Assembly (NCBI RefSeq): GCF_000024625.1
Contig: NC_013407.1
Location: 434,001 to 498,000 of the forward strand
Length of the DNA: 64,000 nt
Direction of reading: 5' to 3'
Source of the DNA: Methanocaldococcus vulcanius M7
GTDB lineage: Archaea; AGJL01; Methanococci; Methanococcales; Methanocaldococcaceae
The position numbers were made by a program, and so were the translations under genes. Shown piece by piece: positions 1 to 64,000 of the stretch. The notes beneath the pieces were generated by a model. It searched no databases and was not told the origin of the DNA. It saw only the letters and a program-made list of their open reading frames with translations. Positions within the stretch are counted from its first letter, which is position 1; the number at the start of each line of letters is the position of its first letter.

Positions 1-643
1 ATCTATTTAACATTCTTACGAATGCTCTCATATGGTTTCTTGAACCTTTCATAAGATTTTCATAGACAAATTTTATATCTTCATTGTCAGTTTCGTTTAT
101 CCATTTTTGAAGATCGGCAATATCTAAGTCCTCTATTGTAGCCCCCACAATTAGAGCATCAACTACTGATTTGTTTCCTTCTTCAACGAGTTTTTTATAA
201 AGTTCTTCGAATTTTGGATTTGAAAACGCTCCTACACTATCATTTTTTACAGGATCTGGGATGTTATATTTTTCTAAGAGATATTTTATAGCGGTTGTGT
301 GAGTTTCTTCACTTTCAGCAATATTTTTAAAGATAGGAAGTTTCCACTTTTCATATAAAGTTAAGTAAACATCTCTTGCTAATTTTTCTTCTTCTCTCAT
401 TTCTATTAATCCTTCTTTTTCTTGTTCGCTTAATGGCTGTTTTGGCATTGATTTTATATATTCAAGCATTAGTGTGTCATTTATATTCCCATTGGAGTTG
501 ACTAAGGTTCCTTTAAAATTTCCTTTTCCTGTTTCAGTTGTTATTGTATTTGTATTTGATGTAGTATTTTGACTTGTGCATCCGGATAATAGGACAGATG
601 TTAGGATCAACGTTGCCAATGTTATTGCAATTAGTTTTTTCAT
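1..643 (-). CDS. DUF2202-type lipoprotein, 3' end outside window
   Basis: The frame is open from an ATG at 643, preceded by the SD GGTGAT, to the window edge; about 214 codons are visible and no stop is reached. The first 25 residues are a signal peptide with a lipobox (LSGC) followed by a Thr/Asn/Ser-rich linker, so the protein is probably lipid-anchored outside the membrane. The globular part has REEEKLARDVY and an ending with GSRNHMRAF, which I recognise as the ferritin-like helical DUF2202 family. Conserved Glu and His residues (EEEK, EETH, RNH) suggest metal binding, but no activity is established. It may share a transcript with the secreted proteins encoded upstream (752-2337). Confidence 0.8.
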   Translation of the reverse strand, partial: MKKLIAITLATLILTSVLLSGCTSQNTTSNTNTITTETGKGNFKGTLVNSNGNINDTLMLEYIKSMPKQPLSEQEKEGLIEMREEEKLARDVYLTLYEKWKLPIFKNIAESEETHTTAIKYLLEKYNIPDPVKNDSVGAFSNPKFEELYKKLVEEGNKSVVDALIVGATIEDLDIADLQKWINETDNEDIKFVYENLMKGSRNHMRAFVRMLNR

Positions 644-751
644 TCTAATCACCTTATATGATGGTTGAGACATCTATATGCATAACCCCTCGCATTAAAA
701 AATAATTAAAAATAAAAAGTAAAAAAAAAGTAGAAAGTAAAAAATTTTGCT

Positions 752-1723
752 TTATTGGTTTATTCTTGCCGTAGTTGTATTTATTCTTTGATGATGGCCA
801 TTTTCTCCCATCTTACCAACTGGGTTTTCTGAGGAGTTGAGATTTTGGTGAGGACTTCCTCTTCTCATTTCTCCCCAGTTTGGATGCAAGTGTGTTTTAA
901 CTTTTACCATCTGTTCTTCTTGGAGCTGGATCATTATTCTATATGCTTCTTGAAGTTTGTTCTGCTCCATTAATTGTTCTGCTTCTTTTAGTTTTTCTTC
1001 TAATTCTGTCGTATTAACACCCATTTTCTTTAACATCTCAATTTTTCTTTCCATTAATCTTATCCTATTTTGGAGCATTAATTTGACTCTTTCTTCTGAG
1101 ATCTGTTCAACTGATATGTTTATTCCATGTCTCTTTAACTGCATCATAACTTTTGAATAATTACAGAATGGACAGATTGGATTTTCTATGATCTCAACTT
1201 TGTTTATTCTCAGTTGTAGTTTTTGCGGTTCTACACTTAAATTGGTTCCATTTGTAAGTAGGAGTAAACAACTTCTATTTCTGACTTTTTGCATTGTCTC
1301 GTTTAATGCGATATCATCGAATCCATAACATACGCATGCTGTTGCGTTATCTCCAAACATGTGTTTGAACTGATTTTGGAAGGTTAGTGTTGCATTAGCG
1401 TTTGTTTCATACCTGTTGGTTCCTCCTATTCTCTCCACTGTTATTCCTGCGTTTTCTAATGCAATTGTGTAGTTTTCAACCACCGCTAATGGCCCTCCAA
1501 TTATTATAACCTTCTCTGGATTTAGGTTTTCGATCTCACTTACTAAACTTTCGTTATATATTCCCCAGGTTGTTGTGAAAACTGTTGCATTTAGAGCATC
1601 TGCCACTTCCAACGCTGTGCATTGATCTGCTGCATTATCACTTACTAAAACCACGTCTGTTGCAGATACAGATCCCACTAAAAATGCAACTGCCATTAGA
1701 AATAATAATAGCAGTTTTCTCAT
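752..1723 (-). CDS. Secreted protein: cell-wall-binding repeat 2-like domain plus CPFC thioredoxin/glutaredoxin-like segment
   Basis: This 323-residue protein starts at an ATG with SD GGGGTGAT. Residues 1-21 form a signal peptide. Residues about 22-115 resemble the cell wall binding repeat 2 family (KVIIIGG at 71-77, ERIGGTNRYET at 97-107). A second module has CPFC at 184-187 followed by a helix, as in glutaredoxin active sites. A charged coiled coil (about 208-275) and a His/Asn-rich tail follow. There is no obvious C-terminal anchor. The likely location is the cell surface. The pairing of a wall-binding-like fold with a CxxC module suggests extracellular thiol or metal chemistry, which is inference. 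The neighbours on the same strand are also exported. Confidence 0.7.
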   Translation of the reverse strand: MRKLLLLFLMAVAFLVGSVSATDVVLVSDNAADQCTALEVADALNATVFTTTWGIYNESLVSEIENLNPEKVIIIGGPLAVVENYTIALENAGITVERIGGTNRYETNANATLTFQNQFKHMFGDNATACVCYGFDDIALNETMQKVRNRSCLLLLTNGTNLSVEPQKLQLRINKVEIIENPICPFCNYSKVMMQLKRHGINISVEQISEERVKLMLQNRIRLMERKIEMLKKMGVNTTELEEKLKEAEQLMEQNKLQEAYRIMIQLQEEQMVKVKTHLHPNWGEMRRGSPHQNLNSSENPVGKMGENGHHQRINTTTARINQ

Positions 1724-1739
1724 CCTATCACCCCATATT

Positions 1740-1925
1740 TTATTTTTTATCAGTTGGGATATATACTTTTTCCTCTTTCTTAGTATTACCTTTTAATATT
1801 AATTTTATAACTGATAATACAATAATGATCGCAGTAAATACTATGATCATCCAGAATATTATCCAAAACATCCAAAAGAAAAATGGTATTGGAAAGAATG
1901 TGTAATTACAGCACCACATTGGCAT
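1740..1925 (-). CDS. Small aromatic-rich membrane protein, unknown function
   Basis: I place the start at the ATG at 1925 because it follows a good SD (GGTGAT); an upstream in-frame ATG at 1991 would overlap the preceding gene and has no SD. The 61-residue product starts MPMWCC and has one long hydrophobic segment packed with Phe and Trp, then a Lys/Glu-rich cytoplasmic tail. The paired Cys near the N-terminus is notable because both flanking genes encode secreted Cys-containing proteins. It starts 37 nt after the stop of the upstream gene, so the two are probably co-transcribed. I do not recognise the family. Confidence 0.6.
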   Translation of the reverse strand: MPMWCCNYTFFPIPFFFWMFWIIFWMIIVFTAIIIVLSVIKLILKGNTKKEEKVYIPTDKK

Positions 1926-1962
1926 ATAGATCACCGAAACGTTAATTTGTTTGATTTGTTTT

Positions 1963-2337
1963 TTATTGTTGATATTGCCAGCACATTCCACATCCGCAGT
2001 AGTGTGGTGTTGGGTGGTTTGTGAATATAAACCCTACTAATTCTCCGTCATAGTATAGAGGATATTTCTCTCCAAATGGGGTTTCGAAGGGTTTTCCAAC
2101 CTCTACTTTATTTATATCGACATCCTCCCACACTACCCCTACAATTTTTCCATCAACTTCTAACTGTTTAATCTCATATCCCCATGGGGTCGTGTGTTCT
2201 ATTATTTCTGCATTTTTTAGAATTTCTTCTGGGTTTATTGGTTCATAATTTTGAGTTTGTTGTTCCATCCATGGTGGAAATGCAAATACTGCTCCAATTA
2301 TTGCCAAGCCCAGTATTGCGATCAAGAGTTTTCTCAT
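1963..2337 (-). CDS. Small secreted protein with C-terminal Cys cluster
   Basis: The 124-residue product starts at an ATG just after an SD (AGGTGAA). Residues 1-19 are a signal peptide (MRKLLIAILGLAIIGAVFA). The mature part is acidic and ends with HYCGCGMCWQYQQ, giving three Cys within six residues that could bind a metal or form disulfides outside the cell. It heads the minus-strand run of small exported proteins down to position 1. I do not recognise the family. Confidence 0.7.
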   Translation of the reverse strand: MRKLLIAILGLAIIGAVFAFPPWMEQQTQNYEPINPEEILKNAEIIEHTTPWGYEIKQLEVDGKIVGVVWEDVDINKVEVGKPFETPFGEKYPLYYDGELVGFIFTNHPTPHYCGCGMCWQYQQ

Positions 2338-2563
2338 TTTTTCACCTGAAGGTAAGTTGTATTATGTGTATCATTTTTACTACATATAATTGTGTTAAAA
2401 AACACCTATATAAATTTTGCGGTTTATATTTCCAAACCTATTCAAATATAGGATGTTATGAATATATGAAGTATTTATTAAACCAAAACTAAAAAAACTA
2501 AAAAATTAATTAAAAATATAACCTAAAAATAAAATAAAAATAGAAATAAACAAAAAGCAAAAA

Positions 2564-3301
2564 TTAGGTCTTTTTTATCCCGTCTTCAACTGATTTAATG
2601 GCAATATATCCTGCTTTATGTAGTATTGTATCTCCCAACTCTTTATCCATTTCCATACTTGCTAAGCATGGATAATTATGATGAGCATTTGCAATCTCTT
2701 CTTTAATATCTTTTAAGTTCTTTCCTATTAATCTTTTAGCAATATAAAATGTTTCTCCACATGGGGAGGATATTTTAACCTTAACATCTTCAACTTTGTT
2801 ATCCCTTACAATTACTTCGAGTTCTGGTTTTCCTATCTTAAAATATTCAATAAACTGTTTTATAAATGGTTTTTCATCTTTTTTCTCAAGGGAGCAGAAT
2901 GGTTTTGGATTTTCAAATTCTATATTAAATTTTTCACAGAACTTGTTTAGATCTCTTCTTAGTGCTAATGATAAGTCGTGTGGCGTTTCTGAGGGGACAA
3001 TAAGTGCCTTATAATTTTTTTCTTTTAAAATAAGAGGTAGTTCATATAAAAGATCTTCATGAAGTTGGGCAATGCATACATCTCCTTCAGGCAGATCTGG
3101 TAGATACTGATAAGGGTCATCAACGAACTCCTCATAGACGTTATCTATAACGATATTTTTTACTTTATCCTTAAAACTCCAATTTCCCCTACAATTATTA
3201 CAGTCCTCACAGATCCTACAGAAACTTGGCTCATTAATTAAATGTTTATAGAATTTTTCCATCCTTTGATTGTCTTTATGGTAGATAAACACTGCTTTCA
3301 T
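2564..3301 (-). CDS. DUF166 family protein
   Basis: The 245-residue protein matches, by memory, the archaeal DUF166 family, members of which have been annotated as thymidylate-synthase-like without firm proof. An N-terminal Cys cluster, CRICEDCNNC at about 28-37, looks like an Fe-S or Zn site. Later motifs include PSETPHDLS and SPCGETFYIAKRLIG. No signal peptide or membrane segment is present, so it is cytoplasmic. It is flanked by gaps of 106 nt (3') and 226 nt (5' side to the adjacent secreted gene lies downstream), so it is probably transcribed alone. The family call is fairly secure; the activity is not. Confidence 0.7.
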   Translation of the reverse strand: MKAVFIYHKDNQRMEKFYKHLINEPSFCRICEDCNNCRGNWSFKDKVKNIVIDNVYEEFVDDPYQYLPDLPEGDVCIAQLHEDLLYELPLILKEKNYKALIVPSETPHDLSLALRRDLNKFCEKFNIEFENPKPFCSLEKKDEKPFIKQFIEYFKIGKPELEVIVRDNKVEDVKVKISSPCGETFYIAKRLIGKNLKDIKEEIANAHHNYPCLASMEMDKELGDTILHKAGYIAIKSVEDGIKKT

Positions 3302-3407
3302 AACTATCCCATGTTTTAAATATGTTAAAATATGCTTTTATGTTTCACATAGGTGTATATTTTCAATGTAGTAATGAAACCGAGGACTTTGTTAAATTTA
3401 TCTTTAT

Positions 3408-3863
3408 TTAAATTTTTTTAAATACAAGTTTTACCATCTCCTCGCTCTCGGGAATTACATCCGAAAGCATTAGTCGACATCCATTGCTATAACCATATAT
3501 CTCGGATAGCAAATACATGAACGGACATACGTAGGGTTTTAGGTTCTCTTCCATCAATCTTTTTAAAAACAGGTCTAATGTTGGCTTTATAACATCAAAC
3601 ACTACCATTTTATCGTCTTCATGTATCCCTAATCCCTCAGAAAGACCAAAAACATTAACGAACAAGTCCTCTATTTCTTCATTACTCATGTTTTCTTTTA
3701 AGTATCCAAGGTCTTTAAGCATTTTTATCATTTCATAAGAAGACCTCCTTCCTAAAACCTTTCCTCCTTCTCCAATAACATCATAAATTGCCTTGTTAAT
3801 ACTATAATAAAGTGCTGAGACAAAAGTGCTATCAATTCCTTTTTTACATGATTGTTTTTCCAT
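3408..3863 (-). CDS. Conserved hypothetical helical protein
   Basis: I place the start at the ATG at 3863, ten nt after GGAGG; an in-frame GTG at 3872 abuts the SD and is less likely. The 151-residue protein is mostly helical and soluble, with four Cys (near residue 5, two flanking the segment YVCPFMYLLSEIYGYSNGC, close to the C-terminus). The layout is reminiscent of methanogen ligand-binding regulatory proteins, but I see no diagnostic motif. It stands alone with about 210 nt of AT-rich sequence upstream. Function unknown. Confidence 0.65.
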   Translation of the reverse strand: MEKQSCKKGIDSTFVSALYYSINKAIYDVIGEGGKVLGRRSSYEMIKMLKDLGYLKENMSNEEIEDLFVNVFGLSEGLGIHEDDKMVVFDVIKPTLDLFLKRLMEENLKPYVCPFMYLLSEIYGYSNGCRLMLSDVIPESEEMVKLVFKKI

Positions 3864-4072
3864 TTCGATCACTCCTCCTTTAAATTTTTTAAATGTAGTG
3901 ATTTTAATCGCTTTATAGTTATTTTTAAGCCATGGAATATTTTATGCGTTAGATATTTCCGTCTTTTTTATTTTTTATATTTTGCTATTTTGTTTGATTC
4001 ATTGTTGGTGTAATAATATTCAATGATAAGTTAATAAGTTAGAAGTTAAAAAATTTAAAACAAGGAGAAGTT

Positions 4073-5380
4073 TTAATGTGTGTGAGCAATTGAAAACTTT
4101 CTTTTTGTTATCTTTCTGTAAATCGCTTCAAATACTATAACAAACGCAAAGGTAAGTATTATTCCATAAAACACTATTCTGTGAACTTCCCACTGATAAT
4201 AAAGAAGGAGCATGAAGACCCCTAAAACTACTAAAAAGCTAAAAATGATTATTTCTTTTCTACCGCCAACTTCATCAACGAGGATGTAATGAGAGAGAAT
4301 AACAAAAAGATAGATCACCATAAAAACTGCACTGGTTATTGAAGCAACACCCTCCATATTAAAAAGTAGGGCAAACAAAACACCAAGGGCTGAGGTTATA
4401 TATAACCCCTCAGTAGATTTAAACCACACCTTTCTTTCGAAAAATTTTGGAAGCTCTCCATCTTTTGCCAATGAGTAAGCAACATTAGCTCCTCCATATA
4501 TTGTGGCATTCATGGCTGATGAAATTGAAAATAACGCTCCGATAGAGATTAATAAAAATCCAAGATCTCCTAAAAATGGTTTTGCCGCAACTGCTAAGGC
4601 ATTTTCGCTTGCTTTAATTAATTCATCTATTGGAAGGTTTCCAATTGCAGATATTGCTACACCAACGTAAACAAACATAACTAAAAATATGCTTAAATAT
4701 ATTGCTCTCGGAACGTTCTTGTTAGGATCTTTTATATGTTCAGAAGCGTTTGTTATAACTCCAAAACCCATATAGGAGAGAAAGAATATTGCAGAAGCAA
4801 ATAACATTCCCTCAATTCCTGATATGGATGTGTCTGGAACTAAATATGAGATGTGAAGAGTCAATAATCCAGCGAATATAAACAGTCCAAGGATTGTAAG
4901 TTTTGTTAAAACAATAAAGAACTCTGCCTTTCCCACTGCCTTAGAACCAAAGAAATTTAACGCAGTAAAAAATGCAACTATACCAATTTCTGCTAATGCA
5001 TAGTTAAAAGAGTTGATCTGTGCTCCTATTAACGGTAAAAAGTAGCCAGCAAATCCTTTTGCAAATAACGATATTGAGATAACATAACTAACCCACAGTA
5101 AAATACTCAACGCTCCGGTTATTATGTTATCTCCAATTGCTTTATGAATGAACGCAATAGGACCAGCATCAGAGATGATCTTTGATCCGAGTTTTGTATA
5201 TGAATAAGCGACTAAAAGAGCATACATTCCAGATAATACAAAAGTTTCAGGTAAATCTTTACCAGCAATCTGTGCTCCAACACCAAAAATAGAAAATATA
5301 CTCGCTCCAATCATTACACCGACAGCCATTGATACAGCTTCCCATAATGTTAATTTTTTATTATCTTCTTCCAGTTCCAT
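4073..5380 (-). CDS. apcT: APC-superfamily amino-acid transporter, ApcT type
   Basis: The 435-residue, about 12-TM protein closely resembles M. jannaschii ApcT (MJ0609, remembered), a proton-coupled broad-specificity amino-acid transporter of the LeuT fold. The TM1 unwinding motif GVMIGASIFSIFG is at about 21-33. Lys160 in VLTKLTIL corresponds to Lys158 of ApcT, which occupies the position of the second sodium in LeuT and underlies proton coupling. The start ATG follows a GTGATAC SD. The next gene upstream on the same strand is SepSecS, the same order I remember in M. jannaschii. Confidence 0.9.
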   Translation of the reverse strand: MELEEDNKKLTLWEAVSMAVGVMIGASIFSIFGVGAQIAGKDLPETFVLSGMYALLVAYSYTKLGSKIISDAGPIAFIHKAIGDNIITGALSILLWVSYVISISLFAKGFAGYFLPLIGAQINSFNYALAEIGIVAFFTALNFFGSKAVGKAEFFIVLTKLTILGLFIFAGLLTLHISYLVPDTSISGIEGMLFASAIFFLSYMGFGVITNASEHIKDPNKNVPRAIYLSIFLVMFVYVGVAISAIGNLPIDELIKASENALAVAAKPFLGDLGFLLISIGALFSISSAMNATIYGGANVAYSLAKDGELPKFFERKVWFKSTEGLYITSALGVLFALLFNMEGVASITSAVFMVIYLFVILSHYILVDEVGGRKEIIIFSFLVVLGVFMLLLYYQWEVHRIVFYGIILTFAFVIVFEAIYRKITKRKFSIAHTH

Positions 5381-5424
5381 AGTATCACATTGAAGGTATT
5401 TTTAAGTTTGATATTCTTTTATTA

Positions 5425-6729
5425 TTATAAAACACTACTTAGTTTTTCAACGACCATGTATATATCTTCCTTCTTAACTCCTATTGCTGAATTCACTACA
5501 ATATAATTATAAGGATACTCTTTCAAGTAGCAAGTTCCAAAATGATCGTTTTTTCTAACTCCACGAGGTCCTGTAATTCTAAGATTGTATAATTTCCCTG
5601 CCACATCTAAAGGATCTTTTTTAGTTGTTATACACGAGGATATTGGATTTTCAACTTGTAAAAGTATTTCTCCTTTTTTACCTGCCAGATCTTCAAGAAG
5701 GTCGTCTAAAAGTTTTTTACACGTTTTCTGTTCTTTCATTAGGGAGATGTAGTTTCTGCTTCCTATTGCTAACAGAGATATTAATATATTAACTACTGGA
5801 TTCGAAGAGGCCCTACCAGGGTAGGTTAGAGAAATCTCCTTTAAAAAACTCTCATCTTTTGTGTAAATTATCCCCCCACCGATCGGTGTAAAGAGGTTTT
5901 TATCCGATGAGCTAACAATTGCATCTACCCTATATTTTAACGCTTTTTTTAGTTTATCTATATAATAAAAGTTTTGAATTGCATAGGCACCATTTATTAT
6001 ATGGGGAATGTTGTAATCTTCACAAATTTTTGAGATCTCTACAACATCATCACTTTTTCTTGGTGGAAAGAAAGTTAACGTGCTTAAAACGACAGGATTG
6101 TTTTTATCTTTTATTTCTCTTTTTATTGCATCTTCAATCTCTCCAACATCGACTTTAACAATATGACCCTCTAATACAGTTTCTACTAACCTCATTCTCA
6201 TTCCAATAAATGACGTGGCTTTTATTGGACTTTTATGTGATGCGTAGGGGTAGATGACTACGTTAGATCCATATTTTTTCCGAGAGGCAGAGAGGCAGAG
6301 GGCCAAACTCATTCCCGTTGCTACAGGAGTTGCTATTGCATTTACCTTCAAACCTAAAAATTTTAAAAAACTTTCTAATATTTTATTGGTTAATTTATAC
6401 ATTGCACTTGCTCCTGGAGCTTTTGGTTGAGGATCTGTCAAGTTTCCACTTCTTCCAACACCATGACAAAAATCGAATACACTATCTCTTTGAAGTTTCG
6501 TATAAACTCTCGCTTCTCTTTCTCCTATCTGAATTACATTTGGATCCTTATCAGTATCCATAAAAGATAACAATCTTAAAAGAAGTTTTATATGCTCTTC
6601 ATCTATCCCAACTTCTGGGATTTTCCTCTGTTCTAAAATATTTTCAACTATTTTTAAATTTTCTTTTAACGTTAACTTTCCTCTGTGCTCCATATGTTCA
6701 GGCAACAATCCTTTGGTATTTAAATTCAT
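5425..6729 (-). CDS. spcS: O-phosphoseryl-tRNA(Sec) selenium transferase (SepSecS)
   Basis: This 434-residue PLP enzyme converts phosphoseryl-tRNA(Sec) plus selenophosphate to selenocysteinyl-tRNA(Sec), the last step of archaeal selenocysteine synthesis. The N-terminal motif with RGKLT and the phosphate/PLP loop FCHGVGRSGNL are present; the Schiff-base lysine is K277 in SSSDKNLF; ASHKSPIKA carries the phosphoserine-binding residues. Length fits the family. The start ATG follows GGTGTAAAGTTT. Its presence implies the organism decodes UGA as selenocysteine, although no selenoprotein gene was seen in this window. The downstream neighbour is apcT. Confidence 0.95.
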   Translation of the reverse strand: MNLNTKGLLPEHMEHRGKLTLKENLKIVENILEQRKIPEVGIDEEHIKLLLRLLSFMDTDKDPNVIQIGEREARVYTKLQRDSVFDFCHGVGRSGNLTDPQPKAPGASAMYKLTNKILESFLKFLGLKVNAIATPVATGMSLALCLSASRKKYGSNVVIYPYASHKSPIKATSFIGMRMRLVETVLEGHIVKVDVGEIEDAIKREIKDKNNPVVLSTLTFFPPRKSDDVVEISKICEDYNIPHIINGAYAIQNFYYIDKLKKALKYRVDAIVSSSDKNLFTPIGGGIIYTKDESFLKEISLTYPGRASSNPVVNILISLLAIGSRNYISLMKEQKTCKKLLDDLLEDLAGKKGEILLQVENPISSCITTKKDPLDVAGKLYNLRITGPRGVRKNDHFGTCYLKEYPYNYIVVNSAIGVKKEDIYMVVEKLSSVL

Positions 6730-6960
6730 AAACTTTACACCTTTTATTTAGTTTCTATTGATTTTTATTGATACTTATTAATTGTTTAATTTAATTTTTA
6801 TACAAAATTATTTAGTAAATGTTTTATAAAAGTTGAGTTCAATAAAACAATAATTCATAAAAGTTAATGTGAAAGTATAAATGGAAAAATAGAAAAACAA
6901 ATAATAGAAAATCTAATGTCTATAATAAAAATGAATCTCAACGTTTGTGGGGGAGGAAAA

Positions 6961-7584
6961 GTGATAAATTTTGTTATAATTGGAATATGTGTGGTTATGT
7001 TCATATTAAGCAAGATATTTCCACAAATGTATCTTTATTTTGCGCTGTATCCAAATATGGCTTTTTCCATGCCTTGGCAGTTGATAACAAGCATTTTTAT
7101 GCATGCCACTATAACTCATCTTTTGCTGAATATGTTTGTCCTTTTCTTTTTTGGGACATACTTGGAGAGATTAATTGGAGCGAAAAAATATATACTTGTA
7201 TTTTTAATATCAGGCATAGTCGGAAATTTAGCATATATACTTTACTGCCATATAACTGGAAGCTATCTTCCATCAGTTGGATCCTCAGGAGCGATCTTTG
7301 GAGTTATGGGGGCATTAGCTATTTTACATCCTCGATTAAAAGTTGTGATCTTTCCCATACCAGTGCCTATAAGTATAAGAGTGGCTGTTGGATTGTTTGC
7401 ATTGATAGATTTGATACTTCTTCCATATACGTTTAAAACTGGAATTGCACACATCTCACACTTAGCTGGTCTTTTAACTGGATTAATATTCGGAGAAGTT
7501 CTTAAAAAAGATGTAAGGAACTTGAATAATAAGAGAAGAGGAAAACTTCGTCTCAAAAAATTTAAGTTTAAGAAAAATAGATAA
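6961..7584 (+). CDS. Rhomboid-family intramembrane serine protease
   Basis: The 207-residue form starts at a GTG at 6961 just after GGGGGAGG; an upstream ATG at 6916 lacks an SD. Six membrane segments are predicted. The catalytic serine lies in GSSGAIFGVMGA and the catalytic histidine in HISHLAGLLTG; HLLLNMFVLFFFG matches the rhomboid TM2 signature. It would cleave TM segments of client proteins within the cytoplasmic membrane. A strongly basic tail (RRGKLRLKKFKFKKNR) is cytoplasmic. An M50 protease gene follows after 52 nt. Confidence 0.9.
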   Translation: MINFVIIGICVVMFILSKIFPQMYLYFALYPNMAFSMPWQLITSIFMHATITHLLLNMFVLFFFGTYLERLIGAKKYILVFLISGIVGNLAYILYCHITGSYLPSVGSSGAIFGVMGALAILHPRLKVVIFPIPVPISIRVAVGLFALIDLILLPYTFKTGIAHISHLAGLLTGLIFGEVLKKDVRNLNNKRRGKLRLKKFKFKKNR

Positions 7585-7636
7585 AAAGATAGCTAAGCTT
7601 AATCATAAACAACAAAATATTTTGTGGTGAAATAGT

Positions 7637-8212
7637 ATGGGATCGTATAAATTTTCAGAAAAGGAAATCATAGATCTTACTGTGTCTGTGTTAGCGATCG
7701 CGTTTATATTCTCTTATCCTAATTTATCTCCTACCATCTTTTTGATTTCCTTAATAGCTGTGGGTAGTGGATTTATATTTCATGAACTGATGCATAGAAC
7801 AGTAGCAAGAAGATACGGGGCGTGGAGTGAATTTAGAGCATGGTATGAAGGTTTACTTATTGCATTAATATTAAAAATATTTCTTGGATTTACATTCATA
7901 GCTCCAGGAGCAGTTTATATCTATAAAGATTACTTAACGGCTGAGGAAAATGGAAAAATTGCCTTAGCAGGACCATTGACAAATGTTGCTCTTGCGTTTA
8001 TATTTTTTATTCTTATGTTAATATCACCTCCAATCTCGCTTCTGTATTCAATAGGTAGTTATGGATTTTATATAAATTTATTTTTAGCAGGTTTTAATAT
8101 GCTACCGATTCCTCCCTTTGATGGGGAAAAAGTTTTAAGATGGAATCCGCTAATCTGGGCAATATTTGGAATTCCCTTGATTTGTTATCTAATATATATG
8201 ATGTTTTGGTAG
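7637..8212 (+). CDS. M50 family membrane metalloprotease (site-2 protease-like)
   Basis: The 191-residue polytopic protein has the zinc-binding motif H49-E-L-M-H53 inside a hydrophobic segment and a third ligand region NMLPIPPFDGEKV with Asp162, as in site-2 proteases. It lacks PDZ and CBS domains, so it is a minimal S2P core. The ATG follows GGTGAAATAGT. The stop is followed closely by taw2, and a rhomboid gene precedes it, so two intramembrane proteases of different chemistry are probably co-transcribed. Substrates are unknown. Confidence 0.9.
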   Translation: MGSYKFSEKEIIDLTVSVLAIAFIFSYPNLSPTIFLISLIAVGSGFIFHELMHRTVARRYGAWSEFRAWYEGLLIALILKIFLGFTFIAPGAVYIYKDYLTAEENGKIALAGPLTNVALAFIFFILMLISPPISLLYSIGSYGFYINLFLAGFNMLPIPPFDGEKVLRWNPLIWAIFGIPLICYLIYMMFW

Positions 8213-8224
8213 ATGGATGAGAGT

Positions 8225-8977
8225 ATGGGTTTAAAGTATCAAAAAATTGGAGATATTGTAATAGTTAAAAAAGATCTAACATCTGATGAAATTGAAGAAA
8301 TACTTAAAAAAACTAAATGTAAAGCAATTTTGAGATACACCGCTCAGATAACTGGGGATTTGAGAATTCCGCATGTAAAATTATTGTATGGTAATGAAAC
8401 AGAAACCATTCACAAAGAACATGGATGTTTATTTAAAATCGATGTATCTAAGATAATGTGGAGTCAAGGTAACATTGGAGAAAGAAAACGAATCGCTATG
8501 ATAGGAAAACAAGGGGAGGTCGTTGTAGATATGTTTGCAGGCATCGGTTATTTTTCAATTCCCCTTGCTAAATACTCCAAACCAAAAACTATTTACGCTA
8601 TTGAGAAAAACCCCATATCTTATAAATACTTATGTGAAAATGTCGAAATTAACAATCTTAATAACATAATTCCAATATGCTCTGACAATAGAAATGTAAA
8701 ACTTGAAAATATTGCAGATAGGGTAATAATGGGTTATGTGCACAAAACGCATAAATTTTTAGATAAGGCATTTGAATTTTTGAAAGAGAAAGGAGTTATT
8801 CACTACCATGAAACTGTTGCAGAAAAGATAATGACAAAAAGACCAATTGAGCGATTAAAATACTACGCTGAGAAAAATAACTATTTCTTAACTAAATACT
8901 CTATCTATAAAGTAAAAAAATACGCTCCCGGAGTTTGGCACATAGTTGTTGATGCAGAATTTGAAAAGAGAAAATAA
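8225..8977 (+). CDS. taw2: tRNA(Phe) 4-demethylwyosine aminocarboxypropyltransferase (Taw2)
   Basis: The 250-residue enzyme transfers the aminocarboxypropyl group of S-adenosylmethionine to 4-demethylwyosine at G37 of tRNA(Phe), a wybutosine-pathway step. The SAM-binding core is VVVDMFAGIGYFSIPLAKY, with ELF-type acidic loop AIEKNP and motif DRVIMGYVHKTHKFL. I start at the ATG at 8225 (MGLKYQKIG) because it matches the N-terminus I remember for MJ1557; another ATG at 8213 directly follows the upstream stop. It is the last gene of the rhomboid-M50 run. Confidence 0.92.
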   Translation: MGLKYQKIGDIVIVKKDLTSDEIEEILKKTKCKAILRYTAQITGDLRIPHVKLLYGNETETIHKEHGCLFKIDVSKIMWSQGNIGERKRIAMIGKQGEVVVDMFAGIGYFSIPLAKYSKPKTIYAIEKNPISYKYLCENVEINNLNNIIPICSDNRNVKLENIADRVIMGYVHKTHKFLDKAFEFLKEKGVIHYHETVAEKIMTKRPIERLKYYAEKNNYFLTKYSIYKVKKYAPGVWHIVVDAEFEKRK

Positions 8978-9014
8978 ATTGGATTTTTATAATTATATGA
9001 CTCTTTTTTGCTTA

Positions 9015-9047
9015 GAAATTTTTCAAAATTTAAAATTTGAAAATTTC
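9015..9047. terminator. AT-only inverted repeat after taw2
   Basis: Arms GAAATTTTTCAAA (9015-9027) and TTTGAAAATTTC (9036-9047) pair with a single bulged base around an 8-nt loop. It lies 38 nt after the taw2 stop and before the CRISPR trailer end. It could mark transcript ends from either side; the role is inferred only from position. Confidence 0.35.
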
Positions 9048-9196
9048 ACTATTTTAAAAGGAACGTTTCTCTCCTAAGGGGTCTTATTTTAATCATAACC
9101 ACTTTGAAAAAGTCATCAAAACTTGAAATGTTTCTATTTCATTAGTGGATATAATTTTAATTATATAATGTTAGAGTTTATTTTAATTCTACAGAA

Positions 9197-10230
9197 CTTT
9201 CCATCACAAGACGTGCTGATTTTAATTGTAGTAGAAATACCAAATTCGGATTTTGTTTTGAGAGTTAAGTTTCCATCACGATCCGTGCTGATTTTAACAG
9301 AAAATGACATAGTAATAGTGTCATTATTAGCGTTTCCATCACGACTCGTGCTGATTTTAATTTTTTAGCTTATATTGATTTTTGTAGATAGTAAATTTTA
9401 TAAGTTTCCATCACGACTCGTGCTGATTTTAATCAACATTTAGAATTGGACGACTACGAATTAAAAATTTCCATCACGACCCGTGCTGATTTTAATATTA
9501 AAATATTTGAAAGATTTTTTTAAGACATATGGTTTCCATCACGATCCGTGCTGATTTTAATAAAATCAACTTTTTTCCATAAATCCTACCCAAATTATTG
9601 TTTCCATCACGATCCGTGCTGATTTTAATTCGTTAAATCTATCATATTCTCACATTACCTATTTTAGTTTCCATCACGATCCGTGCTGATTTTAATTCTT
9701 AATTTGTAAAATCCTTGTGCGGTTATGAAGTAGTTTCCATCACGATCCGTGCTGATTTTAATTATAATTTGCATACATAATCTAATTAATATCTTATTGT
9801 TTCCATCACGATCCGTGCTGATTTTAATTCCCTAAATGGACAAGATATTGCTTTTGTATTATGTGTTTCCATCACGATCCGTGCTGATTTTAATCGATCC
9901 CCGACTAAATGAATTACGTATTAGAGTAAAGTTTCCATCACGATCCGTGCTGATTTTAATAATAATATATGAATATAGGTTCGATTATTACAACCCCGAG
10001 AGGTTTCCATCACGATCCGTGCTGATTTTAATCGAGCCCCGAATGAACGAAATAAATATTAGAGCAAGGTTTCCATCACGATCCGTGCTGATTTTAATGG
10101 GAGGTAAATATCTTGAAGAACTTATCAGAAAATAGTTTCCATCACGATCCGTGCTGATTTTAATAGAAAAAATACCCTGTTGATCCAACTGAGTATGTAA
10201 GTTTCCATCACGATCCGTGCTGATTTTAAT
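9197..10230 (-). CRISPR. CRISPR array 1, 16 repeats
   Basis: Sixteen 30-nt repeats separate fifteen spacers of 33-42 nt. On the plus strand the repeat starts GTTTCCATCACG and ends CGTGCTGATTTTAAT; read on the minus strand it ends ATGGAAAC, the usual 5' handle of crRNAs in type I and III systems. Repeats start at 9197, 9269, 9332, 9404, 9467, 9532, 9600, 9667, 9733, 9799, 9865, 9931, 10003, 10069, 10135 and 10201. Degenerate repeats sit at the left (first is mutated in the stem, second ends C, fifth begins A) and a leader lies on the right, so transcription is leftward and the newest spacers are near 10200. Two spacers (9895-9930 and 10033-10068) are homologous to each other. No cas genes are nearby. 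Confidence 0.98.
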
Positions 10231-10580
10231 AGGGTAATTTTTCTTATTTCATTATAATATTTTTACTTATATTTATAGTTTTCCACACCATAATTATCCT
10301 ACCCCCAAATAACCCCTTTTCTTTATAAACCCTATAACAAAATAATTCGAACTTTTATTTAAAAAACAACAATAAATAATTAATAAAAATAAGTAAATCA
10401 AGTAATTAATCGTGGATTTCTAAAAACAACTACAAACAATTAAAAACTCTAAAAAAACTCCATAATTAAATACATCCAAATATACAAAATAATAAAACAA
10501 ACCACTCCTTCAAAATCAACAAAAACCAAATAAAAAACACAAAATATAAACTAAAAACTCAAAAATCAAAAAATAGGAAG
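10231..10580 (-). promoter_or_regulatory. CRISPR leader of array 1
   Basis: About 350 bp of AT-rich DNA next to the youngest repeat is nearly the same as the segment following array 2 (17284-17632): both begin AGGG[TC]AAT, then share TTTCTTATTTCATTATAATA, a CTTTATAAAC block and CGTGGATTTCTAAAAACAAC. A TATA-like TTTATAAA (about 10322-10329) lies 90 nt from the first repeat and would drive leftward transcription. No gene is seen in it. Similarity ends just before the TPR gene terminus at 10601. Confidence 0.85.
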
Positions 10581-10600
10581 AATTTTTAAGTAAGAGGATT

Positions 10601-12061
10601 TTAATGCTCTACTTCCCAGAGCCATGGGAATTGATCTATACCATTAAAGTTTTTGTTTTTCATTTCTTCGTAGAGTGTTTCAGTATCTTTTCTGAAGTAT
10701 TTGTTATATCCTATTAGTTGTTCGTTGTTTGCTAATTCATCTAAGGCCATCTTCAAGTATTTTTGAGCGTTATCATAATCGCCTAATTTTGCGTAGGTGC
10801 ATCCAGTCATAACTGTTCCAAGGAAGTAGTAGTTTTCGTGTGCAATACTTCTGTTTGAAACATTTGGATTATCAACTAAGTATTTGAAGTCCTTTAAAGC
10901 GAGTTCGTAGTATGATTTGTTTCCAGTGTATTTTCCAAGGAAGTAGTATGCTAAGCCCCTCTCATAGTGTCCTACTGGAATATCTGCTGGATAGTCATCA
11001 GCAGGAGGAACCATCATACTTGAGAATCTTATGTTCTCTTTTAAGTGCTTTATGGCATCGTCTAAATCTCCTTTCTTCATATCTACCATTGCAATGTATC
11101 TGTTTGCCTCTCCGTAGTATGGTGAGTAGTCATCTAAATCATCAGATGTTGGGTCTGAATATTTGTTTATGATTAAATTACAGCATTTCATAACTTCATC
11201 GTATTTTCCTAATTGGTAAGCAGAAACAGCTGTTGGCATGTATCCTAAATCCATTGTCCAACCTAATTTTGGACCGTAGTTGTCAACGAACATGTGGCAT
11301 TCTTTGTTTGCAGTTTCATATGTTATTTTTGGATCGTGTAGTTCAGCCAATATAATTGCTGACCAGACAAGGTGCTCAAATGCTGGCCCTTCTGGAATTG
11401 CATATTTTGCCATTGGGTTAACTTTTGGATCTGTTAATTGTGAGTAAGCATAGTATTTGTATGAGTCGTTAAATTCTCCCATTGATAAGTAGGTTCTTGC
11501 AATGTTTGCTAATAATGAAGCAGTTCCTCCTTTTCCTGAAACTCTGTATATATCATCTATTCCTTCCAATGCTTTGAAGTCAGGAGGTAAGACATACTTA
11601 ACTTTGTCGTTGTAGGTGTCGTAGTAGAGGTAGTTTGCTGCTCCTATCAATTCATATCCAAGTGCAGCGTCTTGTGGATCTAAATCCATAAACCTGTGAA
11701 CGCATTTCATTGCTATATCGTAGTATTTCTGTTCATCTGGAAGTCCTGCTTGTATGTATGTTTCGTTTGGATATTTGTCGTAGTGGTAGAAGTGATCTGT
11801 ATTTGCATAAACGTTTGCTTTGTTGTACCATGCCCATGGGTAGTATGGATCTGCCTGTATTGCTAAGTCGAAGTAGTGGTCTGCTAATTTGTAAGCGGAC
11901 ATGTTTCCATCAGCTATTGCCTCTCTTAATATTGGAATTCCTTCGTTTGTGTATTTTGCTGCTAAATATTCTGCTTTATATGTAGTGTATCCATAAACTG
12001 CTAATCCGATCGCTCCGATTATACAGAGTATTCCGATAACGATCTTCGCCGTCTTATTCAT
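10601..12061 (-). CDS. Membrane-anchored TPR-repeat protein
   Basis: I choose the ATG at 12061 (SD GGTGGAT) over an in-frame ATG at 12070. The 486-residue protein has one N-terminal TM segment (about 6-26) and an extracytoplasmic region rich in tetratricopeptide-type helix pairs, such as ADPYYPWAWYNKANVY, ARTYLSMGEFNDSYKYYAYS, AMVDMKKGDLDDAIKHL and CTYAKLGDYDNAQKYLKMAL. Tyr and Asp are abundant and several N-glycosylation sequons occur. TPR proteins usually scaffold complexes. It is the last gene of a minus-strand cluster with a membrane protein, a radical SAM protein and two minipeptides, suggesting an assembly role there (inference). Confidence 0.8.
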   Translation of the reverse strand: MNKTAKIVIGILCIIGAIGLAVYGYTTYKAEYLAAKYTNEGIPILREAIADGNMSAYKLADHYFDLAIQADPYYPWAWYNKANVYANTDHFYHYDKYPNETYIQAGLPDEQKYYDIAMKCVHRFMDLDPQDAALGYELIGAANYLYYDTYNDKVKYVLPPDFKALEGIDDIYRVSGKGGTASLLANIARTYLSMGEFNDSYKYYAYSQLTDPKVNPMAKYAIPEGPAFEHLVWSAIILAELHDPKITYETANKECHMFVDNYGPKLGWTMDLGYMPTAVSAYQLGKYDEVMKCCNLIINKYSDPTSDDLDDYSPYYGEANRYIAMVDMKKGDLDDAIKHLKENIRFSSMMVPPADDYPADIPVGHYERGLAYYFLGKYTGNKSYYELALKDFKYLVDNPNVSNRSIAHENYYFLGTVMTGCTYAKLGDYDNAQKYLKMALDELANNEQLIGYNKYFRKDTETLYEEMKNKNFNGIDQFPWLWEVEH

Positions 12062-12154
12062 TATATCCACCTTTATTAATTTTTATAATAATTAATTTTT
12101 ATTAGTTGTATTGTTGGTTTTGATGAAGTTAATTAAATATAGGAATACTTATAT

Positions 12155-12751
12155 TTACTGTTTCTGCTCGGTAGCAACAGGAACTGTTTTTTCTAAGTTT
12201 ATCATGTTCTTTAAATATCTTCCAACGATTCTTCCGATATAGTCCCCAATAAATCCCGAAACTATCGATAGGATGAATGTTATAACTAACGCTGAAACGC
12301 TGTATCTTGCAGCGAATACATCTGGGTTAAATGCCCAGAATACTGCCCAGTTTATTATAACTGCAACGGGCAATCCAACTGCTCCATTGTATCTTTCAGT
12401 TAGATAACCCATTATGATAAAGGATGTTAACCCAACGATACCGAACCATGGTGGATTTGAGACACCAAACCAAGGACTTGCAATTAAAGCAAAGCAAGCG
12501 ATTAGTGTTGCAGTTAAAACACCGTAGTATTTTCCACAGACCTCTTTTGCTATAACGATCCAAAGTATGTAATAGAACCCTCCGAATAGAACCATCCCCA
12601 AGAATGGGGCTCTTATATGGAACAGATTGTACCATAAACTTTCAATTGAGAATAAACTGCTGAAATACCCTATTAATGCTAAGAAATAAACTATTGCGAA
12701 TTTTGTTAAGTCAGTATAAAGCTTACCATATACATTGTTTGCAGATGACAT
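12155..12751 (-). CDS. Polytopic membrane protein, unknown function
   Basis: The 198-residue protein has about five or six TM segments, with a soluble N-terminus, a loop containing SPWFGVSNPPWFG and a basic region before a short cytoplasmic tail (VATEQKQ). GFIGDYIGRIVGRYL near the C-terminus recalls small substrate-binding membrane components, but I cannot assign a family. The ATG follows SD GGGGTGA and lies inside the 3' end of the radical SAM gene, giving a 29-nt overlap that argues for translational coupling. It sits between the radical SAM and TPR genes. Confidence 0.75.
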   Translation of the reverse strand: MSSANNVYGKLYTDLTKFAIVYFLALIGYFSSLFSIESLWYNLFHIRAPFLGMVLFGGFYYILWIVIAKEVCGKYYGVLTATLIACFALIASPWFGVSNPPWFGIVGLTSFIIMGYLTERYNGAVGLPVAVIINWAVFWAFNPDVFAARYSVSALVITFILSIVSGFIGDYIGRIVGRYLKNMINLEKTVPVATEQKQ

Positions 12752-13568
12752 TGTTTTTCACCCCTTTTATGAAGAGTATGTGTCTTTTTAACATCTCTTT
12801 GTATGTTGAGTTTCTTGCATCTCCAAGTGTGTCATCACTTAAATAGACACATGGAGATTGTAATCCATCGTATCTAACGAACATACATTTTAATAAAACC
12901 CTACAGGGTGTTGTATGTTTTAATGGGAAATACAATGGAATTTGTTTTCCATATTTTTCTTTTATTTGGTTGAAGAAGGTTTTTTCTTCTTTTGGGGTTA
13001 ACCCATATTTTACATCATTATCAACATTGTAAATGTCGAATAACCTGTGGAAGACGATTCCATCGACGCCTAATTCAATAGCTTTTTCTACAATATCCTT
13101 TATTTCTTCTAAATTTTCTTTGAATACGGTTATATCAAAAAATGTGGTTATCGGAACTCCTCTCTTTTTCCTCTCTTCAAGTAGGGCCTCAATATTTTTT
13201 AAAATCTCTTCCTTTCCATCTAATGTAAATATTCCAAATGCGATTTCATCTAATCCACTTTCCAAGACCTCGTCTAATCTCTCTCCAAGTAGTTTTCCGT
13301 TAGTGCATAAACTCGCTTTGACGTTTTGCTGTTTTATGTATTTTACCATTTTAAACAGGTCTGGATGTAAAAAACACTCTCCCCATCCGTGTAAAGCAAC
13401 TTCGTCGAATTCGCTTATTGGGAGTTTGGTAAAGTCCTCATAACTCATATATCCAACTCCCCTTTTCCAGTGTGTCCTCATACATATCTTGCAGTTGCTA
13501 TTACAATCATTGGTTGTTTCAACTTGCAGGATCTTTGGTTTTATCATTGATGTTAAAATCGAAAGCAC
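12723..13568 (-). CDS. Radical SAM protein with C-terminal Cys-rich (SPASM-like) region
   Basis: The 281-residue protein starts at a GTG at 13568 six nt after GGTG; a GTG at 13577 is an alternative with poorer SD. The radical SAM cluster motif C22-x3-C26-x2-C29 (CNSNCKIC) is near the N-terminus, followed by a beta/alpha barrel (FGIFTLDGKEEILKNIEALL). The last 75 residues contain six Cys, including SPCVYLSDDTLGD and a terminal CKQC, as in SPASM auxiliary Fe-S domains of peptide-modifying enzymes. It lies directly downstream of two tiny peptide genes and overlaps the next gene, so the peptides are candidate substrates; this is inference, since other SPASM proteins act on non-peptide substrates. 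Confidence 0.85.
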   Translation of the reverse strand: MLSILTSMIKPKILQVETTNDCNSNCKICMRTHWKRGVGYMSYEDFTKLPISEFDEVALHGWGECFLHPDLFKMVKYIKQQNVKASLCTNGKLLGERLDEVLESGLDEIAFGIFTLDGKEEILKNIEALLEERKKRGVPITTFFDITVFKENLEEIKDIVEKAIELGVDGIVFHRLFDIYNVDNDVKYGLTPKEEKTFFNQIKEKYGKQIPLYFPLKHTTPCRVLLKCMFVRYDGLQSPCVYLSDDTLGDARNSTYKEMLKRHILFIKGVKNNVICKQCIW

Positions 13569-13684
13569 GTCATCCACCGTTATGTCGCTCTATTTTCGAT
13601 ATTACTATTTTCCAAACAATCTTACATATTAATTTTATTTCCATTTCAATTATTAAACACCTGTTAATAAAAAATGAAGATAAT

Positions 13685-13709
13685 AACAGATCCTAATTTA
13701 GGATCTGTT
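13685..13709. terminator. Perfect 12-bp inverted repeat over the stop codon of the 50-aa peptide gene
   Basis: AACAGATCCTAA (13685-13696), one T, then TTAGGATCTGTT (13698-13709) are exact reverse complements. The right arm holds the last three codons and the stop of the 13698-13850 gene; on the minus strand a T-rich tract follows the hairpin. It could end most transcripts after the peptide genes or stabilise their mRNA 3' end relative to the radical SAM gene downstream. Confidence 0.55.
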
Positions 13710-13850
13710 TAATACTGCACTTAAAGTGTCTTTGAATGCGAATAAGACAACTCCGATTATTCCTGCAAACCCTATGATCTCAGCGATCATTAAGGCCTGG
13801 GAGATCATTGTGGCTCCAACGCTTGTAGTTGCTGAAACTGGTGCACACAT
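13698..13850 (-). CDS. 50-residue hydrophobic peptide starting MCAPVSA
   Basis: The ATG at 13850 follows a perfect SD, GGAGGTGAT. The product begins MCAPVSATTSVGATM, has one hydrophobic helix (about 20-38) and ends with an amphipathic segment FKDTLSAVLNRS. It is paralogous in layout to the 52-residue peptide encoded just upstream (MCTPISVTAMGA), both with Cys2, Pro4 and Ser6. If the initiator Met is removed, as expected before Cys, the mature peptide would carry an N-terminal cysteine. No signal peptide or class III pilin motif is seen. The radical SAM gene lies 129 nt downstream. Function unknown; a precursor peptide or small membrane subunit are both possible. Confidence 0.75.
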   Translation of the reverse strand: MCAPVSATTSVGATMISQALMIAEIIGFAGIIGVVLFAFKDTLSAVLNRS

Positions 13851-13916
13851 CGATTATCACCTCCAAAAAATTGTAATTTTGGATTTTTATCGTCCCAGAA
13901 AGAAAAAATTGTAGAT

Positions 13917-14075
13917 TTATTCAGACATTGGGACTTTTGAGATGTTTTCGACTTTTGAGCTAACAAAGCTCCATGCTGAGACCAACATTAATGCAGCTGC
14001 TCCTAAGATGTATGGAAGCATCATTCCGACACTTGGTAATGCTCCCATTGCAGTAACTGATATTGGGGTGCACAT
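13917..14075 (-). CDS. 52-residue hydrophobic peptide starting MCTPISV
   Basis: The ATG at 14075 follows GGAGGTGA. The product begins MCTPISVTAMGALPSVG, has a hydrophobic helix (about 17-37) and ends with a polar stretch SSKVENISKVPMSE. It shares MC[AT]P[VI]S and overall architecture with the next small gene (13698-13850), 66 nt downstream. It is the promoter-proximal gene of the minus-strand cluster: a TATA-like TTTTATATAT lies about 50 nt upstream. I do not recognise the family. Confidence 0.75.
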   Translation of the reverse strand: MCTPISVTAMGALPSVGMMLPYILGAAALMLVSAWSFVSSKVENISKVPMSE

Positions 14076-14122
14076 AGTTTTCACCTCCACAAAGTTTTAC
14101 AATTTGTAAAGTTGACTTTATG

Positions 14123-14132
14123 ATATATAAAA
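14123..14132 (-). promoter_or_regulatory. TATA-like element for the minipeptide cluster
   Basis: On the minus strand TTTTATATAT sits 48-57 nt before the ATG at 14075. Initiation about 25 nt downstream would leave a leader of about 25-30 nt carrying the GGAGGTGA SD. The call rests on position and sequence only. Confidence 0.5.
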
Positions 14133-14645
14133 GTTTTTGTTAACATTTTTGTAGTTTTTTTGGGTTAGTATTACTTTTTGAATACGATTTTTAAAAATAA
14201 TAATTATATTTATGATATTTTAGTGTATTAGTATGATTAATTAGGTAAAGTTTAAAACATTTGTTGTTTTATGATAAAATTGTTGATTGATGGAAAATCA
14301 TCTCTAAATAAATTCGAGAGATATTTAAAAAGTAGTAAATAATTGATAATTTAACTTGAAATAATTGCTTACTGTCCAATTAAATTGTGATTTATTTAAG
14401 TTTTATTCGTCTTAATGTTATGAACCTAATTGGTTAATAATGTGGTTATGTAGATCACATCTTTATATTTAAAATAATAAAAGTATACGAAAAATTTTTA
14501 AACTAAAATTCTACTAAAATAAATATTTAAAACATACAAAAATATAGTAGTTAACTTGAATTAAGCAATAGTTAAATAATAAGAAATAACAAAAATACAA
14601 TAACTATTGAGAATAATGAGGACGATGATTATAGGTTGAGTAGAT
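14133..14645. other. AT-rich intergenic region, no gene seen
   Basis: About 510 bp between the minipeptide promoter and the next plus-strand gene holds only very AT-rich sequence with stops in all frames. I see no RNA gene, repeat array or SD-preceded ORF in it. Confidence 0.6.
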
Positions 14646-15119
14646 ATGGAGTATGGGGTATTTATTGTATTATTTTTTATTTCTGGATTGATCGTTTGTA
14701 GTTATGTGGTATATTGTGTTGTTGTGGAAGGTAAAGGAGTAAATGAAACATTTAAAGAGATAAGATCTGATATTAAAAACTTGATAATATTAATAGCGGT
14801 TTTATATATTGTTATCTTATTAAATATAAAGGGAGTAATATTGGATATATTATGGGGCATTGTGGTATTATTTTACTTTATTTATCTTTGGATTTATAAA
14901 AAATATCCTAAATCTGACGTAATAAATTTTTTAAGTATGATGTTTCTCTTATTTTTGTTATTAGTTCTGTATGGAATTATATTTAGGGTCTTGTTATTTT
15001 TTAATGTTTCAGAAATGGTTTCCACTTTTTTATCGTCTATTATTTCACTATCTATACTTTTTCTTATATTTCTGATTTTAGATCGAAGGTCTGGGAACAA
15101 AAATTTATTTAATAGTTAA
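14646..15119 (+). CDS. Polytopic membrane protein, unknown function
   Basis: The 157-residue protein has about five TM segments separated by short loops, one charged (EGKGVNETFKEIRSDIKN, residues about 30-47) and another ending KKYPKSDVIN. The C-terminus is basic and polar (DRRSGNKNLFNS). The ATG follows a weak SD (GGTTGAG). Residue use is typical of a real membrane protein and the frame is closed cleanly, but I recognise no family. It is the only plus-strand gene between the minipeptide cluster and the Nif3-family gene. Confidence 0.6.
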   Translation: MEYGVFIVLFFISGLIVCSYVVYCVVVEGKGVNETFKEIRSDIKNLIILIAVLYIVILLNIKGVILDILWGIVVLFYFIYLWIYKKYPKSDVINFLSMMFLLFLLLVLYGIIFRVLLFFNVSEMVSTFLSSIISLSILFLIFLILDRRSGNKNLFNS

Positions 15120-15181
15120 TTTCTAAGTTTTTTGTATATGCTATATTATTACACTCATTAGAACATTTGGAGGGATGTTTA

Positions 15182-15916
15182 ATGTATGTATGCGATTTTA
15201 TAAGGTTTATTGAAGAATTTGCTCCGAAGGAATTGGCTATTGAGGGGGATAATGTAGGTCTTCAAGTTGGAGATAATTTAGAAAAGGAATTAAATAGGAT
15301 TGGAATAGCTCTCGATCCTTCTCTACATGTAATTAAAAAAGCGAAAGATTTTGAAGTGGATGTTCTATTTACGCATCATCCTTTGTTAAAAGACCCAATA
15401 AGGAATTTTACTGGTGTAATTTACAAAAAACTTAAAATTTTAATGGAAGATGATATTATACTTTATTCTGCACACACTAACTTAGATGTATGTAAAAATG
15501 GATTAAATGATGCGTTATCTTCTTTATATGGGTTGAAAGATGTTGAATATTTATATGATAACGGTCTTGGAAGAGTTGGACTCTTTGAAGGTAGTTTTGA
15601 GGATTTTTTGAAAATAACAAAAACCTTTCTGCATAAAAATCCTGTAGTAGTTAAGAGTAGGGATGTTGATGAAAATTTCAAGTTGGCTGTGCTTTCCGGC
15701 TATGGATTATCTCAATCCGCAGTGAAGTATGTTTCAGAAAAAGCAGATGTTTATCTCTCTGGAGATCTCACTCATCATTCCAAAATATTGGCTGAGGAAC
15801 TTGGTTTAGTGGTTATAGATGCTACTCATTACTCAACGGAAGTTTACGGCCTTAAAAAAATTAAAGATATGTTAATCGATAAATTGGGTGTTGAAGTTAT
15901 AAGTTTAGATTTCTAA
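15182..15916 (+). CDS. Nif3-family dinuclear metal protein
   Basis: I place the start at the ATG at 15182, seven nt after GGAGGG; a TTG at 15167 is upstream of the SD. The 244-residue protein shows the Nif3 metal-ligand motifs FTHHPLL and SAHTNLDV, DLTHH near residue 195 and a C-terminal DATHYSTE, which together build a two-metal site in a hexameric toroid. Members are often labelled GTP cyclohydrolase 1 type 2 homologues (MJ0927 in M. jannaschii, remembered), but the physiological reaction is not settled. It lies just outside the trailer end of CRISPR array 2. Confidence 0.9.
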   Translation: MYVCDFIRFIEEFAPKELAIEGDNVGLQVGDNLEKELNRIGIALDPSLHVIKKAKDFEVDVLFTHHPLLKDPIRNFTGVIYKKLKILMEDDIILYSAHTNLDVCKNGLNDALSSLYGLKDVEYLYDNGLGRVGLFEGSFEDFLKITKTFLHKNPVVVKSRDVDENFKLAVLSGYGLSQSAVKYVSEKADVYLSGDLTHHSKILAEELGLVVIDATHYSTEVYGLKKIKDMLIDKLGVEVISLDF

Positions 15917-16017
15917 TATTTGATTTTGGAAAAATAAAATAATATATATACAATTCTTTTAGAACTTCTGCCTCTTTTTAATATAGGAGTATAAATTCAA
16001 TAGAAAATCAGATTGCT

Positions 16018-16047
16018 GTTTTTATCCCTTAGAGGGCTGATTTTAAT
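16018..16047 (-). repeat. Decayed CRISPR repeat at the trailer of array 2
   Basis: A 30-nt segment begins GTTTTTATC and ends GGCTGATTTTAAT; 21 of 30 positions agree with the array 2 repeat. A 21-nt stretch containing another GATTTTAAT separates it from the first recognisable repeat at 16069. This looks like the eroding oldest end of the array. Confidence 0.55.
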
Positions 16048-16068
16048 TCTAAAAATTGATTTTAATAT

Positions 16069-17283
16069 CTTTTTATCACGACCCGTGCTGATTTTAATAG
16101 AAATAAAAAGTTTATTAAGGGATAATGGATATAAACTAGTTTCCATCACGACCCGTGCTGATTTTAATAAACGTCATCTAACCATAAAGATGCGTTTCTA
16201 ATCTTGTTTCCATCACGACCCGTGCTGATTTTAATTATTGTCTTTTTTGTATAATTGTATTTTACGAGATCATCTATATCGAGATCTTTGTTTCCATCAC
16301 GACCCGTGCTGATTTTAATCTCTTTTAGGAACTTCTTTATATGCTCATTTTGATAAGTTTCCATCACGACCCGTGCTGATTTTAATTTAATCATTTTGTT
16401 TAACTCTCTCTGTCCATATTTTCAGTGTTTCCATCACGACCCGTGCTGATTTTAATATTTTCACAAAAAAACAAGATGGATACATAACGATGTTTCCATC
16501 ACGACCCGTGCTGATTTTAATTAATCCAGCAAACCCTAACACTTTGAAGCAACAAGCCAACGTTTCCATCACGACCCGTGCTGATTTTAATATTTATTAA
16601 TATTTCGCATAATATCCCTCCTACTGTGTTATTAGTTTCCATCACGACCCGTGCTGATTTTAATTACTGACCCCCTCTATGCAGATATGGTAATGGATGA
16701 AATAGTTTCCATCACGACCCGTGCTGATTTTAATTTGTTCATCCGTTATATATGTATCCTTTATTACTAGTTTCCATCACGACCCGTGCTGATTTTAATA
16801 ACAACAACTTGAACAGTTAATTGATGCAGTTAATAATGTTTCCATCACGACCCGTGCTGATTTTAATTAATCCAGCAAACCCTAACACTTTGAAGCAACA
16901 AGCCAACGTTTCCATCACGACCCGTGCTGATTTTAATATTTATTAATATTTCGCATAATATCCCTCCTACTGTGTTATTAGTTTCCATCACGACCCGTGC
17001 TGATTTTAATTACTGACCCCCTCTATGCAGATATGGTAATGGATGAAATAGTTTCCATCACGACCCGTGCTGATTTTAATTTGTTCATCCGTTATATATG
17101 TATCCTTTATTACTAGTTTCCATCACGACCCGTGCTGATTTTAATAACAACAACTTGAACAGTTAATTGATGCAGTTAATAATGTTTCCATCACGACCCG
17201 TGCTGATTTTAATTAATCCAGCAAACCCTAACACTTTGAAGCAACAAGCCAACGTTTCCATCACGACCCGTGCTGATTTTAAT
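16069..17283 (-). CRISPR. CRISPR array 2, 18 repeats with an internal tandem duplication
   Basis: Repeats start at 16069, 16139, 16206, 16290, 16357, 16427, 16492, 16562, 16635, 16705, 16770, 16838, 16908, 16981, 17051, 17116, 17184 and 17254. They differ from array 1 mainly in the hairpin loop (CACG-ACC-CGTG here, CACG-ATC-CGTG there). Polarity is leftward: the leader is at the right and degenerate repeats at the left. The block of five repeat-spacer units 16492-16837 is repeated exactly at 16838-17183, and its first unit recurs at 17184-17253, so the 18 repeats hold only 11 distinct spacers. The left-most repeat begins CTTTTTATCACG and is mutated. Confidence 0.98.
16492..17283. repeat. 346-bp tandem duplication inside array 2 (2.3 copies)
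   Basis: Five spacers of 40, 43, 40, 35 and 38 nt appear twice in the same order, and the first (starting TAATCCAGCAAACCC) appears three times, at 16522, 16868 and 17214. Copies are identical by eye. The breakpoints fall in repeats, as expected for unequal recombination between repeats. A collapsed or expanded assembly is an alternative. Confidence 0.97.
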
Positions 17284-17632
17284 AGGGCAATCTTTCTTAT
17301 TTCATTATAATATTTTTACTGGTATTTATATTTTTCTACACTATAAGATTTCTACCCATAGATAACCCCTCTTCTTTATAAACCTTTTAACAAAACAATT
17401 CAAACTTTTATTTAAAAAACAACAATAAATAATTAACAAAAACAAAAAACACACTTAATTAACCGTGGATTTCTAAAAACAACTACAAATAATTAAAAAC
17501 TCTAAAAAATCTCCATAATTAAATACATCCAAATATATAAAATAATAAAACAAACCAACCCTCAGAAACCAACTAAAAAACAAATAAAAAACAAAAATCT
17601 AAATTAAAAACCTAAAAATCAAAAAAATAAAA
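17284..17632 (-). promoter_or_regulatory. CRISPR leader of array 2
   Basis: This AT-rich segment next to the youngest repeat aligns along its length with the leader of array 1 (10231-10580), including TTTCTTATTTCATTATAATA, TTTATAAACC and CGTGGATTTCTAAAAACAAC. The TATA-like TTTATAAA would promote leftward transcription of the array. Between here and the ferredoxin gene (17792) there is only unstructured AT-rich sequence. Confidence 0.85.
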
Positions 17633-17791
17633 ACAAACAACAAGATAAATATCATGCATTATTAAATATATAATATAAAAATAGACGTCAATATTAAATA
17701 TTTGTAAAATGCTAAATTGTCTGTTGACGATAACAATATATATGAACTGCCACTATATTTCAGAATATTAAGCATTATTGAGGGAAAAATT

Positions 17792-17962
17792 ATGGTAAAA
17801 GTCAACTATAAGAGATGTGGTTATTGTGGAGCTTGTGTTGGTGTATGTGAAAATTTGGCAATAAACTTAATAGAGCATATAGTTGTGATAGATGAGAAGA
17901 AGTGTAGTAATTGTAATCTTTGTATAATAGTATGTCCATTAAACGCGTTAGAGGGAGAATAA
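17792..17962 (+). CDS. 2[4Fe-4S] ferredoxin
   Basis: The ATG at 17792 (SD AGGGA) gives a 56-residue ferredoxin; upstream in-frame codons lack an SD. Two complete cluster motifs are visible, [11 protein letters not shown] and [12 protein letters not shown], so it carries two low-potential [4Fe-4S] clusters in the cytoplasm. Its stop overlaps the start of the geranylgeranyl reductase gene (TAATG), arguing that it supplies electrons to that reductase. This pairing matches the neighbouring MJ0533-MJ0532 genes as I recall them. Confidence 0.9.
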
Positions 17963-19137
17963 TGAGAGAGTTAAAGGATAGTTATGATGTTGTGGTTGTT
18001 GGAGCAGGGCCTGGAGGAAGTATGGCGAGTTATGCTACTGCAAAAAATGGAGTAAAAACTCTTTTAATTGAAAAATCTCAGGAAATTGGAGAACCAGTAA
18101 GATGTGCCGAGGCAATTCCATCAATTGAGGAATTTGGAATAAAACCAAGTCCTGAGTTTGTTAGAAACATTATTAAAGGAGGGATTCTTTTTTCTCCGTC
18201 TGGAAAGAAGGTTGTTGTTACACAGGGTAAAGCACAGGGGTTTGTTGTTGAAAGAAAGATCTTTGATAAGTATTTGGCAGTTAGAGCTGGTAGGGCAGGA
18301 GCAAAGATTGCTGTGAAGTCAACTGTTGTAGGTTTGGAGAGAGATGGAGATTATTGGAATGTTATAGTTGAGTTTTTAGGAGAGGAGTATGTTATTAAAA
18401 CAAAGATTGTGATCGCTGCCGATGGTGTTGAAAGTAATGTGGCAGAATATGCCGGATTAAAAGCAAAAAAGAAACCATTGGATATATGTTCTTGTGCTGA
18501 GTATGAGATGACAAATGTTGAGTTGTTTGATAAAAATATGATGGAGTTTTACTTTGGAAATGATGTAGCGAAAGGGGGTTATGCTTGGATATTCCCTAAG
18601 GGAGAAACAGCAAATGTTGGATTAGGTGTTAGGGATAAAAAAAAGAAGGCAATTGATTACTTGGAGGAATTTATAGAGAATAGTTTAGCAAGTGATAAAC
18701 TAAAAAACGCTACTCCTGTGGAATTTAAAGTTGGTGGAGCCCCTGTTTCTGGGCCAATAGAAAAAACCTATGCTGATGGGATTTTGGTTGTTGGAGATGC
18801 TGCAGGACAGATAAGCCCTTTAACTGGTGGTGGTATTTATTTAGCGATGGATTGCGGATTGATGGCTGGAGAAGTGGCAAGTAAATCTATAAAGTCAAAT
18901 AATTGGAGTGAGGATGTTTTAAAAGAATATGAGAGGTTATGGAAAGAGAAGCATTATGAGTATTTGCTTAATCATTTAAAGTATAGGAAAATCTTGGAAA
19001 AACTTTCTGATGATGAATTAGATGCTCTTGCGGAAGCGTTAGGGGATAATTTAGATGGTATTGATTTAAAAAAGTTCGTAAAGAGGATAATAACAAAAAA
19101 GCCATCTCTTTTAAAGTATTTCAAGGATCTTATTTAA
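17962..19137 (+). CDS. Digeranylgeranylglycerophospholipid reductase (GGR)
   Basis: The ATG at 17962 overlaps the ferredoxin stop and follows GAGGGAGA, giving 391 residues, the usual family length. The N-terminal FAD Rossmann motif is [13 protein letters not shown]; the second FAD motif is [27 protein letters not shown] contains the conserved substrate-site Cys region. The enzyme saturates the geranylgeranyl chains of archaeal ether lipids at the membrane. The co-translated ferredoxin is the likely reductant. Confidence 0.93.
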
Positions 19138-19232
19138 ATTTTCTAAAATTCAAATTTTTAATTGAAATAGTAAATATATTTTTGGCATTGTATTTTATGA
19201 AAAAGAGATATTTAATATTATGATTTTATAAG

Positions 19233-19676
19233 TTATTCTTCTTTTTTGGGTTTTTTAACTACTAAAACTGGACAGTGTGCATTTTTAATAACTCTTTCTG
19301 CAACACTTCCAAGGAGTATTCTTTCGAGACCTGTTTTTCCAGTAGTTCCCATAACGATCAAATCTGCTTTTTTCTTTTCTGCGAATTCTACAATTTCTGT
19401 TGCAGGAACGCCTTCTAACATTTCTGTGTGTATTGTTAACCCTTCTTCTTCTGCAAGTTTTTTTACTTTTTTTAGGGCTTCTTTACCTTCTTCTTTTAAA
19501 AGTTCACTTATTAATTCCCAACTTCCCTCTGCAGGAAGTCCCACAAATGGAGAGACATCTACTACATATATGGCATATAACTCAGAATCAAATTCTTTGG
19601 CAATTGCAATAGCATGCTTTGCAGCTTCGAGTGAAACGTCTGAGCCATCCGTTGGGACGACTATTTTTTTATACAA
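19233..19676 (-). CDS. Universal stress protein UspA family
   Basis: I prefer a TTG start at 19676, giving 147 residues beginning MYKKIVVPTDGSD, because GGTGA lies just before it and a TATA box (19735-19745) would place the transcript start near 19713, right at the more upstream ATG (19715). The ATP-binding motif GTTGKTGLERILLGSVAERV is intact, so it is of the nucleotide-binding type. It probably forms cytoplasmic dimers. The longer 160-residue reading would need a leaderless mRNA. Confidence 0.9.
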   Translation of the reverse strand: MYKKIVVPTDGSDVSLEAAKHAIAIAKEFDSELYAIYVVDVSPFVGLPAEGSWELISELLKEEGKEALKKVKKLAEEEGLTIHTEMLEGVPATEIVEFAEKKKADLIVMGTTGKTGLERILLGSVAERVIKNAHCPVLVVKKPKKEE

Positions 19677-19861
19677 GATTTCACCTTTTTTGGATCGATT
19701 AAGATCTGGAAACATAAATAGTTGGATCTCAACATCTATATAAACCTTAACCGTAAAATTAAAAGTGGCGATGATGAAAAGAGGGTTAGCTGATATTGTG
19801 ATGATACTTACCCGATCTGAGCCATTTTTTATTTTTTATTTTATTTTTATTATTTACTTTT

Positions 19862-20452
19862 TTATTTATCCACGTCTTTTTTGTTATTATCGATTATTAC
19901 AATCCCTCCCTTTAACTTTTCCACTTCTTCTTCACTCAACTCTTCCTCCTCTACACCCTCTCCAATTATTGCACTATGCCCAAGAGGATCTATAAGAATT
20001 AAAGTTGCAGATTCTTTTCCTTCTTTTATATTTTTTATTTTCTCTCTAAGTTCTTCTGCTTTTTTCTTCTGTTCTTCTGTTTCAGCCCATCTTATAAGTG
20101 TCTGGAGGATATTATCCACTCTATTTAATACCCCCTCTACGTTGCTAACGAATCCTTCTGCCAGTGGCCCAGGAGTTATCTCAACTCCAAGTTCTGGTAT
20201 TTCGATATAAGCGGAGGAGCTTCTTACTACTCTTTTATTTAGGTCTTTTTCACTTTTAATTTTTAGTTTATATTTTTTTGGTTCCCTAACCTCTAATGGA
20301 AACACATCACTTCTTCTAAAATTACATTTTTCGCATATCATAGTTGTTTCTAACACCGGACCAAAGTATGGGATGTCTATTTGATGAGAGGTTATAACAA
20401 ATGTTCCTTTTCCTCCACAAACAGGACAATCTAATCTTTGCACGTTTTCCAT
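19862..20452 (-). CDS. ZPR1-type zinc finger protein
   Basis: The start is set at the ATG at 20452, which follows GGTGAT; an ATG at 20464 precedes the SD. The 196-residue protein has a four-Cys zinc finger (CPVCGGKG and CEKCNFRRSDVFP) followed by the ZPR1 beta domain with ITPGPLAEGFVSNVEGVLNRV. Archaeal members are single-repeat versions of eukaryotic ZPR1, which binds elongation factor 1A; the archaeal role is not established. The C-terminus is highly acidic. It is divergent from the HTH gene that opens the eha operon. Confidence 0.88.
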   Translation of the reverse strand: MENVQRLDCPVCGGKGTFVITSHQIDIPYFGPVLETTMICEKCNFRRSDVFPLEVREPKKYKLKIKSEKDLNKRVVRSSSAYIEIPELGVEITPGPLAEGFVSNVEGVLNRVDNILQTLIRWAETEEQKKKAEELREKIKNIKEGKESATLILIDPLGHSAIIGEGVEEEELSEEEVEKLKGGIVIIDNNKKDVDK

Positions 20453-20588
20453 TGTATCACCCATGGGAACTTTTAATCAATCTAATATATAAAATTTTCG
20501 TCTTGGGTTTTGTAGTTAATTTTATATATTTGCCAGAGGATAATGTTATTCCATAGCGATAATGTAATGATTGATTATGAACAATAGC

Positions 20589-20602
20589 GGAAATTAATTT
20601 CC
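20589..20602. promoter_or_regulatory. Perfect 14-bp palindrome upstream of the HTH gene, candidate operator
   Basis: GGAAATTAATTTCC is its own reverse complement and ends 20 nt before the ATG of the HTH regulator at 20623. A TATA-like TTTATATATTT lies near 20521-20531. A palindrome here fits a dimeric HTH autoregulator controlling the eha operon. ATAGCG also occurs twice (near 20554 and 20585). Confidence 0.4.
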
Positions 20603-20622
20603 TATAAAGTTAAAGTGGGAAC

Positions 20623-21261
20623 ATGTATAAGAAATTAGAAATCATCGAACGAGCAATTCTCTTAAATCCACAATATATTCAAGCATTTAGGGAAAAATTA
20701 AAAATAACTCAGTCAAAATTAGCAAAAGAAAGCGGGATAAGTCAGTCCCATCTTAGTATGCTGGAGAAGGGAAAGAGACCTGCAACCAAACTTATCGCAA
20801 CAGCATTAACGCTTGGATTATTAAAGTGTTTCTCATCAAATAATGTTGAAAATCCAATTATTGAACTTTTAGATGCACTTTCCATGCTAAAATTTGAAGA
20901 TACATTTGCAGAGTTAGTTTCTGAAATAATAGAAAAGGGTGATAAAAAGTATTTGAGATATATAGAGGCGTATCCGGTGTTAATAATTAGCAAAGAAAAT
21001 CTCTTAAACGAAATGAGAACAAGATTGGAAGTTATAGATATTGAGAAGATCGAGATGTCAAGGGGAAGGATAAAGGTTATAGGAAGGCATAGGGACAATA
21101 AGTGTGTGGAAATATTTTTAGATTGCTCAGATATAAGGAGATTAGAAAAAAAATTTATGAAAAAAACAGGAAAAAAAGTTATTGTCCAGGTCTTCCCAAA
21201 GGATGAGGTTCCTCCTATTTATTCAACAAATAAGGACTGTGTGATAATACACTGTTGGTGA
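20623..21261 (+). CDS. XRE-family HTH transcription regulator at head of eha operon
   Basis: The 212-residue protein has an N-terminal Cro/CI-type HTH at about residues 24-70 ([20 protein letters not shown] with LEKGKRPA after it). The middle is helical and the C-terminus ends IIHCW after a compact alpha/beta region ([17 protein letters not shown]). The stop lies six nt before the ehaA start, so it is the first gene of the hydrogenase operon. I infer that it senses a redox or energy signal and controls the operon through the palindrome at 20589; the signal is unknown. It matches MJ0529 as I remember it. Confidence 0.85.
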
Positions 21262-21266
21262 TCATA

Positions 21267-21530
21267 ATGCAAATACTGGTTCTCTATGCTATATCACTGA
21301 TAACTTCAATAGTTGTAGCTGCACTGCTAAAAATGCCATTAATTCAAAAAAGTAGGCCAATTAGATTCAGTTTTGAGACATCCATATTGTTTCCAACACC
21401 AATTTTAGCGTTGGGAATTGAGGCAATATTTCGAAATTTGTTTGGGGATTATATTACGTTGGCATTTTTTGCTGGATTGTTTGGAGCTTTGTTCTCTAAG
21501 TACTCTGATAAGATCTTTGGTGAGCCATAA
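21267..21530 (+). CDS. ehaA: Energy-converting hydrogenase A subunit EhaA
   Basis: The ATG at 21267 follows GGTGATC. The 87-residue protein has two or three TM segments. Assignment rests mainly on its place as the first of fifteen subunits in the canonical ehaA-O order, with matching sizes. Its stop overlaps the ehaB start (TAATGG), implying tight coupling. Confidence 0.85.
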
Positions 21531-22030
21531 TGGATGAGATAGTTGTGAGTATACTAAAAATGCTTGTCGCCGGGGCAATATGTTGGGTTAATTTTGTTAT
21601 TATTGACACATACTTTGGACTTCCTGAACAACCCGGCGTTTTAGGAGCTAAAACAATAGGTGAAAAAGTTAGAGATATTGGTGGAAACATCCACGGTGGG
21701 TATTTTATGGGAAATATTGTTTGTTCCCCTGATGCATCTGCTGGAACTTTGCTTGCTTCAATAATGAACTACCTTATGGGTGTCGAAGGAGGGTTAATAA
21801 CGGCCCTTCTTGTTTGGATCGGAAATCGACTCTGTGCAGATCCGGGGTATGCGGGAACCATTGGAGCTTTAGCAATAACTGCAATTATATTCCTTTTAAA
21901 GCCAATAATTGAGCCAAAATATTTTGTTGCAGGAATGGTTTTGGCTATATTCACTATTCAGGGTTTAGATCATAAGCATGCATCTTTATTACTTGGAAAA
22001 ATAGCTAAAAAAATGAATAGAGGGGAATAA
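21530..22030 (+). CDS. ehaB: Energy-converting hydrogenase A subunit EhaB
   Basis: The 166-residue membrane protein has four or more TM segments and a conserved-looking loop with [19 protein letters not shown]. Eha uses an ion gradient to drive reduction of ferredoxin by H2, refilling methanogenesis intermediates. EhaB is one of about ten small integral subunits without a defined individual role. Both ends overlap neighbours by one base. Confidence 0.88.
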
Positions 22031-22275
22031 TGGATATATTAGAAATAGTTATTGGAGCAGTAGCCCTTTTAATGACTTTAAGGATATTTTTAGAGAGAAG
22101 TAGGGCAAGGAAGCTATTATATTTGTGCTGTTTAAGTTTTTGTATTTCTGCTCTGATTGCTTTGTATGTAAAGAGTCCAATGGGTGGAATTACAGCGATT
22201 GTATACTTTATAACTTCCACTCTATCATCTAACGCGATCGCTTACACAATAGAACAAACAAAACACATTGAATAA
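22030..22275 (+). CDS. ehaC: Energy-converting hydrogenase A subunit EhaC
   Basis: The 81-residue protein has two or three TM segments with a basic loop LERSRARK. It overlaps the ehaB stop. Identification is by position and size within the ehaA-O series. Confidence 0.83.
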   Translation: MDILEIVIGAVALLMTLRIFLERSRARKLLYLCCLSFCISALIALYVKSPMGGITAIVYFITSTLSSNAIAYTIEQTKHIE

Positions 22276-22318
22276 AAAATTTAAAATTAAAAATAAAAAT
22301 TAAAAATGGGTGAAAAAT

Positions 22319-22597
22319 TTGGAAGTTCTTCCACTTATCTCTGGTATTTGTTGTATACTTGGAGGATTAGGGGTTGTTCTTCACACCAATCCTATAAACA
22401 AAATAATAATGCTGGCTTTGCTTGAAATTGGGATGATCGGTTTAATTGTCTCATCTTACTATCTTGATATTGCAATAATTTCCTCTATCTGTGAGCCGAT
22501 ATGCACGATAATTTTGCTTTTGGGATATATGAAATATTTAACCACGATTAAGAAGAAGAAAAAGTTTGGAAGGGATCTTCCAGTTTTATCAAAGTAG
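22319..22597 (+). CDS. ehaD: Energy-converting hydrogenase A subunit EhaD
   Basis: I choose a TTG start at 22319 (MEVLPLISG), five nt after GGTGA; an in-frame GTG at 22310 is part of the SD itself. The 92-residue protein has three TM segments and resembles NuoK/MrpC-like small subunits, with HTNPINKIIMLALLEIGMIG. The tail KKKKKFGRDLP is cytoplasmic. Confidence 0.83.
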   Translation: MEVLPLISGICCILGGLGVVLHTNPINKIIMLALLEIGMIGLIVSSYYLDIAIISSICEPICTIILLLGYMKYLTTIKKKKKFGRDLPVLSK

Positions 22598-22611
22598 TTG
22601 GAGGGAGTTTT

Positions 22612-22869
22612 ATGGATTTAGTTCAATACATCCTCTACTTGGGTTATGCACTATTGATAATTGGCACTCTTGGTGCAATTCTTGGACCAAAAGTTGAAGA
22701 TCCATTAATACGATTTCTGAATGTGGAGGTTCCGAGTATAGGTGTGGCGTTGATATTCCTTACGTATGATGAGGATTTAGCATTGATGACGTTTATAGCG
22801 GTTAATGCGATATTATCTTTGATATTGATTAGAGCCCTAATTTTAAAGGAGAAATATGAAAGCGAGTGA
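22612..22869 (+). CDS. ehaE: Energy-converting hydrogenase A subunit EhaE
   Basis: The 85-residue protein with two or three TM segments starts at an ATG after GGAGGGAG, 14 nt downstream of ehaD. Motif GAILGPKVEDPLIRFLNVEV is on a loop. Its place and size match EhaE. Confidence 0.83.
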   Translation: MDLVQYILYLGYALLIIGTLGAILGPKVEDPLIRFLNVEVPSIGVALIFLTYDEDLALMTFIAVNAILSLILIRALILKEKYESE

Positions 22870-22959
22870 AACTTGATAATATTAAAGAAATATGAAATAA
22901 TAAAGATTAGATAAGCTGGATTTAGGTAATTAAGCGATAATAAAATTTTTGGTGGAAAA

Positions 22960-23421
22960 ATGAAGAAGTTGGGAAAAATCTGGAACTATCTTTCCAAACC
23001 TGAGGTCGTTCCGAGGATATTCTCCATATTTATAGCTCTGATCTTTGTGTTTGGATTGTTGATGCCTCACTATCTAAACCCAGATCAACTCTATCCAAAA
23101 CCGGTTCCTCACTCTCAGACATTAAAGACACCCTTAGCCCCTTATGATAGAGGAGGAGTCCCGTTAAAAGTTCCTGCAAAATTAAAATCCCAGTATCCAC
23201 AATATGAGCCAGATCTTGGAATGATAACTGCTTATTTAACCCCTGTGGCTAATTGGATTAAAGATAAAACCTATTACTTTGGAACAACTATCGTTTCTAC
23301 ACCTGGAGGAATACTTGATGAGATACTCTACTACACGAGGGGGATGGATACAGTGTTGGAAAGTTCTATCCTGCTCATATCCTTTATAATATTCAGCTGG
23401 ATGTTCTTTAATAAGGATTAG
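22960..23421 (+). CDS. ehaF: Energy-converting hydrogenase A subunit EhaF
   Basis: The 153-residue protein has an N-terminal TM (about 20-40), a Pro-rich extracytoplasmic region ([15 protein letters not shown]) and a C-terminal TM. The ATG follows TGGTGG. It is separated from ehaE by 90 nt, the largest early gap in the operon. Position and size match EhaF. Confidence 0.85.
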
Positions 23422-23429
23422 GTGATAAA

Positions 23430-24125
23430 ATGGAAAATATTATCTACTCTATTTACCATCCCACAATGATAATCGGATTTTCAGTTGGAATACTATCTTT
23501 ACTTGCTATTGGGTTTCAGAAGGATGATTTACACGCTTTAATACTTGCAGATGTTGTGGAATGTGCAATGCTTGTTATAATTGCAGGAGTGGGCACTGAT
23601 TTAGCTGAGGCGTTGATTCTGCCGGGATTGGTTGTTAGCTTGGCTGAACTTTTAGCCGTTTCAGAGGTTTTAATAACAAGAAAGCATATTCAGACAAAAA
23701 ACCATGACTCTAAGAAATTTAAACTTTTTGAAGAATTTAAACTACCCTTACATACTGGAGAGTTGAAGTATGATATCGAGATGGAGGTGTTAAAAACCTC
23801 TCCAAAATTTTTCGCAATTATTTTAATTGTATATGGAGCGATACTAAGTGGATTTACAGGAGGGGCAGTCATTGCCACAGGATTATTGTTCTATGCATTA
23901 TCTCAGAGGGTTTTGGGCTTAAATATCTCTGATGAAGTAAAAACCTTATGGGAAGGGATGGCTGGATTATCTGGGGTAGCTTGGGCTTTTTGGATCTTTG
24001 GATTTCTTGGATTTTTCCTCTTTCCGAAATACTGGCTTGTCTGTCTTTTGATGTCAGGTTTGGGGCTGGTTATTAAAGTTGGATCCAAACTTGGACTTGT
24101 TGGATATATTGGTGAGGTTAAGTGA
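23430..24125 (+). CDS. ehaG: Energy-converting hydrogenase A subunit EhaG
   Basis: The 231-residue membrane protein has six or so TM segments with a central hydrophilic loop (about 85-125). The ATG follows GGTGATAAA. It lies eight nt from ehaF. The family call is by order and size; its individual role in the complex is not defined. Confidence 0.85.
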
Positions 24126-24166
24126 TCTTTCTAAACATAAAATAAGTTATCAATGGGTGAATTACA

Positions 24167-24823
24167 ATGATCAGCTCAATAATAGGACAACTCTTTGGAA
24201 TTGTTCCATTTGGGGACATTGTATTTGGATTTTCGGAATTTTCTATTATCGGATTTGTTGTTGCGTTAATTTTTACGATTGTAGTGTATTTAACCAAACC
24301 AGAAAAACAGTTAGAGGCACAAAAATTTAGAGTTGAAGATAAATTAGAAGTGGTAAGCTTAGAAGAGCTTAAAATCAGAAGAATGATGGCGATTGTATGT
24401 GGGATAGCTACTGCGGGGGCTATGTTAACTTATGATTTGTTTGATTATGCTTTATTTTTAACTCTTGTAGGAATTGCGAATATTGGAATTGTTTCGGCTG
24501 TAAAAAAGGACTGGGTGTTAAATGCAAGCTATCAGTATGGTCTTATTGCAATGATTGCAACTCTTCCTTTATTTGGTTCTGCAGGAATGATATTAGCAAA
24601 AACTGGAACTCTTTCACTGTTTGAGCTTCCAAAAATCCCTACTTCACTGTTATTTGAAAAGATCATATTTGCTGCGGGAATGGCAGGAGAGACAGGTATT
24701 GCCCCTTTCTATGCCTCCAAGGCAGAGATGTTTAGGGCTCCCGGCTCTCCATACATCCTTATGATTCATCTTTCATCACTTCTGTTGATAGTGAGAACTG
24801 TTGAGATACTTTTAACGATTTAA
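24167..24823 (+). CDS. ehaH: Energy-converting hydrogenase A subunit EhaH
   Basis: The 218-residue integral membrane protein starts at an ATG after GGGTGAA. It has six TM segments, and AAGMAGETGIAPFYASKAEMF recalls the conserved amphipathic region of complex I-type antiporter-like subunits. EhaH is one of the four subunits with counterparts in other group 4 hydrogenases and probably takes part in ion translocation. Confidence 0.87.
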   Translation: MISSIIGQLFGIVPFGDIVFGFSEFSIIGFVVALIFTIVVYLTKPEKQLEAQKFRVEDKLEVVSLEELKIRRMMAIVCGIATAGAMLTYDLFDYALFLTLVGIANIGIVSAVKKDWVLNASYQYGLIAMIATLPLFGSAGMILAKTGTLSLFELPKIPTSLLFEKIIFAAGMAGETGIAPFYASKAEMFRAPGSPYILMIHLSSLLLIVRTVEILLTI

Positions 24824-24833
24824 AGGTGAAAAA

Positions 24834-25034
24834 ATGGATGAAGAAAGAAAATGTGGACTTTATTTGTTGATAATTGGATTGCTATGCACATTTGGAATTG
24901 TGATGTTTAAAGGAATGATATGCTACCTACTCTATGTAATTGCTGTTCCCTGCTTACTTTATGGAATTGGATCATACTTAATTCCAAAAACTCGAAGAAA
25001 AAACGCAGGTAGATTACCGTTTAGAGGATTCTAA
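24834..25034 (+). CDS. ehaI: Energy-converting hydrogenase A subunit EhaI
   Basis: The 66-residue protein has two TM segments and a basic C-terminus (KTRRKNAGRLPF). The ATG follows AAAGGTGA, ten nt after ehaH. A 125-nt gap follows before ehaJ. Confidence 0.82.
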   Translation: MDEERKCGLYLLIIGLLCTFGIVMFKGMICYLLYVIAVPCLLYGIGSYLIPKTRRKNAGRLPFRGF

Positions 25035-25159
25035 AAGATAATTAAAGATAGCTGTTTAAGACAAATCAAGAAAGATAAGCTATCTAAAAAACGTAAAAAA
25101 GAGAATAGATAAAAAATAGTGAAAAATAAACGAAAAAGACGTAAGTTAAGGTGAGGATC

Positions 25160-26038
25160 ATGGATTCATCCATAATAAACGTAGTAAATCTAACAATTCA
25201 TGCATTTTTGGTTGGATCTCTGTTGCTTGGACTTCACAGAAAGATTATTGCAAGAATTCAAGGAAGGCCAGGTCCTCCTATAATACAATATCTACTTCAC
25301 ACAATTAAATTCTATGTAAAGGAGATAACCTTTCCCATAACTGCTGGAAACCCTCTCTACATATTTGTAGCATTGTTAGATGTTTCTGTTTGGTTAACGG
25401 CCTTAATTATTGCGATAGACCTTAAATCCTCATTATTAATAATTATTGGAATTTATGTATTGCAGAAAATAGTGGAACACGGATGTGGGCTATCCTCTGG
25501 ATCTCCATATGGAAAGATTGGAGGAGTTAGGAGTGTCTTCTCAGCTGCGGCGGAAGTGCCTTTATTTGCAGTAGTTGCAGCAATATATCTAACAACACAT
25601 TCCGTTCTAATTTCAGATATATTAAATTATCAATCAATACATGGAAGTTTACTCTTCAAAATGCCAATTTGTGCCTTTGCATTCTTTATACTGCTTGTCT
25701 CTAAGGCACCAAATAGCCCCTTTGGGATTGTCAAGGGAAAAGATATTGTCAGTGGATACATGACAGAACATTATGGTTTACTGGCTTCTATAATATACAT
25801 TGCTGAGGCAATTGCCTACTTCGCTCTACTTTGGATCTTTATTGCGGTCTTTATTGGGCCTTGGGTTGTGTCTCATCCATTGATAACACTGGCTGTGATG
25901 ATCGGGCTAACTGTTATATTAGCGTTTGTTAATGGACTAACTCCTCTCTTAGCTCCTCATCACTCAGTAATGCTTCAAATGACCATTGCAGGATTAGTGT
26001 TATGTGATGTGCTATATCGCTTAATAATGGGAGGGTAG
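25160..26038 (+). CDS. ehaJ: Energy-converting hydrogenase A subunit EhaJ (NuoH/EchB-like)
   Basis: I use the ATG at 25160, which follows AGGTGAGG; a GTG at 25151 is inside that SD. The 292-residue, eight-TM protein is the NuoH-type subunit that joins the hydrogenase module to the membrane arm. Motifs include RKIIARIQGRPGPP near the N-terminus, the hallmark of this family, and FSAAAEVPLF with the conserved Glu. Confidence 0.93.
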   Translation: MDSSIINVVNLTIHAFLVGSLLLGLHRKIIARIQGRPGPPIIQYLLHTIKFYVKEITFPITAGNPLYIFVALLDVSVWLTALIIAIDLKSSLLIIIGIYVLQKIVEHGCGLSSGSPYGKIGGVRSVFSAAAEVPLFAVVAAIYLTTHSVLISDILNYQSIHGSLLFKMPICAFAFFILLVSKAPNSPFGIVKGKDIVSGYMTEHYGLLASIIYIAEAIAYFALLWIFIAVFIGPWVVSHPLITLAVMIGLTVILAFVNGLTPLLAPHHSVMLQMTIAGLVLCDVLYRLIMGG

Positions 26039-26063
26039 ATTATAAATTTTACTGAGGGATAGT

Positions 26064-26324
26064 ATGAGCAAAGCAAAAAATTACATCTATTTCTTTGCAA
26101 TTGCTTGTTTAATAGCTCTTGCATATACTATTTCAATAAATGCAATACAAATGAGTGTAATTCCAGCCATATTAGTATTTCTATTTATATTTGCATTAGA
26201 GGTCTCATCTATAAACAAAAGAATAGCTCACAATCTTGAAAAAATAGAGGTTTTATTCATGCTCGCTGTCTTGGTGTTCTTTGCATATGCTCTTTATAAA
26301 CTGTATATTGTTATTCCCACATAA
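26064..26324 (+). CDS. ehaK: Energy-converting hydrogenase A subunit EhaK
   Basis: The 86-residue protein has three TM segments with a short charged loop SSINKRIAHNLEKIE. The ATG follows GAGGGAT. Call by position and size between ehaJ and ehaL. Confidence 0.82.
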   Translation: MSKAKNYIYFFAIACLIALAYTISINAIQMSVIPAILVFLFIFALEVSSINKRIAHNLEKIEVLFMLAVLVFFAYALYKLYIVIPT

Positions 26325-26339
26325 AAACGGTGAGAGGTT

Positions 26340-26630
26340 ATGGATCTGTTTAATCTTAATTTATCAATAGTCCTATTTATAATAGGGAACTTCGTTGGAT
26401 TAGAATACAGTTATAGAAGATACACAACCCCTTATGCTGAGAAAAAAATAGATAAAATAGCATTAATTTTGTCAGTAGTGGGAGGTTTGCTGATAAACAC
26501 GCCTCTTTATGCAGTAGGATGTTTCTTAATTGGGTTTCCATTAGGTATGAGGCCAGGATATGGAAGGATCGAGTTTGTAGTTGGAGGGATTATTGCATTA
26601 CTAACTTATCTTATACTAAACTCATACTAA
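26340..26630 (+). CDS. ehaL: Energy-converting hydrogenase A subunit EhaL
   Basis: The 96-residue protein has three TM segments and a cytoplasmic loop [17 protein letters not shown]. The ATG follows GGTGAGAGG. It is the last of the membrane subunits before the soluble EhaM-EhaN-EhaO block. Confidence 0.83.
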
Positions 26631-26679
26631 ATACCCAAATACTTAATAACGTATTTGGGTTGTTGTTGAGGTGAACACA

Positions 26680-27093
26680 ATGTCTGAAATTGTAGATATT
26701 GACAAAAGATACGTAGAAAATGCCTTAAAACAAAAAATGAATGTTCTAAGAGATAACAGATATTTGATGGATGATGTATTTATCCCAATAGCTAAGGCGT
26801 TAAAAATGGATGTTGAAGAAGTTATAGAGTTATTTGCAAAAAAACTGGATTTTGCCTCTTGCTATGAATTGCACGCTTATGCAGAACAGGCAAGGATGGG
26901 ATGTTTAGGAAGAAAGGTGGATATTGATTTAGGATTATGTTGGATCTGTGATTTCTTTGGATTAATAACAAAAGAAGAAGCGGATCTTATTAGAAAAAAA
27001 GTTGTTGAAAGCCATCTGTTATATAAAAAGCCATACAATGAGGCGTTAGAAGAAGGAAGGCAGATGATTATTAAATTGCTAAAAGAGGAGTAA
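26680..27093 (+). CDS. ehaM: Energy-converting hydrogenase A subunit EhaM (DUF1959)
   Basis: The ATG at 26680 follows GAGGTGAA; a GTG at 26671 is part of the SD. The 137-residue soluble helical protein contains [20 protein letters not shown] and matches the DUF1959 family found only with Eha. It is one of the hydrophilic subunits and probably sits on the cytoplasmic face of the hydrogenase module. Confidence 0.87.
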
Positions 27094-27162
27094 TCTGTTG
27101 TATATTTATCTATTAAGTTTATCTATTAATCTGCTTCCTAAAATTTGGCTGGAGGAATAGCT

Positions 27163-27621
27163 ATGATAAAAGAACTATTTAGAAAAAGATCGATCCACGT
27201 TTGTGTTGTCAATACCGGAGGTTGCAATGGATGCGATATTGAAATCGTTTCCTGTTTATCTCCAAGATACGATATTGAGCAGTATGGAATATATGTCCAC
27301 AACAATCCAAGAGAAGCGGATGTTTTACTAATAACTGGGCCAGTTACTTTACAATGGGCTGAGCGATTGAAAGAAATTTATGAAAAGACCCCAGAACCGA
27401 AAGTTGTGGTTGCAGTAGGAGCATGTGCTCTGAGTGGAGGAATATTTAAAGAAGGGCACGTAATTGGAGGAGTCCATAAAGTTATTCCCGTTGATGCCAA
27501 GATTCCAGGATGTCCTCCAAGACCCTCCGAAATAATAGAAACGATATTAAAAGTTGCCCCCAAGGCAATAGCAATGAGAGAAAAACTCATAAAAGAAAAA
27601 ATGGAGAAAAATGAGGTTTAA
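27163..27621 (+). CDS. ehaN: NiFe hydrogenase small subunit EhaN
   Basis: The ATG at 27163 follows GGAGGAA; the TTG-type start at 27145 lies before the SD. The 152-residue protein is the small subunit of a group 4 [NiFe] hydrogenase. Cys21 and Cys24 ([13 protein letters not shown]), Cys88 (VGACALSGG) and Cys117 (PGCPP) provide the proximal [4Fe-4S] cluster that passes electrons from the active site of EhaO to ferredoxin-type subunits. Confidence 0.95.
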
Positions 27622-27691
27622 TATTTAATAATATTTAATAATATTGCGATAATTAGTGAAAGAAAAATAAACAAAATAAAAGCGTGAAAAC

Positions 27692-28822
27692 ATGTCCACA
27701 GTTCCAATTGGGCCAATTCATCCTGTCTTAAAAGAACCATTAAGAATAAAGCTTGTCTTGGATGGAGAGAAACCCGTCGATGCAGAAATTGAGATGGGTT
27801 ATGTTCATAGAGGAATAGAAAAAATCATGGAAGGAAAACACTGTCATAAGGGAATTCACTTAGCCGAAAGAGTTTGTGGAATTTGCTCATACATACACAC
27901 AATGACCTTTGCGGAATGTATAGAGCATATTTCAAAGATAGAGATTCCAGATAAAGCAAGGTATTTAAGAGTTATAACTTGCGAATTGGAGAGGATACAT
28001 AGTCATTTAATTGCTTCTGCGGTCTATAATTTGTCTATCGAACATGAAACATTGGCAATGTGGCTTTTAAATGTTAGAGAGATAGTTATGGACTTAATGG
28101 AGATGATCTCAGGGAACAGAATAAATATGAGTTATAATGTGATTGGAGGAGTTCGAAGAGATATAAATAGAGAGATGATGGATGAAATATACAAAAAACT
28201 TGATGAATTTGAGGAGGAAATAAAAAATATCATTGAAGTTTTCGAGACAGGGCCTTTAATTGCTTTAAGAAGTAAGGATATTGGTATTTTGCCTTATCAC
28301 GAGGTTATGAGGACGAGGGCAGTAGGGCCTGTTTGTAGAGCATCAGGACTACCAGAAAGTGATTGGCGACTGAGACATGCAACCTATCAAGAACTCGACT
28401 TTAAACCTGTTTGGAGAACAGAGGGAGATAACTTTGCGAGAATGATGGTTAGGCATGAGGAGGTCTTAGAAAGTGTGAGATTGATCAGAAAAGCGTTAGA
28501 GTATTATGAAGAATGTTCTGGAGATATTAGGGTAAAGGCAGAGATAAAAGGAGGAAAGGGAGTTTGGAAAAACGAGGCACATAGAGGAGAGGTTACTTAC
28601 AAGATGGAAATTACAGATGGAGGAATAATAAAGCGAATAATGATTAGGACTCCAACAGTTATGAACTTAGAAGCATACAAATACATGTTAAAAACTTGTC
28701 CGACAGTTGCTGATGCTGTTTCTACTTACACAAGTATAGATCCTTGCATATCTTGCACTGAGAGGAGTATATACATAGTTAAAGATGGAAAAGAGATTCC
28801 AGTAGGAGTAAAACATCCATAA
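27692..28822 (+). CDS. ehaO: NiFe hydrogenase large subunit EhaO
   Basis: The 376-residue catalytic subunit retains both Cys pairs that bind nickel and iron: C62-G-I-C65 in [11 protein letters not shown] and C352-I-S-C355 in DPCISCTER. It ends HP at 375-376 with no long C-terminal extension for a maturation protease, as in other group 4 enzymes. It starts at an ATG preceded by a weak SD (GTGA). An unusual 200-bp interval with a duplicated gene start separates it from the first polyferredoxin. Confidence 0.95.
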
Positions 28823-28855
28823 AGATGATTACTAATTTAATTTTAATTATTGTAG

Positions 28856-28895
28856 TTAGGTGGTTGTTATGGCATCATCACTATGGTATCTCTAT
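28856..28895 (+). repeat. Direct repeat copy 1: duplicated start of the polyferredoxin gene
   Basis: A 40-nt segment is identical to 29012-29051, which holds the SD, ATG and first nine codons of the polyferredoxin gene. The offset is 156 nt. Read from its own ATG (28869) it encodes MASSLWYLYRP and stops. It forms the left side of a long hairpin with sequence ending at 28929. Confidence 0.95.
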
Positions 28896-28967
28896 AGACC
28901 ATAGGAGGAGACCTCCTATTGGTATACCACACGTCCATTAAGTTGCCTCTTCCAGAGACAATTAATG
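28884..28967 (+). ncRNA. Two-hairpin structured element between ehaO and the polyferredoxin gene
   Basis: Hairpin A has a perfect stem ATAGGAGG/CCTCCTAT (28901-28908 with 28912-28919, loop AGA), extended by ACC/GGT and by TGGTAT (28884-28889) with ATACCA (28924-28929) around an 8-nt bulge. Hairpin B pairs CATTAA (28936-28941) with TTAATG (28962-28967), TTG with CAA and CTCT with AGAG around loop TCC. It is GC-richer than its surroundings, as folded RNAs in hyperthermophiles are. ATACCA could also pair with the second TGGTAT copy inside the gene (29040-29045), so a switch or processing site is possible. No known RNA family was recognised. Confidence 0.5.
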
Positions 28968-29011
28968 TCCAAACTCTATATATTATGTTAAAAAATTAGG
29001 CGTATTGAGAT

Positions 29012-29051
29012 TTAGGTGGTTGTTATGGCATCATCACTATGGTATCTCTAT
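29012..29051 (+). repeat. Direct repeat copy 2: genuine start of the polyferredoxin gene
   Basis: This copy contains AGGTGG, the ATG at 29025 and codons 1-9 of the polyferredoxin. It is identical over 40 nt to 28856-28895. Sequences before and after the two copies differ. Confidence 0.95.
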
Positions 29052-30221
29052 GAATTCGCAAGGAGAAAATGGATTAAAAGATTTATTAATGCGAAATCAG
29101 ATAAAAGTTCTTATATCCCTCCCGAGAGGTATAGAAAAGTCCCACCTATTGTAAAATACCCTGAGAGGTGTATTTCTTGTGAAGGATGTAAAGAGAGTTG
29201 CCCTGCATTTGCGGTAGAGATGATTTACAGTGAGGAATTTCAAAAAAACATTCCGTTAATAGATGAAGGTTCATGTATTGCCTGTGCCAACTGTGTAGAG
29301 ATGTGTCCAACCGGAGTTTTGGAAATAGATAAACATAGGATAGAAACAGAAGGATTATTCTTTGATAAACCAAAATATAATAACCTATTAATTGACGATG
29401 AGGTGTGTGTCCACTGCGGAAACTGTGAAAGGGCTTGCCCAATAAACGTAATCGAGCGGAAGGAGGGAAGATATGTAATAAATATGTCTCAATGTATTTC
29501 TTGTAAGGAGTGTATCAATGCCTGTCCGATAGAAGATGCGATCATAGTTGTTGATGAGAAAACATTAAAGGAGAAAATAGAAAAAGCATTCGAAATTAAA
29601 ACTAAAAAGATCATGGGAAAATTGGAAGTTAAAGAAAGCATCGATGAAGTTCCTCATATAGTTGACAGCATATGTTTAACTTGTGGATTGTGTAAGGATG
29701 TTTGCGTTGGAGAAATTGATCTAAATAAAAAAGTTATTGTTAACTGTGTAAAATGTGGGTTTTGTATAGATGTCTGTCCAACAACTGCCATAAGGACACA
29801 TAAAGAGATCGTTCCAAAGAGAAAGGATATATGCTACATGGTTGACGAGGATATGTGTATTGGATGTAGAATCTGTCAGAAGGTTTGTGGTTCTGGTGCT
29901 ATAAAGATCAGCAAAGAGACAAAACTTCCATACATTATTCCAGATCTCTGTGTTAGGGGAGGGGCCTGTGCAAGAGAGTGTCCTGTTGGGGCTATAAAGA
30001 TTGTTAAACCAGAAGAAGCCGAAAAAGCTGTTAAAGTTAGAATAATTGAAGATAAAATTATCGAAACTATTGAGAAAGATCTAATCTCATTCACAAAGAA
30101 ATACGGAAAAGTTAAGGAGGAAATAGAAAAACTGTCAATTAAAAAATTAAAAGAAGAGTTAAGAAAAAAGGTCTACGAAGAGAATAAAAGAATAATGAAA
30201 AAGAAGAGGGAGTTGCAATGA
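29025..30221 (+). CDS. ehaP: Polyferredoxin of the Eha complex (EhaP type)
   Basis: The ATG at 29025 (MASSLWYLYEFARRKW) follows AGGTGG. The 398-residue protein has seven complete CxxCxxCxxxC motifs (CISCEGCKESC, CIACANCVEMC, CVHCGNCERAC, CISCKECINAC, CLTCGLCKDVC, CVKCGFCIDVC, CIGCRICQKVC) and an eighth lacking its second Cys (CVRGGACAREC). It is an electron conduit between EhaN and other redox partners. The C-terminal 70 residues are a charged coiled coil. It ends overlapping the next gene by four bases. In M. jannaschii it corresponds to MJ0514 as I remember it. Confidence 0.9.
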   Translation: MASSLWYLYEFARRKWIKRFINAKSDKSSYIPPERYRKVPPIVKYPERCISCEGCKESCPAFAVEMIYSEEFQKNIPLIDEGSCIACANCVEMCPTGVLEIDKHRIETEGLFFDKPKYNNLLIDDEVCVHCGNCERACPINVIERKEGRYVINMSQCISCKECINACPIEDAIIVVDEKTLKEKIEKAFEIKTKKIMGKLEVKESIDEVPHIVDSICLTCGLCKDVCVGEIDLNKKVIVNCVKCGFCIDVCPTTAIRTHKEIVPKRKDICYMVDEDMCIGCRICQKVCGSGAIKISKETKLPYIIPDLCVRGGACARECPVGAIKIVKPEEAEKAVKVRIIEDKIIETIEKDLISFTKKYGKVKEEIEKLSIKKLKEELRKKVYEENKRIMKKKRELQ

Positions 30222-30703
30222 TAAAAGAAATAATCTCTAAACATTTTAATTTAGAAGATAACATCAAACTACTCCCAAAATTTAACATAGTATTGAATAG
30301 AAGAGAAATTATTGTTAAAGAGGATAAGTGCATTGGTTGTGGAAAGTGTAGAGAAGTATGCCCAACTAACGCGATAACTTATAACAACAAACTTCACATA
30401 GTTATAAACAGAGAAAAATGTGTATTCTGCGGAAAGTGTAAAGAAGTGTGCCCAACTAACGCGATAGTTATAATTCGATTAAGATGCGAAATAAAAGAAG
30501 ATGCGAAAATAATTGAAGTTGATAAGTATGAATTTATAGAGTATCTAAGTGAGAGATGTGCTTCTTGCTTAGTTTGTTTAAAGAATTGCCCCTTCCATGC
30601 CATCGAAGAATATGGAGATAAGATTAGGATTGATATAAACAAATGTGAACTCTGTGGAAAGTGTGAAGAGATCTGTCCTTTGAATGCAATAATATTACGG
30701 TAG
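30218..30703 (+). CDS. Polyferredoxin, four [4Fe-4S] motifs
   Basis: The 161-residue protein starts at an ATG inside the stop of ehaP (ATGA overlap). Its four cluster motifs are CIGCGKCREVC, CVFCGKCKEVC, CASCLVCLKNC and CELCGKCEEIC, each followed by a Pro or Thr-Asn-Ala-Ile type turn. Near-identical CPTNAI segments suggest internal duplication. It probably extends the Eha electron wire; it may represent part of the larger EhaQ polyferredoxin of other methanogens, split here. Confidence 0.85.
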   Translation: MIKEIISKHFNLEDNIKLLPKFNIVLNRREIIVKEDKCIGCGKCREVCPTNAITYNNKLHIVINREKCVFCGKCKEVCPTNAIVIIRLRCEIKEDAKIIEVDKYEFIEYLSERCASCLVCLKNCPFHAIEEYGDKIRIDINKCELCGKCEEICPLNAIILR

Positions 30704-30745
30704 AGGAATACACTTCTAAATTTTCAAGATAGAAGGTGGTGTGAG

Positions 30746-31489
30746 TTGATAGAGATTAAAAAGCCATTAAAGGAAATTATAAAAAATATAGATGGAGAGG
30801 AATATTATATAAACGAAATTGCAAAGAAAATAACTCCAATATCTTATAAGTTAATATATATAGATGAAACGAAATGTGTTAGATGTAATCTCTGCTACAA
30901 AGAATGTCCAGTAAATGCAATAGAAAAAGCAAAAGTCAAAAATCCTGCCAAAATAATAGAAGACAAATGTGTTAAATGTGAAATATGTGCTCAAACGTGT
31001 CCAGTTGGAGCGATCTATGTTATAGAAGGAGAGGCAGAGGTTAAAGATGAGGAAGTCCATTACTTGATAAAAGAAAAGCCAGTTCCACATCGAAAAATAA
31101 GATTAAAAAGTTATCAACTTGATGAGGAGAAGTGTATAAAATGTGGTATATGTGCAAGATTTTGTCCAACAAATGCGATAAAAGTGGTTAGGAGGAAGAG
31201 TATAGAAGTTAACTTAGATCTTTGCATGGGTTGTGGAGCATGTGAATCAGTATGTCCAAAAAAATGCATAAAAGTTGAAAATGAGATAGGAGATGTGATA
31301 AGGACGAGAGATATTGATGTCAATAAAAACTTATGTGTTGGTTGTTTCGTTTGTATAGAGGAATGTCCTGTTAATGCAATAGATCAAGATGGAGATAAAG
31401 TAAAAATAAACAAGGAAAAGTGTATACTCTGTGGAAGATGTGTTGATGTCTGCCCAACAAACGCGATAAAGATGTGGGATATACATTAG
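30746..31489 (+). CDS. Polyferredoxin, six [4Fe-4S] motifs
   Basis: The TTG start at 30746 follows AAGGTGGTG. The 247-residue protein has six cluster motifs (CVRCNLCYKEC, CVKCEICAQTC, CIKCGICARFC, CMGCGACESVC, CVGCFVCIEEC, CILCGRCVDVC). Together with the previous gene it totals ten motifs, the number I recall for the single EhaQ polyferredoxin of Methanothermobacter, so the pair may be a split EhaQ. Its end overlaps the convergent dehydrogenase gene by four bases. Confidence 0.87.
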   Translation: MIEIKKPLKEIIKNIDGEEYYINEIAKKITPISYKLIYIDETKCVRCNLCYKECPVNAIEKAKVKNPAKIIEDKCVKCEICAQTCPVGAIYVIEGEAEVKDEEVHYLIKEKPVPHRKIRLKSYQLDEEKCIKCGICARFCPTNAIKVVRRKSIEVNLDLCMGCGACESVCPKKCIKVENEIGDVIRTRDIDVNKNLCVGCFVCIEECPVNAIDQDGDKVKINKEKCILCGRCVDVCPTNAIKMWDIH

Positions 31490-32094
31490 ATCCATTTCTC
31501 AATTAAGTTTTTTAAATCTTCTCTAAACTCCTCATTTTTTAAGAGATCTTCTAAAATTTTCTTTCTGTCTTTCGAGTTTGGGATTATTTCTTTTAAAACA
31601 TCTCTGAACTTTGCTATTCCATCTAAATCTGCTGATTTTAGGTAGTTTTCTACAATGATCCTAATATTTCTTGCTATCAAGGGGCTTTTGCCTCCTGTGT
31701 ATATACTAAAAATCACACCATCAACTTCTGTGCAAGCAGGAATTATAAAATTGATTTCTTCTTCATTCGTAGATGAATTTACAAATTTATTCAGAGATAA
31801 TGCAATTTTTACTATTTTTTTGTTTGTCTGAGGATCTATTGCGGTTATTACAAAATCATATTTTGTTATAATTTTTTTTAGTTCGTCATCACTTAACTTT
31901 TTAATATCTAATTTTATTAAATTTAAATTATCGCATCTATCTTTTAAAGATTTAATTTCCTCACTAAACTCCATAGAATATATATCAACAATTCCTCCGT
32001 TTTTCAATATTTTTTTAGCCCGTCTCGTTCCCACAGATCCACAGCCGAATATAACAACCTTCTTTCCCTTAAAAGATAACAAAACAGGAAGCAA
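31486..32094 (-). CDS. Precorrin-2 dehydrogenase / siroheme synthase-type protein
   Basis: The TTG at 32094 follows AGGAGGGG. The 202-residue protein has an N-terminal NAD-binding fold (KVVIFGCGSVGTRRAKKIL) and the family motif GGKSPLIARNIR. It oxidises precorrin-2 to sirohydrochlorin with NAD and may also insert metal, feeding cofactor F430, siroheme, heme d1-like or cobamide routes. It corresponds to MJ0140 as I recall it. It is convergent with the polyferredoxin genes. A possible 17-codon ORF lies about 100 nt upstream. Confidence 0.9.
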   Translation of the reverse strand: MLPVLLSFKGKKVVIFGCGSVGTRRAKKILKNGGIVDIYSMEFSEEIKSLKDRCDNLNLIKLDIKKLSDDELKKIITKYDFVITAIDPQTNKKIVKIALSLNKFVNSSTNEEEINFIIPACTEVDGVIFSIYTGGKSPLIARNIRIIVENYLKSADLDGIAKFRDVLKEIIPNSKDRKKILEDLLKNEEFREDLKNLIEKWI

Positions 32095-32193
32095 AAGAAC
32101 CCCTCCTATTTTAATTTTATAAGAATTTTATTAAATTTTATTGGGGCTATATTATTTTGTATTAGTTTATTTTTAATTATTTTTTACTTATTT

Positions 32194-32247
32194 CTAACAC
32201 GACGTAGATCTACGGCACCCACTATATGAATGTGTCGAATTGTTCAT
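32194..32247 (-). CDS. Possible 17-residue microprotein or leader peptide
   Basis: An ATG at 32247 follows a perfect SD (GGAGGTGA at 32252-32259) at normal spacing, with a TATA-like AATATATAC about 45 nt further upstream. The frame reads MNNSTHSYSGCRRSTSC then stops. The segment is richer in GC than its surroundings, has a 12-nt palindrome CGTAGATCTACG (32203-32214) and a hairpin GTCGA/TCGAC that encloses the start codon. It could be a Cys/Ser-rich microprotein, a regulatory leader for the dehydrogenase gene downstream, or a small RNA. The surrounding 345-bp interval shows nothing else. Confidence 0.4.
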   Translation of the reverse strand: MNNSTHSYSGCRRSTSC

Positions 32248-32441
32248 CGACTCACCTCCATACGCTTAGATGTAATTAAAAATAGTTGTATATATTTATT
32301 ATGTTTATTAATTCCAGTTAACAACATTAGAATAAGAATAGAATTAAGAAAATAGAAAATAAATTAAAATAAATTAAAAAGAGATAAGATTAAAAAGTTT
32401 AAAAAATATAAAAAAGAAATATAGAAGATAGAACAAGGTTT

Positions 32442-33125
32442 TTACTCAAATTTATCTAAATAGTAGTTTATAATATCTTCTCCATTTAGGTAAACTAAAT
32501 TATGCTTTTCTGCATATTTTCTTGTTTCTGATTTGCTCATTGCTTCTCCATTATCTCCCATCATCTCACAGATGGTAGTTATTGGAGTTAATCCTGACAT
32601 TTCTGCAAGAGCAACTGTCATTTCTGTATGTCCTTGCCTATTTTTAACTAAACCTTCACATGCTCTAAGAAGAATAACATGTCCCGGACTTCTAAATTCT
32701 TTTCCAAAATCGCTGAATCTCTGTTCTTCCACTAACTCTGTTAATTTTTTTATTGTGAAGGATCTATCTTTGTCAGTGATTCCTGTAAATGTTTTTCTAT
32801 GATTTATTGTTATGGAGAATGATGATTTTTCATCATAGGGAATGTCATTTGGGTAGAGTTCCTTTAAAACTTTAAATTTCTGAGAGGCAAACTCTAAAAT
32901 ATCCACCATAAACGGAATTCCTAAATTTTCACATATTTTCGGATGTAAAGCTGTGCAGATCAACCCTCCAGCATCTTTTCTCATCGTTCTTATATGTTCT
33001 GGCGTTATAAATTGAGATGCAACTACCATATCCGTTTCTCCTTCTCTTTCATCAGAATCATACACCAGTATTATCTCTCCTCTTTTCAGTGCTTTAATTG
33101 CATTTTCAACGTTTTTATCACTCAT
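32442..33125 (-). CDS. ribB: 3,4-dihydroxy-2-butanone 4-phosphate synthase
   Basis: The 227-residue enzyme makes the four-carbon precursor of riboflavin from ribulose 5-phosphate. The acidic loop [10 protein letters not shown] and the substrate segment with [17 protein letters not shown] are intact, as are the metal-binding Glu and His. It is a stand-alone form without a GTP cyclohydrolase II domain, as in archaea. The riboflavin kinase gene lies immediately upstream (45-nt gap) on the same strand. Confidence 0.95.
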
Positions 33126-33169
33126 ATTATCTACCTTATTAAGTTTATGAATTCATGTATGAATTTTAT

Positions 33170-33577
33170 TTATTTGGGGGAAAATTGTATTTTTACCACA
33201 TCTCCATCTTTTAACCCAAATTCATCTCTTAGCTTTATTGGAGCCACTACTTCTATAATATCGCTACTATGATATGTTTTTTTCGGCAACACTACTGCAC
33301 CCTTTATTCTCCTGCCTTCAATTATTATATAAACAGGAAAAACTTTTACTCCAAAGAACTTTTTTCCTTCAAATTCAAAATCCTCAGTTTCAATATATTT
33401 AAAATATTTAAATGCTTCTTTAAATTTTTCTTTTGAAATATTTCTCAACATTATATTTAACGTTCCTTCATAAGGCACAAAACCAAGGATCTTTTTAAAT
33501 GTCTTTTTATAGGGAGGGAGGGAAAGGAAGTATCTTCCTTCCCCAAAGCCAGAAACCACTTCTCCTTCAATTAACAC
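33170..33577 (-). CDS. ribK: CTP-dependent riboflavin kinase
   Basis: I place the start at a GTG at 33577 (SD AGGAG), giving 135 residues beginning [10 protein letters not shown]...; the longer reading from 33613 would run into the nhaP end. The archaeal RibK family uses CTP to phosphorylate riboflavin to FMN. Motifs [25 protein letters not shown] and [16 protein letters not shown] match MJ0056 as I recall it. It is followed by ribB and preceded, with a four-nt gap, by nhaP. Confidence 0.92.
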
Positions 33578-33581
33578 TATC

Positions 33582-34850
33582 TCACTCCTGCTTTTTTGGT
33601 TTATATTCTCCAAGCAACTTTAACGCTAAAATTCCAGCCCACGAGGCCTCTAAAACCACACTCAAAAGGATCGTCATAAATGTTCCTATTATGATCGTTC
33701 CTGCAATATCTATCGGAGAGATATATTTAGTTATATATTGGGGAATTTTGTCAGCATTTTTTAAAATCTCGATACCAACAGTTACAGCCAGAGCTGCTGG
33801 AACAACACCTCTCGGCCCTTCCAAAGCTAAATAAAGTTTTTCCTTAACTGACAGTTTTGAGCCCAATAGCCCTATAAAAACTCCGATGGGTCTTGCTAAA
33901 AATATCGACCCAAATGCCACTAACAATCCTACAAGGAAATAATTCTCTAACATACTAAGTTTTATACACGCCCCTAAAAATACGAAGATAAAAACACGGG
34001 CTAATAGTGAAAGATCATCACAGAATGATACAATATACTTGTAGTCAATATCATCAGCCCTAAACAATGAATCCCCTAAATACAAACCCATTATTGCAAC
34101 AGCCATATATCCACTAAACCCATATCCGAGAGTTTTTGGTAGGAGATCATCTCCCAAGTAGAGGAGAAGCATAGCTCCCCCAAGAACCAAGGGAGCGACA
34201 TACTCATGAAAATTGCAACTTAATATTATCTTCTTGTAGATCTTTGCCATTAAAAGCCCTACAACTATGGCCCCTCCTGCAAGTGTTATCAGATCTATGG
34301 CTGGATTTGATGAGGAGGATAATCCAAACAATCCTAACACTACGCTTGTGGAGACGATGCCAAGTGGATCGTTAAATATGCTCTCTGCCTCTAACGTTAT
34401 CGCTATTTCTGGGTTTGTTTTAACTCTTGAAAATACTGGAATTAGGGTTGCAGGATCGGTTGCTGAGATTATCGCTCCAAACAAGTATCCAACAGGAGAG
34501 TTATACGGTAAATTCAATACTAAATTAAATACAAAACCCGAAACTAAGAGTGTTATTAAAAATGTTATGGTATCTAATCTAATAACTGTTTTTATAACCC
34601 TTCTAAGTAGAGAGATTCTCATCGTAAACGCTCCTCCTAATAAAATAAAGATCAAGCCAATTGGTCCTGCATATTCAAATATATCCATTGCAGATTCAGA
34701 TGGGATTATGTGTAAAAAAGGCCCTATACTCAGCCCCAATAGTAATAACAATGGAATATCTGGTATTTTTAATTTTTCAGCTATTTTTGCTACTAACGAT
34801 CCAAGAACGAGGGCCAATCCAAGATAACCAATAGCTAACATTAGTTCCAT
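33582..34850 (-). CDS. nhaP: Na+/H+ antiporter, NhaP type (CPA1)
   Basis: The 422-residue, 13-TM protein closely resembles MjNhaP1 (MJ0057, remembered), the structurally characterised electroneutral antiporter. The ion-binding motifs are present: ATDPATLIP (TD) in the unwound helix and SIFNDPLG (ND). [13 protein letters not shown] carries the conserved Arg. It exchanges sodium and protons across the membrane for pH and salt homeostasis. It is the first gene of a three-gene minus-strand run with ribK and ribB. Confidence 0.95.
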
Positions 34851-35079
34851 GGTATCACAGAAATACGTGTTTTTATCTTTTGTATTTTTGTTTTTACAAG
34901 TTTTAATAATATTTTAATTAATATATAGTTAGATGATAAATCAAGCCACGATGTAATTTGAGATATATAAAAAGTGCAATAAAACTTCAAACATATTGTT
35001 TGACATATTCAAGTTAATATACATATTTTAATATATAAATATTTATACATCCACAATAAAAATCTAAAAAGATTAGAAG

Positions 35080-35373
35080 TCAATGCCTATCCTGAGGAGT
35101 TCTAACCTCTTCTATAATCCTTTTACCTGCAACAACCTCATCTATACTGTGAATTGTTCCTCCCAACATTTCTACGATTTCCTGAATCTCATCAAAATCA
35201 AGATTACTTCCCTCAATAGTTACCTTCACATTTTCTGTTTCCTTGTCAATTTCATAGACCGTAATGTTTACTCCGTCAATATTTGGGAGAGATGTTAGTT
35301 TTAGAGCCATTTCTGTTATTTTTGGCTCGTGTGGTTTTAATATATCTAAAACGATCCTTCTGATTCCATTCAA
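35080..35373 (-). CDS. DUF211 family protein
   Basis: The TTG at 35373 follows an AGGG SD. The 97-residue protein is a compact ferredoxin-like alpha/beta fold; [10 protein letters not shown] at the N-terminus and [12 protein letters not shown] match archaeal DUF211, known as oligomeric proteins of unknown function. It is transcribed alone toward nhaP, with about 230 nt in between. Confidence 0.85.
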
Positions 35374-35708
35374 GGTTATCCCTCTTAATGTTTTTCAACA
35401 AATATATCTTTAACCATTAAAGAGTTATTTAAGGTTAATTGTTAAGTATCATAAAATCTTTAATTTTTATAACTTTTGTAATTTTCATTTTTTATTCCTG
35501 GTTTTTATAATTTATAAATGGGGTATTAAGAATATTACAGAAGGAAAACAGTTAAAAAGTTAGATATTAAAACTACAAATGATAAGATATTAATATCCCT
35601 TTGGGGTAAAAATATTTTGTGTAATTCAAAAAGACCATAAAAATAGAACCAATATATTGAAATTAAATAAGAGTTTAGTGTAAATAATAAAAAGAAAGGA
35701 GGGAGAGA
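35374..35708. other. Divergent intergenic region before ftr
   Basis: This 335-bp AT-rich stretch separates the DUF211 gene from ftr. A TATA-like AATATATTG near 35651-35659 would start the ftr transcript about 30 nt before its ATG. No other gene or repeat is seen. Confidence 0.5.
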
Positions 35709-36614
35709 ATGGAAATAAACGGTGTTTATATTGAAGATACATTTGCAGAGGCATTTCCAATATGGGTTTCAAGAGTTTTAATAACTGCTGCAACAAAAAA
35801 GTGGGCTAAAATTGCTGCAACAGAAGCGACAGGTTTCGGTTGTTCAGTTATAATGTGTCCAGCAGAGGCAGGAATTGAGAAATATGTCCCTCCATCAAAA
35901 ACACCAGATGGAAGACCTGGTTTTATAATACAAATATGCCACCCTAAAAAAGCAGAGTTAGAGCATCAAATGTTAGAGAGATTGGGACAGTGTGTTTTAA
36001 CATGCCCAACAACTGCTATTTTTGATGCAATGGGGGATAAAGCTGATGAGCAGTTAAAGGTTGGATTCAAGTTGAAATTTTTCGGAGACGGTTATGAGAA
36101 GAAGGATGAATTATATGGAAGAAAAGTTTATAAAATCCCAATCATGGGAGGAGAGTTTATAACTGAGGCAAAATTCGGAATTAAGAAAGGAGTTGCTGGA
36201 GGAAACTTCTTTATAATGGCAGATACCAATGCAACTGCTTTAATTGCTGCTGAGGCAGCTGTTAACGCCATTGCGAGTGTTGAAGGAGCAATAACCCCAT
36301 TCCCGGGAGGAGTTGTTGCTTCAGGAAGTAAAGTTGGAGCAAGCAATCCAAAATACAAGTTCATGGTTGCTACAACAAATCATAAGATGTGTCCAACATT
36401 GAAAGGAGTTGTTGAAGATACAGAAATTCCTGAAGATGTTAATGGTGTTTATGAGATAGTTATTGATGGAGTTGATGAAGAGGCAGTTAAAGAGGCAATG
36501 AAACAAGGTATTTTAGCCGCTACAACAGTTAAAGGTGTTAAGAAGATCACAGCAGGAAACTATGGCGGTAAGTTGGGTAAATACCAGTTTAATTTAAGAG
36601 AGTTATTTGAATAA
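35709..36614 (+). CDS. ftr: Formylmethanofuran:tetrahydromethanopterin formyltransferase
   Basis: The 301-residue enzyme transfers the formyl group from methanofuran to H4MPT, the second step of CO2 reduction to methane. The whole sequence is typical ([50 protein letters not shown]). A strong SD AGGAGGGAG precedes the ATG. It is soluble and homotetrameric in thermophiles. It is a single-gene unit or leads into the unknown gene 244 nt downstream. Confidence 0.97.
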
Positions 36615-36857
36615 ATTAATAAATTACTACCTTTTGATTTTTTGATTTTGATTATTCTTTAATATCATTTCAACATCCCTTCTTTTTTGCAAAGAAAAAT
36701 ATATAAAACACCTCCTACAAATAAAATTTAAATAGTTAATAATTTAAAATTATATTCGTTGATTTAAGTGAAAAGTTTCGAATAGAATAAAACTTAACAA
36801 CAAAATCTTGTAAAGGTGGAGCTGAATTGAGATAAAACCATATAGGGGGTTTTTGGT

Positions 36858-37532
36858 TTGAAACCAAAATACGCATTAAGAAAAGATATGATTGGAGAAT
36901 TTACGTTGAATAAATCCTTTAATACATATAAAGGAAAAGTTTTAAAGGCAGATTTCAATGGGCCGATAGAAGGAATAGTAATGAGGAATAAAAAAGACCA
37001 TATATATTTTTACCCACTTTTAGCTCTGCATATGGTTAAGCCAGTTAACTGTATTCCAATAAATGTGATTCCCAAGACATCCCTTCCAACGAATCCAAAG
37101 AATGTTCATATAAAAGAGGCACTATCTCGAATAGTAGGAAGAACCTTAAAGGTGTATTATGAAACGCCAAAAACCTCATATTTGGGTAGGTTGTTGGGGT
37201 TTACGAGGGGAGTGTTCTCTTGGACTCTTGTTTTGGAAATTCATGGAGAAGTGGTATTGTTGTTTAATCCTGATTATATAGTTTATTATGGAACTAAATG
37301 GAAATTTTTAAAAAACAATCCTCCATATAAAGAGCCAAAACTTATGAACATAACTAAAACAGCCAATCATTTAAAAAGATGTTTGTTAGAAGATGTTATT
37401 ATAGAGCCAGAATATCCAAGAATAAACATAGAGGACAAAGTTTACATCTATCCATATGGAGTGGTTTCAAAAGACGATTATTTGGGAAAAACTGTTGAAG
37501 AAATATTAAAAGAAAAAGAGTTCCTAATTTAA
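36858..37532 (+). CDS. Conserved hypothetical protein of methanococci
   Basis: The TTG at 36858 starts a 224-residue soluble basic protein. It appears to have two related beta-rich segments (about 20-60 and 95-145), and a short C-terminal domain DYLGKTVEEILKEKEFL. I remember a gene of this kind (MJ0317) between ftr and pdaD in M. jannaschii, so its position is conserved, but no function is known to me. No catalytic motif, Cys cluster or membrane segment stands out. Confidence 0.65.
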   Translation: MKPKYALRKDMIGEFTLNKSFNTYKGKVLKADFNGPIEGIVMRNKKDHIYFYPLLALHMVKPVNCIPINVIPKTSLPTNPKNVHIKEALSRIVGRTLKVYYETPKTSYLGRLLGFTRGVFSWTLVLEIHGEVVLLFNPDYIVYYGTKWKFLKNNPPYKEPKLMNITKTANHLKRCLLEDVIIEPEYPRINIEDKVYIYPYGVVSKDDYLGKTVEEILKEKEFLI

Positions 37533-37748
37533 AGGTAATTAAAAAATAATCAACAAAACTTGTCCTAAACAACAGAAGTTTTTAAAAATTTTAAAATTTT
37601 CTTTTTTCGGTATAACTTCTTAATATAATAAAAAATAGGTCATAATATCCCGTTTTTTTCTATAAAAGCTCAGAAAATTTTAATCTATTTTAACACCGAA
37701 GAGTTTATATATGAGTAATCATTATTTACACTAAAAAATCTTAAAACT

Positions 37749-37759
37749 ATTATATATAA
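37749..37759 (+). promoter_or_regulatory. TATA-like element for pdaD
   Basis: ATTATATATAAT lies about 48 nt before the pdaD ATG at 37805, leaving room for a short leader bearing GGAGGTG. Judged by position and sequence only. Confidence 0.45.
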
Positions 37760-37804
37760 TCGTTCATAAGTCGAAAAAAACATGAGTTTTCGGAGGTGCG
37801 TCGA

Positions 37805-38302
37805 ATGAATAAAGAGATAAGCCCGATTCATTCCTATTTTAAATTACCAAACACTATCTCACTTGTAGCAGGAAGTAGCGAAGGAAAAACACCACTAAAT
37901 GCTTTTGATGGGGCTTTGTTAGATGCAGGGATTGGTAATGTAAACTTAATTAGAATAAGCAGTATAATGCCCCCGAAAGCAGAGATCGTTCCTCTACCAA
38001 AACTACCAATGGGTGCATTAGTTCCCACAGCATATGGTTATATTATAAGCGAAACCCCGGGAGAAACAATATCTGCTGCAATAAGCATTGCAATACCAAA
38101 AGATGAAGACCTTTGTGGTTTAATTATGGAATTTGAAGGGGTCTGTGGTAAAAAAGAGGCAGAAGAGAAGGTTAGAGAGATGGCAAAGATCGGATTTGAA
38201 ATGAGAGGTTGGGAATTGAAAGAAATAAAATCAATTGCTGTTGAACATACAGTTGAAAAATTGGGATGTGCATTTGCCGCAGCAGCACTGTGGTATAAAT
38301 AA
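37805..38302 (+). CDS. pdaD: Pyruvoyl-dependent arginine decarboxylase proenzyme
   Basis: The ATG at 37805 follows GGAGGTG and gives 165 residues, equal to the remembered MJ0316. The proenzyme cleaves itself between Ser52 and Ser53 in RISSIMPP; Ser53 becomes the pyruvoyl cofactor of the alpha chain. Glu in IMEFEG is the likely proton donor. It makes agmatine from arginine, the first step of archaeal polyamine synthesis. speH and speE follow on the same strand. Confidence 0.96.
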
Positions 38303-38433
38303 CTTTCGAAAAACATTAACAGTTAAATATGAAATAGGTATAATTTATGAGAGTAAAAATAATTTAAAGATAGTTTCCGAATTCCTAAAAAAGAAAATTT
38401 TATTTTTTATTTATCGATTTTGGAGGTGAAAGA

Positions 38434-38808
38434 ATGTTGAAATACTTAGGAAAACACTTAATATTGGAGTTATGGGGTTGCGATCCAAAAGCGTTGGATG
38501 ACGAGAAAGGCATCGAAAAAATGCTTGTTGACTGCGTTGAGGCCTGTGGAGCTACTTTAATCTGTGTAAGAACTCACAAATTCTCTCCTCAAGGAGCAAC
38601 AGGTGTTGCTGTCTTAGCGGAGAGCCATATAGCAATACATACATATCCTGAATATGGTTATGCTGCTTTGGATGTGTTTACCTGCGGAGAGCATACAGAT
38701 CCATACAAAGCATTAGAAGTTATAAGGGACTTTTTAAAGCCAAAATCAATACAAATAATTGATTTAAAGAGAGGGCTTATGGAAAATGGAACTTTCGAAC
38801 TTAAATAA
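38434..38808 (+). CDS. speH: S-adenosylmethionine decarboxylase proenzyme
   Basis: The 124-residue proenzyme self-cleaves at Glu63-Ser64 ([12 protein letters not shown]), with Ser64 turned into pyruvate; His69 and Cys84 are the processing and catalytic residues. It provides decarboxylated SAM, the aminopropyl donor for SpeE. The ATG follows GGAGGTGA. It is the short, class 1B type usual in archaea and Thermotoga. Confidence 0.96.
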
Positions 38809-39073
38809 TTAAATATCCCTTATCCATTATTTATAAATATTTGTGTTTACCCTAAATCCAATTATAATCCCTCAATTACAACATATCAGTTTTAAGGCAC
38901 AAAACTTCAATGAACAAATCTTAATAAAATTAGTTTAATTATTAATTTTTGAGTATTAATTATTAATATTTATTTAATTGCCACATAACTTAACTATATA
39001 TTGGTTATTGGTTAGTCCATTAATATAATTTAATTTTAAACCATTTTTTAACATAAATTCTAAGGTGGTGGAA

Positions 39074-39955
39074 GTGAACCAAAACAACGATTTTAAATGC
39101 CAAATATGGTTTACCGAATATCATAATAATAATGTAGCACTTTCAGTAAGAATTAAAGATATACTGTATAGGGAAAAATCCGAATTTCAAGAAATAGAGA
39201 TAGTTGACTCGTATGATTTTGGAAAAGTGCTTATATTGGATAATACGTTCCAAACAACAGAGAGAGATGAATTTATTTATCATGAATTAATATCACACAT
39301 CCCTCTTTTTACTCATCCCAATCCAAAAAGAGTTCTTGTTATTGGAGGAGGAGACGGAGGAACTGTTAGAGAAGTAGTTAAACACGATTCGGTTGAGGTT
39401 GTTGATTTTGTAGAGTTAGATAAAAAGGTTATTGAGGCGTGTAAAAAATACATGCCAAAATTAAGTTGTGAAATAGAAAATGAGAAGGTTAATGTTTTAA
39501 TAACTGATGGAATTAAGTATGTTGCTGAAACAGAGAATAAATATGATGTTATAATTGTTGATTGCCCAGATCCTGTGGGACCGGCAAAGGGCTTATTTGA
39601 AAAAGAGTTTTATAAAAATATATATAAATGTTTGGATGACGATGGAATTATGGTTCAACAGTCCGAAAGTCCTCTTTATAACTTAGATTTAATACAAAAT
39701 ATCTGCAAATATTTAAAAGAAGCAGGTTTTGAGATAATTAAGCCATATACTTACCCTATGCCAACGTATCCAAGTGGATTTTGGAGTTTTACCTTAGCAT
39801 CTAAAAAACACGACCCATTAGAAACTGATGAGAAAAAAATAAAAGAAAAATTAAAAGATATAAAAACTAAATACTATGATGAAGAAGTTCACAAAGGGAT
39901 ATTTTTGGCAACTCCAAAGTTTTTAAAAGATGCAGTTAAAAAAGCCCTTGAATAA
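39074..39955 (+). CDS. speE: Polyamine aminopropyltransferase (spermidine synthase family)
   Basis: I prefer the GTG at 39074 (MNQNNDFKCQIWFTEYH), which follows GGTGGTG; a GTG at 39065 overlaps that SD. The 293-residue enzyme has the decarboxylated-SAM motif VLVIGGGDGGTVREV and the catalytic aspartates in DCPDPVGPA. In methanogens it may act on agmatine or putrescine. A 265-bp AT-rich gap separates it from speH. Confidence 0.94.
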   Translation: MNQNNDFKCQIWFTEYHNNNVALSVRIKDILYREKSEFQEIEIVDSYDFGKVLILDNTFQTTERDEFIYHELISHIPLFTHPNPKRVLVIGGGDGGTVREVVKHDSVEVVDFVELDKKVIEACKKYMPKLSCEIENEKVNVLITDGIKYVAETENKYDVIIVDCPDPVGPAKGLFEKEFYKNIYKCLDDDGIMVQQSESPLYNLDLIQNICKYLKEAGFEIIKPYTYPMPTYPSGFWSFTLASKKHDPLETDEKKIKEKLKDIKTKYYDEEVHKGIFLATPKFLKDAVKKALE

Positions 39956-40231
39956 GGAGAATACTTTAATTATTCTTCAATTTTCGTCTCTATTTTTTGT
40001 TTTTATTTTTGCATCGTTTTTCGTTAATAATGCTTTTAAATATTGAAAATTCATACATAAAATTTATTGCTCCATATATGCCACTCTATAAAATTGTCCA
40101 AAAAATGTCTGAAAATTAATAAATAGTTGTAAAAATATAATATATTTCAGACATGTAAATCTAAACTAATTAATGTTTTATATATGAACGTTATTTCATC
40201 TTGGGAGAGTTATTTTTTTATAAAAATTTCT

Positions 40232-40251
40232 CCCCCCCCCCCCCCCCCCCC
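40232..40251. repeat. Poly-C tract of 20 bases
   Basis: Twenty consecutive C occur in an otherwise very AT-rich interval between speE and the gene at 40414. It directly follows TTTTTTTATAAAAATTTCT, a TATA-like block about 25 nt from the middle of the tract. Such mononucleotide runs are prone to slippage, and the G strand can form a quadruplex. Its exact length may be uncertain in the source data. The rest of the 458-bp interval has a second TATA-like AGTATATATC at 40305-40314 that is better placed for the downstream gene. Confidence 0.97.
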
Positions 40252-40413
40252 AAAAAATCGGAAAATAAGGTAGAAATCCAAATTTTCAAATTAAATTATA
40301 TCTTAGTATATATCTCTAAAGAAGTATACATTATTAAAGTTAAATAACAAATTTTTTTACCTCAAAACGATCAAAACCACCAAAAAAGGTGGGATCATAT
40401 GGAGGAGGTGTAT

Positions 40414-40983
40414 ATGGAACAGGCAAGACACCTACTAAAAAATACAGGAGTTGAAAATATGGTAAATAGAACAGCAGAGAGAATGATTCCTTTAATGAAT
40501 TCACTAATTACAGGATATAGCATTGCACTGGCAAAAACCTTAGGAAGCGGAGCAGGAGCCATGACTCAGATCTTACTATCAGAAGTTGGAGAAGTTTTAA
40601 GTGCAATGGTTGATGAAATCTTAGGTAATGATCAAGTTAATTATGAAATGGAGAATGTAGAAGAATTATTAAAAAATGCATTCTTAGAATTAGGAATTGC
40701 CAAAGATATTAAAATCGAAAAAGAGAAAAAGGACAATATGGTTATATATAAACTCTACATCAAAGGATCAGTATTTGCCCCAGTTCACAAGATCTTAATC
40801 GATAGGGGTTTGAAAGAGTTTCCATTAAGTCCGGAAGGGCTGTTATCTGCTTCAATAGTTAGAAGGGTCTTAAGAGAAAGAGAAGGAGGAAATGTAAAAG
40901 CAAGAATTAATGTTAACACTAAACTTCCGATTGAGGATGGAGAGACATTAATAGTTGAAATAAAAGAAGTGGAAAAATTATAA
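40414..40983 (+). CDS. Conserved hypothetical protein next to roadblock gene
   Basis: The ATG at 40414 follows GGAGGTG at proper spacing; an ATG at 40399 with SD AGGTGG would add five residues. The 189-residue protein has an N-terminal helical part (about 1-70, with Gly/Ala-rich YSIALAKTLGSGAGAMTQ), and a C-terminal alpha/beta part (KDNMVIYKLYIKGSVFAPVH). I do not recognise it. Its downstream neighbour is a roadblock/LC7 protein, a class that works with small GTPases or as a sensor-scaffold, so they may act together (inference). Confidence 0.7.
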   Translation: MEQARHLLKNTGVENMVNRTAERMIPLMNSLITGYSIALAKTLGSGAGAMTQILLSEVGEVLSAMVDEILGNDQVNYEMENVEELLKNAFLELGIAKDIKIEKEKKDNMVIYKLYIKGSVFAPVHKILIDRGLKEFPLSPEGLLSASIVRRVLREREGGNVKARINVNTKLPIEDGETLIVEIKEVEKL

Positions 40984-41097
40984 GTAATTAATTTAAATAG
41001 ATAAGCATATATAGTAATATGCGGATATAATTAGAAATTATAATAAAAATTTTCAAATACATTAAAAAACATATTAAACTCTAAAAGGTGAAAATTT

Positions 41098-41442
41098 ATG
41101 ATTGATAGGGTTTTGTTGGAGTTGAATAAGACGGAGGGTATTAAGGGTTCTATGGTTGTTGGTAAGGATGGGTTGGTTATTGCATCCCAGTTGCCTGGTA
41201 GTGTTGATGCTGAGTTGGTTGGGGCTATGGCTTCTGCTGCTTTTGGGGCTGCTGAGAGGACAGCGGCAGAGATTGGAATGGGTAATTTAGAACAAACAAT
41301 GATTGAAGGAGAACATGGTAAAACATTAATGGTTGATGCAGGAGAAGGAATCTTAGTCGTATTAACCGATGCAAAAGTAAACTTAGGACTAATAAGAATA
41401 ACCATGAAAAGAGCAGCAGAAAAAGTAAAAGCAATGTTCTAA
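41098..41442 (+). CDS. Roadblock/LC7 domain protein (MglB-like)
   Basis: The 114-residue protein is a single roadblock/LC7 domain, [15 protein letters not shown] through [21 protein letters not shown], the fold of MglB-type GTPase regulators. The ATG follows AAAGGTGAA. Codon use is odd: up to about 41265 codons end mostly in G or T (TTG, GTT, GGT), and from about 41270 they end mostly in A (GAA, GGA, GCA, TTA, AGA). No partner GTPase gene is in the window. Confidence 0.9.
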
Positions 41443-41474
41443 TGTAAATGCTATAATTTATAGGTCATTATTTT

Positions 41475-42503
41475 TTATTTTTCATTGTTTTTCTCATTTG
41501 TGAGGATAGGATTTTTTGAGTAATATTCAACAGTTTTTAAAGCAGAACTAACAATCATCTCTCTTATATTTGGAATTTCTTTCTCCACTTCTTCTAAAAT
41601 TTCATGGCATCTTTTTCTTACACTATCTCCTCTATCTCTACTGTATGGACATTCATCTTTATCTTTATAGTAAGAGAGATTACACTCTTCAAGAGATTTT
41701 ACAATATCTTGCTCTAAAACTGGAAGCATTGGCCTTATAATGGTGCATTCCTCAAGAGGGATTTTGAATGTTCCATAATCAACTTCACTATGATTGAATT
41801 TTGTTATTGGCTTCATAAATTTTAATCTCTCTCCTTTAAACATATTTGCCAATATGGTATCTGAATTATCGTCTAAATTATGCCCATACGCTATTTTTAC
41901 TTTCTCATAGGGAAGGTTATCTCTTTTAGAAATTTCTTTGCATAACTTACTTAATAAATGCCTTTTAATAACAGAACATGAAAAACACGGAGAAAACTCC
42001 ATACCTCTTGAGTTTTTACTAAGAATTTCAGACAACTCTACGACATCAAGTTCACTTTTTAAAGTGATATGCGGGATTGAAAGCATTTCACAGTGATGTT
42101 TTATCAACTTAACTCCCTCACTATCCTCTTTCCAAGGCCTAATGCCTCCTATGTTGACATCTACGGTAGCTGCTATTAGTTTTATTCCATACTTTCTTCT
42201 ATATGGTTCTAATAGGTGTAAAAGTAATAAACTATCTTTACCTCCACTTAATCCAACAATTATAACGTCTCTTGGAGAGATTATTTTATTTTTTGTAATG
42301 AATCTTCCGACTTTTGTTGATACATATTCATATGTTTTTGAATACACTACTGAAATACCCAATTCCTCCTCGATCTTATTCATCTTATATCTCGAAAGAC
42401 GGGCCATTCTTTTATTGTTTATAATAATTTTATCTCTTCTTATTGTTATAAAAAAAGGATTTACGTGTTTTTTTAGTTTTTTTAAATTTATAACGTGATC
42501 CAT
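41475..42503 (-). CDS. PP-loop ATPase, TtcA/Ncs6-like tRNA thiolation enzyme
   Basis: The ATG at 42503 follows GAGGGGT and lies one nt after the cobQ stop. The 342-residue protein has the PP-loop GLSGGKDSLLLLHLL that adenylates substrate, then FSPCFSCSVIKRHLL with the CxxC pair and AYGHNLDDNSDT, as in TtcA. These enzymes thiolate tRNA bases using an Fe-S cluster. The N-terminus (about 1-75) is an extra basic segment. The exact tRNA position modified cannot be read from sequence. Confidence 0.82.
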   Translation of the reverse strand: MDHVINLKKLKKHVNPFFITIRRDKIIINNKRMARLSRYKMNKIEEELGISVVYSKTYEYVSTKVGRFITKNKIISPRDVIIVGLSGGKDSLLLLHLLEPYRRKYGIKLIAATVDVNIGGIRPWKEDSEGVKLIKHHCEMLSIPHITLKSELDVVELSEILSKNSRGMEFSPCFSCSVIKRHLLSKLCKEISKRDNLPYEKVKIAYGHNLDDNSDTILANMFKGERLKFMKPITKFNHSEVDYGTFKIPLEECTIIRPMLPVLEQDIVKSLEECNLSYYKDKDECPYSRDRGDSVRKRCHEILEEVEKEIPNIREMIVSSALKTVEYYSKNPILTNEKNNEK

Positions 42504-42504
42504 A

Positions 42505-43986
42505 CTACCCCTCAAATATAGGATTTAAGTTAACATTTTTTTCCACAATTTCAGCAAAGTAATTTAAATTTCTTTCTATACTGTCTTTATATGAGTCGTG
42601 ATTTATCTCCTCTAATCCTTTTTTCTTTCTAATGATGTTTATTATATAATTTCTAAACATGTAATTTTCAAATATCCCATGAAAATATGTTCCTATAACA
42701 ATTCCATCTCCAAATCTTTTAATTGCACCATCAAATCCATCTCCTCGATTTCCAAATCCTCTTTCAACTTTTATAAGGGGCTTTTCTCTGGAATGGGTAA
42801 TTCCTTCATGTATTTCATATCCAAAAACATTAAAATTCTTTCCTTCTATTGATAAAACCCCTCGAGAATTTTTTATTACCTTTTCATTACCAAGATATGT
42901 TTTTGCATTAAATATACTTAACCCATCTACATCTCCAATTTCTGATTCTTTTCTTTCGCGATCTATCAACTTCTCTCCTAAAACTTGATAACCCCCACAG
43001 ATTCCAATAACAACCCCTCCCTCTTTTAAAAAATCTAAAATTTTCTCTTCAAAATTATATTTCCTTAAATACATTGCCTCCTTTGTAGAACTTCTTGTTC
43101 CGGGAAGGACTAATATATCTCCAGTTATATCGTCTTTAAAGTCCAAAAATTTTATATGTGCATCGTATCTCAGGGGATCTAAGTCAGTGAAATTAGATAT
43201 TTTACTAAATTTAACTACATCAATTTCGACTCCACTTTTTATATTTCCAAATTCCCTCATTTTTTGAATTGACTGGCTATCCTCCTCTGGCAGAACAAGG
43301 TTTTCATCATATGGAACTATACCTAACACAGGAATTCCAGTTAACTCTTCTATTTTTTCAATTCCCTCTTTTAGGACATCTACATTACCTCTAAATTTAT
43401 TTATCACAATTCCTTTAATTAATTTCCTCCACTTTTCAGGAAGGAGTTTTATAGTTCCATATATTGAGGCAAAAACACCACCTCTATCAATATCTGCAAC
43501 TAAAATCGCCTTAGCATTTACCATTTCTGCTATTCTTAAATTTGCAATATCATCCTTTAATAAGTTTATTTCACAACAACTCCCAGCCCCTTCCATAACC
43601 ACATAATCATACTCCCTATTTAAAATTTCTAAACTTTCTTTAATTTTTTTTAGAAAAAAGTCCTTATTCTTTCTATATTCGTTATAATTCATATCTTTAT
43701 ATGGTTTTCCATGAACTATAACTTGTGATGTAAAATTCCCCTTTGGTTTTAATAAAATTGGATTAAAATGCACTGACGGCTCAACTCTACAAGCTAAGCT
43801 TTGGGTGTATTGGGCTATTGCAATTTCCCCATCTTCCTTCGCAACCCTTGAATTTAAACTCATATTTTGGGACTTAAAAGGAGCTACTTTATATCCCTTA
43901 TTTGCCAAAATTCTACATAATCCAGCAGTTATCGTTGTTTTTCCGCTATTAGATGATGTTCCCACAACCATTATAAACTCTGCCAT
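42505..43986 (-). CDS. cobQ: Adenosylcobyric acid synthase (CobQ/CbiP)
   Basis: The 493-residue enzyme amidates four side chains of adenosylcobyrinic diamide with glutamine and ATP. The N-terminal ATPase module starts [18 protein letters not shown] and contains [12 protein letters not shown]; the C-terminal class I-like glutaminase has [12 protein letters not shown] with the catalytic Cys and GTYFHGIFE with His. Length is normal. Cobamides are needed for the methyltransferase Mtr in methanogenesis. Confidence 0.95.
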
Positions 43987-44104
43987 TGTTTCACCAAAGA
44001 TGATAAATTAAAAATGTTATAAGATTAAGATAGATATATCAAATTAACTAACATAATAATCAATATTATTTAAACTTTAAAAATTTTAAATTTGGTGGGA
44101 GGAT

Positions 44105-45172
44105 ATGAAAATAAAATTCCTTATAACAGTATTAGTTATCGCTACTATCTTCAGCTCTTACGCATATGAAAAAACTTACGATATATCCCATGTTTTTTAT
44201 TATACGCTAACCTCGGTTAAATTTGAAGAATTTGTAAAAAATGCTGAGATAATTTCTCCTCTAAATGCAAATAACAAAACAATAACAAAAGATACCATAC
44301 TGGTAGGAACACCAAACGATAATCCTCTCATAAAAAAGTATATAGGATTTTTTGAGGTAAAGGTAAATGAAACATATCCTGGGAAAGATAAGGGAGTTAT
44401 AGAAAAACAGATCATAAATGGACATACGGTGGTTATTTTAACGGGCTCAGATATTCAAGGAGTTTATTCATCAATTTTAACATTTGCAAACTTGAATGAT
44501 TTGCCGGATAAACCGATAATATGTGAAACATTCAATAAAGCAGAGATATATGGGATTCCTTCGCTTGATAGTAAGTATTTTAGAAATTTTGTTGAAGATC
44601 ATTTATTGACATTAAAAAATATTGAGGAGGTTAAAAATATATCATATCACCTGAGGGGAGATAATAAAAAAGAAACTGCCGAGAATATTGCAAAATGGGT
44701 AGCGGAGCATGTAAAGTATGATTATGGAAAAGCTAAAAAAATAGAAAATGGAAAATTTGAATGGAAAGATATATATAATCCTCCTTTAAAGACAGTGAAA
44801 ACAGGAAGGGGAATATGTTTAGATTATGCAACATTAACCTCCGCTTTGTTGTTGAATGATAATATAACCCCCTATATTTTAGATGTTTATTTATATAATG
44901 AATCATCTATGCGTTTATCTAAAATAAGTCACGCATCTGTTGCAGTAGAGATTAACAATACTTTCTTTGTTATAGATCAGCAACCAAAATTAATTCCAAT
45001 AAATGAATATACCACTCAAACGTTTGAAGGAAATTTAAAAATTGCAAGTATTGTAATGTTTAAGGTCGTGAAAGAAAGAGATAAGATAAAAATAATAAAA
45101 TATCGTGAAATTCCGGGAGTTGCTATATATGGGGATTTGGTAGAGTTGTTAAATATGAGATTTAATAATTAA
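44105..45172 (+). CDS. Secreted transglutaminase-like protein
   Basis: The 355-residue protein has a signal peptide (1-20). Residues about 185-295 form a transglutaminase-like fold with a complete Cys-His-Asp triad: C238 (GRGICLDYATL), H276 (SHASVAVE) and D291 (IDQQP). It may act as a protease or cross-linker at the cell surface. The N-terminal region about 40-135 contains VGTPNDNPLI and GSDIQGVYSS, as in surface proteins with a subtilisin-like alpha/beta fold. It converges with the pilus-type cluster, overlapping its peptidase gene by four bases. Confidence 0.8.
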   Translation: MKIKFLITVLVIATIFSSYAYEKTYDISHVFYYTLTSVKFEEFVKNAEIISPLNANNKTITKDTILVGTPNDNPLIKKYIGFFEVKVNETYPGKDKGVIEKQIINGHTVVILTGSDIQGVYSSILTFANLNDLPDKPIICETFNKAEIYGIPSLDSKYFRNFVEDHLLTLKNIEEVKNISYHLRGDNKKETAENIAKWVAEHVKYDYGKAKKIENGKFEWKDIYNPPLKTVKTGRGICLDYATLTSALLLNDNITPYILDVYLYNESSMRLSKISHASVAVEINNTFFVIDQQPKLIPINEYTTQTFEGNLKIASIVMFKVVKERDKIKIIKYREIPGVAIYGDLVELLNMRFNN

Positions 45173-45924
45173 CCAAACATTACCAACTTTAATAAATCAA
45201 ATATTATGGGTTGAGGATAAAGCATATAGATAATGTATGAGATGCAGATAAATACCAAAAATGGAAGTTGTGGAGTTGCCCAAACTTCTCCTTTATAAGT
45301 TTTTTCCTCTTCTTCATTTATTTTTGGTAGTAGGGAGAGGTTTTCATCGTCTCCCATAATTGTTTCAAATTTTTTAACATCTTTTATGTCTTTTTTTATG
45401 GCAATAAGCAATAAAGGAAAATGTTTCAATTTTAATTTTTTATAATTCCCCTTTTTTATATTTGTTAGTAAAATAACTACACAGTAGGGAATAACAAATA
45501 TTATTGCATTTAAAAATATAACAAAAGTAAAGATCAGGCCTTTTAAATAACTAACTCCCATTAAAAATTTACAATCCCCTCCTCCCATAAGATTTGCATA
45601 ATATAAAAAAATTCCAATTATATAGAATATTAAAAATGATAGTGCAAAATAAGATTTAAATAAAAAAGCAGATATTATAAATAAAAAAATTCCACAATAT
45701 CCAATTTTGCTAAATCTTTCAAATTTAACAGAAATAGTTATTAAAAAAATTGCAAGAACTTCAATAAAAAACACTAACAAATTGCTTAAACCATATAAAA
45801 CGTGTATAAAAGCCCCTATCCACAACATAGACAGCCATAAGAAATCATTCACCTCCCTCTTTTTCCAATCTTCAAATGCCCCATATATTGAGCAAATTAG
45901 CCCATAGATGTATCCTAAATCCAT
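45169..45924 (-). CDS. Prepilin peptidase, A24/GxGD aspartyl type
   Basis: The 251-residue polytopic protein has the two catalytic Asp of the family: D19 in YGAFEDWKKREV and D117 in MGGGDCKFLMG. Such enzymes (FlaK, EppA) remove class III signal peptides from archaellins or pilins. It is larger than FlaK because of a cytoplasmic insertion at about 175-220. It lies at the 3' end of a nine-gene minus-strand run of pilin-like and assembly genes, so these are its likely clients. The ATG follows GGTGAAA. Confidence 0.87.
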   Translation of the reverse strand: MDLGYIYGLICSIYGAFEDWKKREVNDFLWLSMLWIGAFIHVLYGLSNLLVFFIEVLAIFLITISVKFERFSKIGYCGIFLFIISAFLFKSYFALSFLIFYIIGIFLYYANLMGGGDCKFLMGVSYLKGLIFTFVIFLNAIIFVIPYCVVILLTNIKKGNYKKLKLKHFPLLLIAIKKDIKDVKKFETIMGDDENLSLLPKINEEEEKTYKGEVWATPQLPFLVFICISYIIYMLYPQPIIFDLLKLVMFG

Positions 45925-45948
45925 TATTTCACCAAAAGTTGTTTTAAT

Positions 45949-47106
45949 TTAATTTATATTCCAACTCTGATATTCAAAAAGATTATTTGAAGAGGAGTAA
46001 AACATTCTTGGGTTTGTTATAAGAATATCTGCCAAAACAAGCCCTTTTGAGGATATACCTTTTTGTGGAGCGTAGATGGTTATGTTATGGCAGAAATTTC
46101 CATCATGTAATGAAACATAAAGTGTTGGAGGATTTCCATATATAACGTTAAAATAATTGTTTTTGCATGAATTGTTTAAAATGATATAAGATGTGTCTGT
46201 AAAATTGTTTATAGTTTCATTAAGTTTATGGATAAAAAGCACATCTGAATAATTATTTAGTAAAATAATGTATATTGGTGGCTTTGTATCGTTAAATATG
46301 AAATTTTCACTTTTATTTATGGTTGTGCTGTAATTTTTATACTGACTTTTGACATACATCATTCCAGAAAAACTTCCGTTTATGGATATACTTACATATG
46401 TGTTGTTTGTATAACTATCAAAATATCCACTTGCATTTACACACGAAATATTTTCCATTAGAGAGTTGTTAAAGGCATATTTTGCCATTATAAAAATGAC
46501 GAAGTTTCCTTCTTTTGATACATTCAGAATACAATAATATAGATGGACATATGAAATATTAGAACTGTTATATATGGTTTTATTAACAACCAAATTTCCA
46601 AAATTATCATAAACAAACACATTGGTATAGTTTCCAGTTATATTGCAAATTCCAGTAATCGAGTTATTGTTTGGGATATATATGGGGATGTTATCTTTAA
46701 ATTGATAATTTGAAATGTTTAAGCTTCCGTTAAATGCTCCTCCAAATCCATAATTTGAGGCATTATAAAAAAAAGTTCCATTATTCAATAAGAAGTTGAA
46801 TGTTAAGTTTTTTGCCTCATATGCGATCGTTGAAGATAGTATCTTTCGATAGTTGATCTCAACCCCCTCATCCTTATAATTATTTTTTAGAATATATAAA
46901 TTTTTACTTAGATTTGAGTTTGAATTTAGAGAACTTATCAAACACATCTTTATGGAATTTTTGACATCTTTCATTTTGAATGCCATTAGATAGGAATTAT
47001 CAGATATGTTAGAACTAAATCCAAGTAAGAAAAACAGTATTAATCCTATAGATAAGATAACCGCTCCAATTATAAAAAATTGACTTTTTTTGTTCATCTC
47101 CACCAT
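45949..47106 (-). CDS. Pilin-like surface protein with N-terminal hydrophobic helix
   Basis: The 385-residue protein starts MVEMNKKSQFFIIGAVILSIG: a short basic leader, then a single hydrophobic helix, as in class III or type IV pilin-like proteins. The remaining 350 residues are beta-rich with more than twenty N-x-S/T sequons, implying heavy N-glycosylation outside the cell. It overlaps the preceding gene by 13 nt. I infer a minor pilin or pseudopilin of the adjacent assembly system. Confidence 0.7.
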   Translation of the reverse strand: MVEMNKKSQFFIIGAVILSIGLILFFLLGFSSNISDNSYLMAFKMKDVKNSIKMCLISSLNSNSNLSKNLYILKNNYKDEGVEINYRKILSSTIAYEAKNLTFNFLLNNGTFFYNASNYGFGGAFNGSLNISNYQFKDNIPIYIPNNNSITGICNITGNYTNVFVYDNFGNLVVNKTIYNSSNISYVHLYYCILNVSKEGNFVIFIMAKYAFNNSLMENISCVNASGYFDSYTNNTYVSISINGSFSGMMYVKSQYKNYSTTINKSENFIFNDTKPPIYIILLNNYSDVLFIHKLNETINNFTDTSYIILNNSCKNNYFNVIYGNPPTLYVSLHDGNFCHNITIYAPQKGISSKGLVLADILITNPRMFYSSSNNLFEYQSWNIN

Positions 47107-47462
47107 AGTATCAACCTTAATTTATAGAAATTTACCGAAGAGTTATTTTCAAATATAAAATTTCGTTCAACAACAACGCCCTCTTCTTCATTGGAATATA
47201 TTAACTCTCCATTTTTATAGATCTCAAAACCATAACCAACATTACTCGGTAGTTTGATTTTCCTATAAAGGGAGGAGACGTTTTCAAAATCACTCTCCTC
47301 AATATGTGCTGAATATAATGCGTTATATCCAATAAACTCCAAGGAAGAGTTGTAATTAAAATTTTGAGACATTATCAAATAAGAAAAAACCAAGATAATC
47401 ATAATACAGGCAACAGTTGCTTCTAAAATTCTAACAAAGCCAGATCTATTTTTAGGAATCAT
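47094..47462 (-). CDS. Small pilin-like protein
   Basis: The 122-residue protein begins MIPKNRSGFVRILEATVACI: a basic leader, a Gly-Phe junction, a Glu shortly after and then a hydrophobic helix, close to a type IV prepilin signal. The mature domain is beta-rich with sequons. The start overlaps the stop of the gene upstream (ATGA). It is probably a minor pilin processed by the peptidase at 45169. Confidence 0.7.
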   Translation of the reverse strand: MIPKNRSGFVRILEATVACIMIILVFSYLIMSQNFNYNSSLEFIGYNALYSAHIEESDFENVSSLYRKIKLPSNVGYGFEIYKNGELIYSNEEEGVVVERNFIFENNSSVNFYKLRLILWWR

Positions 47463-48013
47463 CGTCCCACATCTAATACTCCATAGTATTTAATAGAGAT
47501 GTTTTTATTTTTATCAACCACACAAAATGGAATTTCAAAGATCTTATTACAAAAAATATGAGGGAATGTCTTATAATGTATTGTATAGTTTTTTGGATAG
47601 AGTATCTCTATGTTATTAAATTCTTCCTCTTTATATTTTGCAGATATGTTGTAATGCCCAATTATTTTTAAAAGTTCTTGATTTTTTGTGATTATAAACT
47701 CGTCTTTTGTTGGAGAATATGCAATAATATATGAACCATTCAAATTCTCAAGTGTTTTTATTAAATTCCTGCTTTCAGATGAGTTTTTAACTATAAAACC
47801 ATCAATTACATAATCTATCTTATTAACTTTAAAATTGAAGATTAGATCTCCCTTTGAAATTGAGAAATTATATTTTAGATCGTCATAATACATTAAAAAT
47901 TCTTTTCTTGTATCTTCAACATCATAAACACTGTGTAAATTAACGGCCTCAGTTATAATATAGGCAGATACTATCAAGAACATAGCAGTGGCAAGTAAGT
48001 AATCCAGTTCCAT
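47459..48013 (-). CDS. Pilin-like protein of the assembly cluster
   Basis: I use the ATG at 48013 (MELDYLLATAMFLIVSAYI), which follows GGGGGAT and starts right after the tadC-like stop. The 184-residue protein has an N-terminal hydrophobic helix with a Glu/Asp-containing start and an extracellular domain with several sequons and two Cys (FCNKIFEIPFC) likely disulfide-bonded. Function is inferred from context. Confidence 0.68.
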   Translation of the reverse strand: MELDYLLATAMFLIVSAYIITEAVNLHSVYDVEDTRKEFLMYYDDLKYNFSISKGDLIFNFKVNKIDYVIDGFIVKNSSESRNLIKTLENLNGSYIIAYSPTKDEFIITKNQELLKIIGHYNISAKYKEEEFNNIEILYPKNYTIHYKTFPHIFCNKIFEIPFCVVDKNKNISIKYYGVLDVGR

Positions 48014-48014
48014 T

Positions 48015-49748
48015 TTATCCCCCGATGTAGAGTTTAAAGAGCATATATCCAACAATTAACATCAGTAGTATATGTTTTATCCCTGCGATTACTGACCTTT
48101 CAGTGAGTATTCCCAAGGAAGCTCCAGAGAAAAGTGCATAGATAAGCACTCCTTGGAATAAATAACTCTTGTAAAACTCAATGCCTAAACCCCCATGAAC
48201 GTTCTTTAAAAGTGTAGGGAGGAGAGAGTGAATCATTATATATGAGGTTCCAAGATAGAGAAAAAAGGAGAGGTAGATAACAACTACGTATATAAATTGC
48301 CGTGCACTTATCTCCCTCTTCATTTCACTTAACTTATATGCATGAACAGTTACTGATGTTAATATATCTTTTATATCTCCACCAGAGACGGCACATTCTT
48401 TTAGTATTGAAGCAATTCTTTTTGCGATTAGAGATTTCTCTGTTCTCTCCAGGTCTTCAAATACTTCATTTACTGGCCTCCCCCACGACATCTGAATTGC
48501 CATCTTTTTAACGATCTTTGTTAAAGGTCCATAGTTGGTTTTTGCACAAACCTGCATTGCTCTAATTATATCCATCCCACTTCTCACAGCCATTGTTAAA
48601 TCGTTTAAAAAGATTGGATAATATTTTTCTTTCTGATTTTCAATAATAAAATGCCAATAGCTTGTTAAAATAAAAGGCAAGATCAAGAATAAAATTCCAA
48701 ACATTAGAAAATCGGTTCCATGAAACATAAATAGGGACTTTCTAAGGAAGAACAATATAAAAAATACAATAGAGAGCATCCAAAGAAACAATGTAATAAA
48801 ATGAACTGGCTTCCATTTAAATTTCATCTTTATGCCTTCTATTTCTGGCTCGTCAAATTCTTTCAAAATATCTAATAGGGAGACGTTTAATTTAAAATCT
48901 TTTGGTAGGATTCCATATACCAATCCCATAAATATTATTGATGCTATTGGAACCCATAGATAAAAAGTTAAAGGGAGGAGATTTGGATTTCCAAACATGG
49001 ATGCACTTTGTAGGATTGCACTGATCGATGAAGCTACTGGAACAGTCATTACAACGAAGAGAGGGATCATACCACAAGCAATTACATAAAATTCAGACAG
49101 TATCTCAACTTTTTCAATTGCTTCCAACAACTCCAACTTCCTATCTTCCATCAATCTATCATATATCTCGTGAAAGATATTTTTCATCTCTGCTCCAACG
49201 ATTAACGAGGCGACAATGTTATAATAAACAGATGATAACTTTTTACTTGGTGTTATTCTTGCTCTTCTTAAAAATGTTGTTATAATATCATAATTAAACA
49301 CTTTTGTGTCTTTAACGATTTCTTTTGCCTCTTCACTCATCCCTCCATAAATATCTTCCTTTGACAGGGATGTGAAGATCTCCACCACAGGAATGTTTGC
49401 TGATGAGAGTGCAGAGATAAATGCAAATGCATAGGGTAAGTTTTCATCGATACTTTTTGCTTTTTCTTCGGCTAAGACATAGGGATATAAAACTCCCACG
49501 AGAATAACAATAAAAACTCCCCCAATTAAGGCAAAGATCGCGTAAAGTATATTAAATATTATTAAAAATATAATAAATAATATAAATCCCACTATTATGG
49601 CAGTTAAAAATACAACTGGTAAGTACGTGGAGGAAACTGCCTTTACTCCTGCTTTTAATAAGATTTCATCAAATTTCTCATCCTCTATTTTAAAGAGCTT
49701 CATAGCCAATTTATAATACTTTAACTTTAAATTGGCAAAAAAATTCAA
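48015..49748 (-). CDS. TadC/GspF/ArlJ-like pilus assembly membrane protein
   Basis: The 577-residue protein contains two type II secretion F-type domains, each a cytoplasmic helical bundle (about 100-200 and 380-480) flanked by TM pairs, eight or nine TM in all. MAVRSGMDIIRAMQVC and CAVSGGDIKDILTSV are typical. This is the platform protein that couples to the ATPase encoded just upstream, two nt away. The double-domain form is usual for archaeal TadC-like proteins. Confidence 0.87.
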   Translation of the reverse strand: MNFFANLKLKYYKLAMKLFKIEDEKFDEILLKAGVKAVSSTYLPVVFLTAIIVGFILFIIFLIIFNILYAIFALIGGVFIVILVGVLYPYVLAEEKAKSIDENLPYAFAFISALSSANIPVVEIFTSLSKEDIYGGMSEEAKEIVKDTKVFNYDIITTFLRRARITPSKKLSSVYYNIVASLIVGAEMKNIFHEIYDRLMEDRKLELLEAIEKVEILSEFYVIACGMIPLFVVMTVPVASSISAILQSASMFGNPNLLPLTFYLWVPIASIIFMGLVYGILPKDFKLNVSLLDILKEFDEPEIEGIKMKFKWKPVHFITLFLWMLSIVFFILFFLRKSLFMFHGTDFLMFGILFLILPFILTSYWHFIIENQKEKYYPIFLNDLTMAVRSGMDIIRAMQVCAKTNYGPLTKIVKKMAIQMSWGRPVNEVFEDLERTEKSLIAKRIASILKECAVSGGDIKDILTSVTVHAYKLSEMKREISARQFIYVVVIYLSFFLYLGTSYIMIHSLLPTLLKNVHGGLGIEFYKSYLFQGVLIYALFSGASLGILTERSVIAGIKHILLMLIVGYMLFKLYIGG

Positions 49749-49750
49749 TT

Positions 49751-51370
49751 TTAATCACCTTTTTGCTCTTTATACTCGCATATTCTTTTAACAAATTCTT
49801 CAAAATCTGGCTTTTTTTCACTTAGATCTTTTAAAAATTCAGCTCTTTTATAGAGTTCATTTATTATCTCCTGCTCCGAACTTCCAATAAACTCTGCAAT
49901 TCTTTTTAAAAGATAACTCTTTCCTGAAAATTTGAATGTATCTGTTTCAGGATCCCACCAAAAAACATCATGCAATATAATATCATCAATATTTGGGTCA
50001 TATTCAACGATCTCTGTTATGGATTTAGTTCTTCTGACAAATCTTTCTTTATAGATTAATCGAATTTGCATACATATTGCATTTAGTTGTTCAAGCATAA
50101 TTTTTGGAATGTTCATTGGCTCAGCGTTCAATCTTCTTATAACGGCCTCTGGTGATTTTGCATGTATTGTTGATAAAGCAAGATGTCCTGTTGTTATTGC
50201 TTGAAATAGTATCTTCGCTTCCTCTCCTCTGACCTCTCCAACGATTAAATAATCAGGCCTCTGTCTTAAAGCAGCTTTTAACAGATCCATCATGGTTATC
50301 TCGTATTCTTCTCCTCCAAAACCACTCCTTGTTGTTCCAGCGATCCAGTTTTCGTGATACAATCTGATCTCTGGTGTATCTTCAATAGACACGATCTTCA
50401 TTTGAGGAGGAATAAAAAGAGAGAATGCATTTAGAAGGGTTGTTTTTCCAGTGGCGACTTCTCCGGCAACCATTACAGAGTTCTTGTATTCTATAAGCAA
50501 CCAAAGGTATGCGAGCATCTCTGGAGAGATACTTCCGTATCTTATCAGGTCGGTTGGCAAAATAGGCGTGTGTGTAAATTTTCTTATTGTGAAGGTTGAT
50601 CCAAATCTTGAAATGTCTTTTCCAAGGGTTACGTTTAACCTACTACCATCTGGAAGTGATCCATCTACTATTGGATTAGCCAGTGTTAAGGATTTTCCAC
50701 ATCTTTGAGCCAAAGATATACAAAAAGAATCCAATTCCTCATCGGTTTCAAATTTTATATTGGTTTTTAGATGCTCATATTTTCTGTGAAATACATAAAC
50801 CGGTTTTCTTACACCAGTGCAGCTAATATCTTCTAAACTTTCATCTTTCATTAGGGCATCGATTTTTCCATAACCAAGTAGATATTTAACTAAAAAGTAA
50901 ATTAATTTGTGTTTTGTTATTTCGTCAATTGAAAGCTTTAAATCATCAAAGATCTCTTTAATTTTTTCTTTTAAGTAATCTTCTAATTTTTCTTTATCTA
51001 TCTCCTCAACAGGAACATCTAATAATACCTGCACAACTTTTCTTAATTTTAGAAATAACTCGATCTCTTCTTTTGTTAATATTGGTTCTACAACAATGTA
51101 TTTTTTTATTTTCTCAACTTTATCATATCCAATTACAATATCTGCCATTCCAATTGCTTTTTTTTCATATATCTCTAAGTTTTTTATCTCCTCATAGACC
51201 TCTTTTAATATATCGATATAATCTTCCCCGTAATCTGGTTTTTTTACGGGTTTTTTTGATAAAACATCTTTTATCCCTATATTTTTATTTTTTAGGTTTA
51301 TCTTGCTGTTTATATTGTTAATCAAATCCTTTATTTCCTTTATATTTAGATTTTTTAAGTTTTTTTTCAT
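49751..51370 (-). CDS. TadA/GspE-type pilus assembly ATPase
   Basis: The ATG at 51370 follows AGTGAT; a GTG at 51379 overlaps the upstream stop. The 539-residue ATPase has a Walker A AGEVATGKTTLL, an Asp box near IVSIEDTPEIRL, Walker B DYLIVGEVRGEEA and the His box TGHLALSTIHAKS. It is the hexameric motor that drives filament assembly or secretion through the TadC-like platform encoded downstream. Confidence 0.92.
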   Translation of the reverse strand: MKKNLKNLNIKEIKDLINNINSKINLKNKNIGIKDVLSKKPVKKPDYGEDYIDILKEVYEEIKNLEIYEKKAIGMADIVIGYDKVEKIKKYIVVEPILTKEEIELFLKLRKVVQVLLDVPVEEIDKEKLEDYLKEKIKEIFDDLKLSIDEITKHKLIYFLVKYLLGYGKIDALMKDESLEDISCTGVRKPVYVFHRKYEHLKTNIKFETDEELDSFCISLAQRCGKSLTLANPIVDGSLPDGSRLNVTLGKDISRFGSTFTIRKFTHTPILPTDLIRYGSISPEMLAYLWLLIEYKNSVMVAGEVATGKTTLLNAFSLFIPPQMKIVSIEDTPEIRLYHENWIAGTTRSGFGGEEYEITMMDLLKAALRQRPDYLIVGEVRGEEAKILFQAITTGHLALSTIHAKSPEAVIRRLNAEPMNIPKIMLEQLNAICMQIRLIYKERFVRRTKSITEIVEYDPNIDDIILHDVFWWDPETDTFKFSGKSYLLKRIAEFIGSSEQEIINELYKRAEFLKDLSEKKPDFEEFVKRICEYKEQKGD

Positions 51371-51375
51371 ATTTA

Positions 51376-51750
51376 TCACTCTACATCCACTAAGTAGGTG
51401 TTATTTATCTTTTTGGCTGAAATTTTGGAGATCTCTGATGAGCAGATTCTTTTTTTGAAAATGATGTTATTATCAAACCTATGAATGTAGGTTTTATTTT
51501 GATAGTATATGATAAAAGAGGCATTTTCAAATAGTACTTTACAGTTTAATGGTATTTTTACAAATAAGGTAATATTTCCTTCATTTGATAAAATCAAGGT
51601 ATTGAGGATTTCTGAGGTTATTTTTTTGTCTATCTTATCAACATATTTATATTCACTTATGTTAATTAAATCTGAATAGATATTTGCTACAAAAATTATC
51701 AGCAGTATTGAGGAAGCGATAAGTAGTGTTGATTTAAGTATGATGTGCAT
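51376..51750 (-). CDS. Small pseudopilin-like protein
   Basis: The 124-residue protein has an N-terminal hydrophobic helix (about 5-24) directly after a short leader MHIILKS, then a beta-rich domain with sequons and two Cys. Its stop abuts the ATPase gene and its start is one nt from the next upstream gene. Part of the pilus-like operon; exact role unknown. Confidence 0.68.
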   Translation of the reverse strand: MHIILKSTLLIASSILLIIFVANIYSDLINISEYKYVDKIDKKITSEILNTLILSNEGNITLFVKIPLNCKVLFENASFIIYYQNKTYIHRFDNNIIFKKRICSSEISKISAKKINNTYLVDVE

Positions 51751-51751
51751 A

Positions 51752-52249
51752 CTATCCCATTACTAAATTATATATATAAATCTTTGAGTTATTAGGATAA
51801 AAGTATCTCACTGAGCCAGAATAGTTGATTGAAATATTGCCTCCGAAGGTATAGGAATTCTCTCCAAGATACTCAATATACAAAACCTTATTCGAAAAAG
51901 ATGTAATATTATACAGGAAAATATACAGAGTGTCTCTTTCCATATATAGATCATAATCTACTCCCTCAATTGTGGAAATATTAAATGACATTTGATTTGT
52001 TGTATTGGATATATCTACATGACAATTTATGAGTTTAATATTATCTATATCAACGTCTCTTTTAGATCCAACACCACTACTGATTATATTCTTTATTATC
52101 TCTTTTATTTCATTAGATTGCAATGTTTTTTGTGTTTTAGAAACTTGTCCTAAGGCAAAATCTATTAAATTAGATCCCCACTCATAGGCCATAATAGAAA
52201 ATACAAAAAGAGACATTATTACTAAAATTGTAGAGATGTATGTGTTCAT
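51752..52249 (-). CDS. Pseudopilin-like protein
   Basis: The 165-residue protein begins MNTYISTILVIMSLFVFSIM, a hydrophobic helix, followed by a coil (LGQVSKTQKTLQSNEIKEII) and a beta-rich domain with sequons. The start is one base from the stop of the 308-residue gene upstream. Placement argues for a minor pilin or an accessory of the assembly machine. Confidence 0.68.
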   Translation of the reverse strand: MNTYISTILVIMSLFVFSIMAYEWGSNLIDFALGQVSKTQKTLQSNEIKEIIKNIISSGVGSKRDVDIDNIKLINCHVDISNTTNQMSFNISTIEGVDYDLYMERDTLYIFLYNITSFSNKVLYIEYLGENSYTFGGNISINYSGSVRYFYPNNSKIYIYNLVMG

Positions 52250-53176
52250 TTATCTCCCCTTTTTACTAAGATATATTGCCAATCCAATAATTCCAAACCC
52301 AGCAATTATTCCAAAAAATACCACTAAATATGAGTATGGAAATTGATTTTTTGGGTTAGATTGATTATCTAAAATAATAACATCATCAATCGTTGATTTA
52401 AAAAATTTAACATATAAATGAGGTTCTACAAGATAGGCGGTAGAGTTTGAAATAAATATATCGTATTTTTTATTAAATGTGAAATTTCCTTTATAATTTT
52501 TTATAAGATAAGAGGATCCGTTATCTTTAATCGATGTAATATTTATTATTGCATATCCGAAGAAGTTTGAAGTGTTGAAGAACTTGGTATGATGAATTTC
52601 ACAAATGTTAGAAATATTTGTCAAATAAATTAAACTTACAAGATTTTTACTTGTTTTGTTGTATTCTAAGATATATTTCCCATTCGTTTCAGCTAATTTA
52701 TTTTCTGCAAGAATTAATACTTTTATATTTTCTGGAGGGCTTCTCAATCTAATTGATCCTCCAAGCGTTCCAACGTAATCTTCTATCACTGGTATCGTTA
52801 TATTTAGGGTGTTATTTATTTTAGAAATGCTAAAATTGTAATAAAACAAAACAGATTGTGATGTATTTTTATATAACAAGTTTGAATAATTATACCCATA
52901 TATTTTTTCATATAGGATAATTCCTGCAGATTTAACACAGTAAGGGTTGCCTGTTCCGTTTATGATGTCTTTAACATATGCAGTATCATTTTTTACGAGG
53001 ATATAAAGATACTCATTATAGGGGATTAAAGCTTCGTTTTTATAGGAATGGTTAAGAGTTAGGTTATAGCTGATATTTTCTCCAGTTAAATTTTTTGAGG
53101 AATTTTCAAAGGCCACGATATTTGATAGAATTAACAAAAACATAATACATGTAATACATAAATATTTAATTTTCAT
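52250..53176 (-). CDS. Surface protein with signal peptide and C-terminal TM anchor
   Basis: The 308-residue protein has a signal peptide (1-22), a beta-rich extracellular region with about 20 N-glycosylation sequons and a C-terminal TM (about 282-302) with basic cytoplasmic tail LSKKGR. This topology differs from the pilin-like neighbours and suggests a membrane-tethered accessory. It lies in the same tight run. Family not recognised. Confidence 0.7.
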   Translation of the reverse strand: MKIKYLCITCIMFLLILSNIVAFENSSKNLTGENISYNLTLNHSYKNEALIPYNEYLYILVKNDTAYVKDIINGTGNPYCVKSAGIILYEKIYGYNYSNLLYKNTSQSVLFYYNFSISKINNTLNITIPVIEDYVGTLGGSIRLRSPPENIKVLILAENKLAETNGKYILEYNKTSKNLVSLIYLTNISNICEIHHTKFFNTSNFFGYAIINITSIKDNGSSYLIKNYKGNFTFNKKYDIFISNSTAYLVEPHLYVKFFKSTIDDVIILDNQSNPKNQFPYSYLVVFFGIIAGFGIIGLAIYLSKKGR

Positions 53177-53194
53177 AAGATCACCTTTTTACTT

Positions 53195-53917
53195 TTAACT
53201 GATTTCAAACGTTATTTTTTTATCAACTTCTCCGTATTTTGTTGAAGCCACGATTTCAAAGATTAGAGTATTTGGAACCTTAGTATGGTTTATGAGGATG
53301 TAGTAGGTTATATCTTCCTTTGAGTTTCCATTTAAGAAAAAACTTTTAGAGGGGCAGTTTAAATCAATTAAATCCAGTAAATTTGAAGTATTTATAGGAG
53401 TTCCGTTAGATGATGATGCATAGTATAATCTACCTTCTTCGTCATAGAATTTCATTGATGAAGAATAAGTTGTTCCATTGAAAAAGATGTACTGTCCGCT
53501 ATAATTGTAGGGCTCTCCATCTCTATCCAGAAGTTGGTTATGATTATTTTCGTCGATATTTACAGAAGCCCAAGAGATGTTTGGGGTTAAACAGTATACT
53601 CTTGTATTTATATACATACCATCATCGATATTATTAATAAATTCCAGTTTTATTGCTTGAATAAATCTCTCTTCAGGGTTGTTTTCAATTTCAGAATCAG
53701 AATTTAGATCAAGATTTGTGAAATAATATGTTTGAATTGTAGAGATCTCAATTGGCTTTATAAAACTTCCAATCGATGCATCTATTGTTGGAGTTATCTT
53801 TTCAGTGGTTCCTTTAAATACATCATTACTCCAAGCATAGTATGCCGCTCCGATGACTATTGCCGTTCCTATGAGTAATAACATTGTAATTATTAATGAC
53901 ATTCCTGACTTGTTCAT
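53195..53917 (-). CDS. Archaeal type IV pilin-like protein, first gene of the cluster
   Basis: I start at the ATG at 53917 (MNKSGMSLIITMLLLIGTAI) preceded by GTGGTG; the ORF could extend to 54001 but without an SD. The 240-residue protein has the short leader plus hydrophobic helix of archaeal pilins and a beta-rich domain with sequons and DRDGEPYNYSGQYIFF. Divergent transcription from the 1046-residue gene across 211 bp suggests a shared regulatory region. Confidence 0.75.
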   Translation of the reverse strand: MNKSGMSLIITMLLLIGTAIVIGAAYYAWSNDVFKGTTEKITPTIDASIGSFIKPIEISTIQTYYFTNLDLNSDSEIENNPEERFIQAIKLEFINNIDDGMYINTRVYCLTPNISWASVNIDENNHNQLLDRDGEPYNYSGQYIFFNGTTYSSSMKFYDEEGRLYYASSSNGTPINTSNLLDLIDLNCPSKSFFLNGNSKEDITYYILINHTKVPNTLIFEIVASTKYGEVDKKITFEIS

Positions 53918-54128
53918 AATAAACACCACTAAGTTTATGTAAGTGTTTGTGTATATTTGTGATAAAATAAATTTTATAATATTTAAGATTATCTTAACCA
54001 TAAAAATATTTCCATAAAATTTTTAGGTATTTGATTATTAGGGTATGATGTTTTAAAAATACGTGAGATGTTAAAGCATATATACTCTATTAATTGTATT
54101 ACAGTATATAAAATTAGGGGCAATTATT

Positions 54129-57100
54129 ATGAGATTTAAATATTTATTGTTGATTAGTTTATTGTTTTTCCTGGCATTGTTTTCAACTAATGGATTGGAG
54201 ATAAAAGATATAGAATATAGTGATTCCACTCAGTATCTCATAATAACAGTAAGCAATCCAACAAAAGAGATTAACTCAAATATATCAATATATGGATATA
54301 TTAATGGAACGTTAGATACCCAAGTAGAGATGATGAACTACACGATTCCCGAATATTCGCTAATGTTTATTAGAAAAAAAATGTTATTTAATGAAAAAGG
54401 ATTACATACGGTAGTTGTAGTTATAAAAACAAAAAATATGACTTACACATTTTACAAAAAATTGAATATAACTTATGCATACAACAGTAAAGTCCCTGCT
54501 CCAGAAGAAAGTGTTTCTAAAAAAATAGAGATTGAAGGAGTTAGTTTTGAGATATGTCCTTATCCGTATCCTCCATTTTATGATTTTGTAGATGTATGTA
54601 TACGAAATAATGATTATATACCTCACTATGTAAACGTTTCTTTTTCTGCATCGTTGCAGGGGCCTTATTATATAGTAAAAGACAATAAGATAATAAAATC
54701 TACGGTTCCTTCTAATGCTACTATCATAACTTCTTGGACGCCAGATATTTACGTTCCTCCAAAATCAAAAATCGTTATTCCAATAAAAGTTAATTTTTAC
54801 TATTCCGGAGATTATGAGATAACAGTTAAAGCGGTTAGTGATGATCATTATTCCACTTCTGCGTCTATAAAAAACGAATCTGTGGTTTTGAAATCAATTA
54901 TTGGGGATGAAATTAAGGTTTATAATGTTAAAATCTCCTGTCCTATTCTTCCATATAATATAACTTGCGAAGATGGCTATGATGATTATGCTCACTCAAA
55001 CTGGTTTGATGTTAAGTTATACAATACAGTAGATTATGATGTGTATGGAACCTTGGAGGTATTTCTATGTAAAAAAGAAGGAAACGATCTTCTTATTTTA
55101 GATAATAAAACTATTAATAAATATTTTGTAGCTGGAGATCTTAATGAAGGATATGTTATTCCAATAAAACTTAATACTTCCGCAATAAATCCTTATGATT
55201 CAAATTTTGAAATATTTATACTTTGCAAAACCGGGAATATGCAGACATTTTATAATAAAACATTTAAAAAGCCCATTACTATAAACAATTTGAATATAAC
55301 TAACTATCCTCAACACTACTACTTTGTTGACGACACCATATTTTATGATGTTTATGTTAATATAACCAACAACATGAACAAAAAAATATATGCAAATGTA
55401 TCGATGACAGATATATATAATCGTACATACTCTCAAGAAGTAGAACTAAATAGAAGCTACAATTTAATAAAATTCAAGGGATTAAAAATTGATGCAAAAG
55501 ATCTTTCTCATGAAGGAAGTATAAAATTAAACTTTACTATAACTGCAATAACGCCCCCATATACTAAATATTATACAATAAAGAGTAATAAAAGCATTGA
55601 TCTTTCTTTAATTCCAACTCCACCAGTTTACGTATGTAGTGATTTAAATGATGAAATATATGTTGGGTATTATCAAAATTTATCATTTAGTATAAAAAAA
55701 GTAGTTGGAAGGAATGTTGAAGCAAGAGTGTTTATTACTGTCCCAAAAGAAATAAAAAATTACACATTTTTTGAAGAAAAGTATGTTAATATAAAAACTA
55801 TGAAAGAAGTTCCTGTAAATATTGAAACATTATTTTTGAAAGAGTATAATGGTCCCATATATATTCACGTAGACACAAATATGGGTGTTAGGGAGTGTGT
55901 AGTCGCAAGAATAGTAAATGCAAAGCCAATTGTATCATGTGATGACGTAGAAATTAACAACTATACTGTTTTTATAAAAATAAGAAACTGGACTCAGGGT
56001 TTTGTAAAGAATGAACCAATTGTTGGTTATCCAGTTAATATAACCGTTTTTTTAAAGAGTGAAGTTCCAAATTTAAAAAACGTAAAAATTTGGGCTGCTG
56101 CAATGAATGAAAAAGGAAATTTAATAAATTGTAGCGAAGTAAAGACGATAAATATTTATGGAACATATAGAAAAGTTAAGCTTAAAGTTTTATTTAATAA
56201 TTCTTTAGAAGGATACTTAGTTATATTTGCAAAAACTGGAAAAGCAATTATTCCACTGTATTACAAACCGATCATGGTTACTTATCCAATAATTTTTAAT
56301 TTGGAATACAACCCATCAGATCCTTGGGCAAACTTAACACTCTCTCACAATTATCAGGTTCCTATAAAGATCAATGCTTCTATTGATGGATACTCAAAAA
56401 TAATAACAATTTATCCTTATAAAGAGACAAAAGTTCCGTTCTATGTTGATAAAAATAGGAATAATATAACTGTTAAAATATCCATTCTTGAAAATATTTC
56501 TTCTATAAAAAATTTCCAAAAAACATTCTATTTTTTAACATTAAAAAAAGAAAGTAAAATTTATCACATAAAAAATGAATCTTTAATAAATGAGTCCCTT
56601 CAAAATATAACTCAACTTAATAACATTACTAACAAAAAGAAATCAAATATAACAACCCATATTCCACCTATAAGAAAAAATGAGAGTGTAAATAACTTCA
56701 CAATTCCTCCAAATATCCAAACAGGATCATCCCCTCAAAAATACAATATTTCAAAAAAAGAATTGGAATTATTCTACAACATAACTGGAATAACTGCATT
56801 TAAAAACTTTATTTTATCCAATATAAGAAATATGATACTACTATTAATCACTGCTATGATCGTGACAGTGATCGCTCTACTGCTGTATGAACCTACACGT
56901 CCGAAGATAATATCACTCATTGCAACAATACTCTACAAATTAAAACTCAGAGAACGGAAAGAATCAAAAGAAAAAATAGGAAAATTACCAAAACCTCCAA
57001 AGATTTACATTAGAGAGGTTATATATTCCCTTGGAGATGTTGTAACAATTGAATTGTATTCTGATTGGAACTTTGGAGAAAGTTTATACATCCTATCTCC

Positions 57101-57269
57101 AAGTAATAAAAAATACAGAATAAAACTTCAAAAATTGGATGATAAGAGATATGTAGGGGTGTTTAAAATCCCTGAAAATGAAAAAACTGGGCAATATTAT
57201 GTTATTTACGAACCTGAGAATCTTCCTCTTGCTGGATTTTTAGTTATAGGGATCAAGGATAGAGAATAA
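54129..57269 (+). CDS. Large surface protein with repeated beta domains and C-terminal membrane anchor
   Basis: The 1046-residue protein has a signal peptide (1-22), about 880 extracellular residues arranged as successive Ig/CARDB-like beta domains with dozens of N-x-S/T sites, a TM segment (about 905-925, [19 protein letters not shown]) and a cytoplasmic domain of about 120 residues ending in a beta-rich module ([19 protein letters not shown] to [17 protein letters not shown]). Both sides of the membrane thus carry folded domains. It is divergent from the pilus-like cluster and could be its receptor, anchor or an adhesin (inference). Confidence 0.75.
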
Positions 57270-57311
57270 ATGTTAAACAAAAATAATAAGGATAAATTAA
57301 AATCATTGGTT

Positions 57312-58160
57312 TTAGTCCAGTTTTATCCTTCTACTTGCTTTTCTATTTGCCCAGCATTGGATACAAACCCCTACTGGCAGAGAGGCAGTGTGGCATCCAG
57401 CGATTTCAATAAATACATCTAAGGATGTTATTTTTCCTCCTAAACCCATTGCTCCAATGCCGAGTTTATTTATTTTTTCTAAAAGTTCTTTTTCGAGTTT
57501 TGCAATTTTCTCATCGGGATGTCTTTCTCCTATTTTTCTTAACAGTGCTTTCTTAGCTAATTTTAAAGCTATATCTGCGGTTCCTCCTATCCCAACGCCT
57601 ACAACGATCGGAGGGCAAGGTTTTCCTCCAGCTTCTACCACTGTTTTTAAGATAAATTCTTTTACTCCCTTTATTCCATCTGATGGTGTTAACATTTTTA
57701 GGGCACTCATATTTTCGCTTCCTGCCCCTTTTGGGAAAACAGTTATTTCAATTTCTCTATTTAACTTTTCGTCAAATTCAACTTGTATAAATGGAGATTG
57801 TAAACCTACATTTGTTTTAAAGTTTTCTCTTGTTATGGGATGGACTACGTTTGGCCTTAGGGGGATTGTTTCGGTTGCTTTTTTCACACCTTCTTTTATA
57901 TCTTCCATTATTTCCATTATTTCCGATGAGTTAATATTTTTTCCAATTTTTAAAAATATTATTGGAACCCCTGTGTCTTGACATAGAGGAACTTGTTTCT
58001 GTTCAGCGATTTTATTATTTTCTATTATTGCTTTTAATGTATTTTTTGATAGATTTTCTGTTTCTTCTGAATAAGCAACGTTTAATGCATTATTTACATC
58101 TTGGGGTAGCAAGACAACTGCCTCTTTAAATAACTCAACCACTATCTCTGATATATCCAT
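57312..58160 (-). CDS. fumA: Fumarate hydratase class I, alpha subunit
   Basis: The 282-residue subunit holds the Fe-S cluster ligands of two-subunit class I fumarase, with Cys in PLCQDTGVP, Cys in AGCHTASLP and Cys in PCPPIVVGVGIGG. The enzyme interconverts fumarate and malate in the incomplete reductive TCA pathway of methanogens. The beta subunit is not in this window, so it is encoded elsewhere, as I recall for M. jannaschii (MJ1294 alpha). Confidence 0.92.
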   Translation of the reverse strand: MDISEIVVELFKEAVVLLPQDVNNALNVAYSEETENLSKNTLKAIIENNKIAEQKQVPLCQDTGVPIIFLKIGKNINSSEIMEIMEDIKEGVKKATETIPLRPNVVHPITRENFKTNVGLQSPFIQVEFDEKLNREIEITVFPKGAGSENMSALKMLTPSDGIKGVKEFILKTVVEAGGKPCPPIVVGVGIGGTADIALKLAKKALLRKIGERHPDEKIAKLEKELLEKINKLGIGAMGLGGKITSLDVFIEIAGCHTASLPVGVCIQCWANRKASRRIKLD

Positions 58161-58404
58161 GCTTTCTCACCTTTGGATGCTATTAAATAATGATTGTAGG
58201 TAGATGCAATAAAATAATATAACAATTATGTAATTATGATTATTGTAATTATTGAACGATAGTTAATATAAAATACCATAATGCACTGCCAATTTGTGAT
58301 ATAAGTAAGAAAAGAAAAATAAAAAAACTTAAAAGAACAGAACCAAATATATCATAAAATTAAAAATTAAAATTAAGACAGGACTAAAAAGTAATTTTCA
58401 TTGT

Positions 58405-59697
58405 TTATCTATAGAGCACTTCTAAGTGTGCTGGTTCTTTGATTTTAACTTCTTTTTTACTCATAATTTTTTCTACTGCTTTTTTAAAGTCATCCATTGT
58501 TATGTAATCCCTTAGCTCTCTAATTGCGTTCATCCCTGCCTCAGTGCAGATTGCCTTTAACTCAGCCCCTACACAGCCCTCGGTCATCTTAGCGATCTCT
58601 TCCAGATTAACGTCCTTGTCGAGATTCATTTTCTTTGTATGAATCTTCAATATCTCTAATCTACCCTTCTCATCAGGAGCTGGGACTTCAATAATCCTAT
58701 CAAATCTTCCAGGTCTTAATATTGCAGGATCTAAAATGTCAGGTCTGTTTGTGGCTCCAATTATTTTAACATCTCCTCTTGCATCAAATCCATCCATCTC
58801 TGCCAATAACTGCATTAATGTTCTCTGAACTTCCCTGTCTCCTCCAGTTAAAGCATCTGTTCTTTTTGCAGCAATGGCATCGATCTCATCTATGAATATG
58901 ATTGAAGGTGCTTTCTCTTTTGCTAATTTAAATATGTCTTTAACTAACGAAGCTCCTTCTCCAATAAACTTTTTAACCAGTTCAGAACCAACGACTCTTA
59001 TGAATGTAGCGTTTGTTTCTGTGGCAACTGCCTTTGCCAATAATGTCTTTCCAGTTCCTGGTGGTCCATAGAGTAGAATACCTTTTGGTGGCTCAATTCC
59101 AATTTTTTCGAACAATTCTGGATGTTTCAATGGAAGTTCAACGACTTCTCTAACTTCCTGAATCTGTTTTTCTAATCCTCCAATGTCCTCATATTTAACA
59201 GATGGCTTTTCATCTATCTCCATTGCCTTAGCCCTATAATCCTTGTTTTCAGGCAATACATCAACAACAGTTAATGTCTGCTGATTTAAACAAACTCTCT
59301 TTCCGGGAGTTAGGTCTTCTGGATTTACAAAGTGGGAGATGTTGACTAAAAAACTTGGCCCGGTCGAACTTTTAACAACTACTTTCCTTTCCCCTATCTT
59401 ATCAACAACGGTTCCAACGATAAGGGGTGGAACTCTCATTCTATCAAGTTCTCTTCTAAGAATTTCATTTTCTTTCATCAATTGTAAGTTTTCTCGTTCA
59501 AGTTCTTTTTTTTCCAACTCTAATTTTAATATTCTACTTTCTAACTCTGCAATAACTGCTTTATCTTTTAACTGTTCTTTAACCGTATCCTCTCCAATAT
59601 TCTCTTTTTCCTCTATTTTCTCACTATCTTCTTCTTTAAATTCAAATGATTTTTTTTCTTTTTTTAATTCTGCTGAAATGAATTCCTCAAAAACCAT
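58405..59697 (-). CDS. pan: Proteasome-activating nucleotidase (PAN)
   Basis: The ATG at 59697 ([11 protein letters not shown]) follows GGTGATGA and gives 430 residues. An N-terminal coiled coil (about 40-90) is followed by an OB domain and an AAA+ module with Walker A GPPGTGKT, Walker B IIFIDEID and arginine fingers in LRPGRFDR. The C-terminal LYR is the HbYX motif that opens the 20S proteasome gate. PAN unfolds proteins for degradation in the cytoplasm. Confidence 0.97.
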
Positions 59698-59895
59698 AAT
59701 CATCACCAGTAAATTTAATTGAATCTGATAATTTAATGAGTTGATATTTTTGATGAAAAGTGTAATTGTGTTATATATTATTAATTGTAATGCAGGTATT
59801 TATATATCTATGGAATGTATTATCAAACATTTAAATAGAGGTAAGTAAAGATCATTAAGCATTATATAAAATTATCGAACTAAGATATAGAACAT

Positions 59896-61248
59896 TTAAC
59901 CTTCCCGATACATCAATTGCCTCATAATTTGTCCTAATGGCCCTCCAATTCTTAACATTTTTCCTTTTCTTAATTTATCAATTGCATTTTTCGTTGTTTC
60001 ATAGTATCTCAGCACTTCCCTAACATCACTTTCACTCGTTCCAGATCCTCTCGCAATTCGTTTTATTCTTGACGCTTTAATAATTTTTGGATTTTCTCTC
60101 TCTTCCTTTGTCATGGAGCTTATAATTACCTTGTATCTTTTTATCTTGGATTCAGTTAAGTGAGAGAGTTCTTTTGGCATTCCTCCAAGTCCGGGAATCA
60201 TACTCATAATCTTTTTCATAGATCCCATATTTTCAATTGCCTCTAATTGCGTCATCAACTCATTTAGAGTGAATTTACCTTTCATTATTGCGTCAATGCT
60301 CTCCTCTGTTTTCTCATCAACCATATCCTCAGCTTTCTCTAATAAACTGTCTAAGTCCCCCATTCCCAAGAGTCGAGATATGAATTTTTTTGGATCGAAT
60401 GGTTCAAGGTCATCGATCCCCTCTCCCACACCAATAAATTTTATGGGTGCCTGTGTTTCTGCAACAGCACTTAACGCTCCACCTCCCTTGGCGGATCCAT
60501 CCAACTTCGTAACTATTATGCTTCCAATCTCTCCAACTGCATCTTTAAATGCTTTGGCTTGTATTCTTGCTTGCTGTCCAATAGTTCCATCAATAACTAA
60601 TATTATCTCATCAGGGTTAGTTATTTCTTTAATTTGTTTCATCTCTTCGAGAAGTCCTTTTTCTTCTTTATGTCTCCCAGCAGTGTCTATTATTAGAACA
60701 TCAGCTTTTTTAAATTTTTGCATTCCTTCTTTAACGATCTCTACGGGATCTTTTGTTCTTGTCTCATCCCCATATAGTGGCACGTGAATCTTTTCTGCTA
60801 ACTGTTTTAGTTGTTCATAGGCAGCTGGTCTGTAAGTGTCAGCAGCAATTAGAGCAGGTTTTAGACCTCTCTTTTGGACATATCTTGCTAATTTAGCAGC
60901 AGTTGTTGTTTTTCCACTTCCTTGAATCCCAATTAGCAATATCACGTTCTGTTTTTTTGGATTTAATTCGAGTTTTTTGGCTTCTTCTCCTAAGAGTTTA
61001 ACGAGTTCTTCATAAACAATTTTTATAATATGTTCTTTCTTTGATAATCCTTTTGGTGTTTTTTCTTCCAAAGCTCTTCTTTCTATTTCTTTGCTCATCT
61101 TTAAAACTAATTTAACATTAACATCCGCCTGAATTAAAGCCCTTTGTATATCTTTTATAACCTCCTTTATTAGTTTTCTGTCAACAAAAGCAGCAGCTTT
61201 TAACTTATTTAGCGCCTTATTTAAATTTTCTCCTAATTTGTCGAGCAT
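59896..61248 (-). CDS. srp54: Signal recognition particle protein SRP54
   Basis: The ATG at 61248 ([14 protein letters not shown]) follows GGTGATGA; the ORF extends upstream without an SD and into ubiX. The 450-residue GTPase has the N domain helices, G1 [32 protein letters not shown] and a Met-rich M domain that binds signal sequences and 7S RNA. It directs nascent membrane proteins to the translocon. ubiX lies immediately upstream. Confidence 0.97.
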
Positions 61249-61268
61249 AATCATCACCATAAAAAGAT

Positions 61269-61826
61269 TTATATATTTCCCCATCTTGTAAACAGATTAT
61301 TTTCTATTTTTAGCAGATCTAATACTCTTCCAACTACGAAATCAATAATATCCTTTACTGTTTGTGGTTTGTGATAAAAGGCAGGGATTGGTGGCATAAT
61401 AACTGCCCCTAAGTTTGATAGTTTTAACATATTCTCTAAGTGTATGCTGTTAAGTGGCATTTCTCTTGGCATAATTATTAATCTCCTTTTTTCTTTTAAT
61501 GCAATATCACAAACCCTTACAATTAGATTTGAAGAAAATCCATTGGCAATTCCAGATAGGGTTTTCATTGAGCAGGGAATTACAACAACTGCGTCAAAAT
61601 GATTAGATCCTGAGGCAACTGGGCTAAAAAAATCGTCATTTTCATAGTAGTTCGTTGATAATTCCGTGAGATCTTTCCAATCTACTCCGAGTTCTTCTTT
61701 GATTATCTTTTTTGCAGAGTTTGAAATAATTAGATCGGTATGAATATTTTTTTTATTTAAGATTTCTAATAACCGTTTCGCATAAATAACCCCACTTGCT
61801 CCTGTTATACAAACAACTACCCTCAT
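61269..61826 (-). CDS. ubiX: Flavin prenyltransferase UbiX
   Basis: The ATG at 61826 ([20 protein letters not shown]) follows GGTGGAG. The 185-residue protein makes prenylated FMN from FMN and dimethylallyl phosphate for UbiD-type decarboxylases. The N-terminal GASG flavin loop, [24 protein letters not shown] and [15 protein letters not shown] are all characteristic. It is paired with srp54 (21-nt gap), the order I recall for MJ0102-MJ0101. Confidence 0.95.
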
Positions 61827-61911
61827 AACTCCACCGTTTCTTAGTGAAATGCTTAATTTCATAATTTTGAATTATATATGTTTTTGATAGAGTGTAGAAT
61901 ATCATTATTTA

Positions 61912-62214
61912 TTAATCAAACATTTTCTTTATGTATGGCTCGAATGGAACAATATCTTCTCTACTTCTTGGGCTTATAACTGCTACTTTTAGTTTTCTTT
62001 CTTCAGGGAGTAGATCGATAACGAGAGTTCCTGGTGTAGCGGTTATTGACCACGAGAGGAGTATTAATCCGGTAGGATTTTCAATTATAGATTCCATTTC
62101 AATAATTTGGGGCTCTATTTTTCCATTTATTGATCGTCTGACAACATCTACCCACGATTCTGTGATTGCCTTTATCAACACTGCTAAATATCCGATAGTT
62201 GCGAGCAATCTCAT
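61912..62214 (-). CDS. MnhE-like cation antiporter / energy-converting hydrogenase subunit
   Basis: The ATG at 62214 follows GAGGAGA. The 100-residue protein has one N-terminal hydrophobic segment ([15 protein letters not shown]), then [20 protein letters not shown] and [13 protein letters not shown], the signature of MnhE/MrpE subunits. In methanococci a protein of this kind belongs to the second energy-converting hydrogenase (Ehb) or an Mrp-like complex. No other subunits are next to it, consistent with scattered ehb genes. Confidence 0.72.
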
Positions 62215-62683
62215 GGTGGTTCTCCTCATACATAATTGTTATTGTTGTAATTGTTGTATTTTATTGTCTTACTGTATTTTTATTATCTTCGTTATCTTTA
62301 TTTTTATTGTTTTTCTTGGTTGATATTTTTGTATTGTTTATTTTTATTCCATTTGTATATATTGAAATTTCGAATATTTCGGTTAATTTATATGCTATCC
62401 CAAATGTATAAACATGATTATATACTAATATGCTTGTATTTGTTTTTATTTTTTAATATTTTATTGATCTTCTTCGTATTATTTTAGATTATTAAAGTTT
62501 CTTGTTGTATATTTTGTTTTCTTCTCTTGTGTGATTTTTATTTTATTGTTAACTTAAATCTTTTTATAGATAAGAAGGTTAAAAATATATAGGGAGTTAT
62601 CTTTATTATTTATTTAAAATTATTTAAAATATAAAATAATTGAAAATAATTGTTAAAATTGTTAAAGATTGAGGTGAAGTATT
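62215..62683. other. Intergenic region with strong strand asymmetry
   Basis: From about 62230 to 62560 the plus strand is very T-rich and A-poor, so a minus-strand transcript leading into the MnhE-like gene would have a long A-rich leader. A minus-strand TATA-like element lies near 62415-62425. Plus-strand ORFs here are all Phe/Leu/Tyr/Ile-rich and lack SD sequences, so I do not call them genes. Confidence 0.5.
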
Positions 62684-63118
62684 ATGGATGAAAATTTGAG
62701 ACAGAAGGCAATGGCATTGGAGATATTTAATCAGCAACTTCAAATGATACAGAGTGAAATAACATCCATTAGAGCTTTAAAATCAGAGATCCTTAATTCA
62801 ATTGAAACAATTGAGAATATAAATGCTAATGAAGAAACATTAATTCCAGTAGGTCCGGGAGTGTTTTTAAAAGCGAAGATTGTTGATGATAAAGCGTTGA
62901 TTGGTGTAAAATCAGATATTTATGTTGAAAAGTCATTTAAAGAGGTAATTGAAGATCTAAAAAAGTCGGTAGATGACTTAGATAAGGCAGAAAAAGAAGG
63001 ATTGAAAAAGGCAGAGGAATTATCAAAAGCAATTGCCAATTTAAGAAGAGAATTACAATTGGAAATGCAGAAGGTCCAACAAAAAGAGCAAGAAAATAAG
63101 AAAAATGAAGAAAATTAA
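62684..63118 (+). CDS. pfdA: Prefoldin alpha subunit
   Basis: The 144-residue protein has the prefoldin layout of two long coiled coils (about 1-50 and 88-135) joined by a beta-hairpin region with LIPVGPGVFLKAKIVD. Two alpha subunits assemble with four beta subunits into a jellyfish-shaped chaperone that delivers unfolded proteins to the thermosome. The ATG follows GAGGTGAAG. The charged Gln/Lys/Glu tail is typical. Confidence 0.93.
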   Translation: MDENLRQKAMALEIFNQQLQMIQSEITSIRALKSEILNSIETIENINANEETLIPVGPGVFLKAKIVDDKALIGVKSDIYVEKSFKEVIEDLKKSVDDLDKAEKEGLKKAEELSKAIANLRRELQLEMQKVQQKEQENKKNEEN

Positions 63119-63136
63119 GTATTTAGGGTCTAATAA

Positions 63137-63982
63137 TTATTCAATTGGTTTTTGATAGATCCTTTCTCTTGCATTGTATGTTTTAAACAATTTTTTTGCT
63201 TCTCCATGAAGAATTTCTGTTTTTCCAAGTATCAGAAATCCTCCAGGATTTAACGCTTCATAAAATTTTAAAAAAATTTCCTCTTGAATTTTCTTGTCAA
63301 AGTAAATTATCACATTTCTACATAACACCATATCCATATTTTTTAATGGAGGATCTTTTATTAAATCATGAAATTGAAACTTAACAAATTTTTTTAAGGT
63401 ATTTTTTACCATATACTCTTCTTCATTAAGTTTTATAAAGTATTTTTCTATTATCTCAGGAGGAAGATTTTTCAGTTGTTTTGCTTGATAAACTCCCTTT
63501 CTTGCTTTTGCAAGTATTTCTTTATCTATGTCAGTTGCAGTTATAACTGCATTTAGCAACTTTCTCTTATATTTTTCCATCGCTTCGCTTAAAATTATTG
63601 CAATACCATACGGCTCCTCTCCGGATGAACAACCTGCACTCCATATTCTTATTTTTCTTACCTTTCTATCTTTTACCCACCCTTCTATAATCTTCTGAAT
63701 TTCCCTATAAACAGTTATATCCCTCCAAAATTCTGTAACGTTTACAGTTAATGTTTCTGCCAATTTTTCATTTTCATCTTCATGACTTTTTAAATATTCG
63801 TAATATTCCTTAAACGAACTGCATTTTGTAGCTTTCATTCTAACTTTGATTCTTCTCATCACATAACTATCTTTATACTGCGTAACATCAATTTTTAAAA
63901 CATTTTTTATATGGTTTAGTATTCTTTTGAAATACATCTGTTCGATTGGTGTTAACTTCTCAGTGTCATTCACCCCTCCCAT
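63137..63982 (-). CDS. cheR: CheR-type chemoreceptor methyltransferase
   Basis: The 281-residue enzyme methylates glutamates of methyl-accepting chemotaxis proteins. The N-terminal helical domain (RRIKVRMKATKCSSFKEYYEYL) and the SAM-binding motif SAGCSSGEEPYGIAIIL are intact, with DMVLCRNVIIYFDKKIQ further on. The ATG at 63982 follows GGGGG. No other chemotaxis gene is in the window, but the rest may lie just beyond 64000. M. jannaschii, as I recall, lacks a chemotaxis system, so this marks a difference from it. Confidence 0.92.
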   Translation of the reverse strand: MGGVNDTEKLTPIEQMYFKRILNHIKNVLKIDVTQYKDSYVMRRIKVRMKATKCSSFKEYYEYLKSHEDENEKLAETLTVNVTEFWRDITVYREIQKIIEGWVKDRKVRKIRIWSAGCSSGEEPYGIAIILSEAMEKYKRKLLNAVITATDIDKEILAKARKGVYQAKQLKNLPPEIIEKYFIKLNEEEYMVKNTLKKFVKFQFHDLIKDPPLKNMDMVLCRNVIIYFDKKIQEEIFLKFYEALNPGGFLILGKTEILHGEAKKLFKTYNARERIYQKPIE

Positions 63983-64000
63983 TATACAACCCCCACTACG

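Follow-up and report, generated by a model that had tools for sequence, protein, structure and literature searches.

Why are two hydrophobic peptides of 52 and 50 aa encoded next to a radical SAM protein, a polytopic membrane protein and a TPR protein, and what could such a set of genes do? The locus lies in a 64,000-nt stretch of Methanocaldococcus vulcanius M7 DNA (NC_013407.1, 434,001–498,000)—hereafter the window, in whose positions all coordinates are given. Its five genes share the minus strand and are transcribed in the order pepA, pepB, radical SAM, MEM, TPR. pepA (13917–14075) encodes a 52-aa membrane peptide starting MCTPISVTAMG; it bears the Shine–Dalgarno sequence GGAGGTGA and, upstream, the TATA element AACTTTTATATAT. 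pepB (13698–13850) encodes a 50-aa membrane peptide starting MCAPVSATTSVG (MCAPVSAT), bears the same Shine–Dalgarno sequence, and immediately precedes the radical SAM gene (12723–13577; 284 aa). The latter overlaps by 29 nt with the gene of the polytopic membrane protein MEM (12155–12751; 198 aa), an overlap also seen in Methanococcales relatives and in family f9 of another phylum. The TPR protein (10601–12061; 486 aa) carries an N-terminal hydrophobic anchor after Lys residues, followed by TPR repeats. An initial annotation had described this gene set with the same order, strand, overlap and Shine–Dalgarno sequences, and all of these were found in place.

Both peptide genes are real and not products of chance, given that they are the only two of 183 ATG open reading frames of 40 to 75 aa in the window that start with MCxP, and that four comparisons gave dN/dS values of 0.12, 0.07, 0.35, and 0.05. 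Hence, both peptides are under purifying selection. Across all cassette loci, Cys2 and Pro4 are found in 63/63 distinct peptides; the consensus reads M-C-A-P-V-S-V-T-A, with conservation declining beyond about residue 9. The conserved N-terminus is followed by a hydrophobic stretch of ∼19 residues (mean Kyte–Doolittle value of 2.1) carrying small-xxx-small patches. No entry in Pfam or NCBIfam matched these peptides. The TATA-like element upstream of pepA stands out best in the window, L028, L029, and L031, and the start of the radical SAM gene bears no ribosome site comparable to that of the peptides, which suggests that the peptides may be abundant and the enzyme scarce. The pepA leader also holds the palindrome TTTACAAATTGTAAA—a possible operator—at 14096–14110 of the window and at 6297–6311 of L026. 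At up to one mismatch, 0.12 matches are expected in the window; among the loci checked, the palindrome stands upstream of pepA only in the window and G007.

The initial annotation had proposed a check of whether the peptides always co-occur with this radical SAM and TPR gene. Separate searches for each of TPR, peptide, radical SAM, and MEM in 36 Methanococcales genomes found all four parts in the same six, with one cassette per genome, and none in the other 30, apart from two marginal TPR-only matches. The TPR gene ends the cassette in the window, G007, and G008 but opens it in G011, G023, and G029. A broader search with TPR reached into another archaeal phylum, where the adjoining DNA encodes the same radical SAM protein, MEM, and MC-peptides, and peptide, MEM, and TPR searches extended the cassette to two families of that phylum, f9 and f136. 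These HMM searches ran on models built from the same family. Matches in f144, f149, and f150 were discarded, since they begin only at position 6 of the model and extend across stop codons, and a contig search with one cassette protein returned only a near-identical MAG. The resulting locus set—again 36 genomes, here over all groups, mostly fragmented MAGs in which many contigs end inside the cassette—holds the radical SAM gene in 35, MEM in 26, TPR in 24, and FmdE-domain genes in 18 genomes; in some genomes, the TPR gene is absent or located elsewhere. Of the 37 radical SAM genes whose upstream sequence is readable, 35 are immediately preceded by a peptide gene on the same strand, and in the two exceptions (L145 and L146) the peptide genes are found elsewhere in the same cluster. 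Searches of viral contigs, phages, and plasmids returned no relative that would indicate such an origin. That the cassette is real and conserved is, in our judgement, practically certain; this and the other likelihoods expressed for the cassette, maturation, complex, and metal are judgements with no calculation behind them.

Membership of the enzyme in the radical SAM superfamily is clear from its PF04055 match (48 bits, gathering threshold 29.5). Among 11 aligned members, C25, C29, and C32 of the CxxxCxxC core are invariant, as are C225, C243, C279, and C282 of the short SPASM-like tail, and the chain ends in Trp. The SPASM match of the window protein (PF13186, 17 bits) stays below the cut-off of 21.5, and no curated NCBIfam cut-off is reached. 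The closest NCBIfam models are metalloenzyme-maturase radical SAM families, all scoring far below cut-off: W_rSAM_matur (TIGR04317) and rSAM_Geo_metal (TIGR04311) are the best matches for cassette enzymes of all three groups and have the core and part of the tail in common with them, but against the W_rSAM_matur cut-off of 380 bits the window protein reaches only 112.8 and the cassette enzymes 87 to 124, and no recurrent aldehyde oxidoreductase gene adjoins the cassette. In PADLOC, only the radical SAM core (residues 21–116) matches viperin models, weakly, and no known anti-phage system was found. MEM has no relative in Pfam, NCBIfam, or PDB sequences, and a PDB profile search was likewise empty; as a candidate ECF S-component (CbiM, PF01891), it gave no Pfam match. 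Structures modelled from single sequences for MEM and the radical SAM enzyme are of low confidence (mean pLDDT of 56 and 60). A full-text literature search, whose coverage leaves out most subscription papers, returned no description of the cassette. Among the curated families, solved structures, and papers covered, we found none that describes this system. The proposal of a candidate new system is well supported by the co-occurrence of its parts, the pairing of peptides and enzyme, and the lack of any NCBIfam assignment; neither peptides spread widely without the radical SAM gene nor an enzyme belonging to a known small-molecule pathway was encountered. In G023, the radical SAM gene is split by a frameshift at a seven-A run (L029, 8600–8700); a genuine lesion, programmed frameshifting, and a sequence error are all conceivable causes.

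We favor the reading that the locus is a mobile archaeal membrane-peptide maturation cassette with a metal-handling complex, and give this explanation as a whole a probability of roughly 40%. Its first step would be the action of the cytosolic radical SAM/SPASM-like enzyme on the M-C-[AT]-P-[VI]-[SA]-x-T segment of both peptides, most likely with a modification at or around Cys2. The fixed N-termini and the constant pairing with the radical SAM gene favor the peptides as substrates, and the enzyme probably does act on them. The peptides would then insert as single transmembrane helices beside the polytopic MEM. Net charge ahead of the hydrophobic stretch is zero in 52 of the 63 peptides, while the charge behind it is positive in 59; by the positive-inside rule, this predicts an N-terminus on the outside. 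The same rule places the TPR part outside as well, with a cytosolic N-terminus ahead of the Lys-preceded anchor. The conserved peptide ends and the TPR domain might hence meet on the outer membrane face and pair there. A direct TPR–peptide partnership is also favored by the modules of L145 to L147, as in L146, where each of three peptide genes immediately follows a TPR gene. A complex of the peptides with both TPR and MEM is somewhat less assured than the modification, though we still lean toward it.

In these f136 loci (L145–L147), the peptide family is expanded as tandem TPR–peptide gene pairs, and the expansion includes a distinct type of peptide, 56 aa long (MCAPISVAVGG), encoded next to a PD40 beta-propeller protein. 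Beyond its cassette copy, G023 has a lone TPR paralogue (L030, 8388–9761); a transporter set of the molybdate/tungstate type (SBP_bac_11/BPD) follows ∼1.4 kb downstream.

Single helices with small-xxx-small patches, always accompanied by a radical SAM enzyme in anaerobic archaea, would also suit a role as small subunits in a membrane complex for redox reactions or energy conservation; the enzyme would then install a redox group or a cross-link, with TPR and FmdE as assembly or partner proteins. The resemblance to metalloenzyme maturases, distant as it is, points in the same direction. However, neighbor clustering shows no recurrent oxidoreductase subunit beside the cassette, and we regard this alternative, the best of the competing ones, as improbable.

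Slightly less probable still is a secreted or membrane-active peptide pair of the RiPP type, an archaeocin or a signal, for which MEM would act as exporter or confer immunity. A precursor gene beside its modifying enzyme, as expected for a RiPP, is what the 35 of 37 upstream peptide genes represent, and patchy occurrence with horizontal transfer as well as two unlike peptides per locus—comparable to two-peptide bacteriocins—fit this picture. Short peptide genes likewise lie directly upstream of a radical SAM/SPASM-like enzyme in the AlbA/subtilosin, PqqE/PqqA, mycofactocin, and PapB ranthipeptide systems. In contrast to these, the cassette peptides are of a single-helix membrane type in which the N-terminus is the best-conserved part and the helix is variable, with no boundary between leader and core; the cassette adds TPR and MEM, and neighbor clustering reveals no recurrent peptidase or peptide-export ABC gene, while its scores stay far below the respective cut-offs. 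The single cassette per Methanococcales genome also speaks against a RiPP, for which a large anchored TPR protein would moreover be an unusual partner.

For the preferred reading of peptide maturation coupled to metal handling, the neighborhood of the cassette provides the clue to the second half. The FmdE-domain genes (PF02663) adjoin the cassette in 18 of the 36 genomes, across all three groups; in the other half, the window's own genome included, none adjoins it, and FmdE genes are entirely lacking from five f9 genomes. Within 2.5 kb, FmdE was observed in 6 of 19 genomes versus 0.19 expected from copy numbers (P = 1.3e-8); these genomes had been selected through homology to the peptides or to TPR, FmdE was singled out only once the loci had been read, and independence of the genomes is approximate. 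FmdE binds Zn/Ni via two His and two Cys, and metal-ion transporters adjoin most FmdE genes in a published survey (PMC2954224); some members of the family are cytosolic zinc-finger types, whereas others are secreted. CbiM and CbiQ for nickel/cobalt uptake adjoin the cassette in G042, G395, and G472. The neighbors in G395 further include CbiX-, NifH-, and CobB-family genes (CfbA/CfbC/CfbB-like), as in F430 synthesis, a DUF4198 gene, and—by eye—a family-5 binding protein resembling the SBP_bac_5 gene confirmed in L145. Mcr/F430 as a common theme was ruled out, as the f9 genomes with the cassette (by MEM; n = 10) and those with McrA (n = 5) are disjoint.

The complex would accordingly in our proposal bind or pass on a transition metal, with nickel or cobalt the likeliest candidates, and an extracytoplasmic FmdE-domain metal-binding protein would often take part; against a firm choice of metal stand the molybdate/tungstate-type neighbors in L029 and L030. 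MEM has no invariant Cys or His and is hence not obviously a metal carrier. In HypA, nickel is bound by the Met1 amine and His2 (PMC5557546), so that a free Met1 amine together with residue 2 can serve as a nickel site. HypA and the CbiM/NikM ECF transporters, like the cassette peptides with their M-C-x-P, have a metal-ligand residue right after Met1, but theirs is His where the peptides have Cys; the likeness to M-H-x-P of CbiM (MHIPDG in L042) is an analogy only and implies no homology. Metal handling by the cassette is a tentative assignment. More speculative, and on balance unlikely, is the specific picture of matured Met-Cys-X-Pro ends as an outward metal site, held by TPR and fed by FmdE, which would make the cassette a peptide-based device for metal acquisition or relay.

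Least probable of all is that the enzyme makes a small molecule or cofactor used by a MEM–TPR complex with the peptides as unmodified structural subunits: its core weakly resembles MoaA, NirJ, HpnH, and W_rSAM_matur, and the G395 cassette sits among tetrapyrrole/nickel genes, yet no conserved small-molecule pathway gene recurs in neighbor clustering, while the peptide gene is the constant upstream neighbor of the enzyme.

MCxP peptides and MEM represent two families outside Pfam and NCBIfam that accompany a radical SAM enzyme in three archaeal groups. Should the peptides prove to be modified, this would be a new use of radical SAM chemistry, namely on transmembrane peptides, and the fixed N-terminal motif points to where the modification should be sought. 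Handling of nickel or another metal by the complex, if it occurs, would bear on the supply of scarce metals in methanogens and related archaea.

The radical SAM and MEM trees agree in departing from the relationships of their hosts: G011, of the window's genus, falls among genomes of a different Methanococcales family, and G451 is placed away from its own genus. Hence, radical SAM and MEM are transferred horizontally as one unit. In the window, the cassette is flanked by two CRISPR arrays with near-identical repeats (9192–10239 and 16017–17284), which could have served as recombination sites for its gain; the second array holds a tandem duplication of repeats and spacers of ∼346 nt. Farther away, at 45169–54001, a type IV pilus-like cluster can be recognized by eye from prepilin-peptidase-like, TadC-like, and secretion-ATPase-like open reading frames.
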